Assembly (NCBI GenBank): GCA_019187225.1
Contig: JABAQQ010000035.1
Coordinates: forward strand, 1-64,000
Reading direction: 5' to 3'
DNA: 64,000 bases
Origin: Saprospiraceae bacterium
Lineage (GTDB): Bacteria > Bacteroidota > Bacteroidia > Chitinophagales > Saprospiraceae
Within the stretch, counting starts at the first letter, position 1, and every line of letters begins with the position of its first letter. A model generated the notes under the pieces. That model had not been told where the DNA came from. It did not search any database and saw nothing but the letters and a program-made list of their open reading frames with translations. Shown one piece after another: positions 1-64,000 of this stretch. Made by a program: the position numbers and the translations under genes.

Positions 1-126
1 AGACGGTAGACGGTAGACGGTAGACGGTAGACGGTAGACGGTAGACGGTAGACGGTAGACGGTAGACGGTAGACGGTAGACGGTAGACGGTAGACGGTAG
101 ACGGTAGACGGTAGACGGTAGACGGT
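1..126. repeat. Perfect heptamer tandem array (AGACGGT)x18, left arm of an inverted pair
   Basis: Eighteen uninterrupted copies of AGACGGT run from the window edge, so the true array may extend further left. It is followed by a 48-bp spacer and then by an array of the complementary unit at 175-293. The spacer is itself an imperfect inverted repeat (ATTCATT...AATGAAT, flanked by AAAAAG and TTTTT), so the whole 1-293 region could fold into one very long hairpin. Because 7 and 3 share no factor, this strand contains a TAG stop every 21 nt in every frame, while the opposite strand is open in every frame. There are no unique spacers between units, so it is not a CRISPR array. Confidence 0.95.
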
Positions 127-174
127 AAAAAGACCATTCATTCCAATAAGATACAAATGAATGTTCTAATTTTT

Positions 175-293
175 CCACCGTCTACCGTCTACCGTCCACC
201 GTCCACCGTCTACCGTCCACCGTCTACCGTCTACCGTCTACCGTCTACCGTCTACCGTCTACCGTCTACCGTCTACCGTCTACCGTCTACCGT
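175..293. repeat. Heptamer array (CYACCGT)x17, right arm of the inverted pair
   Basis: Seventeen contiguous 7-bp units in perfect register. Most are CTACCGT, with CCACCGT variants concentrated near the left end (units 1, 4, 5 and 7). It is the reverse complement of the array at 1-126. Its right end overlaps the last 21 nt of the FMN reductase gene on the minus strand, whose stop codon (273-275) lies inside the array. The two unit variants recur at 6456-6511 and, diverged, inside the coding sequence at 17804-17983. Confidence 0.95.
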
Positions 294-857
294 CATCAAA
301 GCTTCCTTCTTCTCCGCTACCGCTTCGGCCAGCCAGAAGAAATTTTTAAGAAAGGCCGCGATGTTTTTTTCGAAGGCCGGTTCGAGCAGCGTGCCCTCTT
401 CGCCGAACCGCTGCAGCACATTTCCTACGGTAAGCATTTGCGGAATCGGGAAGCCGGAAATACCCAATACCAGTTGCTGCATGGCCAATGCCGCCCGGAT
501 GCCGCCCAGCATGCCCGTCGTAACGGATGCTACACCGATGGTTTTGCGGGCAAACTCGCCCTCCTTCAGGTAATCCACCGCATTTTTTAAAGCCGAAGTG
601 TAACTGCCATTGTATTCAGGCGACACGAAGATATGCGCATCGGAAGAGCGGACTTTTTCCGCAAAATCGGTCAGGCCATCGGGGGGATTGGGGTGACGGT
701 GCAACACTTCTTCCATCAGCGGGAAACGATATTCCGCCAGGTCGAGAACTTCCGCCGTATGGATGCCCTGCCGGTTGATGGCATATTCCAAAGCAAGCGC
801 CACCCGGTGCGAAGCGCGGTTGAGTCGGGTGCTGGAGGATAAAATGGTGATGTGCAT
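273..857 (-). CDS. NADPH-dependent FMN reductase-like flavoprotein
   Basis: 194 residues with a flavodoxin-like fold. The N-terminus MHITILSSSTRLNRAS matches the phosphate-binding loop of the NADPH-dependent FMN/azoreductase family, and SPEYNGSYTSALKNAVDY (about residues 79-96) is the hallmark segment that covers the isoalloxazine ring. The family uses NAD(P)H to reduce FMN, quinones or other acceptors in the cytoplasm; the substrate here cannot be told. The last six residues, TVDGRR, and the stop codon are encoded by the heptamer array 175-293, so the native C-terminus probably ended near Met188 and the repeat has replaced or extended it. It is divergent from gmhB with about 170 bp between them. 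Confidence 0.85.
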   Translation of the reverse strand: MHITILSSSTRLNRASHRVALALEYAINRQGIHTAEVLDLAEYRFPLMEEVLHRHPNPPDGLTDFAEKVRSSDAHIFVSPEYNGSYTSALKNAVDYLKEGEFARKTIGVASVTTGMLGGIRAALAMQQLVLGISGFPIPQMLTVGNVLQRFGEEGTLLEPAFEKNIAAFLKNFFWLAEAVAEKKEALMTVDGRR

Positions 858-1025
858 TTTGAAACGTTCAAATATTGGAGGTTACAGGATCGGGGAGGCA
901 AGAAATTTAAGACTTATAATTTTTAGTGTTCTAAAACTGATTTTATTTCCAAAAGTTCAATGCGCCGGTTACGCGAAAATATCTTTCGGCATGCTGAATT
1001 TTGCCGCCTGTAAAAAACGATCCGA

Positions 1026-1580
1026 ATGACTGCCATGACTCACTTGCCGGCCCTGTTCCTCGACCGCGACGGCGTCATCAACGAACGCACGCCAGGCGAC
1101 TACGTGCGCACCCCGGAAATGTTCGTGCCGTCCGAAGGCATGGAAGAAGCCATGCGGCTGTTGTCCGGCTATTTTGGCCGCATTGTCGTCGTCACCAACC
1201 AGGCGGGCATCGGCAAAGGATTGATGACGGAAGAAGATTTACGGGCTGTTCACCAAAAAATGTTCGACCTCGTACAGGAGGCTGGCGGGCGCGTTGACCG
1301 CGTGTACCATTGCCCGCACACCAAAGACGCAGGTTGCCGGTGCCGCAAACCAGCCACTGGCATGGCTTGGCAGGCCCTGGTGGATTTTCCCGATATTGAT
1401 TTTGCCAATACCTGGCTGGTGGGCGATTCCGCTTCGGATATCCGTCTGGGGCAGGCATTGGGAATGCATACCGCTCTCATTACCGGCAAAACGGAAGAAG
1501 CGGAAGAACTCGCTTCCATGAAAATTGATTTCCAGTTCGACTCACTCCTGCATTTTGCCCGCTTCATCGTCGAATGTTAA
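1026..1580 (+). CDS. gmhB: D-glycero-D-manno-heptose 1,7-bisphosphate phosphatase-type HAD hydrolase
   Basis: 184 residues, the usual length for GmhB/HisB-type HAD phosphatases. Visible motifs are FLDRDGVIN (motif I, nucleophile and acid/base Asp), VVVTNQAGIGKG (motif II), the zinc-binding CPH...CRCRKP segment with conserved Cys/His, and LVGDSASDI (motif III). GmhB removes the C7 phosphate from heptose bisphosphate in the ADP-heptose route to LPS core. The second ATG (1038) is an alternative start; the first was kept because nothing in the sequence decides between them. It is followed after about 200 bp by gldN on the same strand, with no obvious functional link. A histidinol-phosphate phosphatase role is possible but no his genes are present. 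Confidence 0.85.
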   Translation: MTAMTHLPALFLDRDGVINERTPGDYVRTPEMFVPSEGMEEAMRLLSGYFGRIVVVTNQAGIGKGLMTEEDLRAVHQKMFDLVQEAGGRVDRVYHCPHTKDAGCRCRKPATGMAWQALVDFPDIDFANTWLVGDSASDIRLGQALGMHTALITGKTEEAEELASMKIDFQFDSLLHFARFIVEC

Positions 1581-1777
1581 AATTTTTAACTTTTACAACA
1601 GGTCTTTGCCGCGCCCCGTTTTGATGAAAGCCTTGTTCGGAAAATTTAAAAATGCTTCCGGCAAGACGTTTTTTTACCCGGAACGCATGCACCCGGGTTA
1701 CTCCCTGCCAGTACTCTTGTCCTGAACTCCGGTCCGTTTTTTCTATTCCTTTTCACAAGTTACTAAACACTACCTAC

Positions 1778-2659
1778 ATGACAAATCTGTTGTCACTGCG
1801 GGGAGCCCGTCTTTTGGGCTGCCTCGGCGGCGCCTTGCTCGCTGCCCACTTCGCGTTCGCGCAAACGCCCGACCCCTTACCTTCATCTCTTGCGGAACAA
1901 ACTGCTCTCCTTCCGCTCGACGATATTACGGAACGGACAGTCGTGAACGAACACCGGCCACTCAAGTACCAACCCATCCGCGAGTCGGACATCCTGTGGG
2001 AAAAACGCATCTGGCGTATCATTGACACGCGGGAAAAGGTGAACCTGCCTTTCGCAGCGCCCGAAGCGCCCTTGTTCACCATTTTGTCGGAGGCCGTGCT
2101 GTCGGGCGATGTCAGGGCTTACAGCACGGAGAACGACCGTTTTACCAAACCGCTGGCAGCGGAAGAGGTGCGCGCCATGCTGTTCAAACGCGATACGATT
2201 TATACCATTGAAGAAGGTACCTATGAAGACAAATTATTGATCGTGGAAAACGAACTCAACTGGGAAGACGTGCGGCGCTACCGCATCAGGGAATCCTGGT
2301 TTTTCGACGCCAAAACGAGCACTCTGCGGGTGCGTATTCTCGGCATCGCTCCGCTCGTAGATGTGAAAGACGCGGAAGGCAATTTCCTGTATGAAAAACC
2401 GCTGTTCTGGGTACACTACCCTTCCGCACGGCCTTTGCTGGCAGGCAAAAAAGTGGTCTCACATGGCGGTAACTACGCTTCTGCCACCACCTGGGAAGAC
2501 CTTTTCGAGATGCGGTATTTCGCCTCTCACATCATGAAAGAAAACAACATCCGGGATATGCGCCTGCAGGATTATTTAACAGGAACCGACCTCCTGCTGC
2601 AATCGGAAAGTATCGGGAATGCCTTGTTCAACAGGGAACAGGATATGTGGAGCTGGTAA
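1778..2659 (+). CDS. gldN: GldN-type gliding motility/type IX secretion protein
   Basis: 293 residues starting at the ATG that gives a signal peptide (LLGCLGGALLAAHFAFAQ); the in-frame extension upstream has no signal-like start. Family features are the N-terminal segment R-I-RESDILWEKRIWRIIDTREKVN, the central LFKRDTIYTIEEGTYEDKLLIVENELNWEDVRRYRIRESWFFDAKTSTL region and the late WEDLFEMRYF...YLTGTDLLLQSE motif; any quoted run is a contiguous part of the protein. GldN/PorN sits on the periplasmic side of the outer membrane with GldK and is part of the ring of the T9SS. In most genomes it follows gldK-gldL-gldM; here it stands alone, so it may be a second copy. Its stop codon lies two bases before the repeat array 2662-2857. 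Confidence 0.85.
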   Translation: MTNLLSLRGARLLGCLGGALLAAHFAFAQTPDPLPSSLAEQTALLPLDDITERTVVNEHRPLKYQPIRESDILWEKRIWRIIDTREKVNLPFAAPEAPLFTILSEAVLSGDVRAYSTENDRFTKPLAAEEVRAMLFKRDTIYTIEEGTYEDKLLIVENELNWEDVRRYRIRESWFFDAKTSTLRVRILGIAPLVDVKDAEGNFLYEKPLFWVHYPSARPLLAGKKVVSHGGNYASATTWEDLFEMRYFASHIMKENNIRDMRLQDYLTGTDLLLQSESIGNALFNREQDMWSW

Positions 2660-2661
2660 AA

Positions 2662-2857
2662 CAGTGGGCAATGGGCAGTGGCAGTGGCAGTGGCAGTGGG
2701 CAGTGGCAGTGGGCAGTGGCAGTGGGCAGTGGGCAGTGGCAGTGGGCAGTGGCAGTGGCAGTGGCAGTGGCAGTGGCAGTGGGCAGTGGCAGTGGGCAGT
2801 GGCAGTGGCAGTGGGCAGTGGCAGTGGGCAGTGGCAGTGGGCAGTGGCAGTGGCAGT
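2662..2857. repeat. CAGTGG/CAGTGGG tandem array, left arm
   Basis: About 30 units alternating irregularly between 6-bp CAGTGG and 7-bp CAGTGGG (one CAATGGG). It begins two bases after the gldN stop codon and ends one base before the stop codon (859-861 of the 2-kb block, i.e. 2859-2861) of the minus-strand S23 gene. The complementary array is at 3285-3342. It is open in several frames and can be read as Gly-Ser/Gln-Trp peptides, which is an artefact of low complexity. Confidence 0.93.
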
Positions 2858-2858
2858 A

Positions 2859-3233
2859 TTAAGGGGAAGGATTTGCGCCAAATTGTTGGGGGTTATATAT
2901 CATGTGTCCGATCAATCGTCTAACCTCATACGATTGTGCCAGCAAATCGTCATAAACGTTTTTTTCGATGTAGCGACAAGAATGGGCAAAGTTCATCCAA
3001 ACCTGGATTTCTGCATTTTCGCCGTCTGCATCCGTCAACTTGCTTATAAAATAAGCAGGATAACGTCTCTTTCGGTATCTCTCGGCTATTTGCGCACAGA
3101 CAGAACGACTCGAACGTCTACCCTGACCACTAAGCGAATATGTTTCCTCTTTGGGAAACGATTTGGATATCTCGAAAATATCCATCGCCAATTTGTATGC
3201 CTTTTGATAGGCGAGCAGATCTGTGAAATCCAT
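2859..3233 (-). CDS. S23/four-helix-bundle protein (23S rRNA IVP-like)
   Basis: 124 residues from the ATG at 3233; an upstream TTG would add nine. The pattern FTDLLAYQKAYKLAMDIF, then FPKEETYSL...QGRRSSRSVCAQIAE, then a late GENAEIQVWMNFA helix is diagnostic of the S23-type four-helix-bundle family, first found encoded inside 23S rRNA intervening sequences and structurally like the Avd accessory protein of diversity-generating retroelements. Its biochemical role is unknown; a nucleic-acid-binding pentamer is the usual structural picture. Here it is not in an rRNA gene: it is enclosed by inverted tandem arrays (2662-2857 and 3285-3342) with almost no other sequence, between the convergent ends of gldN and the M1 peptidase. 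That arrangement suggests a self-contained insertion unit. Confidence 0.85.
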   Translation of the reverse strand: MDFTDLLAYQKAYKLAMDIFEISKSFPKEETYSLSGQGRRSSRSVCAQIAERYRKRRYPAYFISKLTDADGENAEIQVWMNFAHSCRYIEKNVYDDLLAQSYEVRRLIGHMIYNPQQFGANPSP

Positions 3234-3284
3234 AATGAAACGCGTTTGATCAGGCAGCAAAATATAATATTTGTTTCATATGCG

Positions 3285-3342
3285 CTGCCCACTGCCCACT
3301 GCCCACTGCCACTGCCACTGCCACTGCCACTGCCTACTGCCA
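3285..3342. repeat. CTGCCA/CTGCCCA tandem array, right arm
   Basis: Nine units of CTGCCA, CTGCCCA and CTGCCTA, the reverse complement of the array at 2662-2857. It ends exactly at the stop codon (3343-3345) of the minus-strand M1 peptidase. The arms are unequal (about 196 and 58 bp), as expected if each array expands and contracts independently by slippage. Confidence 0.93.
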
Positions 3343-6009
3343 TCACGGCGTATCGAACATATCGTAGTACAACTTCAGCGTCGGGTCGGTCTCTTTTTCT
3401 TTGATCTCGCGGATGATTGCGCCGAGTGCTTCCACCTTTGCAGCGTCCCCTTTTTCGCGGAAGGAGGTGCGCATATCGGATATGGCTTTGGTGGCGGCGA
3501 AACGGCGAAACTCGCTGGTTTCCATGTTGAATGAGACTGCCTTGAGTTTATCTACGCCTCCATCGAGAATGGCGGGATCGCCGAGTCCGAAGAGGAATTT
3601 CTGGTAGTTGTCGAAGAAAGAAAAGGCCGCCATGTAATCCACTTTGTCCAATTTTTTCTCAAAGAAAGGAAGATTGGCGCGATCGGGGTATTGAGCGAAC
3701 AATTCCGCCAGCGTAGTGGATATGGCATCGCTGTCGTCGGTCTCCAGCGATTTGGAAGCGGCGATGGCGGCTTGCGGGTCCAGTTTGGCGAGGGCGTCGA
3801 GCGAGGAGCCGACAACGCTGTATGGCTGATCGGCCGTCAAGCCTTTTTGAAAGATAGGGATGTACTGTTTGTCGCCCGTATCGCCGAGAATTTTGATGGC
3901 CATGGACCGGACGCCGGGATCGAAGTCATTTTCAGCCATTTTTACGATGACCGGCAGCACGGCGGGATCGGTCTCATCCACCCGGTTGAGCGCCATTTGA
4001 CGGATGGAATAGAATTTATCATTCAGGGCCTCTTTCAATACCTGTTTGGCGAGGTCGGATTTTTCGCTGCGCAGGGCTTCGAGCGCTTCCTGGCGGTCGC
4101 GGAAGAGGGGAGCATTGCGGTACATAAAGGCGAATTCTTCCGGCGTATGGTCATCGCTTTTGACACACAGCAGGGCTTTATCGGCATCCACGTTGATAAG
4201 GGCGGGTTTCGCCGGCGCGTCGAAAGTGAAAGACTGGCTGCGTTTGGTGACGCGTATATTCTCACGGCGCACTTTGCCGGGACCCTCGTAAATATCGACT
4301 GCTAAGGGCAGGTCGTACACATGCGGCACACCTTCTCCTTCCTGATTTTGGGTGATGGTCACGCTGGCCTTTTTGGCAGCATCGTCCCAGCCGTAAGTAA
4401 TGTCGAGACTTGGGTGACCTGCACTGAAAAACCACTGGTTGAAAAACCAGTTGAGGTCTTGCCCCGTGACATCCTCGAACACGAGCCGCAGTTCATGGGC
4501 CTCCACGTCGGTGTATTCATTTTTTTTCAGGTATCGGCCCAGGGCGGTGAAAAAAGCGTCGTCGCCCACCTGGTTGCGGAGCATGTGCAGGATGGCGCCA
4601 CCCTTGTTGTAGGAATGGGCATCGAACATGTCTTCGCGGTTACCATAACCGAAATGAATGAGGGGGTGGCCGCCGCCTGCGGCAGAAAAGATGTAGCCCT
4701 GTTGTTCCTGCATTTCGTGAAAATCGGCCTGGTCGCGTCCGTATTTATGTTCGAGCCAGAGGTATTCGGAATAATTGGCAAAACCTTCATTGAGGGTCAG
4801 GTTGGCCCAGCTTTCGGTGGTCACCAGGTCGCCGAACCAATGGTGGAACATTTCATGCGCCACTACTTTTTCATTGGTCAGGTGGTCGTCGAGCAGCTCG
4901 CGTTTGGTCTTTTGCATGAATTCGCCGAAGATGACCGCCGTCGTATTCTCCATGGCGCCGCTCACATAATCGCGCACGACGACCTGCGAAAATTTGGGCC
5001 AGGGATAGGCATAGCCGAGTTTGTTGGAAAAAAACTCGAGCATTTCGGTCGTATGCGGATAGATATCGCGGGCATGCGGTTCGAATTTCGGCTCCACATA
5101 ATATTCCACCGGGATGTTGCGCCATTTGTCTTTTACGATGGCGTATTCCCCGATCGCCATCATAAACAGGTAAGGCGCATGGGGTTGGTCCATTTTCCAG
5201 TAATCGGTACGGGTGCCGTCGGCATTCTTTTTGGACGAAACGAGCACTCCGTTGGAAAGGGTTTTGAACTTGTCTTCAACGGTAATGTACATTTCCTGGG
5301 TGCAGCGTTCGTTGGGTTTGTCCACCGTAGGAAACCAGAAAGAGTTGCTTTCCGTCTCGCCTTGTGTCCAAATCTGCATGGGTTTGTCCTTATCGGCGCC
5401 GTCGGCGTTGATGAAATACAGCCCTTTGTCGCTGGTGATGGCTGCACTGCCGCCAAAGGACTCGCGTTCGTCGGGTTTGGCAGTATAGGCGATGGCGATC
5501 CTGAACTCGTCGTTGCGCGTGTAGGTTTTGCCAAGGTAGACGGTGAGTTGTTCGTTGTTGTAGTCGTATTTGAGCTGTTCCGTTTTTCCGTCGTAAGTGA
5601 CCGATTTAATGTCGAAGTTTTTCGCATCGAGCGTTACTTTGTCCGTCGCATAAAACCAGGGGCGCATGGTCAGCGTGGCTCTTCCGTTGGCGCGCTTTTT
5701 CGGCCAATCGAACGAAATTTCGATTTTCGTGTGGATCAGGTCGTGTTCGAAGGTGTGGGAGGGATTGTAGGGCGGCAGGGTATCCGAAAATTGCGCCGCT
5801 CCGGGCGTTACTTCGGCTTCGTCCAGAATGGAATACTCCGCCGGTTCTTCGCTGTCTTCATCACCCATGAGCGGTTTGCCCATGGTATCCCATGCAGCGG
5901 GCTCGTCCGGCTGGGTGGGGGTGGAAGTGGTGGAGGTGCCGGCTTTGGGCGTACAACTCAGGTAAATCGTAAAAGCGGCCAGAAGCGCCGCAGCAAAAAA
6001 ACTTCGCAT
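3343..6009 (-). CDS. Lipoprotein M1-family aminopeptidase
   Basis: 888 residues. The N-terminus ends a hydrophobic stretch with LSC, a lipobox, so the protein is probably anchored to an envelope membrane. The M1 gluzincin core is complete: substrate-binding GAMEN (SGAMENTTAV), zinc motif HEMFHHWFGD with the third ligand Glu in NLTLNEGFANYSEY, and a later Tyr region (DAHSYNKGG). The C-terminal 250 residues are helical repeat-like (HEAT/armadillo-type, with RQMALNRV and RSMAIKILGD units), as in many M1 enzymes. It would remove N-terminal residues from peptides outside the cytoplasm. Residues 20-75 are a Thr/Pro/Glu-rich linker. The gene is bounded by tandem arrays on both sides: 3285-3342 touches its stop and 6038-6156 lies 29 bp upstream of its start. 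Confidence 0.9.
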   Translation of the reverse strand: MRSFFAAALLAAFTIYLSCTPKAGTSTTSTPTQPDEPAAWDTMGKPLMGDEDSEEPAEYSILDEAEVTPGAAQFSDTLPPYNPSHTFEHDLIHTKIEISFDWPKKRANGRATLTMRPWFYATDKVTLDAKNFDIKSVTYDGKTEQLKYDYNNEQLTVYLGKTYTRNDEFRIAIAYTAKPDERESFGGSAAITSDKGLYFINADGADKDKPMQIWTQGETESNSFWFPTVDKPNERCTQEMYITVEDKFKTLSNGVLVSSKKNADGTRTDYWKMDQPHAPYLFMMAIGEYAIVKDKWRNIPVEYYVEPKFEPHARDIYPHTTEMLEFFSNKLGYAYPWPKFSQVVVRDYVSGAMENTTAVIFGEFMQKTKRELLDDHLTNEKVVAHEMFHHWFGDLVTTESWANLTLNEGFANYSEYLWLEHKYGRDQADFHEMQEQQGYIFSAAGGGHPLIHFGYGNREDMFDAHSYNKGGAILHMLRNQVGDDAFFTALGRYLKKNEYTDVEAHELRLVFEDVTGQDLNWFFNQWFFSAGHPSLDITYGWDDAAKKASVTITQNQEGEGVPHVYDLPLAVDIYEGPGKVRRENIRVTKRSQSFTFDAPAKPALINVDADKALLCVKSDDHTPEEFAFMYRNAPLFRDRQEALEALRSEKSDLAKQVLKEALNDKFYSIRQMALNRVDETDPAVLPVIVKMAENDFDPGVRSMAIKILGDTGDKQYIPIFQKGLTADQPYSVVGSSLDALAKLDPQAAIAASKSLETDDSDAISTTLAELFAQYPDRANLPFFEKKLDKVDYMAAFSFFDNYQKFLFGLGDPAILDGGVDKLKAVSFNMETSEFRRFAATKAISDMRTSFREKGDAAKVEALGAIIREIKEKETDPTLKLYYDMFDTP

Positions 6010-6037
6010 TGATGTAGTTTGATTTGTTGCTAAGTGT

Positions 6038-6156
6038 GTGCTGGTTATTGGTTGCTGGTTATTGGTTGCTGGTTATTGGTTGCTGGTTATTGGTTGCTGG
6101 TTATTGGTTGTTGGTTATTGGTTGTTGGTTATTGGTTGCTGGTTATTGGTGATTGG
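6038..6156. repeat. Alternating heptamer array TTATTGG/TTGCTGG, 17 units
   Basis: Seventeen 7-bp units in perfect register, alternating TTATTGG with TTGCTGG or TTGTTGG, which gives a 14-bp higher-order period. It lies just upstream of the M1 peptidase start (minus strand). No complementary arm was found nearby, so this is a single-arm example of the heptamer family, with different base composition from the ACGGT-type arrays. Confidence 0.93.
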
Positions 6157-6455
6157 ATGATTTTGTGCTGGGCTGCTCAAAAATCTCAGCGATTCGCGCT
6201 TCACCCTACTGTACCGCTTTCCCCGGGGCGGCTTTAAACAAAGCGAGAATTACTGCAAAAATTTGCTCCAGATTTATAAAATTAAAATATTCAAGTATTT
6301 TACAATCATTTATTTAATTAAAAACAAGAAACGGAAACACAATATTTTGAACAATCCCTCTTGTGCCGGGTAAAGGCCAAAAAACAGGTTTCTATTTTCT
6401 TAACCACGGTGTCGGGTACTTGTTTCATAACCGGCACTCCGTCATTTTTACGCAT
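6157..6455. other. AT-rich non-coding stretch between two heptamer arrays
   Basis: About 300 bp between the array ending at 6156 and the one starting at 6456. It becomes AT-rich from about 6260. No credible gene, hairpin or conserved promoter was recognised. It probably contains the promoter region of the plus-strand MscS gene and leader sequence of the divergent peptidase. Confidence 0.5.
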
Positions 6456-6511
6456 CCACCGTCTACCGTCCACCGTCCACCGTCTACCGTCCACCGTCTA
6501 CCGTCCACCGT
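6456..6511. repeat. Heptamer array CCACCGT/CTACCGT, 8 units
   Basis: Eight in-register units of the same two variants that make up 175-293, followed directly by a T-run. It lies 150 bp upstream of the mscS start in its presumed leader and on this strand contains no stop codon in any frame, which is why an open frame runs through it into mscS. No partner arm was found close by. Confidence 0.93.
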
Positions 6512-6660
6512 TTTTTTCGGGGCAAAATTCGCATTTCAAATCCGGCTATTTGCCAACCTTTGCCGCGTTTTCGGCAAAAAGCCCTTTTGGAGGGGTGTTT
6601 TGCCGCTTTTGTATTTTCAAAAACACTTTACCTGCACCGTTCAAAAGTTCAAAAACGCAA

Positions 6661-7464
6661 ATGGAAGAAAAAACGTACCTGGATCACCTGATCGAATTTA
6701 CCTGGAATTATGGCCCGAAATTTCTGGCGGCCCTGGTGTTGTTTTTTGGCGGATTGTGGGTGATCAAACGGCTGACACGGGGTTTCGATGTTTTTTTGCG
6801 CAGGCGCAAGGTAGACGAGAGCCTGCGCCCGTTTTTCACCTCCCTGGCGGATACCGGAATGAAGGTTATCCTTATCTTTATGGTGGCCAATACGGTAGGC
6901 ATCGAGACGACTTCCTTTATCGCAATTTTTTCGGCCATCGCCTTCTCCGTGGGGCTTGCACTGCAGGGCAGTTTGGGCAATTTTGCCAGCGGCGTTTTGA
7001 TCCTGTTGTTCAAACCCTACCGTGTGGGGGACTTGCTGACCGTAAACGGTATGACCGGCAACGTGACGGAAATCCAGATATTTAACACCATATTAATCAA
7101 TGACCACGGTAAAAAGATCATTATTCCGAACGGCAAAATGACAGAGGGGCCGATCGAGAACATCGAAATGGATGTGCCTGTTCAGGTGGAAGTAGCGATT
7201 TTGCTCGACGGCGACAGCGATATGAAAGCAGTGCGGGCAGCTGCCGACGCCGCAGCGGAGCGCTGCCCCTGGCGTTTGGCAGACCGGGAAACGGAGGTCG
7301 TGATCACCGGCTTAAGCCGCGACGACGTGAAAGCCGAAATTTCGTGGTGGACCATGGGCGAGCACTACATCAAAACGGCTGACTTCATGCACGAAGCGCT
7401 GAAAGAGGAATTCAGCGAGCGGGGAATCAGGATCGCGAAAGAACGAAGGAAGGAAAATGTGTAA
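6661..7464 (+). CDS. mscS: Small-conductance mechanosensitive channel, MscS type
   Basis: 267 residues from the ATG at 6661; the frame is open for 300 bp upstream, but that part encodes the heptamer array and has no membrane-protein features. Three transmembrane segments (about residues 18-40, 60-80 and 85-110) are followed by the pore-lining TM3 pattern FSVGLALQGSLGNFASGVLIL, the cytoplasmic beta domain (KPYRVGDLLTVNGMTGNVTEI) and IIPNGKMTEGPIENI. The length and order match minimal MscS channels, which open under hypo-osmotic shock to release solutes. It is followed after 15 bp by a small conserved gene on the same strand. Confidence 0.92.
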   Translation: MEEKTYLDHLIEFTWNYGPKFLAALVLFFGGLWVIKRLTRGFDVFLRRRKVDESLRPFFTSLADTGMKVILIFMVANTVGIETTSFIAIFSAIAFSVGLALQGSLGNFASGVLILLFKPYRVGDLLTVNGMTGNVTEIQIFNTILINDHGKKIIIPNGKMTEGPIENIEMDVPVQVEVAILLDGDSDMKAVRAAADAAAERCPWRLADRETEVVITGLSRDDVKAEISWWTMGEHYIKTADFMHEALKEEFSERGIRIAKERRKENV

Positions 7465-7479
7465 ATTTCAATACTGTTT

Positions 7480-7809
7480 ATGTCCGACAACACCTTACAA
7501 CAAACCACAGCCCTTATCCGCGGGCCATTTGAACTCGAAGCCACACCCGGTTCCGAGCAAGAACTACTGGCCCTGCTCGCCGACCGCATCGCCGAAATGC
7601 TCGAACAACGCCCGGAATACCTGATGAGCATGCTCTACCGCCTCGACGTCCTGGAAGAAAAGATCCATCCCGTGATGCGCCCCAACGCCCCCGAACCTGC
7701 CAATTGGGGCCTCGCCCGGCTCGTGCTGGAGCGCCAGAAACAACGCCTCGATACAAAAAAAACGGTGAAGCCGGAGCCGCTGGAAGGTTTGGAAGGGTGG
7801 GAGTGGTGA
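7480..7809 (+). CDS. Small conserved acidic protein of unknown function
   Basis: 109 residues, no signal peptide or membrane segment. The middle (LLALLADRIAEMLEQRPEYLMSMLYRLDVLEEKI) is strongly helical, and such short proteins are common in Bacteroidota without an assigned role. It starts 15 bp after mscS and is probably co-transcribed. The last residues (GLEGWEW) and the stop are encoded by a segment (from 7786) that is repeated, with changes, about 64 bp downstream (from 7849), so the C-terminus appears to have been rebuilt by a local duplication next to the heptamer array 7814-7855. Confidence 0.6.
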   Translation: MSDNTLQQTTALIRGPFELEATPGSEQELLALLADRIAEMLEQRPEYLMSMLYRLDVLEEKIHPVMRPNAPEPANWGLARLVLERQKQRLDTKKTVKPEPLEGLEGWEW

Positions 7810-7813
7810 AACA

Positions 7814-7855
7814 GGATGATTGCGGATTGCGGATTGCGGATTGGAGATTGGTTTG
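7814..7855. repeat. Short heptamer array TGCGGAT-like with flanking duplication
   Basis: Six 7-bp units (three exact TGCGGAT with diverged ends) directly after the stop codon of the upstream gene. It separates two diverged copies of an approximately 30-bp segment beginning GGTTTGGAAGG (7786 and 7849). It is another example of 7-bp periodicity at a 3' gene boundary. Confidence 0.8.
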
Positions 7856-8164
7856 GAAGGCTGGGAGTGATGACACAGGGAGTATTACCGAGTTTTTCGC
7901 CGTGGATGACCGCGCCCGGTATGTTTGTTTGCCCGAAACAAAACACAGTTTGCAGAATTTGCCTGAAATTGAACGATGTGTGTGGCGCCGATGCAAACAG
8001 CCAAATTTAGTCCCTGTATAAATTTTCCTTATTGTAATTTTTACCCTTAGAAATTGCTTTCAATTTTTTTCCTTTGCCATTTGCAAGCACGTTGCAAAGG
8101 GGCTTCCGTGTACGTCTTGTTGCAAACACATTTCAACACTTTCACCAACTTTAATTTTGTTCGT
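7856..8164. other. Leader region upstream of the SusC-like gene
   Basis: About 300 bp without a gene. The first 25 bp are the second copy of the 3' duplication described for 7814-7855. A TAATTTTG at 8152-8159 resembles the Bacteroidota -7 box but has no matching -33 element and lies only 5 bp from the start codon, so it was not called as a promoter. Nothing else was recognised. Confidence 0.4.
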
Positions 8165-11100
8165 ATGAAGCAATCTTACAAAAAAATTTATTTCACCCTC
8201 GTTTGGTGCCTGTTCATGGCCGGGAGCGCGCTCTACGGTCAGCGGCAACTGACGGGAACGGTGACCGATGCCGAAACCGGTGAGTCGCTGATCGGAGCCA
8301 GCGTTATTGTACAAGGTACAACAGTTGGCGCTGTCACCGACGTCGAGGGCAGGTATGTGATCCGGCTGCCGGAAGGGGCCAACATGCTACGGGTTTCCTA
8401 TACCGGCTACTCCGAGCAAACGGTATCCATCGGAGCATCCGATGTCATGGACTTTAAATTGTTGCCCAGCGCGCAAATAGAAGAAGTACTCGTCATCGGT
8501 TACGGCACCGTAAAAAAAGAAGACGCGACCGGCTCGGTCAATGCCATCACGAGCGAAGATTTCAACGGCGGCGCCATCGTGTCGCCGGAGCAATTGATCG
8601 CCGGTAAGATCGCCGGCGTGCAGATCACGTCGAACAGCGGCGAACCGGGCGGCGGCATTACGGTGCGTATCCGCGGCGGCACCTCCGTGAGCGCCAGCAA
8701 CGAACCTTTGTACGTCATTGACGGCGTGCCGATTGATAACGAAGGCGTTGCCAGCGGCAGAAACCCGCTCAACTTCCTCAATCCCAGCGAGATCGAATCC
8801 TACACGGTTTTGAAAGATGCCTCCGCCGCCGCCATTTACGGCTCGCGCGGCGCCAATGGCGTGATCATCATCACGACCAAAAAGGGCAAAAAGGGAAGTC
8901 CGGGACGCCTGACGTACGACGGCTATTTCACCACCACCTCTTTCACCGAAAACCCGCCGGTACTGAGCCCGCAGGAGTTCCGCAACGTGGTTACTTTCGT
9001 CGCGCCCAACCGCTTGGAGAAACTCGGCGACGCCAATACCAACTGGTTCGACGAGATCACCCAAACCGCTATGGGACACAACCACTCGCTGGCTTTCACC
9101 GGCGGTTCGGAGAACATCGGTTACCGGGCCTCCGTCGGCTATCAGAAATTAGAGGGTGTGCTGCGCGGCTCGGAGACTGAACGCACGAGCCTGGGCTTGA
9201 ACTACAACCATGCGATGTTGTCCAACAAACTGAACGTCAACGTCAATCTGCGCGGCGCTTTTACCAAAGACCTCTTCGACCAGGGACAGATCGGCTCGGC
9301 GTGGTTCTTCGACCCCACCCAGCCGGTGTATGATGCCGACAACCGCGATTTTGCCGGATATTGGGAATACGGTGTCGGTCTCGCCCCCCGCAACCCCGTT
9401 TCTACGTATCAACAAATCCAGGATGAGGGGCGCAGTTTCCGCAACCTCGGCAACATCGAGGCCGAATACAAATTCGACGGTCTGATCAACGGCCTGAGCG
9501 CTAAAGTCAACCTGGGTTTCGACATTATGAACGGCAAAAAACGGCGCTTTGTACCGACGACTTACTCCAACACGCAGGTGACCAACTTCAACGGCGAATT
9601 GTATGTGGAAGACCCCAGCCGCACCAGCCAGTTACTGGAATCCTACCTGACGTACAAGAAGACATTCGGCGACGCGCACCGATTCGAACTGGTGGGTGGT
9701 TATTCCTGGCAGGATTTCAACGAAGAATACCCCTCCTACCGGGCCTACAACCTTTCGACCAACGCTTTCGGATTCAACAGCACCAGCCCGGCGGAAGACT
9801 TCGAAGCGCGCAACTTCGTGATCGAAAACCGCCTGATCTCTTTCTACGGCAGGCTCAACTATGCCTTGTTCGACCGGTATCTGCTCACCGCAACGCTGCG
9901 CCGCGACGGTTCTTCCCGCTTCGGGCCCGACAACCGATGGGGTACTTTCCCGTCGGCGGCAGTCGCCTGGCGCGTACTGGAGGAAAATTTCGCCGACGGC
10001 CTGAAAAACATTTTCTCCGACCTGAAACTACGCTTGGGTTGGGGCGTCACGGGCAACCAGACCATTCCCGACTACGGCTACATCCCGACCTATACTTTCA
10101 GCGATGCGAGAGCGCGTTACCAGTTCGGCTATGCCAACGGCGAACCCGTTTTCGTCAGCACTGTCCGCCCCAACGGCTACGACATCGGTCTGAAATGGGA
10201 AGAAACTTCCGCTCTCAACATCGGCCTCGACTTCGGCTTCTGGAACGGCAGGCTGAGCGGTACCATCGAATACTACTCGAAAAACACCAACGACCTGTTG
10301 TTCACCGTCAATATTCCCGCCGGCACCAACCTGACCGACCGCATTTTGACCAATATCGGCGAATTGGAGAACAAAGGCGTTGAACTGACCCTCGACGCGG
10401 GCGTTGTCAAAAACAGGGTTTTCTCCTGGAACATAGGCTTCAACCTGGCAGCCAACAAGAACAAGGTACTGGCGATTGACCAGGTGAGTCAGCAGGGCGT
10501 CCTGACCGGCGGCATCTCCGGCGGCGTGGGTAACTTTATCCAGATCCTGCAGGTGGGCCAACCGGTAAATTCGTTCTACGTGTTCCAGCAAAAGTACGAC
10601 GCCGCCGGCAACCCGCTGATAGATGGCGTGGACCACAACGACGACGGAGAAGTGGATGAAGAAGACCTTTACGAAGACCTGAACAAAGACAATGCCGGCA
10701 GCGACCTCGACAAAAGGCCATACAAAAAGCCCGCTCCCGATCTGCTCATCGGCGCGACATCGCAAATGAATTTCAAAAACTTTGATTTCAGTTTCACGCT
10801 GCGCGCCAATGCCGGCAACTACGTGTACAACAACAACGCTTCCAACGGAGGCTATTTCAATATCGTGAACGAACGCGGCGACATTTTTCTGAACAACATG
10901 CACACTTCCGGACTGGTGACCAAATTCCAGGGACCGCAGTACTTCTCCGACTATTACGTGGAAGACGGTTCGTTCCTGCGCGTGGACAACGCTACGCTGG
11001 GCTACACCTTCCCGAAAATGCCCGGAAGGTCGAGCCTGCGCGTGTACGTCACTGCTCAGAACCCGCTGCTGTTCACGAAGTATTCGGGCCTCGATCCCGA

Positions 11101-11176
11101 AGTGGCCAACGGTATTGACAACAACCTATACCCCCGCTCGAGAGGCTGGCTTTTCGGCGTGAGTGTGGGGTTGTAA
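8165..11176 (+). CDS. SusC/RagA-type TonB-dependent outer-membrane transporter
   Basis: 1003 residues from the ATG at 8165, which directly precedes a signal peptide (about residues 1-25). A carboxypeptidase-D-like regulatory domain follows (QLTGTVTDAETGESLIGASV, about 27-105), then the plug domain with VLVIGYGTVKKEDATGSV, AASAIYGSRGANGVIIITTK and the SusC signature region, and then a long beta-barrel ending in an aromatic-rich strand (GWLFGVSVGL). SusC proteins pair with SusD lipoproteins to import glycans or peptides across the outer membrane, driven by TonB. It heads a three-gene operon: SusD begins 49 bp downstream and a SusE/F-like binding protein follows. The substrate cannot be deduced because no glycoside hydrolase or regulator is adjacent. 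Confidence 0.95.
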   Translation: MKQSYKKIYFTLVWCLFMAGSALYGQRQLTGTVTDAETGESLIGASVIVQGTTVGAVTDVEGRYVIRLPEGANMLRVSYTGYSEQTVSIGASDVMDFKLLPSAQIEEVLVIGYGTVKKEDATGSVNAITSEDFNGGAIVSPEQLIAGKIAGVQITSNSGEPGGGITVRIRGGTSVSASNEPLYVIDGVPIDNEGVASGRNPLNFLNPSEIESYTVLKDASAAAIYGSRGANGVIIITTKKGKKGSPGRLTYDGYFTTTSFTENPPVLSPQEFRNVVTFVAPNRLEKLGDANTNWFDEITQTAMGHNHSLAFTGGSENIGYRASVGYQKLEGVLRGSETERTSLGLNYNHAMLSNKLNVNVNLRGAFTKDLFDQGQIGSAWFFDPTQPVYDADNRDFAGYWEYGVGLAPRNPVSTYQQIQDEGRSFRNLGNIEAEYKFDGLINGLSAKVNLGFDIMNGKKRRFVPTTYSNTQVTNFNGELYVEDPSRTSQLLESYLTYKKTFGDAHRFELVGGYSWQDFNEEYPSYRAYNLSTNAFGFNSTSPAEDFEARNFVIENRLISFYGRLNYALFDRYLLTATLRRDGSSRFGPDNRWGTFPSAAVAWRVLEENFADGLKNIFSDLKLRLGWGVTGNQTIPDYGYIPTYTFSDARARYQFGYANGEPVFVSTVRPNGYDIGLKWEETSALNIGLDFGFWNGRLSGTIEYYSKNTNDLLFTVNIPAGTNLTDRILTNIGELENKGVELTLDAGVVKNRVFSWNIGFNLAANKNKVLAIDQVSQQGVLTGGISGGVGNFIQILQVGQPVNSFYVFQQKYDAAGNPLIDGVDHNDDGEVDEEDLYEDLNKDNAGSDLDKRPYKKPAPDLLIGATSQMNFKNFDFSFTLRANAGNYVYNNNASNGGYFNIVNERGDIFLNNMHTSGLVTKFQGPQYFSDYYVEDGSFLRVDNATLGYTFPKMPGRSSLRVYVTAQNPLLFTKYSGLDPEVANGIDNNLYPRSRGWLFGVSVGL

Positions 11177-11225
11177 TTACGGTAATAATTTTTATTACTC
11201 ATTTTGAAAAAACAACACTCTCAAT

Positions 11226-12854
11226 ATGAAAGCATTGTTCAAACTTCCACTTACAATACTCGTGCTTTTGGCGGGGGCGTGCACCGACCTCGACCTCGAA
11301 CCGCAAAGCAACACGACATCTTCCACACTGTTCAAAGACGAGTCGGCTTACCGCGCCTTCTTAGCAAAAATTTATTCCGGTTTCGCTGTTACAGGACAGC
11401 AGGGCCCTGCGGGCAACTCGGACATCACCAGCCTCGACGAAGGCTTTTCCAACTACCTCCGCCAATGGTGGCAACTCGAAGAATTGTCCACTGACGAAGC
11501 TGTCATCGGCTGGGGCGATGAAGGCATACAGGATCTGCACAACCACAACTGGACGACCGCCAACCAGTTCAACCGGGCGATCTATTACCGCATCTTCTTC
11601 CAGGTATCGCAGGCCAATGAATTCCTGCGCGAAACGACGGACGCCAAACTGACCGAACGCAACGTCAGCCAGACTACCCGCAGCGACGTCAAAACATACC
11701 GCGCCGAGGCGCGCTTCATGCGGGCGTTGAGCCTGTGGCATGGCATTGACCTGTTCGGCAACATTCCCTTTTACACGGAAGATACGCCCATCAGTTCGGA
11801 ACCGCCCGAACAGTTCAACCGCTCGGATGTGTTCGATTTCATTGACCGCGAACTACAGGCCATTGAAAATGATATGGTCGCGCCCGGACAGAATGAGTAC
11901 GGCCGCGCCGACCGCGCTGCCTTGTGGATGTTGCAGGCCAAACTTTACCTGAATGCGGAAGTATACGCAGGCTCCAACCGCTACACCGATTGCGTGGCAG
12001 CCTGCAAAAAAGTCATAGATTCCGGCGTTTACAGCCTGCAGGACAATTATCGCGAACTGTTCATGGCCGACAACAACCTGTCGCCCGAGGTTATTTTCGC
12101 CATCCCCTTCGACGGATTGAACACCCAGACCTGGGGCGGCACCACTTACCTCGTCCATGCAGCCTTAGGCGGCAAAATGGTGGATAATATGAATGATCTG
12201 ACGGGCGCCGAACTGAAAGACGAAGCGGCAAAGGTTTACGGCGTCAACTCCGGCTGGTTCGGCCTGCGCACCACCAGTGCCATCGTGGATCTGTTCCCCG
12301 ACGTATCGGGAGTTACCGACGAACGCGCTATTTTTTACATTGACGGTCAAAGCAAGGAGATCGGTGAAAACGGCATCGGCAATTTCAACGAAGGTTTCGC
12401 CGTGCCGAAATACACCAACCTCACCTCACTCGGCGACCCGGGTTCCGACCTGACCCATACCGACACGGACTTTCCGATGTTCCGCTTAGCCGACGCCTAC
12501 CTGATGTACGCCGAAGCTGTACTACGCGGCGGTTCGGGCGGCGACGCGGGTACTGCGGTCAACTACATCAATGCACTGCGCCAACGCGCCTACAACAACG
12601 ACAGCGGCAACATCACCGCCAACGACCTGACGCTGGACTTCATCCTCGACGAGCGCGCGCGCGAACTCTACTGGGAAGGCCACCGGCGCACCGATCTGGT
12701 CCGCTTCAATCTGTTCACAGAGAACGGCATCTGGCCGCACAAAGGCGGCGTTCCGGAAGGCAAAACCACCGATCCGTACCGCAACCTTTACCCCATCCCG
12801 GCAGGTGAAATCCTGGCGAACCCGAAACTTCAGCAAAACCCGGGATATTTCTAA
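11226..12854 (+). CDS. SusD/RagB-family outer-membrane substrate-binding lipoprotein
   Basis: 542 residues with lipobox LLAGAC (Cys about 19) followed by TDLDLEPQS, the usual SusD start. TPR-like helices carry the RAEARFMRALSLWHGIDLFGNIPF segment, and the C-terminal half has AEAVLRGG...YINALRQRAY and ILDERARELYWEGHRRTDLVRF, both typical of the family. The sequence ends NPKLQQNPGYF, the usual SusD terminus. It acts as the lid on the SusC barrel at the cell surface. It lies 49 bp after the SusC gene; a degenerate inverted repeat (12866-13003) separates it from the next gene. Confidence 0.95.
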   Translation: MKALFKLPLTILVLLAGACTDLDLEPQSNTTSSTLFKDESAYRAFLAKIYSGFAVTGQQGPAGNSDITSLDEGFSNYLRQWWQLEELSTDEAVIGWGDEGIQDLHNHNWTTANQFNRAIYYRIFFQVSQANEFLRETTDAKLTERNVSQTTRSDVKTYRAEARFMRALSLWHGIDLFGNIPFYTEDTPISSEPPEQFNRSDVFDFIDRELQAIENDMVAPGQNEYGRADRAALWMLQAKLYLNAEVYAGSNRYTDCVAACKKVIDSGVYSLQDNYRELFMADNNLSPEVIFAIPFDGLNTQTWGGTTYLVHAALGGKMVDNMNDLTGAELKDEAAKVYGVNSGWFGLRTTSAIVDLFPDVSGVTDERAIFYIDGQSKEIGENGIGNFNEGFAVPKYTNLTSLGDPGSDLTHTDTDFPMFRLADAYLMYAEAVLRGGSGGDAGTAVNYINALRQRAYNNDSGNITANDLTLDFILDERARELYWEGHRRTDLVRFNLFTENGIWPHKGGVPEGKTTDPYRNLYPIPAGEILANPKLQQNPGYF

Positions 12855-12865
12855 CATAACAAGAC

Positions 12866-13003
12866 GTGGGACTATTCGACATTAGACTTTTAGACATTGG
12901 ACATTGGACTTTTAGACATTGGACATTGGACATTAGATTCCTTGTGTCAATCAGTCCAAAGTCCCAAAGTCCAATAGTCCAACGTCCAATAGTCCAACGT
13001 CCA
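12866..13003. repeat. Degenerate inverted repeat of GGACATT/GTCCAAT-type words
   Basis: The left arm (about 12866-12935) is built of ACATTGG, AGACTTTT and similar 7-8 bp words; the right arm (about 12952-13003) is built of their complements (GTCCAAT, GTCCAAC, GTCCAAAG). The two arms can pair as an imperfect hairpin in the leader of the SusE-like gene, which starts 19 bp later. The same words in the same inverted layout recur at 25121-25194 and 50568-50634. Confidence 0.85.
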
Positions 13004-13021
13004 AATTTCAACATTCACGAC

Positions 13022-14857
13022 ATGAAAAAAATATTCAAATCTTCACTCTTGCTGCTCGGCATCGTCGCCCTGCTGTTCTCGTGCAAAAAAGACGAGATAG
13101 ATACGACGGCGCTCACCGACTTCCCACCGGGCATCTTAAGCATCACCCCCGCCGACGGCAGCATCGTCGGTTCCGGCCAGGACTTTAACGTGGTCGTCAA
13201 ATTCGTTTCCGGCAGCGTTTCGACGCTGGCCAGCACCACCGTAAAACTGACCGACGAGACCGGCGCTGAAAAGGCTTCGAAGACCGAAACACTCGGAGGC
13301 ACCGCCGATTCCATCGTCATCGAAGGCAGTTCGTTCGGCGCCAGCGCCCTGCCACTCGGCAAGTACAAACTCGACATTTCCGTCAGCGATACCAAAGGCA
13401 AAGTCCTGAACCGCACCACCGAATTCGAGATCGGCATCAAACCGAACATCGGCATCATCGGCTCCGCCACACCCACCGGCTGGGACAGCGATACGGATAT
13501 GCCCGAGGTCAGCCCCGGCGTGTACGAAATCGTGATGACCCTCGGCGCCGGCGCCGTCAAATTCCGCGCCGACAATTCCTGGACGGTCAACTGGGGCTCC
13601 AATAGTTTCCCCACCGGCGTCGGCACACAGGACGGCGCCGACATCCCGGTGCAGGCCGGCACCTGGAGAATACGGTTTGAATTCCCCAGCGGGGCATACA
13701 GCTTCACGCCCGCCGTCACGTATTCCAGCAACGCCACCGGGCTGTACCTGCTCGGTTCATTCAACAACTTCCAGGGCGACGCCTACAAGTTCAACCTGAC
13801 GGACAACAATACCTGGGTGCTCAATGAAATACAAATGAAACCCGGCGACCTTTTCAAATTTTTCGAAAGTCCCAATGGCGTTGGCAACAACTGGGGCGAC
13901 AGCGATAGCGACGGAAGGGCCGAACTGGGCGGAAACAATATCAACTTTAACGCGCCCGAAGGTGAGGCTTATTACAAGATCACGTTCAACGACAAGACGC
14001 GGTTCTATACCATCGAGTTTGTGAGATATCCTTCCATCGGCATCATCGGAAGTGCCACTCCTACCGGCTGGGATTCGGATACGGACATGGAATTCAAGGG
14101 CAACGGCATTTTCCAGATCAAAATGACACTGACCGACGGCGCCGTGAAATTCCGCGCCAACAACAGTTGGGATGCCAACTGGGGCGGTAACACCTTCCCC
14201 TCCGGCGCCGCAATACCGGGCGGTCCGGATATCATGGTTCCCGCAGGTACTTACGACATCATATTCGACCGGGCCAACCTGACCTACAATTTTGAACTCG
14301 CCGCAGGGTACCAGGACGTCGGCATCATCGGCGACGCCACGCCGGGCGGCTGGGCGGAGGACACGGACATGTGGAACAACGGCGACGGAACGTTCACCCT
14401 CATTATCGGCCTCGGCACCGGCTCCGTGAAATTCCGCGCCAACAACGACTGGGCTGTGAACTGGGGCAGCAGCAGCTTCCCCGCCGGCACAGGCACTCAG
14501 GGTGGCGACAATATTCCGGTTACGAAGGGCATTTACCTCGTCAACTTCAATTCTATCACCGGGGAATACAGTTTCGCGCCGGCCTCTATAGGTATTATCG
14601 GCAACGCCACTCCAGGTGGCTGGGATTCCGATACGGACATGACGGAGGATGCCACTGCTGTGGGTGTGGTCACGCTCAACATCACGCTCACGGATGGCTT
14701 TGCCAAATTCCGTGTCAACGATGGCTGGACCTACAACTGGGGTAGCAACACATTCCCGACCGGAACGGGCACACCCGGCGGCGCCGACATTCCGATCACA
14801 GCCGGAACGTATAATGTCACCTTCAATATAAATACGAAGGAATATTCGTTCCAATAG
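13022..14857 (+). CDS. SusE/SusF-like multi-domain outer-membrane binding lipoprotein
   Basis: 611 residues from the ATG at 13022; lipobox LLFSC with Cys about 20 followed by KKDEID. After an N-terminal Ig-like region (about 30-138) there are four modules beginning GIIGSATPTGWDSDTDM or close variants (starting near residues 142, 338, 433 and 522), each about 90 residues and ending in a PxG-type Y-F strand, plus one divergent module (GLYLLGSFNNFQGD, about 240-335). The modules match SusE/SusF starch-binding-type domains. The protein would sit on the cell surface and hold the substrate imported by the SusC/D pair. The module copies are similar enough to suggest recent internal duplication. Confidence 0.85.
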   Translation: MKKIFKSSLLLLGIVALLFSCKKDEIDTTALTDFPPGILSITPADGSIVGSGQDFNVVVKFVSGSVSTLASTTVKLTDETGAEKASKTETLGGTADSIVIEGSSFGASALPLGKYKLDISVSDTKGKVLNRTTEFEIGIKPNIGIIGSATPTGWDSDTDMPEVSPGVYEIVMTLGAGAVKFRADNSWTVNWGSNSFPTGVGTQDGADIPVQAGTWRIRFEFPSGAYSFTPAVTYSSNATGLYLLGSFNNFQGDAYKFNLTDNNTWVLNEIQMKPGDLFKFFESPNGVGNNWGDSDSDGRAELGGNNINFNAPEGEAYYKITFNDKTRFYTIEFVRYPSIGIIGSATPTGWDSDTDMEFKGNGIFQIKMTLTDGAVKFRANNSWDANWGGNTFPSGAAIPGGPDIMVPAGTYDIIFDRANLTYNFELAAGYQDVGIIGDATPGGWAEDTDMWNNGDGTFTLIIGLGTGSVKFRANNDWAVNWGSSSFPAGTGTQGGDNIPVTKGIYLVNFNSITGEYSFAPASIGIIGNATPGGWDSDTDMTEDATAVGVVTLNITLTDGFAKFRVNDGWTYNWGSNTFPTGTGTPGGADIPITAGTYNVTFNINTKEYSFQ

Positions 14858-14907
14858 TTACGGGGAATTAACCCGAGTTGCGATCTATGCAACGCGGCAT
14901 CAACAGG

Positions 14908-14993
14908 ACGCGGATAACGCAGATCAGGCAGATAAAAAACGGATTTTATATGAAAATATCCGTGAAAATCCGCCCAATCCGTGTTATCCGCGT
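14908..14993. repeat. Imperfect inverted repeat with ACGCGGATAAC arms
   Basis: ACGCGGATAAC (14908-14918) pairs with GTTATCCGCGT (14983-14993), with further pairing inside (CGGATTTT with AAAATCCG). It lies between the convergent ends of the SusE-like gene and the glycosyltransferase gene. Repeats of this wording (cggataac / atccgtg) are familiar from many Bacteroidota intergenic regions. It may act as a bidirectional terminator or belong to the same class as the other inverted word repeats here. Confidence 0.75.
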
Positions 14994-15045
14994 TTCCATT
15001 GTTGCTACGAATAGCGCGTCGCAACCTGTGTTAATTCCTTCTTTT

Positions 15046-16503
15046 TCATTTCACCGCGCCTACCTCATACAAAGCCCATCCGCGCGGAAGCGCCTGCATT
15101 TCTTTCAATTCGTAATTGTCTTTTGCAAAATCCCAGTTCAGCATGGGATTCTGACCTTGCCATTGGTCGCGCAAACCGGATTCGTTGAACAGGATATAAC
15201 TGCCTGGCGGAAAGTCGTCGTAATGGTCATTCCACATATTTCTGACCTGAATATCAGGCAAATACGTTCGCATCGCTCCGTCTAAGTCAAAAGTGAACAG
15301 TGCAACGCCGGGCGAAAGGACAGGGCGTACCTGCTCCGCTACAGTAGTTTCAAAGCGGTTGCGGGCGACCGGATGCCTGAGCACCCAGGCGATACCCGCG
15401 AGTTGCATCGCTACGGCAACGCCGATGATGGCCCAGGTAAGCCTTTTGAAAAAATAAAACCCGTAAGAGAAAAAACGATCCCAGGCTGGAAATAAAAACA
15501 GGAGCAGCACCGAGAAAGCCGGAATCAGATAGCGCATGTTCTGACAAGGCAATCCACCAACAAATAGCAGCAAAACGGCCAGGCACAGCAACAGCACCCT
15601 TTGCGAAGGATGGTGAAAGTCCGTTTTTTTGGCCATCAGGAACAACAGCGACACCGGCAGGCAAAAGCCGGGATGTGCCAGCGGCCCGAAAACATAAAGG
15701 ATATTGGGCATCCAATAACGCACCGTGCCATTGGTATTGCTGAAAGCGACGCTGAACAAACTGCCCCAAGACCAGTCCCGAAGCGTCTGGTGGCCGAAAA
15801 CGTTTTGATCCAGTTCGCCCATTACGCCGAAGTAAAAATGGGGCAGCAACGCCATCGTACCTGCTATACAGGCCAACAACATCCATCCGACCTGCCGCTT
15901 TCGCAATAAATGCCACCCGATCGCGATGACAAAAGGCAGCAAAAACGCCGCTGCTGTAAAACGGGTGATCACCGCCAACCCGGCCAGCACCGCTGCCCAC
16001 ACCGCTCCCCTCCGGCGTCCCTTTTCCAGCACCTGCAAACCCCCATACAAAGCAGCCAGAAAGAGAAACAAGCCCAAAGCGTCGGACATGACCGTGAGAC
16101 CTGCCCGGATAAAATAGGGCGATAGCACCAACGCAACTACTGTGAAAGCCCACCTCGACCGCGGGCTGGTGCCGGGCCCCCACAAACGCAGCAGGCGTTC
16201 GAACATCCAGGCCGCCATACCGGCAGACAGCCACGACACGATCTGCAAGGCCAGTACTGCATCCGGTATCACAAAGCGAAGCAAAGCGCCCGCGATCGGA
16301 TAACCGCCCGCCATTTCGGCGTGTCCGATGCTGTCCAATGCCGTCGGACCTTCGCGCAAACAATCGTAATAGACCCGGCTCAGCCGCAGGTATTCGTGTG
16401 CATCCTGGCCGTAAAGGCCGTTGAAAGACAACAGATAAGCGAGTAGGATGAAACCGAGGGTGATCAGCAGCGGCAAATAACGCAGTGAGGTGTTTAAAGT
16501 CAT
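15046..16503 (-). CDS. Polytopic membrane glycosyltransferase-like protein (GT-C fold)
   Basis: 485 residues with about ten hydrophobic transmembrane segments. The first extracytoplasmic loop contains GQDAHEYLRLSR, matching the Asp-containing loop of GT39/ArnT-type GT-C transferases, and a soluble C-terminal tail (about 390-485) follows the last segment. Such enzymes transfer sugars or mannose from polyprenyl-phosphate donors to outer surface acceptors. The acceptor is unknown. It is divergent from the kinase/phospholyase fusion (about 100 bp between starts) and convergent with the SusE-like gene. A purely structural role cannot be excluded. Confidence 0.65.
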   Translation of the reverse strand: MTLNTSLRYLPLLITLGFILLAYLLSFNGLYGQDAHEYLRLSRVYYDCLREGPTALDSIGHAEMAGGYPIAGALLRFVIPDAVLALQIVSWLSAGMAAWMFERLLRLWGPGTSPRSRWAFTVVALVLSPYFIRAGLTVMSDALGLFLFLAALYGGLQVLEKGRRRGAVWAAVLAGLAVITRFTAAAFLLPFVIAIGWHLLRKRQVGWMLLACIAGTMALLPHFYFGVMGELDQNVFGHQTLRDWSWGSLFSVAFSNTNGTVRYWMPNILYVFGPLAHPGFCLPVSLLFLMAKKTDFHHPSQRVLLLCLAVLLLFVGGLPCQNMRYLIPAFSVLLLFLFPAWDRFFSYGFYFFKRLTWAIIGVAVAMQLAGIAWVLRHPVARNRFETTVAEQVRPVLSPGVALFTFDLDGAMRTYLPDIQVRNMWNDHYDDFPPGSYILFNESGLRDQWQGQNPMLNWDFAKDNYELKEMQALPRGWALYEVGAVK

Positions 16504-16604
16504 GTCGAGTGCTTAGCGGGGTAAAAATAACGCGGATGCAGTTTTGCCAGGCGCCTTGTGTAGATTTGCCTTCCAAAATCGCGGTTGACCCGCCCATCTT
16601 TTTT

Positions 16605-19600
16605 ATGACTTTTACGCTCCCTCAAGTACAAACCCTCGTCCGCGACCACTACGGCCTCGAAGTATCTGTCCAAAACCTTCCCGGTGAAATTGACCTGAAT
16701 TTTTTCGTAAAAACAGCGGAAGGCACTGCGCACGTTCTGAAAATTGCCCACCCCGGTGAACGCCGCGAAAACCTCGAATTTCAGCATGCCTTGATGACCC
16801 GCCTGAAGACGGCTGAATGGGGCCTTGAAATTCCGCAGGTCGTCCCGGCTGTTTCGGGGAAAGCCATTGTCGGTCTTACCATGCCGGATGGCTCCACCAC
16901 TCTGATGCGCCTGTTTACCTGGATAGAAGGGCGCTGTCTGGCCGACGTCCGTCCGCATACGCCCGCCTTGCTGGAACAAGTGGGAGCATTATGCGGCAAA
17001 CTCTGCGCTGCCCTGGCCGGCTTCGACCATCCTGCCGCCCACCGACTTCTCAAATGGGATCCGTCACAGGCCGCCTGGACACGCGGGCATTTATCTGCCA
17101 TCGAAGAAAAAGAAAAACAGGCGCTGGCCCAATATTTTTTCCAACTATTTGAACAACAGGCACTTCCGCTGTTGCCTGCGTTGCGCCGGAGCGTCAACTA
17201 CAACGATGCGAATGACTACAACGTGCTTGTAAGCCACGACCCCGAAAACCCCGTCGTACCGGGCGTGATTGACTTTGGCGACGCCGTTTTTACACATACC
17301 GTCAATGAACTGGCCATCGCCGCCGCTTACGCCGCCCTGCACAAACCCGACCCCCTGACGGCGATCTTCCACCTGACCAAGGGTTTTCACCGCATCTTTC
17401 CGCTGACGGAGCAGGAAGTCCGGGCCCTCTTCCCGCTCATCGGGGCGCGGCTGCTCATCAGCGTCACCTGCTCGGCCATCAACCGCCTGGAAAATCCCTC
17501 CAATACCTACCTCCAGATCAGCGACGGCCCGGCCTGGGCATTGCTGGAAAAACTCCGCAACATTCCCCCTGCTTTGGCCCATGCCACCCTGCGCCATGCC
17601 TGCGGATGGGAACCCTGCCCGGACAATGCACTTTTTGTACAATGGGCAAATGACAACTTCCGGCAAGTCAAACCGGTTGTCGCCGTGCCGCTCACCGGCC
17701 CCGATGTCGTCTGGCTCGACCTCAGCGTCGGAAGCCCCGACCTGGGCAACTACGCCGACATCGAAGACGCACAACTGCTGCACCGCCGCATTCAGGAGCA
17801 GCTGACGGTAGACGGTGGAGGGTGGAGGGTAGACGGTGGACGACTGACGGTAGACGGTGGAAGGCAGACGGTGGACGGCGGACGAGAAGTGGATGATGCC
17901 GGACAAAATCGAGGAAAAAGCGACATATCACCGCCCGAATCATCGCCTGAGCCGTCCACCGTCCACCGTATACCGTCCTCCCTCCCCGGCATCGGCCGCT
18001 ACGGCGAAATCCGCCCGTTCTACACCACCGACGCTTACGAAGTGCGCGGCAACGAGGGCTCCGAATGGCGCACGGTGCACATCGGTCTGGATATTTTTTT
18101 ACCGCCCGGCACGCCGGTTTTTGCACCGCTCGACGGATCGGTGCACAGTTTTCAGGACAACGCCAAAGACCGCGACTACGGCCCGACGATCATCCTGGAA
18201 CACCGCGTGAACGAACACCTGACTTTTTATACGCTCTTCGGTCACCTGACACGGGACTCGCTCGAAGGACTTCAAACCGGCCAAAGCATCCGCGCCGGAC
18301 AGGAATTTTGCCGGATCGGCCCCATGCCCGAAAACGGCAACTGGTCGCCGCACCTGCATTTCCAGGTCATACTCGATATGCTCGGCATGACGGGCGATTT
18401 TCCCGGCGTGGCATTCCCCGCGCAACGCGCCGTATGGACAAGCCTCTGTCCCGACCCCTGGTTGCTGCTCACCGGCCGGTTTTCAGAAAAAACCGGAGGG
18501 GTGGGTGCAACAGCCATTCTGGATTACCGAAAAAAACATCTGGGCAAGAACCTCAGCGTTTCGTACCGCCAACCCCTCGATATACTGCGCGGCTGGCGCC
18601 AATACCTTTTCGACGATACAGGCCGGCGTTATCTGGATACCGTGAACAACGTAGCGCACGTGGGCCACGAACACCCGCGCGTCGTGCGCGCCGGACAAAG
18701 GCAAATGGCCGTTCTGAACACCAATACACGCTATTTACATCCCAACATCGTGCATTTTACGGAGGCTCTGCTGGAAACCTTTCCACCGGCGCTCGACGTG
18801 GTGTTTCTGGTCAACAGCGGCAGCGAGGCCAATGAACTGGCCATGCGGCTGGCGAAAACATACACGGGTCAGCAGGACATGATCGTTGTGGAAGCGGGTT
18901 ATCATGGCAACACGCAGGGATGCATTGACATCAGTTCGTACAAATTCGACGGCCCCGGCGGCAAAGGCGTCCCACCCCACGTGCACGCCGTGCCGCTGCC
19001 CGATGCATACCGGGGCCAGTACCGCGGCAACAACGCCGAAACCGGCCGGCAATACGCCGCCCATGTGGGCGACGCCTTGCAACACATCCGCGACGCCGGC
19101 AGGGGAGTTGCCGCTTTCATTTGCGAGCCGGTCATCAGTTGCGGCGGACAGATCACGCTGCCGCCCGGCTATTTGAGCGAAGTGTTCAGTCAGGTACGGG
19201 CTGCCGGCGGACTTTGCATCGCCGACGAAGTTCAAACGGGTTGCGGGCGGCATGGGCTGCACTTTTGGGCCTTCGAAGAACACGGAGTGGTGCCGGACAT
19301 CGTCACCATCGGCAAACCCATCGGCAACGGTCATCCGCTCGGCGCCGTGGTGACGACACGCGCCATTGCCGAAGCGTTCGCCAACGGAATGGAATATTTC
19401 AACACCTTCGGCGGAAATCCTGTGTCGTGCGCCATCGGACTGGAGGTTTTGCGCGTGGTTCGGGAAGAAGGGTTGCAGCAAAATGCTTTGGAAACAGGCG
19501 CTTACCTGAGCGGACAACTGAGCGAACTGGCGCGCCGATTCCCTGTCATCGGCGACGTTCGGGGGCCGGGATTGTTCATCGGCGTCGAATTGGTCAACGA

Positions 19601-19811
19601 CCCGGAAAAGCGGGAACCCGCCGGCGCAAAGGCCACCTACATGGCCAACCGGATGCGCGAACTGGGCATCCTCATGAGCACCGACGGGCCGTTTCACAAT
19701 GTTTTGAAAATCAAACCGCCCATCGTATTCACCCAAAAGGACGCGGATTTTTTGACGGAAACCATGGAGCGGGTGCTGGGAGAGGATGCGATGGGGATGA
19801 ATCGTCATTAA
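16605..19811 (+). CDS. Three-domain fusion: APH-type amine kinase, M23 peptidase-like, class III aminotransferase-fold phospholyase
   Basis: 1068 residues from the ATG at 16605; the open frame upstream overlaps the divergent gene's promoter region and lacks homology. Residues about 25-340 form an aminoglycoside-phosphotransferase-type kinase (catalytic [14 protein letters not shown], with Asn where the family usually has His before xD; metal-binding VIDFGDAV). About 480-600 is an M23/LytM domain ([14 protein letters not shown] and HLHFQ). About 630-1068 is a PLP class III aminotransferase fold ([28 protein letters not shown], and Lys in [11 protein letters not shown], about residue 902). The same three-domain order is known in bacteria and resembles hydroxylysine or ethanolamine kinases joined to ammoniophospholyases, so it probably phosphorylates an amino-alcohol and then eliminates phosphate and ammonia. 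Residues about 400-460 are encoded by an inserted inverted heptamer repeat. It overlaps the convergent monooxygenase gene by 4 bp. Confidence 0.85.
17804..17983. repeat. In-frame inverted heptamer element inside the fusion gene
   Basis: The left arm is twelve in-register 7-bp units (17804-17887), starting GACGGTA, GACGGTG and drifting to GAGGGTG, GACGACT and GAAGGCA. A 68-bp spacer follows, then a right arm of complementary units (CCACCGT twice, ATACCGT, CCTCCCT; 17956-17983). The layout copies 1-293. The 180 bp equal 60 codons and keep the frame. In the exact heptamer a TAG would appear every 21 nt, and the base changes seen here remove every in-frame stop, giving a Gly/Asp/Val/Arg-rich linker followed by a Ser/Pro-rich one. 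Confidence 0.93.
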
Positions 19812-20950
19812 AAGTCACTAATGACCCCAAATGCCCCTCTAACATGCCCCGCGATTTTCTCCGAATCCATTTTGATATTCCGCAGGATACCGCTCAACGG
19901 CGTGGAAAAACCGCAAAAATAGAGCCCCCGGTGGGCTTCGTCGTCGAACCATAAGCTCCGCGGATACCCTCTTTCATTCAAAAGCGGCTGGGCGTTTTCG
20001 ACGAAATCTTCCACCGATGCGCGGTAGCCCGTGCAGGCGATCACCGCGTCGAATGGTTCGGTCCGGCCATCTTTGAACGTCACCGAGTTTTCATTCAGCT
20101 GCTGAATATCAGGGACGATCATCACTTTTCGCTGTTTGATGAGGTCAATCGTGCCGATGTCAATGACGGGGACTTTGCCGAAGCGCCGCAATTGCTCCGA
20201 AGGCGCGTAGGGAGAAGGTGGCAGGCCGTACGGCGTCAAGTCGCCGACGGTCCATTTTTGCACTTGCCGCGCGATAAAATCGTAGGCCCAGGCAGGTAGT
20301 TTGCCCAACAGGATGGCCGTTTTTTGCGCCGGCCGCCCCGCCACGTCGCGGCGGATAAAATTCACCGGCCCGCGGACGGAAATGAAAGGGAGGGCACCTT
20401 TCTCGTGCAGGTCGAGCGCCAGCTCGGCGCCCGTATTGCCGATGCCCACCAGGAGGACCCGTTTGCCGGCGAACGCATCGGCGTTTCGGTAATCCCTGCT
20501 GTGCATCAGGACGCCTTTGAAACGTTCCTGCCCCGGCCATTGCGGCATATTCGGCACGCGGTTGTAACCCGTGGCCACCACCACCCGCTCTGCGGTAAAA
20601 ACATCCGTATTCGTCGTCGCCACCCAACGGCCGTTCTCCCGCCGGATGCTCCGGACCTCCTGCCCAAACAGCGGCGCGATGCCCATGTGCCGGATATAAT
20701 CCTCCCAATACGCGATCAGGTCGAGCCGCGGCACGTAAGTGGGATAATGCGCAGGCATGGGCCAGTGCGGCAGGTCGGATTGTTCCTTGACGGTGTGCAG
20801 GCAGACGCGCTCATAATGGCCGTGCCACGACTCCCCTACCCTGTCGCCTTTTTCCAGCAGGAGGTAAGGAATGTCCATCCGGGCGAGCCGCCCGGCAACG
20901 GCGAGACCGGCGGGGCCGGCGCCGATGATGAGGGTGTCGGTGTGGCGCAT
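19808..20950 (-). CDS. FAD/NAD(P)-dependent flavin monooxygenase-like oxidoreductase
   Basis: 380 residues, the length of YUCCA/FMO-like single-component monooxygenases. FAD-binding LIIGAGPAGLAVAGRLAR at residues about 6-23, a Rossmann NADP site VLLVGIGNTGAELALDL about 165-181, the FMO-type segment FKGVLMHSRDYRNADAFAGK between them, and ACTGYRASV near residue 310. It would use NADPH and oxygen to oxygenate a small nucleophile in the cytoplasm. It is convergent with, and overlaps by 4 bp, the kinase/phospholyase fusion; whether they act on related amines is speculative. Confidence 0.85.
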   Translation of the reverse strand: MRHTDTLIIGAGPAGLAVAGRLARMDIPYLLLEKGDRVGESWHGHYERVCLHTVKEQSDLPHWPMPAHYPTYVPRLDLIAYWEDYIRHMGIAPLFGQEVRSIRRENGRWVATTNTDVFTAERVVVATGYNRVPNMPQWPGQERFKGVLMHSRDYRNADAFAGKRVLLVGIGNTGAELALDLHEKGALPFISVRGPVNFIRRDVAGRPAQKTAILLGKLPAWAYDFIARQVQKWTVGDLTPYGLPPSPYAPSEQLRRFGKVPVIDIGTIDLIKQRKVMIVPDIQQLNENSVTFKDGRTEPFDAVIACTGYRASVEDFVENAQPLLNERGYPRSLWFDDEAHRGLYFCGFSTPLSGILRNIKMDSEKIAGHVRGAFGVISDF

Positions 20951-21046
20951 CGGTATTTTTTTGATGGAATATGTACGTTAGAAGATCGTATCCTGACGGA
21001 AGATACAATGAGTGTGGCGTAACGACCGGCATTACATCGAAGAAAT

Positions 21047-21424
21047 TCATTTGCCGAGTAAAAACTCATCGAAGTTGTCGCGGTGTAAAGTTCCAACAAC
21101 CGTTGGTTTATAAGACTCGTGAAAAGATGACGGAAATTTCGCTTTGGCTCTCGGGTTCCATTTCATCTGCCAAATTGAAATTGCTCCCTCCGATTCTTCC
21201 ACATAATCTATTTCTTGCTGCTGATAGGTTCGCCAGAAATATGTTTTTGCCCAGATCCGATGGTAATTCAAATACTTTTTCCGTTCGCTGAGCAAAAAGT
21301 TTTCCCACAACGCTCCTGCATCGGTGCGCAATTCCGGAGGTTTAAAATCGGCGAGCACAGCGTTTCGAATACCATTGTCGTAGAAATATATTTTTCGACT
21401 GCTGTTGATCCCGAAGCAGACGCT
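21047..21424 (-). pseudogene. C-terminal remnant of a DUF4143 AAA ATPase
   Basis: Translation on the minus strand gives SSRKIYFYDNGIRNAVLADF followed by GALWENFLLSERKKYL and YFWRTYQQQEIDYVEE, which is the conserved C-terminal DUF4143 domain of prokaryotic AAA ATPases. The frame meets a TAG at 21425-21427 immediately upstream, and the entire N-terminal ATPase half (Walker A and B) is absent. The C-terminus (DEFLLGK) looks natural. It is therefore a 5'-truncated relic. Complete family members are often mobile, restriction-like or toxin-associated ATPases. Confidence 0.85.
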
Positions 21425-21517
21425 CTATCATTTTTTGCAAAAATAAAAGATTTTAATCTGCCAATTTACTAAAAAATGTAGATTAAAAACGCATCTTAGC
21501 AAAATTAATATTCCATT

Positions 21518-21537
21518 CACCTGCCCCTCTGCAGGTG
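21518..21537. repeat. Short perfect hairpin in the leader of the HTH/PLD-like gene
   Basis: CACCTGC pairs with GCAGGTG around a 6-nt loop, 58 bp upstream of the next start codon. There is no T-run, so it is not a typical terminator. It could be an operator or an mRNA stem. Confidence 0.4.
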
Positions 21538-21594
21538 GCAAAGTCGGATCAATAACAATCCAACCTACTTTTAGGGCAAAATCCATCGGATAAC

Positions 21595-22509
21595 ATGGAA
21601 AAATTGCCGCCACTGAACAAAGAAGAGCGCTTGTACGACATCGTTCAAAAGGGAGTCGGGCTCCTGGCAGAAAAACAGGAGTACGGGCAAATCAACCTGG
21701 TCAACAAATTGAAAATCCTGAACCTGGCGGTATCGCCCGCTTCCCTGAGCAACATCGTCAAAGGCAAAAAAGCGGGTCTGCAGGTATTGAAAACCGCTGC
21801 CCAAGGCATCGAAGCCATCCTGCGCAGCGAGCTCGGGATGGAATACGCCAGGGAAACGCGGGAATTCCGTCCCTTCGCCGAACCGGATTGGCAGCCGTAT
21901 ATCATCCCGGAAATCCTCATGCCCGCGCAAAATGATTCGGGCCTGATCCTGCATACCGACGGCCGCCTTTCCATTCAACAAAAAACGGAGTTCATTGCCG
22001 CCGCTCAAAAAGAGGTAATCGAGGTCGGTGTCCGGTTGAAAACATTTGCCGATTATTTCATCTCGAGGAAAGAACCGGAATACAAAGACCACATCGCCGC
22101 CCTGCTCCGGCGAGGCGTTGCGGTCAAAGGTTATCTGCTCGATCCGGATTCCAATGAGGCGAGTCTTTATTTCGCTGACAGGGCGCGCGCGCAGGAACCG
22201 GAGCGGGATGCCATCGCCGAAACGAAAAAAGCAGTTGAAAAATTGAAACGCTTAGTCGGGGAGTTCGCGCAACGCAATTACCCCGGAACGTTTGAAATAT
22301 TCCTGTACAAACACATCCCTTACAACCACTTCTTGGTGACCGACCGGCACCAGGACGGAGGCAGGATGATGGTATCTCATTACATATACGGCATACGGCG
22401 TGCAGAATGCCCCGTTTTGGAATTTACCAGATCTCAACAACCCGCTTTGTTCAAAAAATACGCGGATTCGCTGGAATATTTTATACGGGATGCGAAGCCC
22501 CTGCTCTGA
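21595..22509 (+). CDS. Putative regulator: N-terminal HTH-like region with PLD-like (DUF5919-type) domain
   Basis: 304 residues, cytoplasmic. The first about 80 residues are helical with an HTH-like segment (LVNKLKILNLAVSPASLSNIVKGKK). The C-terminal half has the order seen in DUF5919-type or phospholipase-D-like sensor domains: an early EFIAAAQKEVIEVGVRLKTF, the LLRRGVAVKGYLLDPDSNEA segment, and YNHFLVTDR near the end. No HKD catalytic motif is visible, so an active PLD is unlikely. Proteins of this layout are usually annotated as XRE-like regulators. It is isolated, 170 bp after the DUF4143 relic, and followed by about 400 bp without genes. Confidence 0.55.
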   Translation: MEKLPPLNKEERLYDIVQKGVGLLAEKQEYGQINLVNKLKILNLAVSPASLSNIVKGKKAGLQVLKTAAQGIEAILRSELGMEYARETREFRPFAEPDWQPYIIPEILMPAQNDSGLILHTDGRLSIQQKTEFIAAAQKEVIEVGVRLKTFADYFISRKEPEYKDHIAALLRRGVAVKGYLLDPDSNEASLYFADRARAQEPERDAIAETKKAVEKLKRLVGEFAQRNYPGTFEIFLYKHIPYNHFLVTDRHQDGGRMMVSHYIYGIRRAECPVLEFTRSQQPALFKKYADSLEYFIRDAKPLL

Positions 22510-22905
22510 CCCCGCCATCCGTCTGATGTGACGCTTTCCGCCCGGCCCGGGTTTTTCCAAAATTTACATAAATTTTCATAAACTGCTGTAAACCAAAACA
22601 ATACAGCGCCTGCACTTCTATGCGACTCACCTTTGTGCCGTTAAAACCGATGAACAGGTGCGGCACGATGGGTTGAATAAGTCGCGTCTTGAATGGCTTC
22701 TCACCCACCGGCTCTGCTGACCAGAGCGGCGCTTACGGCAGGCAGTATGTAGTCATGGAAAAGGGGTTTTGAGCGACAGCCACTTTTAAAAGATCGGATG
22801 ATTTTGTCTGCGGCCTGCCGGCAGTTGCAGGCACAGTATCCGCATGCCCGTTCGGCGCCCGCCGGCCACCTGTCGTCACTTTTTGAAACCTAAAAGTTTT
22901 CGACC
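22510..22905. other. Non-coding stretch
   Basis: About 400 bp with no credible gene on either strand. A small GC-rich inverted stretch (CTGCGGCCTGCCGGCAG near 22810) is present. No promoter of the Bacteroidota type was recognised upstream of the following small gene. Confidence 0.4.
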
Positions 22906-23280
22906 ATGAAAAATGCAATTCAAACAAGTTGGCAGGCCCTTATCCCGGTATTTTTTCTGCTGACGGCCCTCGCACCGGCGCCATCCGGTTTCTCCGCGAC
23001 GCCCACCCCGCAAGTCACCTGCCCTGCGCCCGACGTCACCGTCACAGACCGGAGCTCCAGTTCCGTATCCTTCGCCTGGGATGTCGTCACCGAAGCGACC
23101 GTTTACAAAGTATGGTATTACAGAAGCGAAGACAATTATACCAGTTCGGAAACCTATACAGGGAGCACTGCCATCTCCTATTCCAACCTTCCGGCAGGTA
23201 CTTACACGTTTTACATCTGTGCGGTTTGCGCGGGTGGTACCTCACCGGCCTACATCGTGGAAGACCTGCTGATGGGCTGA
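22906..23280 (+). CDS. Small secreted fibronectin type III domain protein
   Basis: 124 residues: a signal peptide (about 1-30, ending GFSA), a Pro/Thr linker and one FnIII module (CPAPDVTVTDRSSSSVSFAW, a central YKVWYYRSEDNY strand, and LPAGTYTFYICAVCAGG). It has no T9SS sorting tail and no lipobox, so it is probably periplasmic or released. Four Cys residues could form disulfides. It is convergent with the helical orphan at 23302-24762, separated by 21 bp and a strong hairpin. Confidence 0.65.
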   Translation: MKNAIQTSWQALIPVFFLLTALAPAPSGFSATPTPQVTCPAPDVTVTDRSSSSVSFAWDVVTEATVYKVWYYRSEDNYTSSETYTGSTAISYSNLPAGTYTFYICAVCAGGTSPAYIVEDLLMG

Positions 23281-23288
23281 GCGGGCGC

Positions 23289-23333
23289 CTGCATTTGCCA
23301 CTCACATGCCCCGCTTGCGGGTGGCAAATGCAG
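23289..23333. repeat. 13-bp perfect inverted repeat over the end of a gene
   Basis: CTGCATTTGCCAC (23289-23301) pairs perfectly with GTGGCAAATGCAG (23321-23333). The right arm lies inside the last codons of the minus-strand gene ending at 23302 and the left arm is just beyond its stop, so it spans the convergent gene junction. It lacks a T-run on either side; a role in transcript end protection is more likely than intrinsic termination. Confidence 0.7.
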
Positions 23334-24762
23334 CCTTGTAGGTGACTGCTTTTTCCAGCAGCCAGGGTTTAAAAAAGGCCGGTTTGGTGTTTTCTATCTT
23401 TTTCAGTACAAGGTCTTTGGCAGTCTTTTTCCGGACCAGCATTTTCAGCAACTTCATAAAATTGAAGGTGGCTTTGATCGCTTCCGTTCGGGGTTGGCGC
23501 AGGCGGTGGAGGTTGTTTTCAAAATTGGTGCAGTAGTTGAGGATGGTGTCCGGATCTTCCCCGAGTTCGTAGTAGCATCGCAACATCATGGTTTTCAATC
23601 GGATGAGCAGGTGCAGATCGTGCAATTCCTTGAGATTTACGCGATCCAGTTCTTTTACGATGGCTGCGAAGTCTTTTTTTTCAAATAGCAAAATGGCATT
23701 TGCCAGCAGTACCGCATGAGCGCGAACCTCTGCGGGTAAATATTGACTCCGGCCAGCGATAAACCTATCGGCCCAATCGAAGTCTTCTGCCTTGCCGGCC
23801 GCGTTGACGATGTTGTGGAACTCCGTGGTCGTTATGGAGCCTCTCCGGATGAAAACGCCGTGTTCGACACCGAGTTTGTTCAGGCGATGGGTTCTTCCCC
23901 ACAATTGTTCTTCTCCTGTTCGCACATCCAGCGAAGCGAAATTGCGCAGATAGATGAGTATCACACCCAATTCAAGGGGGGCAATTTTCCCGGCCTGCTC
24001 CGTCAGGATCGCTTCGACCCTGGAATAGTGTTCGTCGCGCCGCGAAGAAAGCAGTTGGTATACCTCCCGGTACAGCAGCAACAGCGGGTGAGCGGCCAGC
24101 GTCGGGGAATCGGGAATGGCCGGAATGTCAAATAAAAAATCCGGCGCCGGCACCGGGAGTTTCATGTTTTTCAAATTGACCATTTCGCAGGCCGTCTTGA
24201 GTTTGGTGACCGCGTAATAGAGGTCGAGATTGGCTGCGAAAGGAAGGAACGCCTCGCTTTGCGGGGTGGACTTGTCCTCGGTAAGGTGATTGTACACAAA
24301 GTGGTTGATAGCCAGACACTTCCCGTAATCCGCGACGCTCCGCTGTTTCGACAGGTCATTCAGTTCGGTTTGAAGCACGGAAGCGCCGTTCAGAAACTCG
24401 TATTCCAGTCCCCGTTCTTTCAAAACCTTCAGCCACAGGAAGCGGCTTTCGAAAGAGCCGTCGTTCATCTTTTCCGACAAGAGGAACGCCTTCAGCCACA
24501 GGTACAGATCGGACAGTGCGTTCAGCAGTTTTTTGTGGTTGTACTCGTTTTCTTCGATACCTGCTTCGAATACCTTCCGGTAGATATTGCCCAATTCAAG
24601 TTTTTTTTCTTCCCGAAAACCGGGATAAAACTTCTTCAGATATGCGAACACATCGAGGGCGACCTCGTCATTGCCGTGCAGGCGCTTCAGATATTTTTGG
24701 AAAGCCGCCACCTCTTCTTCCCGGAGGGTGCGGAAAAGTGTTAAAAATTTCAGGCGCCTCAT
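23302..24762 (-). CDS. Large helical protein of unknown function (paralogue of 56951-58330)
   Basis: 486 residues, almost entirely alpha-helical, no signal peptide, no membrane segment. It opens with LFRTLREEEVAAFQKYLKR and has a late block containing TTEFHNIVNAAGKAEDFDWADRFI, ANAILLFEKKDFAAIVKEL and RLKTMMLRCYYELGED. The protein at 56951-58330 has the same blocks in the same order (YHNIVASGLRCGELNWVEDFI, NLARLEYARKRFDSVLTLL, AKTLLLKTYFVLGEYD), so the two form a family of about 460-490 residues, probably with TPR-like helical repeats. The function is unknown. Both copies lie next to genes for secreted proteins. Confidence 0.7.
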   Translation of the reverse strand: MRRLKFLTLFRTLREEEVAAFQKYLKRLHGNDEVALDVFAYLKKFYPGFREEKKLELGNIYRKVFEAGIEENEYNHKKLLNALSDLYLWLKAFLLSEKMNDGSFESRFLWLKVLKERGLEYEFLNGASVLQTELNDLSKQRSVADYGKCLAINHFVYNHLTEDKSTPQSEAFLPFAANLDLYYAVTKLKTACEMVNLKNMKLPVPAPDFLFDIPAIPDSPTLAAHPLLLLYREVYQLLSSRRDEHYSRVEAILTEQAGKIAPLELGVILIYLRNFASLDVRTGEEQLWGRTHRLNKLGVEHGVFIRRGSITTTEFHNIVNAAGKAEDFDWADRFIAGRSQYLPAEVRAHAVLLANAILLFEKKDFAAIVKELDRVNLKELHDLHLLIRLKTMMLRCYYELGEDPDTILNYCTNFENNLHRLRQPRTEAIKATFNFMKLLKMLVRKKTAKDLVLKKIENTKPAFFKPWLLEKAVTYKAAFATRKRGM

Positions 24763-25120
24763 GATTTTTTTTCACAAATATGGAGGTGAAAAATCAGATA
24801 AACGACTGAATGTTATTGTATATTTTTTTAACGCATATTTTCAGCGTCTCTCGAAATGCAGGTACATCCTAATTAATTGGAATTCTGTGCTTTACAATTC
24901 CATTTTCCCTGTCTCGAAAAACATCCGGCTTGTATCCGCCGGGGGAGAAGCATTTTCACTGAAAGGCAGGTTCTGTTCGTAAAACACCAAAAAGTGACGG
25001 TGACGGCGGTGAAATATGATGTTTTTCAAATGAACCGAATGCCGGACCATTGTACCAGATTAAGAGCGCGTCAATAATGAAAGAAAGATATTTAAAAAAA
25101 GCATGTTCTTAAGCGTGCGG
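24763..25120. other. Non-coding stretch upstream of two divergent genes
   Basis: About 360 bp between the helical orphan and the inverted repeat at 25121. No gene, terminator or consensus promoter was recognised; the part next to 24762 is AT-rich and probably carries that gene's promoter. Confidence 0.4.
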
Positions 25121-25194
25121 ACATTGGATTTTTGACAATGGACATTTGACTAAATGATTGGCCCCCAGGGTCAAATGTCCAACTTCCAATGTCA
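25121..25194. repeat. Inverted repeat of GACATTGGA/GGACATTTGAC words
   Basis: GACATTGGA and GGACATTTGAC (25121-25151) are answered by GTCAAATGTCC and TCCAATGTC (25171-25194), giving a two-part stem with a 19-nt loop. It lies 31 bp upstream of the small HTH gene. The words match the arrays at 12866-13003 and 50568-50634. Confidence 0.88.
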
Positions 25195-25225
25195 ATTTAT
25201 TTTGTCTATATACTTAATTATCGTT

Positions 25226-25525
25226 ATGGAAGAGTATCGCAAACATATTTTAGACCGGTTTCAGGAACACCTGCAACAAAATTTTAAAAATTATTGCGAG
25301 CGGCACGGCATCGAACAAACGGACAACCAATTGATCACTTTTTTGATTGACCACGACCTGATGTCGCTGGCTCACGTACAAAGATACACTGTATTAAAGG
25401 AGTTTGAAAAACTGTACCCCGAACACACTTATCACAAAACGCACGCGGTCAGTACTTTGGCCAATCGCTTCAGCATCTCTGAAAGAACAGTGTGGAGCAT
25501 CCTGAAATACATTAAATCACGGTAG
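25226..25525 (+). CDS. Small HTH-type DNA-binding protein
   Basis: 99 residues from the ATG at 25226; the frame upstream is only repeat sequence. The C-terminal half (THAVSTLANRFSISERTVWSILKYIKSR) has a clear helix-turn-helix pattern, and the N-terminal half (ERHGIEQTDNQLITFLIDHDLMS) is helical. Proteins of this size and layout are common in Bacteroidota as uncharacterised regulators. It is a single gene ended by a strong terminator at 25585. Confidence 0.6.
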   Translation: MEEYRKHILDRFQEHLQQNFKNYCERHGIEQTDNQLITFLIDHDLMSLAHVQRYTVLKEFEKLYPEHTYHKTHAVSTLANRFSISERTVWSILKYIKSR

Positions 25526-25584
25526 ATAGTTTTAGTTTTAATAGACCATCCGATAATTTTAAAAGTACCAGGTAGTATAAGACC

Positions 25585-25629
25585 GGCTTTGAAGACACCG
25601 GTTTTTGCCGGCTATTCAAAGCCTTTTTT
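25585..25629 (+). terminator. Intrinsic terminator
   Basis: GGCTTTGAA pairs perfectly with TTCAAAGCC, with an inner ACCGG/CCGG stem, followed at once by six T residues. It lies 60 bp after the small HTH gene and before the nucleosidase gene cluster. Confidence 0.8.
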
Positions 25630-25823
25630 GATGACTCGTCTATGTTTTGAATATATTAATCTGAGTGGCCAAATGAAAATATTGAAAACCAGGAAGACGA
25701 ACCCCAGAAAACCGGCCCCAAATTCAGAGTTGGGCGTCTGAGGTTTGCCCGGACAAAAAACCAAATGAATAACGCTCAGCAATACAACATCGCAACTCCG
25801 CTTCAACCGGCCGCGGCATTCGA
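25630..25823. other. Leader of the nucleosidase cluster
   Basis: About 195 bp between the terminator and the nucleosidase start. No promoter matching the Bacteroidota consensus and no hairpin was recognised. Confidence 0.35.
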
Positions 25824-26972
25824 ATGAAACAAGCCATACCACCCGTCCATGTTGTCATCTTCACGCCCCTTGCAGTCGAACGCAAGGCAGTGGTCAGGCA
25901 TCTCAACGACCTGCGACAGGAGATCAGAGACGGCGACCTGTACGAAACCGGCACTTTTCAGGGGTTACACCAGGAATACACGGTCGTCGTACGGGAAACC
26001 GGCCCTAAAAATGCCAACCTCGCATTAGCGACGGAAAAAGCCATCCGCCGCTTTCAGCCGCTCGCCGTACTCTTGGTGGGCATTGCCGGCGGGGTGAAAG
26101 ACGCCGGTATCGGCGATATAGTGGTGGGTACCAAGGCATACGGCTATGAATCCGGTAAGGAAACCGGCAATGGCGCCGTTTCACGCCCCGACGTGTTGCC
26201 GTACAGCAAAGAATTGATCGAGGTCGCGCGTATGGTCAGCCGCGACCAGGAATGGCGCAAGCGCACCGCCGATGGGGCGCCCGGCGCCAATATCTATTTC
26301 GGCCCCATCGCTTCCGGCGACAAAGTGATCGCCACCACCGCTTCGCCGCTGTTCCATTTTCTGAAACAACACTACAACGACACCCTCGCGCTCGAGATGG
26401 AGTCCATCGGATTCGCGCAGGCTGTATTCCCGCACCGCGCCGTGCATGCACTGAACATCCGCGCCGTGTCGGACCTGCTGGATCACAAATCCGGAGGCGA
26501 CGAAAGCGAGCGGCAACAGATAACGGCGGAGCGGGCGGCGGCATTCGCCTTCGAACTGCTGAATCAATTAGACACATCCACCCTTATTTTTTTTCCTATG
26601 GAACTCAAAGACTTGGTCAAAGAAGTATACACCCTGTTGTTCCCTGCCGCGTTGAACGAGATCAAAAAGGATTTCGCCGATGCCACAAACAACGAGATCC
26701 GGACGATCTGGAAAAAGGTGAAACCCCTTTTTATCACAGAAGTGGAAGCGTTGGCCAAAGCCCCTGATGATGTAGTGGCGCAATCGGAAGTAATCGGAAA
26801 ACTGAAACAAGGTCTCGAAGCCGATGCGGGCCTGAAAACCGAATTGGAAAAACTGCTGGAACAGGCAAAAACGCAGGTAACGACGGTATCGGTGGTGAAT
26901 AGTAAGAATGTGGTAGCGGGAAGTACGATCAGCGTGGGTGGGGATTTTCGGGTAGGAGATGGGAAGGATTGA
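25824..26972 (+). CDS. PNP/MTAN-fold nucleosidase with C-terminal helical and NVVAGS module
   Basis: 382 residues, cytoplasmic. Residues about 8-240 are a phosphorylase/nucleosidase domain: VVIFTPLAVERKAV, LLVGIAGGVKDAGIGDIVVG, ALEMESIGFAQA (catalytic Glu region) and IRAVSDLLD (catalytic Asp). It should cleave or phosphorolyse a nucleoside or nucleotide. Residues about 255-355 form a helical, coiled-coil-like region. The last about 25 residues, VVNSKNVVAGSTISVGGDFR then VGD, match the N-terminus of the protein at 28738. In large surveys of bacterial conflict systems such nucleosidase domains occur as effectors joined to small adaptor modules; that this one belongs there is inference. It opens a four-gene plus-strand cluster. 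Confidence 0.8.
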   Translation: MKQAIPPVHVVIFTPLAVERKAVVRHLNDLRQEIRDGDLYETGTFQGLHQEYTVVVRETGPKNANLALATEKAIRRFQPLAVLLVGIAGGVKDAGIGDIVVGTKAYGYESGKETGNGAVSRPDVLPYSKELIEVARMVSRDQEWRKRTADGAPGANIYFGPIASGDKVIATTASPLFHFLKQHYNDTLALEMESIGFAQAVFPHRAVHALNIRAVSDLLDHKSGGDESERQQITAERAAAFAFELLNQLDTSTLIFFPMELKDLVKEVYTLLFPAALNEIKKDFADATNNEIRTIWKKVKPLFITEVEALAKAPDDVVAQSEVIGKLKQGLEADAGLKTELEKLLEQAKTQVTTVSVVNSKNVVAGSTISVGGDFRVGDGKD

Positions 26973-27080
26973 TCCTGCACTGTATTATTCCAAATGATAA
27001 CGATCTCTTCCGGGGTTTATATATTTTTTATCTATCGAGCAACATCAATTTATTATAAACTTAAAACAACTTGATTTCAA

Positions 27081-27716
27081 ATGACGAGGCTTCTCTACAC
27101 ACCACTCATTTTCTTTATTATTCTCGGCGCAACCTCCTGTTCGGTCAGTAAATATGTAGCGCCGCCATTCACAGATATGGACAAAATTCTGGAACTTCAG
27201 CCCGGTCAAACCGTGAAAGAGGTAAGTGAAACCCTGAAAATCAAACCCTATGACGTGGTTTATTCCCATGACAAGGGTAAAATGATCCTGATCTACAATT
27301 ACAGGGTCAAAGACCGGAAAATGCCACTTCCGACAAGAACCGCCGAACAAACAATGCACAGCGAAAGCGCACAGCGGCAGGGAGAACTCTGGTACAACAA
27401 CAATTACAGAGAGTTGTATATCCTTTTCCAGGACGACAAATTAAAGGGTATCTATGGGGAAGAAGTATTGGCCGTCGGGGCGCAGGTCGAAACAATGGAT
27501 GCCTATCTGGACGGTGAAGGGGGGATTGCAGATGCTTCCGGCAAAAAAACGTCTGCCAATGAAGACCTTTTATTTGCCAGCAGTGTATACAAAGAAAGAT
27601 ACGATCGTAAAAGCGCCCAATTAGATGAGGATAAACAAGCCAAACAAAGGAGAAACATGCTCTTGGGTGGAAGCGCCTTTACCATCCTTTTGCTGATAGG
27701 CATCATCACCAGATAA
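27081..27716 (+). CDS. Lipoprotein of unknown function with C-terminal membrane segment
   Basis: 211 residues: lipobox GATSC at about residue 20, a central beta-rich region with LQPGQTVKEVSETLKIKPYD and MILIYNYRV that resembles BamE/SmpA-type small lipoprotein domains, a charged helical stretch (YKERYDRKSAQLDEDKQAKQ) and a final hydrophobic helix (NMLLGGSAFTILLLIGIITR). The double anchoring is unusual. It lies 108 bp after the nucleosidase and 124 bp before the CsgG-like gene on the same strand. Confidence 0.6.
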   Translation: MTRLLYTPLIFFIILGATSCSVSKYVAPPFTDMDKILELQPGQTVKEVSETLKIKPYDVVYSHDKGKMILIYNYRVKDRKMPLPTRTAEQTMHSESAQRQGELWYNNNYRELYILFQDDKLKGIYGEEVLAVGAQVETMDAYLDGEGGIADASGKKTSANEDLLFASSVYKERYDRKSAQLDEDKQAKQRRNMLLGGSAFTILLLIGIITR

Positions 27717-27840
27717 TAGCATCATTTTCCAGGCCAAAATGCGCAAAGAATGGTTTTGAAATTTGTGCGAAAATGTTCAAAGTTCAAAACCATTCATTCT
27801 TTGTTCCTTTTGTTCTATTTTTACGGTCACATACTATTGC

Positions 27841-28734
27841 ATGATCATGAAACCATTCTCTTTGATACGCATCCAAATTTCCGCAGTCCTTCTTTTGAGC
27901 CTTTGCTTCAACCCGGTCCTATCGCAAAAATTGGATTCTTCAGCTGTACTGGCCATAGTTCCCTTCAGGGAGTCATTTGATAAAACGGATGATGAAAACG
28001 ACTACGCGAGGATATTTGCCGAAAAAACACTCGTTGCCATAGACCAATCAAAAAGATTCAACCTGATTGACAGAACTGATTTCGAGACGATCATGAGAGA
28101 GGTGGAAGTTTGGGAAGGAAAATACAAGAGCGATTTTAAAAACAAGAAATTGAGCGATGAAGCCCTGTACTGGTACGGGCATCGTTTGAAAGCGGATTTT
28201 ATTATGACCGGAACCATCACAAACCTGGAGGCGCCGATCACACCCTTGGGTTCCTATAAAGCCACCATCGGTTTCACCATAAAAGTCATCAATATCCGGA
28301 CCAACCAGGTATACGTGACCGAAGATTTCAGCGTCAACAGCGGCAACATTACCAAGACCTTCAGCAGTAAAGGAGAAGCCGTAGGCGCCGCTCTGACGAA
28401 TATATTGGAACCGGTAAAAAAATTTGTGGATAAATTTTTCCCCATTCATGGAAAATATGCGCGTACGGATCGCACAGAAAAGAACGGCGAAATGAAAATA
28501 GCAACTTTCCGGGGAGGCTCGAACAGAGGATTCAGACTGAAGCAAAAAGTGGATATCATTTTGATAGAAGATACAAGCGGCAGCATGCCGCCCGAGGACA
28601 TAGGCGACGGAGAGATCGTGGACGTTCAGCCCGATTTCTGTACCGTTAAAGTCACATCGGTTGCAAGAGGCAAAAACATAGAAACCATACCCAATAAAGC
28701 CGATGTGTTGTATATCAGAAGCAAAGCCGATTGA
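27841..28734 (+). CDS. CsgG/FlgT-like secreted protein
   Basis: 297 residues from the ATG at 27841 (a second ATG at 27847 is equally possible). A signal peptide ends near LS-QK. Residues about 30-200 follow the CsgG/LpoB-type fold: VLAIVPFRE, then FAEKTLVAIDQSKRFNLIDR, then ADFIMTGTITNLE and a region listing properties inherited by the oligomer (GFTIKVINIRTNQVYVTED). The C-terminal about 90 residues (RGFRLKQKVDIILI, IGDGEIVDVQPDFCTVKVTS) resemble the FlgT C-terminal beta-barrel. It would be a periplasmic or outer-membrane assembly factor. The stop codon is 3 bp before the next start, so the two genes are almost certainly co-translated. Confidence 0.65.
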   Translation: MIMKPFSLIRIQISAVLLLSLCFNPVLSQKLDSSAVLAIVPFRESFDKTDDENDYARIFAEKTLVAIDQSKRFNLIDRTDFETIMREVEVWEGKYKSDFKNKKLSDEALYWYGHRLKADFIMTGTITNLEAPITPLGSYKATIGFTIKVINIRTNQVYVTEDFSVNSGNITKTFSSKGEAVGAALTNILEPVKKFVDKFFPIHGKYARTDRTEKNGEMKIATFRGGSNRGFRLKQKVDIILIEDTSGSMPPEDIGDGEIVDVQPDFCTVKVTSVARGKNIETIPNKADVLYIRSKAD

Positions 28735-28737
28735 ACC

Positions 28738-29757
28738 ATGACGGAGCCGGAACCTAAAGACATCCAGAATAAAAACGTCGTTGCCGGTTCGGAAGTCAAC
28801 GCACAAGGCAACGTGCACATCGGGGATGTGCACCATCACCCAACGCAAGTGGTCGTGCAATCGCCCGGCGACCAACGAAACAAACCGGGCATTTTGTGGC
28901 TTTTATTGTTGGTTTCCCTTGTTACAGGGTCGTACTTCGTTCTGAATTCCGGTTCTTTTTCTTTTTTTTCAGGTAAAAATAATGCGAAGGAGCCGCCTTC
29001 CATAACCGGACACGATGCCAACCAACAAAAGCCGGACATAGAACCTCAAAAACGGGCAACTTCAAAAACGCACCCACCTGCCGGCCCTGACCTTTCAACC
29101 AAAGCAAACAGCAAAAACAATCCCGATCCTGCACCGGAAACAACATTACCCGCCGCCGATCCACCCGATAAAGCGAAGGAGATGCTCGCTTTTCTGAAAG
29201 GCGAGGTGGCGAAAATACCCGGGAAAGGAAACACACGACCTTTTTACACGAACAGGTATGAGGTCACGGTTGGACAATACCATACCTTCTGCAGGGAAAC
29301 GGGCCGGGAATTCCCCGATCAATTGGTCAATGCTTCCGGTCTTCAATATCCCATGTGTCATATATCCTGGGAAGACGCCAACGCCTACTGCGCATATGTG
29401 AAAGGCCGGCTGCCCACTGCGGAAGAATGGACCTGGGCTGCGACATACGGCTCCGGTCCCGGCATGCTCAGCGATACCGACAAACAAGCGATCAGCTGGA
29501 ATCTGGAAAACAGCGGGGATGCCCTGCACCCCGTCGGGAAAAGATCTCCCCTTCGACAAGCTCCCTTGTTCGATATGTTCGGCAACGTCGAAGAATGGTG
29601 TGCCGACGGCCCGAAGGAAGGTTTAAAATATACCAAGGGTGGTTATTACCGCAGCCCATCTGCAAAATTGGATGCAATAAAAAACGACAGTTATAGCCGG
29701 GCCAACCAGCCAAGCCCCGTCGTCGGTTTCCGGGTGGTGTACGATTCGAGGGATTGA
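28738..29757 (+). CDS. Membrane-anchored FGE/SUMF1-fold protein with N-terminal NVVAGS module
   Basis: 339 residues. Residues 9-33 (IQNKNVVAGSEVNAQGNVHI then GDV) copy the C-terminal module of the nucleosidase at 25824. A transmembrane helix follows (about 50-70), then a Pro/Lys/Asn-rich linker (about 80-145) and a formylglycine-generating-enzyme-fold domain (about 155-339) with YEVTVGQYHTFCRETG, HISWEDANAYCAYVKGRLPTAEEW, LFDMFGNVEEWCAD and a final GFRVV. The paired catalytic Cys of true FGE near the C-terminus are missing (the region reads NDSYSRANQPSPVVGFRVV), so it is probably a ligand-binding or structural domain, not a sulfatase activator. With the module inside and the domain outside, it could transmit a signal across the membrane. 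Confidence 0.75.
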   Translation: MTEPEPKDIQNKNVVAGSEVNAQGNVHIGDVHHHPTQVVVQSPGDQRNKPGILWLLLLVSLVTGSYFVLNSGSFSFFSGKNNAKEPPSITGHDANQQKPDIEPQKRATSKTHPPAGPDLSTKANSKNNPDPAPETTLPAADPPDKAKEMLAFLKGEVAKIPGKGNTRPFYTNRYEVTVGQYHTFCRETGREFPDQLVNASGLQYPMCHISWEDANAYCAYVKGRLPTAEEWTWAATYGSGPGMLSDTDKQAISWNLENSGDALHPVGKRSPLRQAPLFDMFGNVEEWCADGPKEGLKYTKGGYYRSPSAKLDAIKNDSYSRANQPSPVVGFRVVYDSRD

Positions 29758-29847
29758 GTGCAAACTTTTTGAACAACCGCGAAGCGGCGTACCTACCTTA
29801 ACGCCCGCCCCCTCTTTTTCAACGCTCCTCCCTTTCCACTTTTTTCA

Positions 29848-29865
29848 AACGGCGAACGCGCCGTT
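29848..29865 (+). terminator. Possible terminator hairpin
   Basis: AACGGCG and CGCCGTT form a perfect 7-bp stem around AACG, between the FGE-fold gene and the next gene. The T-run after it is interrupted, so termination may be inefficient. Confidence 0.4.
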
Positions 29866-29899
29866 ATTTGTCCTGTCATTTTTACAAAATTCTACTGAC

Positions 29900-30373
29900 A
29901 TGACTCGACGGACGCCCGCAATATTGATTGCACTGCTGCAAATACTCCCCCTCTCAGCGCAATACAACTCGCAGGAACCCGGTGATGCGCCGCAATTATT
30001 TTACTACACGAGCGATTCCACCCCCCTTCAGCAACCAGCCGGCTGCGGCAACGGCGTTTACGGCTACGACCTGCGGCAATTGCCGGACGCAACAGAGCTG
30101 CCCGGCATCGAGCCCCCCCGCCTGCTCCGCGCCCACCCCCACCCTGAGCTCGACAGCGTCACCATCGAGTATGAATTGGAAGACCCCGCGGTCATTCGTT
30201 TTCAAATGGTGAATGCGCAGGGAAATGTGGTACTCGAAACGCCGTATGCCGCCACGAGCGCATTCCGCCAAACGGAAACCCGGGCAATAAAAAACGCTGC
30301 GCCGGGCGCCTACGTCTTGATGATCCAAATAGACGGAAAAAAGCTGGCGCAATGCGATGTGGTGATCCGATAA
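29900..30373 (+). CDS. Small secreted protein with T9SS-tail-like domain
   Basis: 157 residues: signal peptide (about 1-21, ending LSA), a short acidic/Pro-rich region, and a C-terminal domain of about 80 residues whose pattern (LRAHPHPELDSVTIEYEL, FQMVNAQGNVVLE, GAYVLMIQIDGKKLAQCDVV) matches the end-to-end beta fold of type A T9SS sorting domains. It could be a minimal T9SS cargo or a periplasmic protein using the same fold. It precedes the LytS-type kinase by 45 bp and may be part of that operon. Confidence 0.55.
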   Translation: MTRRTPAILIALLQILPLSAQYNSQEPGDAPQLFYYTSDSTPLQQPAGCGNGVYGYDLRQLPDATELPGIEPPRLLRAHPHPELDSVTIEYELEDPAVIRFQMVNAQGNVVLETPYAATSAFRQTETRAIKNAAPGAYVLMIQIDGKKLAQCDVVIR

Positions 30374-30418
30374 ACGCCGTGAACAGGGGAATAAATCGCA
30401 ACTCGAAATAACCTTACC

Positions 30419-31468
30419 ATGATGCGAATTGCCGCCATATCCAAAACACAAGCGTATTGGCTCTGCCAGGTTTTCGGCTGGGGCGCCTTCGTGGCATATG
30501 AATTGGTCAATTACCTCGGCCTGGGTTTGTTCAGCATCGAAAATGCCTTGTTCATCGGAACGGCGGCGCCGCTGGGCATTTGTATGACGCATATCTACCG
30601 CCGGGCACTGGCGCGTTGGCGGGTACTGGAAATGCCTTTTTTAAAAATGGCGTTGCTGGCATTGGCTGCAGTTTTTGTGCTCTCCGCCCTCTTGTTTATC
30701 GGGCTGTCTTTGATCACCTTTGCAGCAAGCGGCGGCCCGGACTGGTCGGCCGTCACGCCTAATTACGTTTTTATGTCTATCCTCAACTGGTCGCGGTATG
30801 TGTTCGTGTGGGTATTGATCTATCACCTGTACGGCATGATGGAACGGGTCAACCGCACGCGTTTCGATCAACTCGCTTTTGAAAACCAACTCAAAAACGT
30901 GGAACTGCAAAACCTGAAAGCCCAACTCAACCCGCATTTTCTCTTCAATGCCCTCAACAGCATCAAGGCGCTCACCCACAGCGACCCGCGGCGGGCAGGC
31001 GATGCGGTGACGCTTTTGTCCGACCTGTTGCGCTATTCGCTCAACTATGAAAAACAAACCTTCGTGCCCCTGTCCGACGAAGTCGCGGTGGTGCGCGATT
31101 ACCTGGCCTTGGAAAAAATCCGCTTCAACCAGCGACTGGAATACGCGGTGCAAATTGACCCCTCTGTCGAAAAATGGCCCGTACCGCCCGTCCTGTTGGT
31201 GATCCTGGCGGAAAACGCCATCAAACACGGGATCGCGCAATTGGTGCAGGGAGGCGAAGTGCAAGTACATGCGCGCGCGGAAAACGAATGGTTGACGCTC
31301 CGGGTCACTAATACCGGGCATTACGCGCCCAACCCCTCCCGCGAGGGCATCGGCCTGGCAAACATCCGGCGGCGTCTGGAAATGTTGTATGGAGGAAATG
31401 CCGTTTTTAACATCCACAATTCGGAAAACGGGACGGTGACCGCTACGGTAAGCCTCCCGGCGTTGTAA
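30419..31468 (+). CDS. LytS/YehU-type membrane sensor histidine kinase
   Basis: 349 residues with four N-terminal membrane helices (about 20-145) and a His-kinase PF06580 domain: LKAQLNPHFLFNALNSIKAL (phospho-accepting His), VILAENAIKHGI (N box) and REGIGLANIRRRLEMLYG (G box). It would autophosphorylate and pass phosphate to the LytTR regulator that starts 3 bp downstream. The signal is unknown; the membrane domain has no recognised sensor fold. Confidence 0.92.
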   Translation: MMRIAAISKTQAYWLCQVFGWGAFVAYELVNYLGLGLFSIENALFIGTAAPLGICMTHIYRRALARWRVLEMPFLKMALLALAAVFVLSALLFIGLSLITFAASGGPDWSAVTPNYVFMSILNWSRYVFVWVLIYHLYGMMERVNRTRFDQLAFENQLKNVELQNLKAQLNPHFLFNALNSIKALTHSDPRRAGDAVTLLSDLLRYSLNYEKQTFVPLSDEVAVVRDYLALEKIRFNQRLEYAVQIDPSVEKWPVPPVLLVILAENAIKHGIAQLVQGGEVQVHARAENEWLTLRVTNTGHYAPNPSREGIGLANIRRRLEMLYGGNAVFNIHNSENGTVTATVSLPAL

Positions 31469-31471
31469 AAT

Positions 31472-32203
31472 ATGGATATCCGAACGCTACTGATTGACGA
31501 CGAAGACCTGTCGCGCCAGGTCATGCGCCACCTGCTGGCCGATCATCCCGACGTGCGCATCGTGGACGAGGCGGCCAATGCCGACGAGGCCATCGCCAAG
31601 ATCCGCCAGCACCGGCCCGACCTGATCTTCCTTGACATCAATATGCCCGGCAAAAACGGCTTCGAGCTGCTCGCCGAACTGGACGAAAGCCCCCACGTGG
31701 TGTTCGTCACCGCTTACGACGAATTTGCCGTGCGCGCCTTCGAGACCAACGCCCTCGATTACCTGCTCAAACCCGTCCGCCCCGAACGCCTGCAGAAAAC
31801 CATGGAGGCGCTCCGCGCAATGATGCGGCCCACCCCACCCGACTCGCCGGCCGACCGTCCCGGCAAATTGCGCCCCGACAGCATGGTCTTTATCAAGGAC
31901 GGCGAAAAATGTTATTTCGTCCGCTTGTCGGATATTTTTTTGCTGGAGAGCGAGGACAACTATGTGCGGGTGCATTTTGGCGACAACAGACCCCTCCACC
32001 GCAAGAGCCTGAACATGCTGGAAGAAAAACTGCCGCCCGAATTGTTTTTCCGCGCCAACCGCCAGCAGATCTTCAACCTGTCGTTCATCACCGGCATCGA
32101 GCCTTTTTTTCACGGCAGCCTGCGCGTCACGTTGCGCAGCGGCGTGCGCCTGGAAATTTCGGTGCGGCGGGCAGGGGCGTTTAAGGAGCTGCTGAGTTTG
32201 TGA
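31472..32203 (+). CDS. LytTR-family response regulator
   Basis: 243 residues: receiver domain (about 1-120) with DDED acidic pocket, phospho-accepting Asp in DLIFLDINMPGKNGFEL, VFVTAYDEFAV and the Lys of LLKPV; then a LytTR DNA-binding domain (about 145-243, DSMVFIKDGEKCYFVRLSDI, ESEDNYVRVHF, FFRANRQQIFNLSFI). It is co-transcribed with the kinase upstream (3 bp apart) and its stop overlaps the open frame of the following gene. LytTR regulators usually bind direct repeats upstream of a few envelope genes. Confidence 0.93.
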   Translation: MDIRTLLIDDEDLSRQVMRHLLADHPDVRIVDEAANADEAIAKIRQHRPDLIFLDINMPGKNGFELLAELDESPHVVFVTAYDEFAVRAFETNALDYLLKPVRPERLQKTMEALRAMMRPTPPDSPADRPGKLRPDSMVFIKDGEKCYFVRLSDIFLLESEDNYVRVHFGDNRPLHRKSLNMLEEKLPPELFFRANRQQIFNLSFITGIEPFFHGSLRVTLRSGVRLEISVRRAGAFKELLSL

Positions 32204-32256
32204 GCCCCCCACAGATGTTTATTCTTTCACCTTTAAAAACTCATGCATTCATCAAA

Positions 32257-33033
32257 ATGATCATGAAAAAACTGCTTCCCATTTTCAACATAATCGCCCT
32301 CACGGGAGTGCTCGTGATGAACTACCTCGCCACCGCCCTGCCCATTGCCGGGCGAACGCCGGGCGAGGTGTCGGACATGTTCCCGACCTTGTTTACCCCC
32401 GCCGGTTTTACGTTCGCTATCTGGGGTGTCATTTACCTGTTGCTCATCGGTTTTGTCGTGTACCAGGCCCGCTTTTTCAACAAGGAATCGCCTGTTTTCC
32501 TGGAAAAAACAGGCTGGCTCTTCGTGTTGTCGTGCGTTGCCAATGCCGCCTGGCTACCGGCCTTCCACTATTTGCAAATCGGGCTTTCCCTGCTCATCAT
32601 GCTCGTATTGCTGGGCAGCCTCGTGGCCATTTACCTGAGCATAAACGATGGGGAAACCATCACTTCCACCGCAGGGCGCTGGTTGGTGAGGCTGCCCTTC
32701 AGCGTCTATCTGGGCTGGATAACGGTGGCGACCATTGCCAATACCAGTATTCTCCTTTCCTATCTTGGCTGGAGCGGCGAACCGGTCGGCCCTCAGTTCT
32801 GGACTATCGTCGTCATAGCGGCGGCGGTCGCCCTGGCATTGCTGGCATTGCTGCGCCGTCGCGACCCTGGCTTCGCTTTGGTCATCCTCTGGGCGTTGTA
32901 CGGCATCTTTTCCAAACGCATCCACGATTTGAGCACGGAGGACGGTCTGGTGGAAATAGCAGCCATTACCGGGATAACCATTATTGGCTTGGGCGTTTTA
33001 TACCTGATTTTTAGCAGGAAACGGGGCAAATGA
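32257..33033 (+). CDS. TspO-like multi-pass membrane protein
   Basis: 258 residues from the ATG at 32257 (32263 possible); the frame also opens at 32200 inside the previous gene. Seven or eight hydrophobic segments. The region FTPAGFTFAIWGVIYLLLIGFVVYQ and the later WLPAFHYLQIGLSLL resemble the Trp/Pro motifs of TspO/MBR tryptophan-rich sensory proteins, but the protein is longer than a five-helix TspO. The family binds tetrapyrroles or related ligands. Position directly after the LytTR pair suggests a joint role. Confidence 0.65.
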   Translation: MIMKKLLPIFNIIALTGVLVMNYLATALPIAGRTPGEVSDMFPTLFTPAGFTFAIWGVIYLLLIGFVVYQARFFNKESPVFLEKTGWLFVLSCVANAAWLPAFHYLQIGLSLLIMLVLLGSLVAIYLSINDGETITSTAGRWLVRLPFSVYLGWITVATIANTSILLSYLGWSGEPVGPQFWTIVVIAAAVALALLALLRRRDPGFALVILWALYGIFSKRIHDLSTEDGLVEIAAITGITIIGLGVLYLIFSRKRGK

Positions 33034-33139
33034 GCCGGTGAAGACTTGAAAGAGCCAACACAAAAACACCCAAGCAATAGGCAAGCGCCCCGGTTGGTCA
33101 ATAAAGCAGCCTTCCCGATTATGAACGCTGTAACTTATG

Positions 33140-33814
33140 TTATGCGTTCTTTGTAAATTTACATTTCGGGTAATTTTCGCATCCTAGAAACTTCATGCCA
33201 GCATTATAACCGTTATTTGCTGTTCTTTCTATAAGATTCGAGCCACATCTTGGACAAATAGTATTTGAAGAATGCCGTTTTCGTAAAGACTTTATATGAT
33301 CTCTATTGGAGAGAGAAAATTCATCTAAATGCCTGTTGACTGCTTTGATTACTCGATTGATATCTTCGGTTGAGAGAATCTGACTGCGAAACCGTTTTAT
33401 GAATCTACCTACACCCGAGTTTATAACATTATCAGGTAGAGAAGTTTTGAATTTACAATCTCCGACAAAATAAATCACAGTATGTATACTGGATTCATCT
33501 ATGTTCAAAAATTCAGATAGAATCTTTTTTTGTCTAAAGGCCTGTCTGAGTGGGTTCTGAAATGAATAGTTCTTGCCGTAAATTGATTGTGTCCAGATAG
33601 GTTCTTTCTCAGACCCAAAAATCCAACCCTTTTTATTTTTTGTTTCAACGATGAATAGTCCAAAAACAGAAATAATAAGGTGGTCTATTTGAGTTGTTCC
33701 ATTTTTCGAAGGAAATATGATATTATGAAATCTGTGATAGGATTTATTACTCAGTGATAACCACAAATAGAAAGCGGCTTTTTTTTCGCCTATCCAACCT
33801 CGAAATAGATTCAT
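33140..33814 (-). CDS. NERD-domain protein with C-terminal topoisomerase-type zinc finger
   Basis: 224 residues. Residues about 5-120 are a NERD nuclease-related domain (GEKKAAFYL, TQIDHLIISVFGLFIVETKNKKGWIFGS, and WTQSIYGKNYSFQNPLRQ), and the end holds a C4 zinc finger (CPRCGSNLIERT...FLGCENYPKCKF) of the type found at the C-terminus of topoisomerase I. NERD proteins are plausible DNA-processing enzymes, often in mobile or defence settings. The gene is visibly more AT-rich than its neighbours, supporting acquisition by transfer. Confidence 0.85.
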   Translation of the reverse strand: MNLFRGWIGEKKAAFYLWLSLSNKSYHRFHNIIFPSKNGTTQIDHLIISVFGLFIVETKNKKGWIFGSEKEPIWTQSIYGKNYSFQNPLRQAFRQKKILSEFLNIDESSIHTVIYFVGDCKFKTSLPDNVINSGVGRFIKRFRSQILSTEDINRVIKAVNRHLDEFSLSNRDHIKSLRKRHSSNTICPRCGSNLIERTANNGYNAGMKFLGCENYPKCKFTKNA

Positions 33815-33846
33815 ACCTTTTCTTTTTATGCTTAACCCTGGTTTAT

Positions 33847-33883
33847 CACACTTTTAACTACAAAATCGCAGTTAAAGTGCGTG
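33847..33883. repeat. Imperfect inverted repeat upstream of the NERD gene
   Basis: CACACTTTTAACT and AGTTAAAGTGCGTG can pair around a 10-nt loop, about 35 bp upstream of the NERD gene start. It may be an operator, a terminator or the scar of an inserted element. Confidence 0.5.
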
Positions 33884-33972
33884 TACTTTGGTAATCTCAC
33901 CACTCGAAACAAGTGGCCAAAATCGCTCACAAATAAAACCCACTTCCCGCAAACCACCAAATCAAAACCTCC

Positions 33973-34236
33973 TCAATGCCGCACAATCCTTCCATCCTCC
34001 ATCTCGATAATCCGGTGGGCATTGGCGGCAAAACCGGGGTCGTGGGTCACGATGAGCAGGGTTAGGCGGTATTCTTCGCAGCGTTGTTTGAAGATGTCGA
34101 ACACGATGTCGCTGTTCTTTTTGTCCAGATTGCCTATCGGCTCGTCGCCCATGATGATGGGATCGTTGATCAAGGCCCGGGCGATGGCGACCCGTTGTTT
34201 TTCGCTGCCGGAGATGCGGTTGGCGTTTTTTAGGTG
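33973..34236 (-). pseudogene. 3' remnant of an ABC transporter ATPase (LolD/MacB type)
   Basis: Minus-strand translation gives LKNANRISGSEKQRVAIARAL (signature motif), PIIMGDEPIGNLD (Walker B and D loop), LLIVTHDPGFAANAHRIIEM (H loop) and a normal C-terminus ending GRIVRH. Everything upstream, including Walker A, is missing: homology stops at about 34236, where a 46-bp hairpin begins (34233-34278). It is a relic truncated at its 5' end. Confidence 0.88.
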
Positions 34237-34278
34237 GCACGTTTACGAAACTTTGAAAGTTTCGCAAACGTAAGCACC
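34233..34278. repeat. REP-like hairpin at the truncation point of the ABC gene
   Basis: GGTG..ACGTTTACGAAACTTT pairs with AAAGTTTCGCAAACGT..CACC with a single-base loop and few mismatches. It sits exactly where ABC homology ends. The sequence reads like a small dispersed hairpin (REP-like) of the kind common in Bacteroidota, and it may mark the recombination or insertion that destroyed the gene. Confidence 0.75.
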
Positions 34279-34420
34279 TGGAAATCAACGACGAATTTTT
34301 ACCCTGATTCGCATGAGTCATGGATGCAACAACTCACATCCAACTGCTTCGCGGTTGCTTTTAACTGTAATAAACAATACCGGCGCCCCAGCGCATATCT
34401 CCCTGCAGATTGTCCACGAT

Positions 34421-36163
34421 TTACGGTAGCACCAGCGGAGCATAAGAAACGATCTCTATATCCCCAAACTTTATGCGATAACCGTCCGGTTCTTTCCTGA
34501 TACTGACCGCCATACGCTTCACAGTTCTGTCGGCATAATCAATGGCCGATTTTCGGTCGTATCCCATAAAGCTGTGGGTAAACTCCACAACGCCGGAACA
34601 GCTTTGGGCCGAAGGGGTACAGTCGGGTGACACTTTCAGCACGATTGATTGAAAATCAGGCAATAGCACTTTTTTGGCATACCGTTCTTTGTCCATTTGT
34701 TGCCGATAGGCTGAAATAGGAAACGTTTTTAATATCTGCGTTTCGCAACCAATCACTTGTATGGTGCTGGCACGGCCTTTTTCAAACATGCCGTAAAGGC
34801 GGCTGGTGTCTACCGCCTTTTTTGCCGCCATATCTGAAAAAAAAGACAACAGTATCTGCGTCTCCTCTACGACCTGCTTTTCCATTTCCACTGTGAAGGC
34901 TGTTGCCGCTGCCTGCAAGGTGTCGTTGGGAGTCGTTGTCTCCGCAGGGTTGGGGCAATTCCAATTTTTCCTGTGGTCGTATTTATCTGTGAAATCAACG
35001 CGGACGATCCGAAAATGCTGCAATTTATTTCTGTTTTTTTCAAAGGATACTTGCCAGCGCAGCGGAATGGGCTCTTTGAAAGAACATACCCTACCGGAGT
35101 CAGTCCGTATCAATCCGTTTACCGATCCTGTCGCCCATATCGCGAATGTATTTTTGGGTAAGGAAAAGCGCTCTTTTCCCACCTCTATCCGGCCGTAAAG
35201 CCGGTTTTCGACCGCACCGGAATCGCGGTTCGGAGGCAGCTCTACCTTTCGCGGAACGATGTTGCTGCTGAATGGATTGACCGCAATAGCTCCTTTTGAA
35301 AAAATATGGGGTGTCAGTGCCCAGGCATGGCCACCGGTCGCCGAATCGGATGCCTGCCATGTCTTTACGAGGTACAGGATGCTGTCGCGTATCAGTTCTA
35401 TGTCATTCGGAGTGAAAGTGGGCTTGTCTTTTTCTTCGTAATAGTCTTTGTCGGCCTTTCCCAGATGACGGCAAGGATCGCAACTATTTTGCACCGAATG
35501 CCAGGACATGATCTTAAAATGACTGTAATTCAATTTATGTATGGGGGTCTTCTCATATACCCAGTGTATGGCAATTATATCTTTGCTATCTACGTCGGAT
35601 TCTGCATCCGACGCATGTTCGCCTTGAAATTTTTGCGGAACGACGAAGGTTTTGACATATATGTATTTGCCTTCAGGTTGTCGTGCCAGATTGCTGAGCA
35701 GCTCCTCTGATAAATAATCTTTCAGGCGCACATCGCTTTTCAATACCTGCAGATCGAGCGGCATGGGGTCCTCGCGGTACAATTTTGCCCCATTAAAATT
35801 GAAAGTGATCTTTTTGAATCTGCTGTGGCCGTCTTTCGACAGTTTTTTGTAATAAAGGTCTTCAGGAGTGACCGCCTCACGGCGAGACACTTTGGACTGT
35901 ACGAACATATCTTCTACCCGGCATTGCCGGGCATCGAAAAAAAGTTTGAAATACACATCGTCGCGGTGTTCTTTCGAGCCTGAGCGCTTTTCTGCTTTTC
36001 TGCGCGGTTCATTGCTTAACACCCACATGGTGTAAACATAGTGCGACAAAGCCTCTTTGATTTTTTCGTTAATTATTTTGTCGCTGTCGGACTGCTTTTG
36101 TCCGGGAACCGAAAAGGGGGTCAGAAATGAAATGACAAGTGCAAGGGCTGTTATCTTTTTCAT
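34421..36163 (-). CDS. Large secreted protein of unknown function
   Basis: 580 residues: signal peptide (about 1-21, ending VPG) and no further membrane segment or lipobox. Notable regions are NYSHFKIMSWHSVQNSCDPCRHLGKADKDYY with a CDPC motif, and a C-terminal 100 residues with CTPSAQSC. No known domain was recognised. It is the last gene of the minus-strand block: the next gene upstream (36177-36908) ends 13 bp before its start. It is likely periplasmic or outer-membrane associated. Confidence 0.6.
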   Translation of the reverse strand: MKKITALALVISFLTPFSVPGQKQSDSDKIINEKIKEALSHYVYTMWVLSNEPRRKAEKRSGSKEHRDDVYFKLFFDARQCRVEDMFVQSKVSRREAVTPEDLYYKKLSKDGHSRFKKITFNFNGAKLYREDPMPLDLQVLKSDVRLKDYLSEELLSNLARQPEGKYIYVKTFVVPQKFQGEHASDAESDVDSKDIIAIHWVYEKTPIHKLNYSHFKIMSWHSVQNSCDPCRHLGKADKDYYEEKDKPTFTPNDIELIRDSILYLVKTWQASDSATGGHAWALTPHIFSKGAIAVNPFSSNIVPRKVELPPNRDSGAVENRLYGRIEVGKERFSLPKNTFAIWATGSVNGLIRTDSGRVCSFKEPIPLRWQVSFEKNRNKLQHFRIVRVDFTDKYDHRKNWNCPNPAETTTPNDTLQAAATAFTVEMEKQVVEETQILLSFFSDMAAKKAVDTSRLYGMFEKGRASTIQVIGCETQILKTFPISAYRQQMDKERYAKKVLLPDFQSIVLKVSPDCTPSAQSCSGVVEFTHSFMGYDRKSAIDYADRTVKRMAVSIRKEPDGYRIKFGDIEIVSYAPLVLP

Positions 36164-36176
36164 GATGAGAGGATGT

Positions 36177-36908
36177 TTAAATTTTTAAAGTTGAATTGGC
36201 TGGATAAATCTCCTTCGCCTCGATGTTGCCGATCTTGATCGCGCAGCACCCGGTGCTGTAACTGTTGTCCTTATTAGCAAGGTCTATGCAGTTGCCCGAT
36301 TCACGGACCGGGAGGAATACAATTTTGCAGGTGAAATCTTCATAAGGCCGGAAAGCATCCGCATGTCTCTTCGGGCGTCTTTCGAAATGCTGAATGATTT
36401 CAACCTGGCACTGAAAACCCGCGTCGGTGTATTCTATCTTCGGTTTGACGTCCGATCTTATGTTCCATTGAATGCGATACTGCCAATCTTTCTGGCGCAG
36501 ATATGACTCGAGATACTCCCGTACAGCGATCTTTTTGCGAACCCGGTTGTTTACGCTTTGGATTATTTCCACCGTATTAGCCTCCGGATCGTCAAACATA
36601 TTCAGCATCTCCTCGAATTGGCGTTTCCGCAGTGCATCTGGCATAGACGCATCGGCGATTATTCCGAGACATTCGCCGGCGCTGTTGACCATATTTTGGG
36701 CTTCCTGGAGAATGGCCGTGTCGTCCTGAAAATTCCGGCAACGGAGTATTTCCTTTTCTTTCACTGCTTCAACGAGCGTTTTTTTTGCGGGCGGCTTAGG
36801 TTGAGAAAATAAACCCGGATCAAAAATCATCGCCACGATAAGCGCTATCAGCAATAATAATAACCCCAGCAGAGGGTATACGACCAGTGTCCTGAATGAA
36901 CGTTTCAT
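36177..36908 (-). CDS. Single-pass membrane-anchored protein of unknown function
   Basis: 243 residues: N-terminal membrane helix (LVVYPLLGLLLLLIALIVAMIF, about 8-29) followed by a soluble domain. The middle is helical (DALRKRQFEEMLNMFDD) and the C-terminal part beta-rich (YRIQWNIRSDVKPKIEYTDAGFQCQVEIIQHF). It is 14 bp downstream of the gene at 36923-38080 in the same operon. No family was recognised. Confidence 0.6.
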   Translation of the reverse strand: MKRSFRTLVVYPLLGLLLLLIALIVAMIFDPGLFSQPKPPAKKTLVEAVKEKEILRCRNFQDDTAILQEAQNMVNSAGECLGIIADASMPDALRKRQFEEMLNMFDDPEANTVEIIQSVNNRVRKKIAVREYLESYLRQKDWQYRIQWNIRSDVKPKIEYTDAGFQCQVEIIQHFERRPKRHADAFRPYEDFTCKIVFLPVRESGNCIDLANKDNSYSTGCCAIKIGNIEAKEIYPANSTLKI

Positions 36909-36922
36909 AAGAGTGGAGAAAT

Positions 36923-38080
36923 TTAATGGTGAATAGACGCTTTTGCATTTTCGTATTGCTCGCGTAATCTATTGTCAGGGTTACTATCCAATGCGAAGGC
37001 TTCGTCCAGCATATCTTCAAATAAGCGGCAGAATGCCTCCTTATTGGAATAAATATCAGGTGTGATGGCGTCCGGTCTGAATGCATTGGTGATCATTTGT
37101 TGTACGATCCCGATCCTGGAGGATGCTTTTCTTGCTTTGTTGTAATCATCTCGTTTAAGGATGAGTTTCACCAGTGTTGCCGACCTGGTTTTATAATCGT
37201 CTAATTCGTCTTCCATATTGAACCCCTTCGTTTTCGGCGCAGTGGAAAAGGTTTTGGGAATGTCTTTTATTTGCATACCCATATCCAATTCTTTCCAGCG
37301 CTGATACGATTGTTCTCTCCCGTTTTTATTCAGTAGCAGATCGGTCATTTTATTCAGGGTATTTTCTTTTTCGCATATAAAATTGAACAGCAGGGAATCT
37401 TCACGGGTAAGTTGTACGTATTGAAAAAATTCCGGATTCAGATCAGTCGGGCATATCCCCTGTTCAGCAGCGCGATACATTTGTTCTTTGTAATTCATAT
37501 TTAATCTGGTAAGCGCCTTGTCGTCGCTATTGAGTATTACGGTCAGTATACCCAATCGCTGCTCTACTATCTGCGCAGAGTCCAATGCTGCAAATGCTTC
37601 CCCGACCGTGCCTTTTCCGGCATAAAACTTCCCCATTTCGATATAATCGTTGTACTCTATCAAGTGCTTCGATGCGATCATCATAACAGAGATGATGGAT
37701 AATAGCAAAATAGAAATAGTTATTTTCACCGAAGTCTTCATTCTGTATTCAATAAATACTTCCGTTTCGGTAGTGAATCCCGGCACAATACCTACAGACA
37801 AAAGATTGTATCGCCCCAGGGCGATAGTATTCCCTGGATAGGCAGGCTGGCCGTTTACGATCAAAAATCCCTCATCAATGTCATTGGGATATAATACGAG
37901 AGAGGGATTGTTGTACTGGTCTTTGACCTGCTGAATGATAGCGAGGTCGCAAGCCTGAAAGGGGGCGCCTTGCCAGACCGTATACTCGATATTGCCCGGC
38001 GGGGAATATTGCAGACAGATCGGAATATCTGCTGCAAAAGATTGTTCTCCAACTCGAAAATTGTGGATTTTTTGATACAT
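36923..38080 (-). CDS. Membrane protein with N-terminal beta domain, unknown function
   Basis: 385 residues: no signal peptide; an N-terminal domain of about 110 residues (NGQPAYPGNTIALGRYNLLSVG) of beta character, one transmembrane helix (about 114-135, SVKITISILLLSIISVMMIA), then a helical domain of 250 residues. This puts the N-terminal domain on one side of the inner membrane and the helical part on the other. It lies 5 bp downstream of the gene at 38086. No homology was recognised. Confidence 0.6.
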   Translation of the reverse strand: MYQKIHNFRVGEQSFAADIPICLQYSPPGNIEYTVWQGAPFQACDLAIIQQVKDQYNNPSLVLYPNDIDEGFLIVNGQPAYPGNTIALGRYNLLSVGIVPGFTTETEVFIEYRMKTSVKITISILLLSIISVMMIASKHLIEYNDYIEMGKFYAGKGTVGEAFAALDSAQIVEQRLGILTVILNSDDKALTRLNMNYKEQMYRAAEQGICPTDLNPEFFQYVQLTREDSLLFNFICEKENTLNKMTDLLLNKNGREQSYQRWKELDMGMQIKDIPKTFSTAPKTKGFNMEDELDDYKTRSATLVKLILKRDDYNKARKASSRIGIVQQMITNAFRPDAITPDIYSNKEAFCRLFEDMLDEAFALDSNPDNRLREQYENAKASIHH

Positions 38081-38085
38081 AGCGT

Positions 38086-39285
38086 CTATGAATTTAAGCG
38101 GTGAGCATTTCTATGAGAAAGCGCGGAAGCCCGCTGGGCTTCATTGAACAAACGTGTCATTTCCATATCGGCTCCTGTCAGATATTTCGCGGCATTGGCC
38201 GGTGGCATTAGCCTGGCTTCCAACTCCGGACTCATATACCGCTCCCAAATGGCGGTGAGCCATTCTTTTTCTGATTCCGTAATCCTGGAGATGAATTCCT
38301 TCAATTCATTTTTTTGATTGTTGAATAATACTCCAATGTCACTTTTAAAGTTGCCTTTAAACTGAGACCATATTCTTTGGCGATCTTCTTTGCGCGCATC
38401 GAAATATCGCCTGATATCGTTGTGTGTTGTTTGATAAAAATATAACAGGAGGATCAGTATAAAAAACCATAGGGTAACAGGATAATCTTTAAAAGCCGTA
38501 TTCAATAATTCTCTGAGGTTACCACCGAAAAGGATGGAATAAATGAAAGCGCCGGTCATGAGTACAATAGTGGGAGCCCTGAGCGTTTTTACGAAATTGG
38601 AAACAATGAGTTTCTGCATGGGATCTGCCGGACGCGAATACTCGCTGTACCGGTCTTCTTCCGGTTGAAACTGATAGTTCGTCCGTTCATCGGATTTGAA
38701 TTGAATGAATTGCAGATCGTCTGATTGTATACATTGCCAGCCGGCGAATACATTTTCCCGTCTTTTCAATATTCCGCCTTTGATATTTTCCCGCACTGCG
38801 TCCATATTCAGCATGTATTCTGTATTGAACATCTCCTGGATTTTTTCGAAGTGCTGATTCGACATGCTGTATTTGAATTTCTTCCGCTCAAAAGACGCGT
38901 GGAGCGATTCCTGGCCAAGCCCCTTGATAAAATGGTGGCAAATCGGGAAGGCCTTGGAAAAGGTCTGGTTCTGAATGACTTTGTTTTGTTTCTCCATCAA
39001 TTCTGAAACCTCTCTGATGTATGGATTTGAGTATCCGCCCCATTTTTTTTTCTCTTCTTCCCAACGCTGCCGCTCTGCCACCACTGCCTTTTCCATCCGT
39101 GCCATCAATCGTTTCCATTGCGCGCTGATGCGGTTAATTGTCTCCAGGTATTCGGCGCTTTCCGCATCCTCCGCTTCGTGCAGCCACGATTCCAATGCGA
39201 TATATTCCGTACTGGACACTTCCGGGTTCAATACCGGATTCTCCCGAATGACATTCAGTATTTCAGCGATTTTTTTCCTGATCAT
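38086..39285 (-). CDS. Two-helix membrane protein of unknown function
   Basis: 399 residues. A long, mostly helical and charged N-terminal region (about 1-235, including ERQRWEEEKKKWGGYSNPYI) is followed by two transmembrane helices (about 240-265 and 275-295, PVTLWFFILILLLYFYQ) and a C-terminal helical region. It is 13 bp downstream of the ICMT-like gene and 5 bp upstream of the next. No family was recognised. Confidence 0.6.
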   Translation of the reverse strand: MIRKKIAEILNVIRENPVLNPEVSSTEYIALESWLHEAEDAESAEYLETINRISAQWKRLMARMEKAVVAERQRWEEEKKKWGGYSNPYIREVSELMEKQNKVIQNQTFSKAFPICHHFIKGLGQESLHASFERKKFKYSMSNQHFEKIQEMFNTEYMLNMDAVRENIKGGILKRRENVFAGWQCIQSDDLQFIQFKSDERTNYQFQPEEDRYSEYSRPADPMQKLIVSNFVKTLRAPTIVLMTGAFIYSILFGGNLRELLNTAFKDYPVTLWFFILILLLYFYQTTHNDIRRYFDARKEDRQRIWSQFKGNFKSDIGVLFNNQKNELKEFISRITESEKEWLTAIWERYMSPELEARLMPPANAAKYLTGADMEMTRLFNEAQRASALSHRNAHRLNS

Positions 39286-39298
39286 GGCGATTCGAGTG

Positions 39299-39925
39299 TT
39301 AATAGATGAACGGTATCATTTTTTTTGTGCGTCGCCTGTAGTCATCGTATTCCCGGGGGAATTGCCGGTATAGCTGGATTTCCTCAACTTCAATCCTGTG
39401 TGTGTATGCGAGGAAAAAAGAAGCAACCGATACGAACGCAACCAGAGGCTGGCCGAGAAAGAGTGACTGTCCGAAGAATATCAGCAACGACCCGGTATAG
39501 GCTGGATGCCTTACGAGCCGATAGGGGCCTTTTGATATCAGGCGATGCCCCGGCTGGATTTCGATGTTCCGGCTAAAAAATCTGCCCAGGACTTTCAGCG
39601 CCCAAAAGCGATACGATATTCCTGCAGCCATCAGGCACGCTCCCGCAATCGTATACCTGTCGGGCACAGCGTGCTTCCCCCAATAAGCCCAGAGACATAA
39701 TGGTATGGCGGTAGAAATCCAGGCGAGCAAAACGAGGGAGCGTTTGGTCGGGTCATCCACCGGATTATTTTTCGGCAGCGCAGGCTCGGTTATCGTCAGG
39801 AATCCCCAGACAAAAAACAGTGCCAGTACTTGCCAGTGTACTATGAGTGTGGGTCGGAATAGAAGGGGAATAATGATGGCGATAGAATACCAGAGCGCAA
39901 GCGCTTTTATTTTATGGATGTACAT
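39299..39925 (-). CDS. Isoprenylcysteine carboxyl methyltransferase-like (ICMT/PEMT) membrane protein
   Basis: 208 residues from the ATG at 39925; a TTG seven codons earlier is also possible. Five or six membrane segments precede the conserved end: GPYRLVRHPAYTGSLLIFFGQ and EEIQLYRQFPREYDDYRRRTKKMIPFIY, the SAM-binding and catalytic block of the ICMT/phospholipid-methyltransferase superfamily. Bacterial members methylate small lipidic or unknown substrates. It is the fifth gene from the 3' end of the block. Confidence 0.82.
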   Translation of the reverse strand: MYIHKIKALALWYSIAIIIPLLFRPTLIVHWQVLALFFVWGFLTITEPALPKNNPVDDPTKRSLVLLAWISTAIPLCLWAYWGKHAVPDRYTIAGACLMAAGISYRFWALKVLGRFFSRNIEIQPGHRLISKGPYRLVRHPAYTGSLLIFFGQSLFLGQPLVAFVSVASFFLAYTHRIEVEEIQLYRQFPREYDDYRRRTKKMIPFIY

Positions 39926-39946
39926 AACGACAACAGTTGAGTGCAA

Positions 39947-40069
39947 CGAGGGCGCCTCATAAATCAGTGATCAAAGCGCTTAGCATGGTTGTGCTTAAGA
40001 TCGTTTCAATAATCGAGATGTTTGATTATTAGCGACTTATAAAGCACCCTCGTACACGGGTGAGATCAT
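39947..40069. other. Short intergenic spacer within the minus-strand block
   Basis: About 120 bp between the repeat-protein gene and the ICMT-like gene. A separate promoter for the five downstream genes may lie here, but no consensus was recognised. Confidence 0.35.
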
Positions 40070-41092
40070 TTACAGGAATCCGCCAACCTTTGACAAAATG
40101 GACAGAATTTCATCCATGGCCCCGAGTGCTTTCGTATGCAGGCCAATGATGTCATCCAGTACTCCGCCGGCTTCTTTGAAAAATGAACCGATCTGATCGA
40201 GCAGGCTCTCGCTCTCCTGCCGCGCACTGGCAGTGGCTTCCGTATTTGTCTGGCTTTCATTGCGCAATTCCTGCGTCTCCGACTCCAGGTGCTGGACGTT
40301 CGTATTCCGGTCCGCCGTATCCATTTCTAATTGAATGACATTGGCATTCCGCTCGACGGTATCAGACTCCAGGTGTTGAACATTGATGTTCCTGTCAGTG
40401 GTATCGGCTTCGAGTTGCACGACATTGTTGTTGCGCGCAGTGGTATCGGCTTCGAGTTGTACGACATTGTTGTTGCGCGCAGTGGTATCAGCTTCGAGTT
40501 GTACGACATTGTTGTTGCGCGCAGTGGTATCGGCTTCGAGTTGCACGACATTGTTGTTGCGCACGGTGGTATCGGACTCGAGTTGCACGACGTTGCTGTT
40601 GCGGGTCATGGTATCGTTTTCCAACTGCATGACATTGCCATTGCGATTCACAGTGTCGGTTTCGAGCTGGACAACGTTGCCGTTTCTGGAGACGGTGTCC
40701 GTTTCCAACTGCAGGACAAGGCCGTGTTTTTCCGCAATCTCGCTTGCTTTCTGGGAGGATTCCGCATCGCTCTGCCGGATCTGTTCGATCAGGGTATTGG
40801 ATTCTTCGGCAATTTCTTCCAGGTGTTCTTTTTTCTCCGCTATGACGGCTTCGTTTGCCTGGACCCGTTCGACGGCTTCGGCAAGTTCGTCGTCGGTAGA
40901 TTCCGCCTTTTGGAGAATTGTCCCGATCGCCTCGATGTTTTCGGTCGCTTTTTCGTGCATTCCATCAATTTCATCCGCTTTTTGGGCGGCTTCTTCCATG
41001 CGTTGTTCCAGTGCTGAAATTTTTTCTTCAAACTCTGAAATCATCTGAGCGACGAGGCCGTCTACATCGGCGGTCATTGTTGTGTGATCCAT
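40070..41092 (-). CDS. Coiled-coil protein with eleven 14-residue repeats
   Basis: 340 residues, no signal peptide or membrane segment. The N-terminal 120 residues are a coiled coil (EEKISALEQRMEEAAQKADEI). Residues 126-279 are eleven tandem 14-residue units of consensus VVQLEADTTARNNN, of which three are identical. A final region (about 290-340) is amphipathic (LLDQIGSFFKEAGGVLDDII). The 14-residue period equals two heptads, with Val and Leu at positions 1, 2 and 4 and Asn-rich ends, compatible with a coiled-coil or beta-stalk rod. The unit number is likely to vary between strains. The protein may serve as a length ruler or fibre. Confidence 0.75.
   Translation of the reverse strand: MDHTTMTADVDGLVAQMISEFEEKISALEQRMEEAAQKADEIDGMHEKATENIEAIGTILQKAESTDDELAEAVERVQANEAVIAEKKEHLEEIAEESNTLIEQIRQSDAESSQKASEIAEKHGLVLQLETDTVSRNGNVVQLETDTVNRNGNVMQLENDTMTRNSNVVQLESDTTVRNNNVVQLEADTTARNNNVVQLEADTTARNNNVVQLEADTTARNNNVVQLEADTTDRNINVQHLESDTVERNANVIQLEMDTADRNTNVQHLESETQELRNESQTNTEATASARQESESLLDQIGSFFKEAGGVLDDIIGLHTKALGAMDEILSILSKVGGFL
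40256..40717. repeat. 42-bp minisatellite encoding the 14-residue repeats
   Basis: Eleven 42-bp units. Three consecutive units encoding VVQLEADTTARNNN are nearly identical in DNA as well as protein; the outer units are diverged. This pattern suggests recent expansion from the centre of the array. Confidence 0.92.
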
Positions 41093-41134
41093 TTTTTTGA
41101 AATTTTAGTGAAAAATGAAGAATAATGGTGCGAT

Positions 41135-41193
41135 CCTGCTGCCCGGACGAGATGACACTCCGGTGGCTTGCCGCCTCTGGCAGCAGGGCATTT
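41135..41193 (+). terminator. Hairpin followed by T-run between two minus-strand genes
   Basis: CCTGCTGCC (41135-41143) pairs with GGCAGCAGG (41179-41187), followed by GCATTTTTT on the plus strand. No plus-strand gene ends nearby, so its purpose is unclear; on the minus strand it has no T-run. It separates the DUF5675-like gene from the repeat-protein gene. Confidence 0.45.
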
Positions 41194-41245
41194 TTTGTCT
41201 TGCGAGGGTGACGGACGATGCTGAGGGTAAATGATATGGGGCTGC

Positions 41246-41725
41246 TCAAAATCCGGAATACACCACCTCTATCCTGTTGTTCAGCAGCGGTTCAATCTTC
41301 TCCCGGATGGAATTCATTGCTTTTTGACTTTCAAAAACTGAGCACTGGTCGAGGTTGGCGCGTTTTCCTACCAGGGTGCAACCCGTCGTTTGGTCGGTGT
41401 AATTGCCAATGTGAATCTGGACAGATTTCCTGTCGGGCACGTTATACAGCTCTATCCGCCAGCCTTTGGTTCCATCCGCCCTGATATATCCGTTGTAGTG
41501 GCCGTTCGGGATCGAACTGATTTCGTTCTTATTGTTCAGCCAGGGAAGCTCGAGCGTATAACAAATTATTTCCCCATTGACGGCCAAATATCCCATCGTG
41601 CACCTATCGCCCGTGGCTTTACGCCGGATTTCAATTTGGGGGTTTCCGGGATGGATGGTATCCGCTACGCCTGATGAAGAGCAGAGGAAAAAAGCGATCA
41701 GAAAATAAATAATGACTGTACGCAT
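41246..41725 (-). CDS. DUF5675-like secreted protein
   Basis: 159 residues: signal peptide (about 1-20) and a domain with CTMGYLAVNGEIICYTLELPW, IPNGHYNGYIRADGTKGWRIEL, VQIHIGNYTDQTTGCTLVGK, which matches DUF5675. This domain occurs in phage, conjugative and contractile-tail settings and resembles murein-processing folds; the reaction is unknown. It is the first gene of the minus-strand block and is divergent from the sigma factor gene (160 bp between starts). Confidence 0.75.
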   Translation of the reverse strand: MRTVIIYFLIAFFLCSSSGVADTIHPGNPQIEIRRKATGDRCTMGYLAVNGEIICYTLELPWLNNKNEISSIPNGHYNGYIRADGTKGWRIELYNVPDRKSVQIHIGNYTDQTTGCTLVGKRANLDQCSVFESQKAMNSIREKIEPLLNNRIEVVYSGF

Positions 41726-41885
41726 GGCAGTAATGATTTAATTGAACTAAGTTTGCCAAAGCGCCCGGCGGAAAAACCCGCTTTCTCGCTTTCGACATTC
41801 CAAAGAGTACGGGAAGCAGCGATCCTTATCATGCGGGCGAAAAAAAATTGATACAAGCACCCGGTCCGGGCCCCCGCAGCCATTT

Positions 41886-42695
41886 ATGGAGGATGTTTTA
41901 CTGGAACAATTTCTGAAGGGAGACCCTTTGTTAATCAGGCAGTTGCGCCCGATTATCCTGGACTTCGTCACCAGAACCGGCGGCAATTCCGACGATGCAA
42001 GAGAAGTTTTTCAAATAGTTTCTCTGTCCCTGTTTGAGCGGGCTAAGCGTACCCCTGCCCAATACATAAGCAAAGCATTTAAGGTCTGGCTGAACAAACA
42101 CCGCCGGGACCCTGACTACGTGAGCGAGCAAACCGACCAGTTAGAAGCCGACCTCGAAGCAGCCTTTGCCCCTTTTTCCGGACTCCTGACTGCACTGCGG
42201 AAAGAAGATGAAGCGGCAACCGATTGGTTCAATCGCACCGGCGGATCTGTCTTGTTACCTTTCGTGAAAGCCGGCAACGGCGACGTCACTGCCGCCGGCG
42301 ATATTCTTGCCGCCGCCCTGAAAAAGTGCCGGCGCGTGATCCGTGATTTTAAAGACTATTTCCTGAAATCGTGCAAAAATGAGTGGCTTCGCCTAAAAAA
42401 GAAGCGCGGAATGATAAGCCCGGAAGAGTATATTACTCATTTGGAGACGGAGGATGACACCGAAGCAGACCTCCATGAATTACCAAACCTGATTCTCAAC
42501 CTTTTTCACAAAGCGAGCAACGCATGCAGAAAACTGCTACATCCACTGTTATTCGAGGGTAAAACGAAAGATGAGTTGTTGGGCATTTTGGGGTATAAAA
42601 ACCCCGGCAGTTTCGACGTGGCCAAGTCCAGGTGTCTGAGTGCGTTGCGGGAAGAGTTGAAACAACATCCGTATTTTAAACCGGCAGACGTATAA
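41886..42695 (+). CDS. ECF-like RNA polymerase sigma factor with a second sigma2-like segment
   Basis: 269 residues, longer than a normal ECF sigma factor (about 180-200). An N-terminal region with LEQFLKGDPLLIRQLRPII, then GNSDDAREVFQIVSLSLFERA, resembles sigma region 2; a second segment with FVKAGNGDVTAAGDILAAAL and FLKSCKNEWLRLKKKRG repeats the layout. The C-terminal LLFEGKTKDELLGILGYKNPGSFDVAKSRCLSALREEL is a region-4 helix-turn-helix. It starts 5 bp-coupled with the next gene, a likely anti-sigma factor. Sigma factors of this type accompany CHAT/TPR clusters in Saprospirales. Confidence 0.7.
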   Translation: MEDVLLEQFLKGDPLLIRQLRPIILDFVTRTGGNSDDAREVFQIVSLSLFERAKRTPAQYISKAFKVWLNKHRRDPDYVSEQTDQLEADLEAAFAPFSGLLTALRKEDEAATDWFNRTGGSVLLPFVKAGNGDVTAAGDILAAALKKCRRVIRDFKDYFLKSCKNEWLRLKKKRGMISPEEYITHLETEDDTEADLHELPNLILNLFHKASNACRKLLHPLLFEGKTKDELLGILGYKNPGSFDVAKSRCLSALREELKQHPYFKPADV

Positions 42696-42700
42696 CGGCC

Positions 42701-43648
42701 ATGACGGAAGAACAAAAAACATTGTTGATCGAACGTTACCTGAAAGGGGAATTACCCGACGCGGAGCGGCAGGAGGTAGAGCGCATGGCCGAAAATGACG
42801 CGCAATTTGCCGAAGACGTCTCGCTGATGCGCGTGGTATTGAACACCCTGGAAGACCGCGACCTGGTGCAATTTCACCGGGACATTACGGCAGCCTGGGA
42901 TGCTGAAGACGACGACGAAAAAGAGGAACCGGAACTGGAAACGCCGGTGGCTCCCGACACTTCACCGGTGGGCTGGAGCCGCCGCCGCTGGTTGCTGGCC
43001 GCCACCCTTTTGATCACCATTGCGGTCCTCGGTTTGTGGCAATATTACCGGCTTCAGCAGCCGTCTCCAATCGTCAATAAACCGGAGACCTCTGAAAAAC
43101 AGGAACAGACGCGGGAAATCCTCATCCCCCCCCGGCAGGGAGAGGCCCCTGCCCCGCCGACGCGCCCGCAGGCACAAAACCCACAATCCAAACCTCAACC
43201 GAACCGGCAGTATATCGCTATGGCCAAAACGCATTACGGATATGCCCCGGATTTCGCCAACATTAGAAAAACCGGCGCGAACGCTCCTCCGGACTCGCTG
43301 ACTCCGCTACAACGGGCCGAACGCGCTTTCGCCGACAAACAATATGATAAGGTGATACAACTGCTTGCCCAACCCGATGCGAAAGTACGGGAAAGCTCCC
43401 TTTATCTGCGCGGACATGCGCATTTCAATGCAGGGCATTACGAAGCCGCGGCCCGGGATTTCAGGTCTGTTGCCGAAATGAAAGGTTTCAGCCTCGACAA
43501 TGCGACGTGGTACATGTTGCTGAGCGATCTCGCAATTTACGGCCTGGCCGATGCGAATGTCCAAACCCAACTGAAAAGCATTCTGGCTGATCCGGGGCAT
43601 CCAAAAAATGAAGCAGCGAAAAAACTCCAGGAAGAAATCAAGCACTGA
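42701..43648 (+). CDS. Anti-sigma-like membrane protein with TPR-like periplasmic domain
   Basis: 315 residues. The N-terminus (IERYLKGELPDAERQEVERMAENDAQFAEDV) follows the ASD-like anti-sigma pattern in the cytoplasm, an acidic linker follows, one membrane helix lies at about 90-113 (WLLAATLLITIAVLGLWQYY), a Pro/Gln-rich linker follows and a C-terminal TPR-like domain (about 205-310, AERAFADKQYDKVIQLL, YLRGHAHFNAGHYEAAARDF) faces the periplasm. It starts 5 bp after the sigma factor gene and converges on the CHAT gene, 2 bp apart. Confidence 0.75.
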   Translation: MTEEQKTLLIERYLKGELPDAERQEVERMAENDAQFAEDVSLMRVVLNTLEDRDLVQFHRDITAAWDAEDDDEKEEPELETPVAPDTSPVGWSRRRWLLAATLLITIAVLGLWQYYRLQQPSPIVNKPETSEKQEQTREILIPPRQGEAPAPPTRPQAQNPQSKPQPNRQYIAMAKTHYGYAPDFANIRKTGANAPPDSLTPLQRAERAFADKQYDKVIQLLAQPDAKVRESSLYLRGHAHFNAGHYEAAARDFRSVAEMKGFSLDNATWYMLLSDLAIYGLADANVQTQLKSILADPGHPKNEAAKKLQEEIKH

Positions 43649-43650
43649 GC

Positions 43651-46584
43651 TTACCGCAGCCGGCTCATATCCCCAATCCCCACAAACCCCGCCCAAAAAT
43701 ACGGATGTGCATCCAGCCCGCCATGCTTCCGGAAATAATCGCCCCGCGCCTTCGACAGCGCCTCATCCTTCGGCATTCCCCGCTTCAGGTTCCGGTAGAA
43801 AAACACCATAAAATCCTTCGTCTTCGCGTCGTCTACCGACCACAGCGTGGTCACAATGCTTTTCGCTCCCGCGTACGCGAAGGCCCGCGCCAAGCTGATG
43901 ATACCCTCGCCCCGCTTCAACTCCCCGATGCCCGTCTCGCAGGCCGAGAGCACCACCAGGTCGGCGTTGAGTGACAGGTTGTATATGTCGCGGCAGAACA
44001 GCAATTCGTTTTCGAGCGAATCCTTGCGCGGACTGAATACTAAGTAAGAGTAATCGCCCGCCCGGTCGTCGGCCTTGCCGTGTGTGCTGAGGTGCAGGAT
44101 GCGGTAATCACCCGCTACGAGGTTGAAGCATTCCTCCGTCGCCATCGTGTCGGTGAATACGTCGCCGCCCAGCAGTTTTTGCGCGGCTGCGACTTCGGCG
44201 CCGGAATGCCTCAGCGGCTCCAGGTCGCCGGGGGCGACAGACCGGGTGGCGAGCAGGTCGTCCAGACCCACCAGCACGCTGGTGTCGCCGTCGTAATACG
44301 GAGCGAAAGCGGCGAGCATTTTTTCCGGTTTGCGGCGGTGTTGTTTTTCCGTCATTTCACGCAGCAACGTGGCGGAATAGCAGTAACTGATGCTGTGTTC
44401 GTGGTCTTTTTGCCGGCCGAAATAGGGGTATTCGTGGAACCGGTCTTTCCGCACCGGCAATCCTGTAAGCAATGCCTCGAAGGGAAGGTATCCCAGCGCA
44501 CCATCGGGCACGATCACCACGCGGCGGGGCAACAGCGAATCCACCGGAGCGAGCAGTTTTTGATAAAGAGCCGTAGCCGACCCGATGTACGTGCCGGTGC
44601 AGGAGTCGCGCAGCACATCGGTGCGGTTCGAGGCGGTGTGGTAGCCATAAATGCCGTGACGCAGTTGTTTGACCCAATCCTCCAGCGGGAAGTCTTTTTT
44701 GACCTCGAAAACGCGGTAGTCATCTTTTTTGACCAGAAAAATAAAGATGCTACTGTCGCCGACGAAGTATTCGAGCAGGGCCTGGTCGGGCTGAAGAAGG
44801 TTTTGTTGAACGTTTTCGACGGATTCTACGCGGAGGTCGTATTTGAGGCGGTAGTAATCGGGGCATTGTACCTCAAAAGACTGGATTAATGATTCATATT
44901 GCCATCGCATCTCAAGCAATCTGGAAGTAATTGTCATTAATAACGAATCATTCTTGCGTTCCTGCTTGCTTTCTTCCTGATTGCGTTGTATATCTAAAGC
45001 GCTTATCCGACTTTTGAGGTAAAGCTCTTTTTGTCGCAGGGAGTCTGGGATACGTGCGAACTGCATGGCGACCTTCTCCTGAACTGCTGCATACAACAGA
45101 AAGGATTTTGATTTCTCATTGATCATGAACGCAACTCCCATGTTTGGTTCTTTATTTTCCTTGATGTTTTCTAATTCTGCCAGGATAGCCTGCTCATAGA
45201 CAGTAAACACATCGGAAATGGTATTGGCTTGTGCAACAGTCGTAGGCAGATCGTTTCTTTTTTGTTCAATCAACCCGATGCACAAATCATATGTCTTCCG
45301 CGCATGTTGAAGATAATTATTTTTTAAAGATATATTACTTTTGGCCAATACAAACAGTAATTGAGCCTTTAATGAAAGTGCACGTCTGAGATAGTCATAA
45401 TTCGTGCTCTTCTCAATAGAAGGATTATGAAAAACATCTTCACCGTCAAAACCAGGGCAAAGTGTCATCAGTGACTGTTGAACCATTGAAAGCGCTTCTT
45501 CAAACCGTCCAAGCCGGGCATAAAGGGAGGCAATCCGGTATTGATTTCCACCAATACTATAATGTAAATATGGGTAATTGCGACGTGTGATTTCAATACT
45601 ATGCCGATAACACCGAAGTGCCCCTGAAGTGTCTTGCAGCAGTTCGTAAACATTCCCCAAATCGGTATATGGTATGGTCAACCAAGGGTCATAGGCGCCA
45701 ACTATTGCTTCTTGTAAATCAATATGACGTTCAAAAGCCCTGGCTGCACCGCTATAATCACCGCGGCGGTATAAAATATTGGCCAACCGTTGCCATGCTA
45801 TTGATTTTTGCCGATCCGAAACTGCTGAGTCATCTACTATCTGCCTGAAGAGAGCTGTGGCTTCATCTAATTGGCCGGAGTTGGCTGCACTTCCAGCCAT
45901 GTCTATGAGTATCCCCGCACATTTAGCGGTATGGGAGTAAGCCTCCTGTTGACAAATCGATAAGGCAAAAGTCAAATGCTCCTTTTCCCGCTGACGGTCT
46001 TTTATATTTCCATAACACGCACCCAATCGCTGGTGGCATTTGGCTATATCAAGCGGCTCACCTGGTTTGACAGTATGCCAAATACTTAAAGCCGTTTGGT
46101 GATACTGAATAGCAGAGTGATAAGATTGACGAAATTCCTCTATAAGACCAAGTAAACTATAACAATCGGCTACTTCCTTGCAATTTCGGCCTATTGTAAT
46201 ATCTGCAAAAGCAATTCCTTTTTTCAGGTATTCCACAGCTTCCGCAAATTGTCGCTTGCGGTGATATACATCTCCGAGGATATAATACAGATTTATCCAT
46301 TGAAGCGAATCAATACTTTTATCTCCGGATTCAACGTATTGCAGGGCCTGTGATATATCGGATATAATACTATCACAGGAACTAATGCGAAGGAGATTGC
46401 AGAACCCGGATTTAGCAACTGAACGTTGGATCAGTTTATTTGCCCATGCAGTGTCTGATAAAGCAATTGCCGTCAATTTCTGCGAAAATACGTGATCCGT
46501 CCACCCAAAGAGAAGGCAGAATGCAATAAATGCTAACAAACACTTTCGATATATTTCACTTTCCCTCATGCTGATCTTATTCAT
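43651..46584 (-). CDS. Secreted TPR-CHAT protease-like protein
   Basis: 977 residues: signal peptide (about 12-35, FGWTDHVFSQ), a long array of TPR repeats (about 60-450, for example AEAVEYLKKGIAFADIT and SAIQYHQTALSIWHTV), a helical linker and a C-terminal CHAT caspase-like domain (about 680-977). Catalytic features are RILHLSTHGKADDRAG (His about 835) and VVLSACETGIGELKRGEG (Cys about 880), with the usual ending HPYFWAGFVGIGD. The predicted signal peptide puts it outside the cytoplasm, unlike many CHAT effectors. The start codon overlaps the stop of the SprB-repeat gene (ATGA), so the two are translated together. Confidence 0.9.
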   Translation of the reverse strand: MNKISMRESEIYRKCLLAFIAFCLLFGWTDHVFSQKLTAIALSDTAWANKLIQRSVAKSGFCNLLRISSCDSIISDISQALQYVESGDKSIDSLQWINLYYILGDVYHRKRQFAEAVEYLKKGIAFADITIGRNCKEVADCYSLLGLIEEFRQSYHSAIQYHQTALSIWHTVKPGEPLDIAKCHQRLGACYGNIKDRQREKEHLTFALSICQQEAYSHTAKCAGILIDMAGSAANSGQLDEATALFRQIVDDSAVSDRQKSIAWQRLANILYRRGDYSGAARAFERHIDLQEAIVGAYDPWLTIPYTDLGNVYELLQDTSGALRCYRHSIEITRRNYPYLHYSIGGNQYRIASLYARLGRFEEALSMVQQSLMTLCPGFDGEDVFHNPSIEKSTNYDYLRRALSLKAQLLFVLAKSNISLKNNYLQHARKTYDLCIGLIEQKRNDLPTTVAQANTISDVFTVYEQAILAELENIKENKEPNMGVAFMINEKSKSFLLYAAVQEKVAMQFARIPDSLRQKELYLKSRISALDIQRNQEESKQERKNDSLLMTITSRLLEMRWQYESLIQSFEVQCPDYYRLKYDLRVESVENVQQNLLQPDQALLEYFVGDSSIFIFLVKKDDYRVFEVKKDFPLEDWVKQLRHGIYGYHTASNRTDVLRDSCTGTYIGSATALYQKLLAPVDSLLPRRVVIVPDGALGYLPFEALLTGLPVRKDRFHEYPYFGRQKDHEHSISYCYSATLLREMTEKQHRRKPEKMLAAFAPYYDGDTSVLVGLDDLLATRSVAPGDLEPLRHSGAEVAAAQKLLGGDVFTDTMATEECFNLVAGDYRILHLSTHGKADDRAGDYSYLVFSPRKDSLENELLFCRDIYNLSLNADLVVLSACETGIGELKRGEGIISLARAFAYAGAKSIVTTLWSVDDAKTKDFMVFFYRNLKRGMPKDEALSKARGDYFRKHGGLDAHPYFWAGFVGIGDMSRLR

Positions 46585-49500
46585 CGCTGAACAATAAAAG
46601 TTTTATACCCTAATATTTTTCCATCCTCCCAGAGATGAAGATAATATTGTCCTGAAGGAAGGGCTTTCAAGTCAATTATACCACCGGTATTCAGGATTTG
46701 AGCCCCAAACGTAATCGCGGTGACCTCCAGACCGGTGATGGTATGTACAGCAAAGCGGTAATTTGCAGAAAGGTTTTCCTGCTTCAGCACTACATTAAAT
46801 ATTCCCGGATTGGGATTGGGGAACAACTGAAAACCTGTATAATCAGACAAATCCGTTATAACATCAGTAATAACCTGGATGACAATGCTGTCCAATAATA
46901 CCAGGCATTGGTTTGAGTCCATTACCATTAAACTATATACACCGGCGTATACTCCCAGAAGGTCTTCGGTGTATATGAGTTCTTGTGTTGCAAGGTTGGT
47001 CCAGATATATGAATAAGGTTGAATACCCCCGCCCACTGTTATCCAGACATTTCCACTATTATTGCCCGGAGTAGTCATTGTTATACTATCAATGCCAACA
47101 GTCACTGGAGAGGCCGGTTGGCTGATATTATAGTCATGGGTAATCACGCAGCCATTCGCATCAACAACTGAAATGGCATAATTACCTGCTCCAACGTTCA
47201 GCAAATTATTTCCGGATGTACCGTTTGACCATATAAAGGTGTAGGCAGGTGTTCCTCCGGCCACATCAATCATAATGCTGCCGGTCAATTCTCCAAAACA
47301 AGCAACATTTTTAACAGTTGACGTAAGCACAAGGTCATTGGGTTGTGATACTATCGTACTGCCGGTAATGGAGCACCCGTTGGCATCTGTAACCGTGACA
47401 GTATAGGCACCGGCAGTAAGTCCCGCGATATTCTGGGGATCGTCGTCGGGTTCGTCGGGACCATCGTTGCTCCAATCGTAAGTAAACGCCCCCGTGCCGC
47501 CGGCTGCCGATAGCAGCACTGTTCCATCCGCAAAACCGTAACATGATGCGTTTTGAGGCGTTATTCCGAGCGTGATCACAGCGGGTTGGGTAACAGTAGC
47601 ACTGGCTGTGTTGGAGCACCCGTTGGCATCTGTAACCGTGACGGTATAGGCGCCGGCAGCAAGTCCGGTGATATTCTGGAGATCGTCGTCGGGTTCGTCG
47701 GGGCCATCATTGCTCCAATCGTAAGTAAACGCCCCCGTGCCGCCGGCTGCCGATAGCAGCACTGTTCCATCCGCAAAACCGAAACATGATGCGTTTTGAG
47801 GCGTCATTCCGAGCGTGATCACATCGGGTTGAGTTACAGTAGCGCTGGCAGTGTTGGAGCAGCCGTTGGCATCCGTCACCGTGACAGTATAGGCGCCGGC
47901 AGCAAGCCCGCCCATATCCTGAGGATCGTCATCGGGTTCGTCGGGACCATCGTTGCTCCAATCGTAAGTAAACGCCCCCGTGCCGCCGGCTGCCGATAGC
48001 AGCACTGTGGCATCCGCAAAACCGAAACATGATGCGTTTTGAGGCGTCATTCCGAGCGTGATCACAGCGGGTTGGGTTACACTAAAGCTCGCTGTGTTCG
48101 AGCAGCCGTTGGCATCCGTAACCGTGACAGTATAGGCGCCGGCAGTTAGCCCACCTATATCCTGAGGATCGTCATCGGGTTCGTCGGGACCATCGTTGCT
48201 CCAATCGTAAGTAAGCGCTCCGCTGCCGCCTGCGGCAAAAAGGTCAATGGCGCCGGTAGCAGTACCATTGCACAGCACATTTGAAACGGTAGCCCCAAGT
48301 ACCAATACCGGGGCTTGGGTCAGAAAAAAAGTATCAGATCGAAAACACCCCACTGAATCGGTTACTTCGACAATATAAGTTCCGGCAACGAGGCTGTTGA
48401 GGTCCTGCATATCGTTATCAAGACTGTCAGGGCCATCGGTATTCCAGTCATAAGTCAGCGGGCCGGTGCCACCACTGGGCGAAAGATCAATCGCGCCGGT
48501 AGCAGCGCCATTGCACAGCACGTTTAAAACGGTAGCTTCAAGCACCAACGCCGGAGCCTGCGTTACGATAAAAGTATCGGCCTGCACACATCCTACCGAG
48601 TCGGTCACTTCAACAATGTAAGTACCGGCAACGAGACTGTCGAGGTCTCGCATATCGTTATCGAGACTGTCAGGGCCATCGGTATTCCAGTCAAAGGTCA
48701 GCGGCCCGGTACCACCGGTTGCCGCGATATCTATCGCGCCGGTAGCAGCGCCATCGCACAGCACGTTTGAAACGGTAGCTTCAAGCACCAACGCCGGAGC
48801 TTGCGTTACGATAAAAGTATCGGCCTGCACACATCCTACCGAGTTGGTCACTTCCACAATATAGGTACCGGCAACGAGACTGTCGAGGTCTTGCGGATCG
48901 TTATCGAGACTGTCGGGGCCATCGGTATTCCAGTCATAAGTCAGCGGGCCCGTACCACCACCGGGCGAAAGATCAATCGCGCCGGTTAGAGCTCCATAAC
49001 AACTGATATTAGTCACAGCAGCGTTCAAGACGAACGCTGTTTGTTCAACAGTAAAAGTATCACTCCTGATGCAACCATTCATATCTGTCACCGTAACGGA
49101 AAAAACGCCCGCCGATAAACTGTCCAGATCCTGGAGATCATTGTCAGGATTATCCGGACCGTCAGGGCTCCAGTCATAAGTAAGCGCCCCGGTACCGCCA
49201 CTCGTATTCAAATTAATAGATCCGTCCATGTCGCCATTACAAGTGACGTGGGTAATAACGGCACTGGTAGTCAGTGGCGGTGGCTCTGCAATTGATTGTG
49301 AAACAACTTTTAAACAGCCGTTCATGTCTGAAATTGTTACCACATAGGTTCCAGCGACAAGGTTATTCAAATCTTGTGTAACTGCGCCATTCGACCAATG
49401 ATAGGAATATTCGGGTGTCCCTCCTGATGGAGTCAGGTTTAAAGAGCCATTGGAGCCTCCATAACAAGAGACATTCATATGAGAAATGGAGGAATTTAAC

Positions 49501-50531
49501 GCGGTTGGTTGGCTTAGAAAAACCGAACCTGTTTCAACGCAATTATTGGCATCCTTGATGGCAAACAAATATGTGCCACCCGAAATATTTCCGAAAACAT
49601 TGTCAGATTGGAATGGGCCGTTATTAAATGAATATAAATACGGAAATTCTCCGCCTGACTCTTCAAGAAAAACTGTTCCCTTACCACCGAAGCACAAAAT
49701 CGGGTCAATAACAGTAGCAGATGCGAACAGTTCGGGAGGTTGATTGACAACGGCTTCGGCTGTAGTGGTCAGGCCATGCGCATTCGTCACCGTTACCGAA
49801 TAAACACCTGGCGCCAGATTGGTTATTTTATTAGTATGCGCCCCATTGCTCCAGGAATAAGAAAAAGGGGAATTGGGCCCCGATGCCATTGCGGTGACCA
49901 TGCCATTTGACTGACCATAGCAGGTAACATCAGAGACATTCAGGGTAACAGTAGGTGGCGCCTCCACGACTGCTGTAAAGTTTTTATGGCCTACGCTTAA
50001 AGCACCAAAATTGCTGTTGAAATCGTCGGCCACTACGCCACCGGCATAAACCTTTACGGTAGTCCCAACCTCGCCGGGCGACATCCATTTTAGTTTCCAG
50101 GAAATGGTATTGGTATCGGCGAACTCGTCAACCGTTTGCTCTTCTGACTCAAAATAATTGATCACTCCATTGTTGTTGTTTATATGTTGATCTACTTCCG
50201 AACGTGGGCTTGCAGATATCATTTCTCCGGCTACTCCACCCGCAGCGTTTAATATAACAGATTGAAAACCGGCACGTAACAGGGAACTGTTATTAGGTCG
50301 GGTGATACTGACCGTAATGGTGTATTCCTTGTTCGGTTGGATATATTGCGGCAAACTGGAAATGGATAAGCTCGCACTGGTAGTAGGGGTGTGGCAATCG
50401 GAGCATAAACCATCCCCAGGTGCTTGCGTATAGCCCAAATCATTCTCAAAATCTAGAAATCGGTTATTCAGAAAAAGGAACAGAATTACAACGCAGCAAA
50501 AGGCATGTATCCAGGTAAATTTTGTTCTCAT
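46581..50531 (-). CDS. SprB-repeat surface adhesin with cytochrome-type motif and T9SS tail
   Basis: 1316 residues from the ATG at 50531 (an upstream in-frame ATG would add nine). A signal-like helix (about 8-25), then a choice-of-anchor/Reeler-like domain (about 30-185) beginning DGLCSDCHTPTT with a CxxCH motif, then twelve clear SprB-type repeats and one degenerate one (about 195-1215, units such as NASCFGFADG, GGTGAFTYDWSNDGPDEPDD and VTVTDANGCSNTA), then a C-terminal T9SS type A domain (about 1235-1316, FQLFPNPNPG and LPSGQYYLHLWEDGK). SprB-type proteins are exported by T9SS and act as mobile adhesins in gliding. It is co-translated with the CHAT gene downstream. Confidence 0.9.
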   Translation of the reverse strand: MRTKFTWIHAFCCVVILFLFLNNRFLDFENDLGYTQAPGDGLCSDCHTPTTSASLSISSLPQYIQPNKEYTITVSITRPNNSSLLRAGFQSVILNAAGGVAGEMISASPRSEVDQHINNNNGVINYFESEEQTVDEFADTNTISWKLKWMSPGEVGTTVKVYAGGVVADDFNSNFGALSVGHKNFTAVVEAPPTVTLNVSDVTCYGQSNGMVTAMASGPNSPFSYSWSNGAHTNKITNLAPGVYSVTVTNAHGLTTTAEAVVNQPPELFASATVIDPILCFGGKGTVFLEESGGEFPYLYSFNNGPFQSDNVFGNISGGTYLFAIKDANNCVETGSVFLSQPTALNSSISHMNVSCYGGSNGSLNLTPSGGTPEYSYHWSNGAVTQDLNNLVAGTYVVTISDMNGCLKVVSQSIAEPPPLTTSAVITHVTCNGDMDGSINLNTSGGTGALTYDWSPDGPDNPDNDLQDLDSLSAGVFSVTVTDMNGCIRSDTFTVEQTAFVLNAAVTNISCYGALTGAIDLSPGGGTGPLTYDWNTDGPDSLDNDPQDLDSLVAGTYIVEVTNSVGCVQADTFIVTQAPALVLEATVSNVLCDGAATGAIDIAATGGTGPLTFDWNTDGPDSLDNDMRDLDSLVAGTYIVEVTDSVGCVQADTFIVTQAPALVLEATVLNVLCNGAATGAIDLSPSGGTGPLTYDWNTDGPDSLDNDMQDLNSLVAGTYIVEVTDSVGCFRSDTFFLTQAPVLVLGATVSNVLCNGTATGAIDLFAAGGSGALTYDWSNDGPDEPDDDPQDIGGLTAGAYTVTVTDANGCSNTASFSVTQPAVITLGMTPQNASCFGFADATVLLSAAGGTGAFTYDWSNDGPDEPDDDPQDMGGLAAGAYTVTVTDANGCSNTASATVTQPDVITLGMTPQNASCFGFADGTVLLSAAGGTGAFTYDWSNDGPDEPDDDLQNITGLAAGAYTVTVTDANGCSNTASATVTQPAVITLGITPQNASCYGFADGTVLLSAAGGTGAFTYDWSNDGPDEPDDDPQNIAGLTAGAYTVTVTDANGCSITGSTIVSQPNDLVLTSTVKNVACFGELTGSIMIDVAGGTPAYTFIWSNGTSGNNLLNVGAGNYAISVVDANGCVITHDYNISQPASPVTVGIDSITMTTPGNNSGNVWITVGGGIQPYSYIWTNLATQELIYTEDLLGVYAGVYSLMVMDSNQCLVLLDSIVIQVITDVITDLSDYTGFQLFPNPNPGIFNVVLKQENLSANYRFAVHTITGLEVTAITFGAQILNTGGIIDLKALPSGQYYLHLWEDGKILGYKTFIVQR
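47340..48250. repeat. Near-identical 243-bp repeats inside the SprB gene
   Basis: Segments spaced by exactly 243 bp (marker TTCCATCCGCAAAACCG near 47523, 47766 and, with changes, 48009) are almost identical in DNA, encoding the NASCFGFADG...SNDGPDEPDD units; a fourth partial copy follows to about 48250. Neighbouring units are much more diverged. The pattern points to recent expansion or gene conversion within the array. Confidence 0.88.
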
Positions 50532-50567
50532 TTTTTTAAAGTTTAGATATGTGGACAAATTAAATTA

Positions 50568-50634
50568 ACATTGGATGTTGGACATTTGGCCTTGACAACC
50601 GATCGTATAGTCCAATGTCAAAAATCCAATGTCC
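50568..50634. repeat. Inverted repeat of ACATTGGAT/GGACATT words
   Basis: ACATTGGATGTTGGACATT-type words on the left are answered by AGTCCAATGTC and ATCCAATGTCC on the right. It lies 37 bp upstream of the SprB-repeat gene start and uses the same vocabulary as 12866-13003 and 25121-25194. Confidence 0.85.
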
Positions 50635-51027
50635 GGATGCCTGACTTAGAAATGAAGATAGTCTGATGTTCTTATAATGTCCAAACCTAAGGTTCTTCAT
50701 CCGGTAAGTTTTGAGCAGATAAAAAAACACAAAAATAAACATTGCTTTTAAAGTTGCAAACCCTATATCCTGCGCTCCCGTGAGGGTAAGAGCATGTTGG
50801 GGATGGATTAATGACTCAATATATTATCCCTCCACCTCTTCAGTCAACCCTCGCTTGCGCCACCCGGCACTTTTTCAATCTGCGCAAAGCACCGCAAAAC
50901 GGCGCTCCGCCACCCGGTCATCGGCCAAATCAAAGCGTTCGTCTATGATGTCCGGCATTTCCGCAACCACGCGCGGTTGGGGACGGTCTGTTCCTGCGTC
51001 ATTTTGGAACAAACCTATACGCGAAAC
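50635..51027. other. Non-coding stretch between divergent genes
   Basis: About 390 bp upstream of the hemerythrin-like gene. The second half is GC-rich and open in one frame into that gene (GQIKAFVYDVRHFRNHARLG), which may be a degraded coding relic, but no homology was recognised. The first half is AT-rich and may hold the SprB gene promoter. Confidence 0.4.
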
Positions 51028-51660
51028 ATGCAACAACCCAATCGTTTTTCTGTCATCGAAACGGCCCACCGGGGCATCAGGAACGCTTTATCCCAACTGT
51101 CGCTGCAAGCCGGCGCCACCGACTACACCAACCCCGCCGCTGTCGCCCTGCTCAAAGAGCGCACGCTCGAGTTGATAGCGCTGCTGAACGAACACGCCCA
51201 CACCGAAGACACCCTGATCCTGCCCCTGCTCGACGGCAAAGCGCACGCCGGAGCCTTCCACGACCGCGAAGAACACGAACAGATACACCGGCAGCAGGAA
51301 GCCCTCGTCGCTCTGCTCGAGCGCCTGCAGGCGCCGGGTCTGGCGCCGGAGGCCGCCCAGGCGCTGGGCAGGCAGTTCTACCAGGACCTCAGCCTGGTGC
51401 ACGCCGCCCATCTTCACCACATGATCGAGGAAGAGCGCGGCTCGCAGGTCATGATCTGGCAACATTACTCCGACGACGATCTGCGCCAGGTGCAGGGCAA
51501 GATCCTGCAAAAACTCAACCCCGACCTGCGGCTCGCCTGGATGCGTTACATCCTGCCCGCCTTGCCGCCCGCAGACAGGCAACGAATGCTCGCGATCCAA
51601 AAGGCCAGCATGCCGCCGCAGGTGTTCGAGCAACTGGAGGAAATGGCGATGGCTTCGTGA
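51028..51660 (+). CDS. Hemerythrin-like domain protein
   Basis: 210 residues from the ATG at 51028; an upstream in-frame start has no support. Metal-ligand pattern of hemerythrin-like four-helix bundles: IETAHRGIRNAL, LLNEHAHTEDTLILPLLD, HDREEHEQIHRQQEALVALL, LVHAAHLHHMIEEERGSQVM. It would bind O2 or NO at a di-iron site in the cytoplasm. It is divergent from the minus-strand respiratory operon and separate from it by 80 bp of convergent end. Confidence 0.75.
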   Translation: MQQPNRFSVIETAHRGIRNALSQLSLQAGATDYTNPAAVALLKERTLELIALLNEHAHTEDTLILPLLDGKAHAGAFHDREEHEQIHRQQEALVALLERLQAPGLAPEAAQALGRQFYQDLSLVHAAHLHHMIEEERGSQVMIWQHYSDDDLRQVQGKILQKLNPDLRLAWMRYILPALPPADRQRMLAIQKASMPPQVFEQLEEMAMAS

Positions 51661-51740
51661 GTGAATGTATGGCTGGTTGATCCGGTAAGCAGTTGATTTC
51701 ACTTTCCAAAGCGTACGCCCCCCTGCCCCACCCCGCAGGA

Positions 51741-52199
51741 TCATTCCCAGAACGGGTCGTCCGTATTTTCCGTAAATGTTACCGCCGTATGGAATCGGGC
51801 GATGGATTGCAATTGCGCCGGCGTGGCTTTTTCCTGGACGGCGTTGAACAGCACCCGTTCCTCGAAGCGGATGTGTTGGTCCAGTTCCCGTTCGATCCGT
51901 TCGAGGTTTTGGGCGACATCCGTTTCGGATTCGAACAGTTGTTTCAGCCTCCGGTGTTCGGCGATGGCCCGTTGGGTCAGTTCCGGGTCGAGACCGGGGA
52001 GTGCAAACACGTGTTTTTCCTCCATGTCGAAATGGGGCAGCAGGCAGGCGCGATAGAACCAGTCCGCATAGGCTTTGATCCGGGCGGGGGCGATGCCTTT
52101 TTTGAGGCCCGTCCGGATCTTCCAGCAGAGCAGCAGGCCGTGGTGGTGTTCGCGGCTGAGGGGTTGGAGGAACTCGTTTCTTTTGATCGGTGTATTCAT
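51741..52199 (-). CDS. Hemerythrin HHE-domain protein
   Basis: 152 residues: LSREHHHGLLLCWKI, LPHFDMEEKHVFAL, EHRRLKQLFE and LDQHIRFEERVLFNAV supply the His/Glu ligands of an HHE di-iron site. It is the 3'-most gene of the minus-strand respiratory operon, 13 bp after the truncated haemoglobin gene. Likely role is sensing, storing or detoxifying O2 or NO. Confidence 0.88.
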   Translation of the reverse strand: MNTPIKRNEFLQPLSREHHHGLLLCWKIRTGLKKGIAPARIKAYADWFYRACLLPHFDMEEKHVFALPGLDPELTQRAIAEHRRLKQLFESETDVAQNLERIERELDQHIRFEERVLFNAVQEKATPAQLQSIARFHTAVTFTENTDDPFWE

Positions 52200-52212
52200 A
52201 CGTTCGTTTTTA

Positions 52213-52608
52213 TCAAACCAAAGGCGTGGCGGAGTTATTCCGGTAATACTCTATTTTGGAGAGGAACATTTCGGCCATACGTTCGCCCTGCCATTTGGCG
52301 CGTTCGGCTTTTTCCCCGGCAAAAAGCCGGTCCACCGTTTCGCGGAACAGTTGAAGCCAGCGGTCGAAATGCGCTGCAGCGACGGGGAGTTTGGCGTGCG
52401 GCACGAACGGACTTCCGTAGTAGGTGTGTTCTTCCAGCAATACCGTTTGCCAGAAGCGGTACATTTTGTCTAAGTGTTCGGGCCAGCGGTCGCGGATCAC
52501 GCCGTTAAAAATGTCTTTCAGCAGCGCGTCTTCGCGCACGGCGGTATAAAACGAATCCACCAGAAGCCGGATGTCGTCGAGGTTCGCGATGTCGTGTTTC
52601 ATTGTCAT
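52213..52608 (-). CDS. Group III truncated haemoglobin
   Basis: 131 residues from the ATG at 52608 (52602 possible). LLVDSFYTAVREDALLKDIF at the start and the proximal His region AHFDRWLQLFRETV with FVPHAKLPV before it match group III (trHbP) globins. It would bind O2 or NO near the membrane. It sits between the hemerythrin and the oxidase accessory genes in one operon. Confidence 0.9.
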   Translation of the reverse strand: MTMKHDIANLDDIRLLVDSFYTAVREDALLKDIFNGVIRDRWPEHLDKMYRFWQTVLLEEHTYYGSPFVPHAKLPVAAAHFDRWLQLFRETVDRLFAGEKAERAKWQGERMAEMFLSKIEYYRNNSATPLV

Positions 52609-52619
52609 TCGTGCATGGG

Positions 52620-53024
52620 TTAAAGGCTGAAATTGGAAATGGTGTAAAACGCGGCCCAGCCGAAAAATGCCACGAGCAGGATCCACAACCAGCTCGGCAC
52701 GCTTTGCGGGGTTTCGCTGCCCACGATCATGAATTTTTTCTGATCGCCTTTATCGTAAGCATTGATCATCAGCGGGATCACGCCGTCGAGCACTTCATTG
52801 TCCCGCATGCCTTCTATATCTATTGCCGGGCCGTTGCGCACAATGAATTTTATTTTTTTGATGCCTTCTCTGCCGGTCGGCGATTTGCTCACAATTTTGA
52901 GCGTATGTTCTCCATCGGTCAATTTGCGGGTGTCCAGTTCGAATTGAACGGGCGCTTTCAACTCCGCTATGGGTTGCATATCTTCATCCACAAAGAGGGT
53001 GACTTTGCTTTTTTCTTCGCTCAT
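52620..53024 (-). CDS. cbb3 oxidase-associated Ig-like membrane protein
   Basis: 134 residues: a beta-rich N-terminal domain (PVQFELDTRKLTDGEHTLKIV, GIKKIKFIVRNGPAIDI) and one C-terminal membrane helix (VPSWLWILLVAFFGWAAFYTI). It is 11 bp downstream of the small CxxC protein. In Bacteroidota proteins of this layout accompany cbb3 oxidases and are probably needed for assembly; the exact role is unknown. Confidence 0.6.
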   Translation of the reverse strand: MSEEKSKVTLFVDEDMQPIAELKAPVQFELDTRKLTDGEHTLKIVSKSPTGREGIKKIKFIVRNGPAIDIEGMRDNEVLDGVIPLMINAYDKGDQKKFMIVGSETPQSVPSWLWILLVAFFGWAAFYTISNFSL

Positions 53025-53035
53025 CGTGACAAAGG

Positions 53036-53296
53036 TTAGTGGTTTAAAATGGTTCGTTTGATGTGATCATTGTCTTTTTCACCCGGTTTGATCAAATATT
53101 TCAGGGAAAAAGCCAAAGTCAGCAGGGTAATGGCGGCGATGACCGCGACAATTACCCAATCCCAGTTGCTTTCGGGGCCTGCGCCGTGCGTGAGGCCCTG
53201 CGTTATTTCGGGTTGTTGTTTTTCGCAGGCGTCGCACGCCATGGCATACTGGAATGCCAGCGAAAAAAGTATTGCAATGAAATACCGTTTTTTCAT
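53036..53296 (-). CDS. Small CxxC membrane protein of the cbb3 operon
   Basis: 86 residues from the ATG at 53296; an upstream start would overlap ccoO. Signal-like N-terminus (about 1-18), then MACDACEKQQPEI with a CxxC pair, then a membrane helix (WDWVIVAVIAAITLLTLAFSL) and a charged tail. It lies between ccoO and the Ig-like gene, the place where small CcoQ/CcoH-like subunits usually lie, but it is not homologous to CcoQ by eye. Confidence 0.6.
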   Translation of the reverse strand: MKKRYFIAILFSLAFQYAMACDACEKQQPEITQGLTHGAGPESNWDWVIVAVIAAITLLTLAFSLKYLIKPGEKDNDHIKRTILNH

Positions 53297-53300
53297 CCTC

Positions 53301-54308
53301 TTATTGTTCGGTTGTGATTTTGATAAAATCAATGATCTTTTTCACTTCTTCCGGGCTCACGGTTTTGGCGTTGTTGCCCCAGCTCGTTTTTTCGTGGTTG
53401 ATGATGGCCGCCACTTCTTCGGGTGTCAGCTTGTTGTCTGTTCCCACGGCATTCATGACGGCATACTCCGGCCGGGCATCGTAACCCTTCATGATGATGG
53501 TGACGAACAATTCAAGATCGTCGCCCAGCACCACAGGGCTGCCTTTCAGCGGCGGGAATGCTCCTTTCAAGCCTTCGCCGTTCGCCTGGTGGCAGCTTTG
53601 GCAGTGGGTGCTGTAGAGCGCGCGGCCGTCGGCCAGGTTGGCGCCGTCACCGGCTGACCCTGCGGTTTTCAGTTCTTTTTGATAAAGAAAATCGGGCGTT
53701 ACCTTGCCGTCGGGCAAGGGCGTCTGTTTCAGACTTTGCAGGTAAGCCACCAATTGCAGGGCCTCTTCGCTGGCAACGATTTTTCCCCGAACGCCTTTTC
53801 TGAATGGCTCCGGTACGATCACTTCCGTTTCGCCTTCTTCCACCTTGTCTTTTACTTTGAACAACCAGGGATAGGCCGGCATGATCGATTTTTCAACGAC
53901 GGCGCGAGGCTGATACAAATGCAGCAGGTTCCAGGCAACACTGGGCTGACGGGTACCCACATTGGTCAGATCGGGCCCGGTCCTTTCCGTGCCCATCAAT
54001 GTCGCCGTGTTGCGCCAGAGATCTATTCGCGTATTGGCAGCGTAATCGGCCGCTATATTGGGCCGGCTGCCCCACATTTTATCCATATCCACGTTGCGCA
54101 CCTGCTGGGTATGGCAGGCCACGCAACCGTTGGCGATAAAACTGTTTTTACCGGCTATGGCATCTTTGCTCAATGGAATGGCATTGGGAAGCGGGGCGTT
54201 GTTCTCCTGGTTGTTCAGGGCAGGCGTAATGGCGACGACGATGGTCAATCCGACGAACAGTCCCAATGCCGTTCCGAACAATTTGAAATGGTCATTAAAA
54301 AATTTCAT
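53301..54308 (-). CDS. ccoO: cbb3 oxidase subunit CcoO fused to a cytochrome c domain
   Basis: 335 residues. One N-terminal membrane helix (about 10-30), then the CcoO mono-haem domain (FIANGCVACHTQQVRNVDMD, CVACH about residue 62; GPDLTNVGTRQPSVAWNLLHLYQPR) and a second c-type domain with CQSCHQANGEGLKGAFPPLKG near residue 235. The fusion replaces the separate CcoP of Proteobacteria and is usual in Bacteroidota. It passes electrons from the quinol/cytochrome chain to CcoN. The start is 10 bp after the stop of ccoN. Confidence 0.92.
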   Translation of the reverse strand: MKFFNDHFKLFGTALGLFVGLTIVVAITPALNNQENNAPLPNAIPLSKDAIAGKNSFIANGCVACHTQQVRNVDMDKMWGSRPNIAADYAANTRIDLWRNTATLMGTERTGPDLTNVGTRQPSVAWNLLHLYQPRAVVEKSIMPAYPWLFKVKDKVEEGETEVIVPEPFRKGVRGKIVASEEALQLVAYLQSLKQTPLPDGKVTPDFLYQKELKTAGSAGDGANLADGRALYSTHCQSCHQANGEGLKGAFPPLKGSPVVLGDDLELFVTIIMKGYDARPEYAVMNAVGTDNKLTPEEVAAIINHEKTSWGNNAKTVSPEEVKKIIDFIKITTEQ

Positions 54309-54318
54309 TTCGTTTGTT

Positions 54319-56067
54319 TTAGAAAGTTAACACTTGTTTTTCCAGTTCTTCTTTAGATTTCAGGATCGCGATGGGCGAGGCAGGAATGACGACTTCCCTT
54401 TTCCGGTTGATCATCACATAGAAATTGTAAGCAAACAATAGGTGGGAAAGCCACATCAAGGTCCCGCCGATGGCGCGCCACAGCCAGTAGGGAGCCATCA
54501 TGACCACGCTATCCATAAACGGTTTGCCATCCATCCACATCAAGCCTTTTAAGGTGGAGCCGATCATCAGGGGAACGGTATAAAAAAGCAATCCGATGAG
54601 GGCCAGCCAAAAATGGGCACCTACGGCAATTTGCGGCGGTTCTTTGCCGGTAAGCCGGGGAACGATGGTGTAAATACACGCCCACAGCATGAAACAAATG
54701 ATCCCGTACATCGTGAGGTGGGAATGGGCAACGGTGAAGTCGGTAAAGTGCCAGACAAGATTGGTAAATCGGAATGCCTCCGCCGTGCCCTGCAGGGAGC
54801 CGGTGAAATAAAATATGATCCCTATCAGGTAGAAAGGAAGCGTATAACTGCCCGATAATTTATTCCACGAGCCTTTGAAAGTCATCAAAAAATTGGTTGT
54901 CCCCGCTATCACCGGTATGACCATTCCCACGCTGCCTACAATAGCGACGGTTTGCAGCCACCAGGGAATGGCGCTGAAAATAAAGTGATGGGTTCCGATG
55001 AGCTTATAGAAGAGTATTTGCGTCCAGAATGCCAGGATGCCCAAGCCGTAGGAATAGATGGGTTTGTTCAACTGTTGCGGCAGGAAATAATACATCAACC
55101 CGAGGCAGAACAACATGAACCACATTCCCACGCCCTGGTGCATGTAATACCCCTGGATGATGGTTTCGCCCAGACCCGATTGCCAGGCGGGTACATAGGC
55201 CACTAAGGCGATCACGAGCAAAAACATCATGGCGGATATGATGTACCAGTTGGACACATAGATCTCTTTCGTGGTGCGCTGCCCTATGGTAAAGATGAAA
55301 TTGAAGAGAGAGAGCACCACACCCGCAGCCAGCAGCGCCATGGCCGGCCAGATGTATTCGCGGTACTCGCCGCCGCCGTTGTTGATACCCGCCATCAGGA
55401 ACAGACTGCCGAGCACGACGCAGGCATTGACGCAGATCAGAGAGATGTAGCCCAGCCTCAGACTGGCGATAGCGGCATTGCTGACGCGGGGCACCACGTA
55501 ATAAGCCAATCCCAGCATGGCCAGCGACGACCAGCCCCAAAACACGGCATTCGTATGGACCGGTCGCAGTCTGCCGAAACTCAGCCAACTGATGTGGTCA
55601 ATGTCGGGCGCCGTGAACTTGATGCCCAGGTATTCGCCGACGGTAGTCCCAAACAGGAGCCAGAAGGTAGCGCAACCCAGGTACCACAAAATGAGCTTCG
55701 TCAGACCCGGTTCGATGAAGGGCCGCGGCTGGCTTTTCTTTTTGGAGGGAACAAAACGGATGTCCTCTTCATGGCTGATGTTGTCAATTAGACCCCGGCT
55801 GTCGGAGGGCGGGGCATCGCCAGCAAGTTCTTTGTTGGAGAGGGAAAAGGACAATTCTTTTTTGCGTTGTTCCAACCGTTCGATCTCCTCCGGGCTCAGG
55901 CGTTTCAGGCGTTCATAAAACTGTTCGAGGTTTTTCTTTTTGCGGTAGTCGTTCAGTATTGCATACGTTTTCACGAGTACAATAAGGGATGCGACGATGA
56001 TGGGGATGGCGATCAGGAATATCGTTAATAATATTCCGGATTCGTTGAATAGGTAGGTGCTGTCCAT
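54319..56067 (-). CDS. ccoN: cbb3-type cytochrome c oxidase subunit I
   Basis: 582 residues. After an N-terminal membrane helix and an extra charged linker (about 30-125, EQFYERLKRLSPEEIERLEQ) the typical CcoN sequence begins: WLSFGRLRPVHTNAVFWGW (haem ligand His), YYMHQGVGMWFM, and VWHFTDFTVAHSHLTMYG (copper and haem ligands). It is the catalytic, proton-pumping, high-affinity O2 reductase in the inner membrane. It heads the operon; an operator-like palindrome lies 13-34 bp upstream of its start. Confidence 0.95.
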   Translation of the reverse strand: MDSTYLFNESGILLTIFLIAIPIIVASLIVLVKTYAILNDYRKKKNLEQFYERLKRLSPEEIERLEQRKKELSFSLSNKELAGDAPPSDSRGLIDNISHEEDIRFVPSKKKSQPRPFIEPGLTKLILWYLGCATFWLLFGTTVGEYLGIKFTAPDIDHISWLSFGRLRPVHTNAVFWGWSSLAMLGLAYYVVPRVSNAAIASLRLGYISLICVNACVVLGSLFLMAGINNGGGEYREYIWPAMALLAAGVVLSLFNFIFTIGQRTTKEIYVSNWYIISAMMFLLVIALVAYVPAWQSGLGETIIQGYYMHQGVGMWFMLFCLGLMYYFLPQQLNKPIYSYGLGILAFWTQILFYKLIGTHHFIFSAIPWWLQTVAIVGSVGMVIPVIAGTTNFLMTFKGSWNKLSGSYTLPFYLIGIIFYFTGSLQGTAEAFRFTNLVWHFTDFTVAHSHLTMYGIICFMLWACIYTIVPRLTGKEPPQIAVGAHFWLALIGLLFYTVPLMIGSTLKGLMWMDGKPFMDSVVMMAPYWLWRAIGGTLMWLSHLLFAYNFYVMINRKREVVIPASPIAILKSKEELEKQVLTF

Positions 56068-56079
56068 AAGTAGAGTGTT

Positions 56080-56101
56080 TAGTGGACAAATTTATCCACT
56101 A
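56080..56101. promoter_or_regulatory. Operator-like palindrome upstream of ccoN
   Basis: TAGTGGACAAATTTATCCAC plus TA forms a near-perfect palindrome with one mismatched pair. Its core TGG-A-YAAATTTATCCA is the same as the perfect palindrome at 56768-56803 upstream of the Rrf2 gene. On the minus strand it contains TAAATTTG, a match to the Bacteroidota -7 box, so a bound regulator would block RNA polymerase. The binding protein is inferred to be the adjacent Rrf2 protein. Confidence 0.75.
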
Positions 56102-56118
56102 TTATGTTAAATTTTTTT

Positions 56119-56290
56119 GTAAAAACTTAGGCAGGGGCAGCGCCCCGAAAAATTTGTAGCAGAAAGACCGATATTATTTCGTGGAGGGGCAGCGCCCCGT
56201 AACATATTCCGGGGCGCTGCCCCTCCACGGTGATTTTGTGCATAAATCACTACAAATCTTTCGGGGCGCTGCCCCTGCCTAAGTTTTTAC
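56119..56290. mobile_element. GC-rich palindromic MITE-like element, copy 1
   Basis: 172 bp bounded by inverted GTAAAAACTTAGGCAGGGGC ends and containing an inner palindrome (GGGGCAGCGCCCCG and CGGGGCGCTGCCCC). Two more copies in the opposite orientation lie at 61667-61842 and 62476-62648. No protein is encoded and no clear target-site duplication is visible. It lies between the Rrf2 gene stop (8 bp) and the ccoN promoter, where it may also act as a terminator. Confidence 0.88.
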
Positions 56291-56297
56291 ATTTTTT

Positions 56298-56732
56298 TTA
56301 TCGTTTCAGCATGGTCAATCCTCCTTTCAGGCCCAGGGCCAGTTCTTTCACGGATGTTGTCTCCAGCATGCTTTTGAGTTCGTCGCGAATCCCTTTGAAT
56401 TGATCGTGCAGGGGGCAGGGTTTTTTTTCATTGCATTGTTCCAGCCCCAGGCCGCAGCCTTTATAAATATGGTCGCCGTCAATCGCCGCTACGATGCTGC
56501 TCAGTTTCACCGTTTCTAATTGATGCGGATTCATGGAAAAACCGCCCGTCGGTCCTTTGTCGGAGTGAATGATCTCGCTCCGGGAGAGTTGCTGCAATAT
56601 TTTGGAGGTAAAGGATTCGGGCGAGGCGATGGACCCGGCGATCTCTTTCAGGCTTGTTTTCCGGCCCGAAAGCGATTGTTCGGCAATGTAGATGGTCGCC
56701 CTTAAGCCGTATTCGCACGCTTTTGAAAACAT
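56298..56732 (-). CDS. Rrf2-family transcription regulator with three-Cys cluster site
   Basis: 144 residues from the ATG at 56732 (the ATG seven codons earlier lacks support). Winged HTH typical of Rrf2: MFSKACEYGLRATIYIAEQ, then SIASPESFTSKILQQLSRSEII and SDKGPTGGFSMN. Cys at 93, 100 and 106 (KGCGLGLEQCNEKKPCP) could hold an Fe-S cluster, as in NsrR and IscR, with one more residue between the first two Cys than IscR. It probably senses NO, O2 or Fe-S status. It precedes the cbb3/haemoglobin/hemerythrin operon and both promoters carry matching palindromes. Confidence 0.88.
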   Translation of the reverse strand: MFSKACEYGLRATIYIAEQSLSGRKTSLKEIAGSIASPESFTSKILQQLSRSEIIHSDKGPTGGFSMNPHQLETVKLSSIVAAIDGDHIYKGCGLGLEQCNEKKPCPLHDQFKGIRDELKSMLETTSVKELALGLKGGLTMLKR

Positions 56733-56767
56733 CGTTGTCGTTTTAATTGGCACAAAGGTAAAGGGGG

Positions 56768-56803
56768 AAAATAATAATGGATAAATTTATCCATTATTAT
56801 TTT
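56768..56803. promoter_or_regulatory. 36-bp perfect palindrome upstream of the Rrf2 gene
   Basis: A perfect self-complementary sequence of 36 bp centred on TGGATAAATTTATCCA, 36-71 bp upstream of the Rrf2 start codon. The core is shared, with one change, with the palindrome at 56080-56101. It is the expected position and symmetry for an autoregulatory operator of a dimeric Rrf2 protein. Confidence 0.88.
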
Positions 56804-56950
56804 TTCAGGTTGTGCGAATTTGTGCCCGGATGCGCTACATCCTGCCCGCCCTGCCAAACGTTATTTTTGCGAATACAATCGCACGATTTATCTTTTATGG
56901 GGCAAACCGGTGAAAGCGTTTTTTGTCGCAATGAGCAATAGCGACGCTCC

Positions 56951-58330
56951 TTAAAGTTGTTCCAGCAGCCATTCTTTTTCCGTGAGCACCGGTTCCCGTT
57001 CAATTTCCGCGCGCAGCGCGTTGCGTTTCCTGGAGTCGTGGCTGTGCTGCAGGAGCCGCTCAGTGAACCGTATGATGTTCAGGTAGTTTTTCCGGTGGTA
57101 GCCCAGCACCTTTTTGCGGTGGATGTAATTGCGCATGGCATCGAGGTGCGAGTGCAGCAGGTCGTATTCACCGAGCACAAAATAGGTTTTCAGCAGCAGG
57201 GTTTTGGCTGCCAGGTGGAGCAGGGGATCGTTGTAGTTCGCTTTTTGCAGCAGCGTCAGCACCGAATCGAAGCGTTTGCGGGCATACTCCAGCCGGGCGA
57301 GGTTGAAGCTCAGCGAACTCTCCCGGTATTGGCGCTCCAGGCGCCGGTTATAGCGGTGGATAAAGTCCTCGACCCAATTCAGTTCACCGCAGCGCAAGCC
57401 GGACGCTACGATGTTGTGGTAGGTAAAGCGCGAGAGCACGCCGTTTCCCATCAAACTGCCCGCGTCCAGTGCCCGGCGGTACAGGTTCAGCAATTCGTGC
57501 TCCATCTCCCGGGCGCCGCTGTTGGCCCGCCGGATGCAGTGGTTGATGGCAAACATGTAAAATTCCCGCCGTTCCACTTCGGAGAAAAGTGTCTGCGTAG
57601 TCTCCATTTTTTCCAGAAATGCCTGGTAATACGCGCTGTTGTCGCCGTGTTGTAACATTCTTATAGCAGACAGATACGTCGAAATACCCGGTTGTTCTGC
57701 CCACTCCGGCGCTTCTGCCAAAGTGATCACGCTCCGGTGCAATGCCGCTTCCGAGTCGGACCGGTACACGTTTTTTTGTGACAACTCCAGACAGATGAGG
57801 CGCAAGCGGCCGGTCAGGTAGTGCGCGTCGATGCTTCGCGCAAGTCCGCGCAGGGGCGCCGTTTCAGCGGGATTTTTCCGCAGTGCGGTTTCGTGTTGCT
57901 CGAACTGGTAGAGCCGCTGCAGGGCATAGTAGTTTTCGTTGCGGCAGGGTTGGGCATGCAAATCCCGTTCAAAGGCGCGCATGGTGCGTTCGTATTGCTC
58001 CATCAGTCCGCGGTCCCGGTAAGCGGCTGCCAGCCGGATGCGGCTTTCCGGGGCTTTTTCCTGCATATCCTGCACCAGCAGGAAACTTTCCAGCAGCCGG
58101 TTCAGGTAACTCATCAACAGGCGCATACGGGTGTCGTCGTACGGCTCGGAAGGATGCAGTGCCGCCCACGTTTCAGCCTTGTCCGTCTTTTTGCCGGCAC
58201 AAAAAAAATCGAACAGCCGGAGCAGATCGGCGCGCAGGTTGAAATAGGGAGACTCGAGGAAGCGGCGCGCATCCCGGCGTTCCACCGCGCTCAGGGATTG
58301 TATCAGACGATACACGTTGTTCCGATCCAC
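56951..58330 (-). CDS. Large helical protein of unknown function (paralogue of 23302-24762)
   Basis: 459 residues from a GTG start at 58330 (no ATG fits before residue about 68). Helical throughout, no signal or membrane segment. N-terminus LIQSLSAVERRDARRFLESPYFN, a middle block RLRLICLELSQKNVYRSDSEA, and the late block FTYHNIVASGLRCGELNWVEDFI, YARKRFDSVLTLLQKANYND, TLLLKTYFVLGEYDLLHSHL. The block order matches the 23302-24762 protein. TPR-like repeats are likely. The function is unknown. It is divergent from the T9SS cargo gene at 58585. Confidence 0.7.
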   Translation of the reverse strand: MDRNNVYRLIQSLSAVERRDARRFLESPYFNLRADLLRLFDFFCAGKKTDKAETWAALHPSEPYDDTRMRLLMSYLNRLLESFLLVQDMQEKAPESRIRLAAAYRDRGLMEQYERTMRAFERDLHAQPCRNENYYALQRLYQFEQHETALRKNPAETAPLRGLARSIDAHYLTGRLRLICLELSQKNVYRSDSEAALHRSVITLAEAPEWAEQPGISTYLSAIRMLQHGDNSAYYQAFLEKMETTQTLFSEVERREFYMFAINHCIRRANSGAREMEHELLNLYRRALDAGSLMGNGVLSRFTYHNIVASGLRCGELNWVEDFIHRYNRRLERQYRESSLSFNLARLEYARKRFDSVLTLLQKANYNDPLLHLAAKTLLLKTYFVLGEYDLLHSHLDAMRNYIHRKKVLGYHRKNYLNIIRFTERLLQHSHDSRKRNALRAEIEREPVLTEKEWLLEQL

Positions 58331-58584
58331 GTATTTTTATTTTGGTAAAAAATAAATTTTACTCTACAAATAAGATCTGAAAACCATACAAAAACCGTGC
58401 TCTATTTCTCTAAAAGGGAATTTTACCGGCACATGGAACCATAAAAACTACTCTACAAAACCCGAAATTTGATTTTTGCCGGCGTATAAGCTCCCCGCAC
58501 TTTTGTATCGTCGAATTGAATTTCATTCGACACCGCCTCCCGGGGTTCTCTTCTTTCTGCTCACAAACAGTTTCAATCCAAATC

Positions 58585-61281
58585 ATGAAAAATTTGACAT
58601 CCGTGCAATCTCCCAACCGAACGGCGCTGCGACTGCTGATTTTTGTCCTGCTTTGCTGCGGGGCAAACCGCCTTAGCGCCCAGTGCAACAACGATGTTAC
58701 ACCGCCGGTACCGGTGTGCGCCAACCCGCTCGAAAAGGCGGTTCAGCTATATGAACCCACGTCCATTCAGGCCGCCGAATTCAATGCCGGCAGTAGCGAC
58801 AACTGCACACCGACCGCTTTGCTCCAGTATTTTATCGAAACCGGGAATACCCCCTCGCCGACACCGCCGCCCACTACGACACTCACGTATCCGGAAGGCC
58901 AAACGGGCCAGTACCCCGTCGTGCTGTGGGTGGTGGACAGCTCCGGCAACGCGTCGAACTGCACGACGATCCTGAGCCTGACGCCTTGTACCAATTCCGC
59001 GCCCGCAATCGTCTGCAACGACCAGATCACCGTACAGTTGGATCAAAATGGCACGGCCATCATCACCCCGGGCACGATGCTCGAAGGCGGACCGTATTGC
59101 CCCGATTTCGAGTACAAAATCCGTTTTCTGCCCAACGGGGCATATGCTCCGGGTATCACCGTTGGGGTTGCCGACGTGGGCACGAAAACCATGCAGGTGT
59201 CCAGATTCCAAAACGGCAACCCGGTCGTTTCCTGCTGGGGCAACGTCACCATTATCGGTTCCTGTACGCCGGACGTGACCGTACCAACGGCAGTATGTGA
59301 TGAAACCGTCCAGCTGGTCATCGATACGACGCTGGGCAGCACGGCCATACTCGAAGCGAACATACTCGACGAAGGCTCCTTCGACAACTGTACACCCGCC
59401 GGCGACCTGACATTTCTCATCAGTCTGGATTTTCCCGGCAATCCGACTCCCGAACTGGAGTTCGACTCGCCCGGCATCTACAATGTGTACCTGCTCATAT
59501 CCGACCAGGCCGGCAATCAAAACTTTTGCGTCGCGGAAGTGGAGGTCATCCAAAAACCCGGACACCTGATTCAGGGAACCGTATTTCTGGATGGCAATTC
59601 GGATTGCGACCGGCAAGCCGGTTCCGAGCCGGGGCTGGCCGGTTGGGCGGTACGGGCCGTTGCACAAAGCGACGGAGAAGTATTTGCCGGAAGCACCGAT
59701 GCATCGGGACACTATAAAATATCGGTGCCTCCGGCGGAATCCGTCTTCGACGTGTCGCTTGCAGCGCCGTTCAACTATGGCGGCGACTCCTGTGTGACCA
59801 CTTATGAGGCCGTCTTCACCAACCCGACCCAATCGGAGGAAGTGGTTCAGGATATTTCGGTGCAACTTGACACGGAGTGCCCGCTGCTTTACGTGGATTT
59901 GGCTGCGCCCAAAATTCGTCCGTGTTTCCCGGGGGTATATTTTGTCGGGTACACCAACCTGAGCGCCTCGGCCATCGCCGACACGTATGTGGATGTGACG
60001 CTCGACGACGCCCTGCAGTTTCAGGGCAGTTCACTGCCGGAAAGCGACCTGGGCAATCAGGTGTACCGGTTCCAGACCGGCGACCTTGCGCCCGGGCAGA
60101 GCGGCTGGTTTACCATCGTATTTTTCACGAACTGCGACGCGGCTCCCGGAGCCACACACTGCACGGAGGCACATATTTTCCCGGATACGATCTGCCCGGG
60201 GAGTCCGCAGTGGACGGGCGCCAATGTGGAGGTGGATGCCATCTGCGACAACGACAGCATTTATTTTTCCATAAAAAACAACGGCTCCGGCCCCAACGCA
60301 GGCTTACTGAATTACATCGTGGTAGAGGATGTGCTCATGCGCAGCAGCAACACCTTCCAGCTGGCCCCCGGTCAAACGATGACACTCGACCCGATACCGG
60401 CTAACGGCGCCACATTCCGCCTGCAGGCCGAGCAGGAGCCGGGCCACCCCTACGGCGGAGTGCAGGCTGTGGCCGTGGAGGGTTGCGGCGGATTCACGCC
60501 GGGCATGGCCACGCTCTTCCCGCTCAATCCCGCCAACCCCTTAGTGGCCCTCGATTGCCGCCAAAACGTGTCGTCGTATGACCCCAACGACAAGCAGGTG
60601 CTGCCGCTCGGATACGGGGATCAGCAGTTCATAGCCAGAAATACGGATCTGGATTACACCATCCGGTTCCAGAATACCGGTACCGACACGGCCTACACGG
60701 TGGTGGTGCTCGACACGCTGTCGCCGGCCCTGTCCGCCCGGCAAATCCGCCCGGGCGCATCCAGCCACCCCTACCGGTTTGAACTGCTCGACGGACACAT
60801 CGCGAAGTTCGCATTTGAAAACATCCTGTTGCCCGACAGCAGCGTCAACCTCGCTGCATCGGAAGGTTTCGTGCAGTTCCGCGTCCCGCAACTGCCCGAC
60901 AATCCCGACGGCACGCGCATCGAAAACACCGCTGCGATTTACTTTGATTTTAACCCGCCTGTCATCACCAACACGGTCTGGCATACCATAGGCGCCAATT
61001 TCATCACCAGCTCCATCACCTGCACCGATGCCGTCCGCAGCCCGCTGCACGTGTATCCCAACCCCGCCGCTGCAGTCGTGTATTTTGCGGCGGAAGAAAC
61101 GCCGGGCGAACGCCTGAACCTGTCGGTGACGGATGGGCTGGGCCGCGAAGTGCGGCAGGTTTCTGCCACACAAATGCCCATTGCGCTCGATTGTAGTGAT
61201 TTGCCGGCGGGCGCCTATTTTTTCCGGATCATGGCTGCCGACACGCGGACGGTTTGGGCGGGTACGCTGATGGTGCGGTAG
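58585..61281 (+). CDS. Large T9SS cargo protein with HYR-like, SdrD-B-like and DUF11-like domains
   Basis: 898 residues from the ATG at 58585; signal peptide (about 1-33, LLCCGANRLSAQ). Two HYR/Ig-like regions (about 35-330, each ending in a SS-DNCTP block), an SdrD B-like carboxypeptidase-like domain (about 335-425, IQGTVFLDGNSDCDRQAGSEPG), a region with two more Ig-like domains, a DUF11-like CARDB domain (about 660-810, SYDPNDKQVLPLGYG, IARNTDLDYTIRFQNTGTDTAY) and a type A T9SS C-terminal domain (about 820-898, VYPNPAAAVVYFAAEE, LPAGAYFFRIMAADTRTVWAG). It would be exported and attached to the cell surface. Its 3' end is duplicated downstream. Confidence 0.88.
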   Translation: MKNLTSVQSPNRTALRLLIFVLLCCGANRLSAQCNNDVTPPVPVCANPLEKAVQLYEPTSIQAAEFNAGSSDNCTPTALLQYFIETGNTPSPTPPPTTTLTYPEGQTGQYPVVLWVVDSSGNASNCTTILSLTPCTNSAPAIVCNDQITVQLDQNGTAIITPGTMLEGGPYCPDFEYKIRFLPNGAYAPGITVGVADVGTKTMQVSRFQNGNPVVSCWGNVTIIGSCTPDVTVPTAVCDETVQLVIDTTLGSTAILEANILDEGSFDNCTPAGDLTFLISLDFPGNPTPELEFDSPGIYNVYLLISDQAGNQNFCVAEVEVIQKPGHLIQGTVFLDGNSDCDRQAGSEPGLAGWAVRAVAQSDGEVFAGSTDASGHYKISVPPAESVFDVSLAAPFNYGGDSCVTTYEAVFTNPTQSEEVVQDISVQLDTECPLLYVDLAAPKIRPCFPGVYFVGYTNLSASAIADTYVDVTLDDALQFQGSSLPESDLGNQVYRFQTGDLAPGQSGWFTIVFFTNCDAAPGATHCTEAHIFPDTICPGSPQWTGANVEVDAICDNDSIYFSIKNNGSGPNAGLLNYIVVEDVLMRSSNTFQLAPGQTMTLDPIPANGATFRLQAEQEPGHPYGGVQAVAVEGCGGFTPGMATLFPLNPANPLVALDCRQNVSSYDPNDKQVLPLGYGDQQFIARNTDLDYTIRFQNTGTDTAYTVVVLDTLSPALSARQIRPGASSHPYRFELLDGHIAKFAFENILLPDSSVNLAASEGFVQFRVPQLPDNPDGTRIENTAAIYFDFNPPVITNTVWHTIGANFITSSITCTDAVRSPLHVYPNPAAAVVYFAAEETPGERLNLSVTDGLGREVRQVSATQMPIALDCSDLPAGAYFFRIMAADTRTVWAGTLMVR

Positions 61282-61406
61282 CGGTTCAACCGGGTGCAGC
61301 CCGGCAACACTGAAATCTGAATATGCTCTTAGACGCATAAGATTGACGAGGTTGATGCTTCGCGCGCTTCCAAACGGGTGTGTGAAATATCAACCTCGCC
61401 CAATCG

Positions 61407-61537
61407 GAGGCCGTCTCATAAGTCGGTGATTTGTTGATATGGTGATTTGTTTATTTGAAAACACTCCTGGTTATGAGGGTGTAATGCAATAACCAAATCC
61501 ACAATTAAACAAATAAACAGACTTGTGAGACAGCCTC
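61407..61537. mobile_element. 131-bp MITE-like element with IS1182-type ends, copy A
   Basis: Ends GAGGCCGTCTCATAAGTC and, inverted, GAGGCTGTCTCACAAGTC match at 16 of 18 positions. The ends resemble those of IS1182-type insertion sequences of Bacteroidota, but the element carries no transposase. It is therefore a probable non-autonomous derivative. Confidence 0.75.
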
Positions 61538-61666
61538 AAATCTCTCAGGAATACAGAACAAGCTCAGAAGCCCGGCATCGCGCTATTCCCTTCGCAACAT
61601 GTGACCACACATGCTGCGGCGGAATTCCACTCCACTTTATGGAATTCAAATTTATTAATTATAAAA

Positions 61667-61842
61667 GTAAAAACTTAGGCAGGGGCAGCGCCCCGAAAGA
61701 TTTGTAGTGATTTATGAACAAAATCCACTATGGAGGGGCAGCGCCCCGAAACATATTCCGGGGCGCTGCCCCTCCACGAAATAATATCGGTCTTTCTGCT
61801 ACTACAAATTTTTCGGGGCGCTGCCCCTGCCAAAGTTTTTAC
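61667..61842. mobile_element. GC-rich palindromic MITE-like element, copy 2
   Basis: 176 bp with GTAAAAACTTAGGC ends and the inner GGGGCAGCGCCCC palindromes. It is oriented opposite to copy 1 at 56119. The right end reads GCCAAAG where copies 1 and 3 read GCCTAAG. Confidence 0.9.
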
Positions 61843-61945
61843 GCAACGACAATTAAGGTATCAGGTTCAATTCAGAGACACTTATTCGCAATGCCTCGCA
61901 GAAGAGAAACGAAAACTGTTTGACTACCCGTTGTTACCTGAAAAT

Positions 61946-62090
61946 GCTGGGCCACGAAGTGCGGCAGGTTTCTGCCACACAAATGCCCATTGCGCTCGAT
62001 TGTAGTGATTTGCCGGCGGGCGCCTATTTTTTCCGAATCATGGCTGCCGACACGCGGACGGTTTGGGCGGGTACGCTGATGGTGCGGTAG
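61946..62090 (+). pseudogene. Duplicated C-terminal fragment of the T9SS cargo protein
   Basis: Encodes GHEVRQVSATQMPIALDCSD (His where the intact gene has Arg), then LPAGAYFFRI, and a stop at 62088-62090. No start codon or signal peptide precedes it. It is a by-product of the tandem duplication. Confidence 0.85.
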
Positions 62091-62215
62091 CGGTTCAACC
62101 GGGTGCAGCCCGGCCACACTGAAATCTGAATATGCTCTTAGACGCATAAGATTGACGAGGTTGATGCTTCGCGCGCTTCCAAACGGGTGTGTGAAATATC
62201 AACCTCGCCCAATCG

Positions 62216-62346
62216 GAGGCCGTCTCATAAGTCGGTGATTTGTTGATATGGTGATTTGTTTATTTGAAAACACTCCTGGTTATGAGGGTGTAATGCAATA
62301 ACCAAATCCACAATTAAACAAATAAACAGACTTGTGAGACAGCCTC
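62216..62346. mobile_element. 131-bp MITE-like element, copy B
   Basis: Copy of 61407-61537 carried along in the duplication; the terminal inverted repeats are unchanged. Confidence 0.75.
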
Positions 62347-62475
62347 AAATCTCTCAGGAATACAGAACAAGCTCAGAAGCCCGGCATCGCGCTATTCCCT
62401 TCGCAACATGTGACCACACAAGCTGCGGCGGAATTCCGCTCCACTTTATGGAATTCAAATTTATTAATTATAAAA

Positions 62476-62648
62476 GTAAAAACTTAGGCAGGGGCAGCGC
62501 CCCGAAAGATTTGTAGTTATTTATGAACAAAATCCACTATAGAGGGGTAGCGCCCCGAAACATATTCCGGGGCGCTGCCCCTCCACGAAATAATATCGGT
62601 CTTTCTGCTACAAATTTTTCGGGGCGCTGCCCCTGCCTAAGTTTTTAC
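62476..62648. mobile_element. GC-rich palindromic MITE-like element, copy 3
   Basis: 173 bp; differs from copy 2 by a few substitutions and the 3-bp deletion. Same orientation as copy 2. Right end GCCTAAGTTTTTAC. Confidence 0.9.
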
Positions 62649-62795
62649 GCAACGACAATTAAGGTATCAGGTTCAATTCAGAGACACTTATTCGCAATGC
62701 CTCGCAGAAGAGAAACGAAAACTGTTTGACTACCCGTTGTTACCTGAAAATATAGCGCGACCGGATTCTCTGAAACTGGTTTTACCACCTGGGAA

Positions 62796-62826
62796 TTTGC
62801 AATTGCGATAGTTTCCCCTAACTTTG
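62796..62826 (+). promoter_or_regulatory. Bacteroidota-type promoter
   Basis: TTTG (62796-62799), a 19-bp spacer and TAACTTTG (62819-62826) match the established Bacteroidota consensus (TTTG-N19-TAnnTTTG). The start codon of the next gene is 18 bp downstream of the -7 box. Confidence 0.75.
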
Positions 62827-62843
62827 TTTCAAAATATACTGAA

Positions 62844-63137
62844 ATGGTAGATGTTGTACGAATCATCGATAAAGAAGTGCTGAATAAAATTGACGCGCAG
62901 TATGTCAAGTCGAAGCTCTCTCACGTGGACATGAACGCCGTCATCGTGTTTATCTGTACCCAAGAAAACTGGCGCAAAGAGGATACCTGGAAGCACAAAG
63001 GCGAGACATATTACGCTATCCGCTTGCCCTACCAACAGGTAAAGGAAACCGACGACGTGCGCCCGCTTATGCTGGAACTGGCCGCAAAGAGACTGGGAAT
63101 TCCGGTGCCGGGAGAGGCGGAGGCGGCAAGCGGTTGA
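62844..63137 (+). CDS. Small conserved protein of unknown function
   Basis: 97 residues, cytoplasmic; VDVVRIIDKEVLNKIDAQYV, VDMNAVIVFICTQENWRKED and YYAIRLPYQQVKE suggest a mixed alpha/beta fold. No family was recognised. It directly follows a good promoter and the tandem duplication, and is convergent with the GNAT-like gene. Confidence 0.55.
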   Translation: MVDVVRIIDKEVLNKIDAQYVKSKLSHVDMNAVIVFICTQENWRKEDTWKHKGETYYAIRLPYQQVKETDDVRPLMLELAAKRLGIPVPGEAEAASG

Positions 63138-63164
63138 TAAGGCAAAAGTTTGCCAGGCCACTCA

Positions 63165-63446
63165 TCAAAACAATACATCGCGGATCTCTTCCGTCTTGTC
63201 AAAGACCGACCTGGCAAAGGGGCAGAGGGGTATGATCCTGATGCCGTTTTCCCTGGCAAAACGCACCACTTCGTCGAGTATGCGTTTCCCTACCTGTTGC
63301 CCCCGGAAAGCGTCGTTGACTTCCGTGTGGTCTATGATGATCTTGTCGTCGCCGGCATTCGTGATATACATTCTTCCGGCTTCGGTCGCGCCGTCGAGGG
63401 CGACAAAATAGCCTTTTTGACCTTCGGTGATTTTTTGTATTTCCAT
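63165..63446 (-). CDS. Small GNAT-fold acetyltransferase (YjdJ/GCN5-related)
   Basis: 93 residues from the ATG at 63446; a longer upstream frame has no homology. Sequence YFVALDGATEAGRMYITNAG, DKIIIDHTEVNDAFRGQQVGKRILDEVVRFARENGIRIIPLCPFA matches the small single-domain GNAT family, with the acetyl-CoA loop RGQQVGK. The substrate is unknown. Confidence 0.88.
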   Translation of the reverse strand: MEIQKITEGQKGYFVALDGATEAGRMYITNAGDDKIIIDHTEVNDAFRGQQVGKRILDEVVRFARENGIRIIPLCPFARSVFDKTEEIRDVLF

Positions 63447-63642
63447 TTTCTTTATATTTTCGGTCGGGACCGGGCCTTTTCGGGGTGCCTCCCGCGCGTC
63501 AACCCGCAAAGGCTCCCAAAGGTAAACAAAGCGGCCTTATTGGCCGTGAAAGTGATGCGGCGGCGCTCCCGTATCATTCATCGCCGCAGCATGATCTGTC
63601 GCATGCAGCAGCGAAAAAATTACAGTTGCCGGAAGTGATGCT

Positions 63643-64000
63643 TTACACGAGCGACAGACTGTACAACCGCACTCTTTTCTCCTTGCCGCGCGGCGCCGTT
63701 TCTTCCACGAACTCCGCCCGGATATCTCCGGGGAGATGAAGTTGCTGGAGCACATCCTCCGAGATCAGAAAATCCTTTCCGAGACGCTTGCAATCTTCCT
63801 GTATCCGGGCGGTCGTGTTGACCACATCGCCCAGGTACAATATCTCTTTTTTGAGTTCGCCCACCCATGTCACGACGATGGGGCCACCGTGCGCGCCTGC
63901 CTTGAACTGCGGGTAAAATCCGTATTTTTTAACATATTTCTCCCGCAAGTCATCCATCAGCGCCTGCATCAGGAAAAAACAACGGATCACGTTGTTGTCC
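63643..64000 (-). CDS. Class III adenylate/guanylate cyclase, C-terminal part (cut by window edge)
   Basis: The frame is open to the right window edge and continues upstream of it. The C-terminal 115 residues contain FKAGAHGGPIVVTWVGELKKEI and YLGDVVNTTARIQEDCKRLGKDFLIS, the catalytic core end of class III nucleotide cyclases (the transition-state Asn/Arg in VNTTARI). The N-terminal part lies outside the window. Confidence 0.85.
   Translation of the reverse strand, partial: DNNVIRCFFLMQALMDDLREKYVKKYGFYPQFKAGAHGGPIVVTWVGELKKEILYLGDVVNTTARIQEDCKRLGKDFLISEDVLQQLHLPGDIRAEFVEETAPRGKEKRVRLYSLSLV

What the first reader, a model, noticed from the sequence alone, without database searches (positions are those of the whole stretch)
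1..3345. Inverted heptamer tandem-repeat elements: a possible minimal mobile or expanding element family
At least nine places in this window carry 6-8 bp tandem words, most in exact 7-bp register: 1-126/175-293, 2662-2857/3285-3342, 6038-6156, 6456-6511, 7814-7855, 12866-13003, 17804-17983, 25121-25194 and 50568-50634. Six are inverted pairs with a short or gene-sized interior. They share architecture more than sequence (ACGGT-type, CAGTGG-type, TATTGG-type and GGACATT-type words), and many sit flush against stop codons. That is not what random microsatellites look like. I infer a common process that seeds complementary heptamer arrays, possibly linked to the S23 four-helix-bundle protein.
Basis: partly seen in the sequence, partly recalled or inferred. 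Interest (0 to 1): 0.85.

Follow-up and report, generated by a model that had tools for sequence, protein, structure and literature searches.

The report
Repeat arrays paired with S23 genes
In this bacterium small genes of the poorly understood S23 family sit between mirror-image arrays of short repeated DNA words, related genes tend to keep the same word, and the words are also scattered across the genome without the gene, which points to an overlooked kind of mobile repeat element.

Summary
In detail: all nine places carry the words and six are inverted pairs, though two (25119, 50568) are inverted pairs more than tandem arrays. In the window's genome (Saprospiraceae by its nearest named relatives) 10 of 11 S23/IVP (PF05635) genes lie between complementary tandem arrays, of nine word types. 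In the genus 53 of 67 S23 loci have strongly complementary flanks, against 9 of 849 other ORFs. The word follows S23 sequence (Mantel r 0.38; best of 2000 permutations 0.09). Stand-alone arrays match S23 words of their own genome (45 of 60; equal-sized sets from other genomes average 5). Same-word units occupy unrelated sites, and four of four tested are missing at the orthologous spot of a close relative. The G-rich word is the 5' arm in 67 of 70 loci. The same plan occurs on cyanobacterial plasmids, and published Xanthomonas heptamer arrays share its polarity. Best reading: an S23-encoded, REPtron-like repeat element, similar in plan to 23S rRNA intervening sequences but living between genes. 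That S23 itself recognises the word is inferred; the moving enzyme was not found.

The parts
2859..3233 (-). S23/IVP four-helix-bundle gene (ATG at 3231-3233; the ORF from TTG runs 2859-3260)
   Evidence: PF05635 E 3.7e-27, 95.1 bits, cut-off 33.8; PDB sequence hits 2rld and 2gsc/XCC0516, E 5.4e-5 and 1.6e-4
3285..3342 (-). 5' arm of the S23 element (on the gene's strand GGCAGTGG words, period 6/7)
2662..2857 (-). 3' arm of the S23 element (on the gene's strand CCACTGCC words, period 6/7/13); its first word starts 3 nt after the last base of the gldN stop codon
   Evidence: the unit folds as RNA at -244.6 kcal/mol, z -7.0 against 20 shuffles
1..294 (.). S23-free inverted array pair, AGACGGT (1-127) and ACCGTCT (177-294), 49-bp spacer; word of S23 locus L032 of the same genome
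6039..6150 (+). stand-alone array TGCTGGTTATTGGT (period 14); cosine 0.67 to L194 of G022 and 0.52 to L034 of the own genome
6455..6511 (-). stand-alone array of the ACGGTGG word (cosine 0.98 to L032)
7818..7851 (+). stand-alone array GATTGCG after a stop codon (cosine 0.47 to S23 locus L038, just below the 0.5 cut-off)
12870..13004 (.). inverted array pair GACATTGGAC / GTCCAATAGTCC; cosine 0.33 and 0.53 to S23 locus L035 (the first arm is nearer to L045 of G034, 0.37)
17804..17978 (.). inverted pair GACGGTG / CCGTCCA inside a 1108-aa ORF, between its APH and Peptidase_M23 domains; first arm cosine 0.85 to L032
25119..25193 (.). short degenerate inverted pair GGACATTGGA / TCCAATGTC
   Evidence: sequence read, ends checked
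50568..50634 (.). short degenerate inverted pair ACATTGGA / TCCAATGTC
   Evidence: sequence read, ends checked

Best explanation
The arrays belong to a family of mobile repeat units whose marker gene is S23/IVP. A full unit is: G-rich word array, S23 gene, complementary array, placed between genes and often starting at a stop codon. SHOWN: S23 genes sit between complementary arrays; related S23 genes tend to share a word; units of one word family lie at unrelated sites and are polymorphic between close relatives; S23-free arrays of the same words, single or in inverted pairs, are dispersed through the same genome; orientation is nearly fixed (G-rich 5' arm; G-rich strand as coding strand behind stop codons). 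INFERRED: the S23 protein, of the family of the solved pentameric four-helix bundle XCC0516, binds its own word as hairpin RNA or single-stranded DNA and gives the family its specificity, so that S23 units act as autonomous copies and S23-free arrays as their satellites or relics. Arrays then lengthen and shorten by slippage. The cutting or copying step would be done by an enzyme of the host or of another element. The transcribed stem (arms pair around the S23 message) would be removable by RNase III, as in 23S rRNA intervening sequences, which would make insertion behind a gene harmless.
For: 10 of 11 own S23 genes sit between complementary arrays, nine word types; 53 of 67 genus S23 loci with flank complementarity of 25 or more against 9 of 849 other ORFs; mismatched-flank null 7 of 413 against 33 of 70. 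Word follows S23 sequence: Mantel r 0.38, maximum of 2000 permutations 0.09, 70 loci. Cognate stand-alone arrays 45 of 60 in the own genome (label permutation 0.0002), 22 of 55 in G021 (0.0010), 3 of 6 in G007 (0.0012). Genus members without S23 match: 0 arrays in 238 kb (G002) and 1 in 144 kb (G013), against 20 in 220 kb of G000, 55 in 400 kb of G021 and 6 in 400 kb of G007. Mobility: in 8 of 12 comparisons of units of one word family, covering three families, no flanking gene is shared; four of four tested units are absent at the orthologous site of a relative 92-96% identical there. Polarity: 67 of 70 S23 loci; inverted pairs 21 of 22 (G000), 19 of 21 (G021), 0 of 1 (G007); beside stop codons 16:2 and 20:8. 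Same plan on cyanobacterial plasmids, 10 of 14 loci with complementarity of 20 or more.
Against: No catalytic domain and no partner gene was found: four genomes with 5-11 S23 matches have no reverse-transcriptase match, and Y1 transposase number does not follow S23 number once genome size is allowed for. G007 has 7 S23 matches but only 6 arrays in 400 kb. Eight of 67 genus loci have flank scores under 20, and L041 has no arms. 15 of 60 own stand-alone arrays match no own S23 word at the cut-off used. In loci from the whole phylum the arms are mostly short and degenerate. No target-site duplication could be read, and gain or loss at the polymorphic sites is unknown. Binding of the word by S23 is untested; the sequence-word link could be joint descent without binding.
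Confidence: 0.72

Rival explanations
1. S23 is a post-transcriptional regulator of the host; the arrays behind genes are its binding sites in 3' untranslated RNA (or terminator-like stems), and the arms around S23 are its autoregulation.
For: Arrays near stop codons have the G-rich strand as coding strand; the unit folds as a very stable RNA; [quoted passage not shown]
Against: Many divergent S23 copies per genome with different words; presence and absence between close relatives at four of four tested sites; an array pair inside coding sequence (17804-17978). Conservation of target genes was not tested.
Confidence: 0.15
2. Passenger model: another enzyme (Y1/IS200-like transposase, reverse transcriptase of a diversity-generating retroelement, or replication slippage plus gene conversion) makes and spreads the arrays; S23 genes merely live in them.
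For: Y1 transposases and reverse transcriptases occur in the genome; two of its three reverse transcriptases lie 2.4 and 5.5 kb from S23 genes L032 and L039 (noticed after the fact).
Against: G005, G006, G010 and G016 have 5, 11, 7 and 7 S23 matches and no RT match (G010 is only 82% complete); no partial correlation of S23 number with Y1 or RT number; two of three own Y1 genes sit in palindromes of their own; the word follows S23 sequence.
Confidence: 0.15
3. Ordinary microsatellites: words expand by polymerase slippage, and inverted pairs arise by chance or fold-back; the S23 link is coincidence.
For: Heptamer arrays are over-represented among long simple repeats in many bacteria and slippage was proposed for them (as reported in PMC4679880 and PMC4692102, passages).
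Against: Association, word match, polarity and complementarity lie far beyond the controls; two S23-free genomes of the genus almost lack arrays in the stretches seen.
Confidence: 0.03

Closest known systems
23S rRNA intervening sequences (IVS) with S23/IVP ORF (Leptospira, Coxiella)
   Same: S23 ORF between inverted repeats that pair in RNA; the Coxiella IVS has tandem heptamers (GACAGAT) just before the ORF and a 28-bp terminal stem (PMC4990558, passages).
   Different: Here the units studied lie between protein genes, there are up to 11 PF05635 matches per genome in the genus and 16 in one genome of the phylum sample (G077), arms can be hundreds of bp of tandem words, and S23-free cognate arrays are spread over the genome.
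REP sequences and their RAYT transposases (REPtrons, REPINs)
   Same: Gene between inverted copies of its repeat, with the same repeat dispersed in gene-free form (from recall, titles and starts of abstracts).
   Different: The protein is a four-helix bundle, not a Y1/HUH nuclease; repeats are tandem words, not single palindromes. Two of the three Y1 genes of this genome have palindromes of their own.
Heptamer arrays: STRR of cyanobacteria, GGGAATC of Xanthomonas, GGGGA(T/C)T of Nostoc, TAACTGA of Beggiatoaceae
   Same: 7-bp tandem words, mostly between genes; in two Xanthomonas genomes 70 and 75 convergent inverted pairs, and the G-rich strand mostly on the coding strand within 50 bp after stop codons (PMC4692102, passages): the same polarity as here.
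   Different: No link to an S23 gene in the passages read; 'S23', 'XCC0516' and 'four helix' do not occur in that paper's main text. That paper found 83% of the X. [quoted passage not shown] axonopodis and few inverted pairs in Nostoc, so those arrays look more stable or differently arranged than the units here.
Avd of diversity-generating retroelements
   Same: Related profile: bAvd hit of 37.9 bits for the window protein.
   Different: Below the bAvd cut-off of 40; no reverse transcriptase match on the window's contig.
MITEs
   Same: Small inverted-repeat elements between genes; S23-free pairs here have interiors of 8-498 bp.
   Different: No parent transposase and no target-site duplication shown; arms are tandem words of variable number.

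Membership tests
23S rRNA IVS element | encodes S23/IVP protein | tested here: met
   PF05635
23S rRNA IVS element | ORF enclosed by inverted repeats | tested here: met
23S rRNA IVS element | inserted in a 23S (or 16S) rRNA gene | tested here: not met
   the window locus lies between gldN and an M1 peptidase gene; the sites compared in G007/G009 lie among protein-coding ORFs. Other loci were not each checked for rRNA.
23S rRNA IVS element | excised from the transcript by RNase III | not testable with these tools
   only the fold was computed
REPtron (RAYT with REPs) | Y1/HUH transposase between the inverted repeats | tested here: not met
   the gene is PF05635; the three own Y1_Tnp matches are elsewhere
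REPtron (RAYT with REPs) | dispersed gene-free copies of the cognate repeat | tested here: met
   45 of 60 stand-alone arrays
REPtron (RAYT with REPs) | repeat is a single tagged palindrome | tested here: not met
   tandem words
MITE | terminal inverted repeats | tested here: met
MITE | target-site duplication | tested here: inconclusive
   junctions at four sites are blurred by the arrays and by other sequence in the empty allele
Avd of a diversity-generating retroelement | adjacent reverse transcriptase with template and variable repeats | tested here: not met
   the three own RT matches are on other contigs than the window
STRR / long simple sequence repeats of 5-11 nt | tandem 5-11 nt words, many per genome | tested here: met
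   910 overlapping matches to three units of ACCGTCT (up to 2 mismatches) in the genome
STRR of Calothrix/Nostoc | same words as the published STRR | not tested
   the 1990 paper was not looked up; words beside S23 genes on Nostoc plasmids were GCAGGGG-type

The most novel reading that the evidence does not exclude
S23/IVP proteins are word-specific nucleic-acid-binding factors of a separate class of mobile repeat element found in Bacteroidota, Cyanobacteria and probably Xanthomonas. The unexplained heptamer arrays of these bacteria (STRR, GGGAATC and the like) are its dispersed satellites, and the 23S rRNA intervening sequences are rDNA-adapted members of the same family.
Probability: 0.5. 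Interest if true: 0.93.

Novelty: new variant of a known kind. Interest (0 to 1): 0.85.

Why it matters
Two old puzzles would become one testable question: what the S23/IVP protein of 23S rRNA intervening sequences does, and why some bacteria are full of 6-10 bp tandem arrays. It also gives a ready-made set of protein-word pairs for finding how a small helical bundle might read a short repeated word.

Tried and rejected
Gene order at the window's own locus: in 80 M1-peptidase loci from named genomes the window's gldN and S23 proteins found no hit. Some of these loci end just after the peptidase and a divergent S23 could be missed, so the window's insertion could not be dated. Three (L071, L084, L146) carry an S23-free inverted array pair right after the peptidase stop.

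Reverse transcriptase as the missing enzyme: rejected as a requirement. Another gene between long inverted repeats (L313) is a Y1_Tnp without tandem words; of the other eight non-S23 ORFs with high scores none was identified.

Concerted evolution of the two arms: no consistent pattern over four orthologous pairs. Arms are less alike within a locus than between orthologues in L206, L214 and L215, more alike in L199, about equal in L189/L191 and identical throughout in L204/L068; not claimed. A decayed S23 in six larger interiors of array pairs: no hit at E 0.01. Same-word arrays on 50 kb of a Nostoc plasmid: none. Flanks of XCC0516 in Xanthomonas: no such genome could be reached. No structure prediction was run.

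Errors of mine: term too long; wrong strand or frame; scripts stopped at a later item, after printing the results used here.

Choice of rows: of the 20 own-genome 20-kb stretches eight were taken near arrays or S23 genes already known, and one more (L222) holds an array listed; density is therefore quoted from the other 11 (20 arrays in 220 kb), while the 45 of 60 uses all of them and the window. Of 110 S23 loci in the set (69 genus, 11 order, 30 phylum) 70 passed the filter for detectable complementary arrays (58, 3 and 9) and entered. Left out of the 67: L041 and L197 (reading frame under 90 aa). L056 was used only. The 30 phylum loci are the best-scoring matches, one per genome, not a random draw. 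In the stop-codon count 26 of 60 own and 9 of 55 G021 arrays were set aside because a plain ORF of 100 aa or more covers them. The cyanobacterial loci are 14 of the 20 listed of 30 records, without a matched null of their own.
Full report
WHAT IS THERE. The window is contig 31 of a 7.18-Mb genome whose nearest named relatives by M1 peptidase are Saprospiraceae genomes. The listed arrays are real and beyond chance; details are in the observation check. They are not special to the window: a 21-base pattern of three ACCGTCT units has 910 matches (2 mismatches allowed, overlapping places counted) in the genome, and the same pattern read backwards has none.

S23 GENES SIT BETWEEN THE ARRAYS. The gene inside 2662-3342 is an S23/IVP four-helix-bundle gene (PF05635). 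The genome has 11 PF05635 matches. Ten lie between complementary tandem arrays; the eleventh, L041, is a partial match near a contig end and has none. Nine word types occur: GACGGTG, GGCAGT (two loci), GGTTATTGGTTGCT, GACGTTGGACTTCTT, TGAGTGTT, GATTGGTG, GATATTGT, GGTTGGCG and a 10-mer, GTTTGAAATT. In the genus, 53 of 67 S23 loci with usable flanks have a complementarity score of 25 or more between the two flanks (up to 400 bp each), 59 of 67 have 20 or more, and 8 have less. Of 853 ORFs of 100 aa or more in 1.26 Mb of three genomes, 13 reach 25; four of those are S23 genes, leaving 9 of 849. Upstream flanks paired with downstream flanks of other S23 loci give 7 of 413, against 33 of 70 true pairs. 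In 30 loci from the whole phylum the arms are mostly short and degenerate, yet by my count of the rows 15 of 30 reach 20 and 22 of 30 reach 18, against 12 and 29 of 413 in the pooled null.

THE WORD FOLLOWS THE PROTEIN. Over 70 loci with detectable arms, word similarity follows S23 similarity (Mantel r 0.38; largest of 2000 permutations 0.089). Of pairs with normalised S23 score 0.65 or more, 16 of 31 share a word (cosine above 0.5); of those under 0.2, 2 of 1565 do. Part of this is shared descent at one site, so I looked at flanking genes in 12 comparisons: four are orthologous sites, and eight (three word families, not independent of each other) share no gene but S23 and its arrays. Two S23 genes of genome G020, 88% identical and with the same word, lie at unrelated sites of that genome.

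DISPERSED COGNATE ARRAYS. In 464 kb of the own genome there are 60 arrays away from S23 genes (20 in the 220 kb chosen without knowledge of arrays). 45 of 60 match a word of the ten own S23 loci. As many words drawn at random from all 58 genus loci match 12.4 on average (fraction reaching 45: 0.0002); words of other genomes only match 5.0 on average, 22 at most. G022, which has an S23 of the GACGGTG family, alone matches 18. G021: 22 of 55 match its three own words (random sets 3.8, fraction 0.0010; others only: mean 3.1, maximum 22). G007: 3 of 6 (fraction 0.0012; others only: mean 0.1, maximum 1). Two genus members without any S23 match have 0 arrays in 238 kb and 1 in 144 kb. G007, with seven S23 matches, has only 6 in 400 kb, so S23 number alone does not set array number.

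POLARITY. On the gene's strand the 5' arm is the G-rich one in 67 of 70 S23 loci. In inverted pairs of the samples (two of those of the own genome enclose S23 genes) the G-rich arm comes first in 21 of 22 (own genome) and 19 of 21 (G021); the single pair found in G007 was C-first. Arrays within 40 nt of a stop codon are G-rich on the coding strand 16:2 (own) and 20:8 (G021); ORF ends within 40 nt were 18 stops and 11 starts (own) and 28 and 12 (G021).

PRESENCE AND ABSENCE. G007 and G009 share gene order at 92-96% DNA identity at the sites compared. S23 units L201 and L055 of G007 and L198 and L051 of G009 are each missing at the matching spot of the other genome: four of four tested. Two further S23 genes are shared by descent (L206/L199 and L214/L215). 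L218 was not tested. At the L198 site G007 has a hairpin of about 50 bp with one TTTGAAGG word on each side, and in both genomes the stop codon of a 343-codon open frame is part of the first word. At the L201 and L051 sites the other genome has a hairpin of another family, and at the L055 site 489 bp of other sequence. No site duplication could be read, and gain and loss could not be told apart.

BEYOND THE PHYLUM. A search of plasmid records with the window's S23 protein found 30 records; all genera printed are cyanobacteria, 15 records being Nostoc. I fetched 14: 10 of 14 have flank complementarity of 20 or more, two more have 17 with visible arrays, and two (L325, L336) do not; most words are AGCAGGGG-type, G-rich first. 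One 50-kb plasmid stretch had no further array of that word. The Coxiella 23S rRNA intervening sequence has three GACAGAT heptamers just before its S23 ORF and a 28-bp terminal stem (PMC4990558, passages). [quoted passage not shown] X. campestris carries the S23-family protein XCC0516 (PDB 2gsc; five four-helix bundles by the title cited in PMC3936711). Against a simple equation, that paper found most Xanthomonas arrays conserved in place between two species, and saw no link to known mobile elements. Whether XCC0516 lies between such arrays could not be checked.

MECHANISM. Shown: pairing of gene and word, dispersal of the word, polymorphism, polarity. Inferred: recognition of the word by S23 and the satellite status of gene-free arrays. 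Missing: the enzyme. A reverse transcriptase is not required (G005, G006, G010 and G016 have 5, 11, 7 and 7 S23 matches and no RT match), and Y1 transposase number does not follow S23 number once genome size is allowed for (partial r 0.11, p 0.60). The window unit would fold as RNA into one long stem with the S23 message in the loop (-244.6 kcal/mol, z -7.0, 20 shuffles).

PRINT. Paper searches for S23, IVP or four-helix-bundle proteins with repeats and for heptamer arrays listed no report of the link. The library holds open-licence papers only, searches showed only the top of long lists (15 of 178 and 25 of 2144), and no listed paper was read whole, so this is no proof of absence. The original STRR paper, Mrazek 2007 and Ralph and McClelland 1993 are known to me only through passages of the papers read and from recall.

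Noticed in passing
G000:C7:140649-141287 (L317) and G000:C21:41535-42122 (L319): Two of the genome's three reverse transcriptases lie 2.4 and 5.5 kb from S23 genes (L032, L039). Both have a bAvd ORF beside them (PF22296, 73.2 and 59.5 bits) and L317 has repeated ORFs with an RGGSW-type stretch, so they look like diversity-generating retroelements (label from recall).
   Followed up: partly
window 17804-17978: An inverted array pair lies inside a 1108-aa ORF, between its APH and Peptidase_M23 domains: a repeat unit apparently captured as coding sequence.
   Followed up: partly
L320 (G000:C9:100766) and L322 (G000:C24:111164): Y1/IS200-like transposase genes flanked by long palindromes of their own (CCCACCGATAAATCGGTGGG; CGGCTGGCGCGAGTCTCCG), which look like ordinary REPtron-like loci beside the S23 system; L321 has 22-23 bp tandem repeats nearby instead.
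   Followed up: partly
L241:9616-9725 and L245:4503-4683, 9695-9866: Other dispersed repeats of about 105-180 bp with many copies in G009 and G007; what they are was not worked out.
   Followed up: no
L324, L326, L330, L333, L334: S23 genes on cyanobacterial plasmids lie next to tyrosine recombinase/integrase genes in 5 of the 14 loci fetched.
   Followed up: no
window 47369-48986: 243-bp tandem repeats in the gene 46581-50558, a protein with SprB repeats and a secretion-system C-terminal tail.
   Followed up: no
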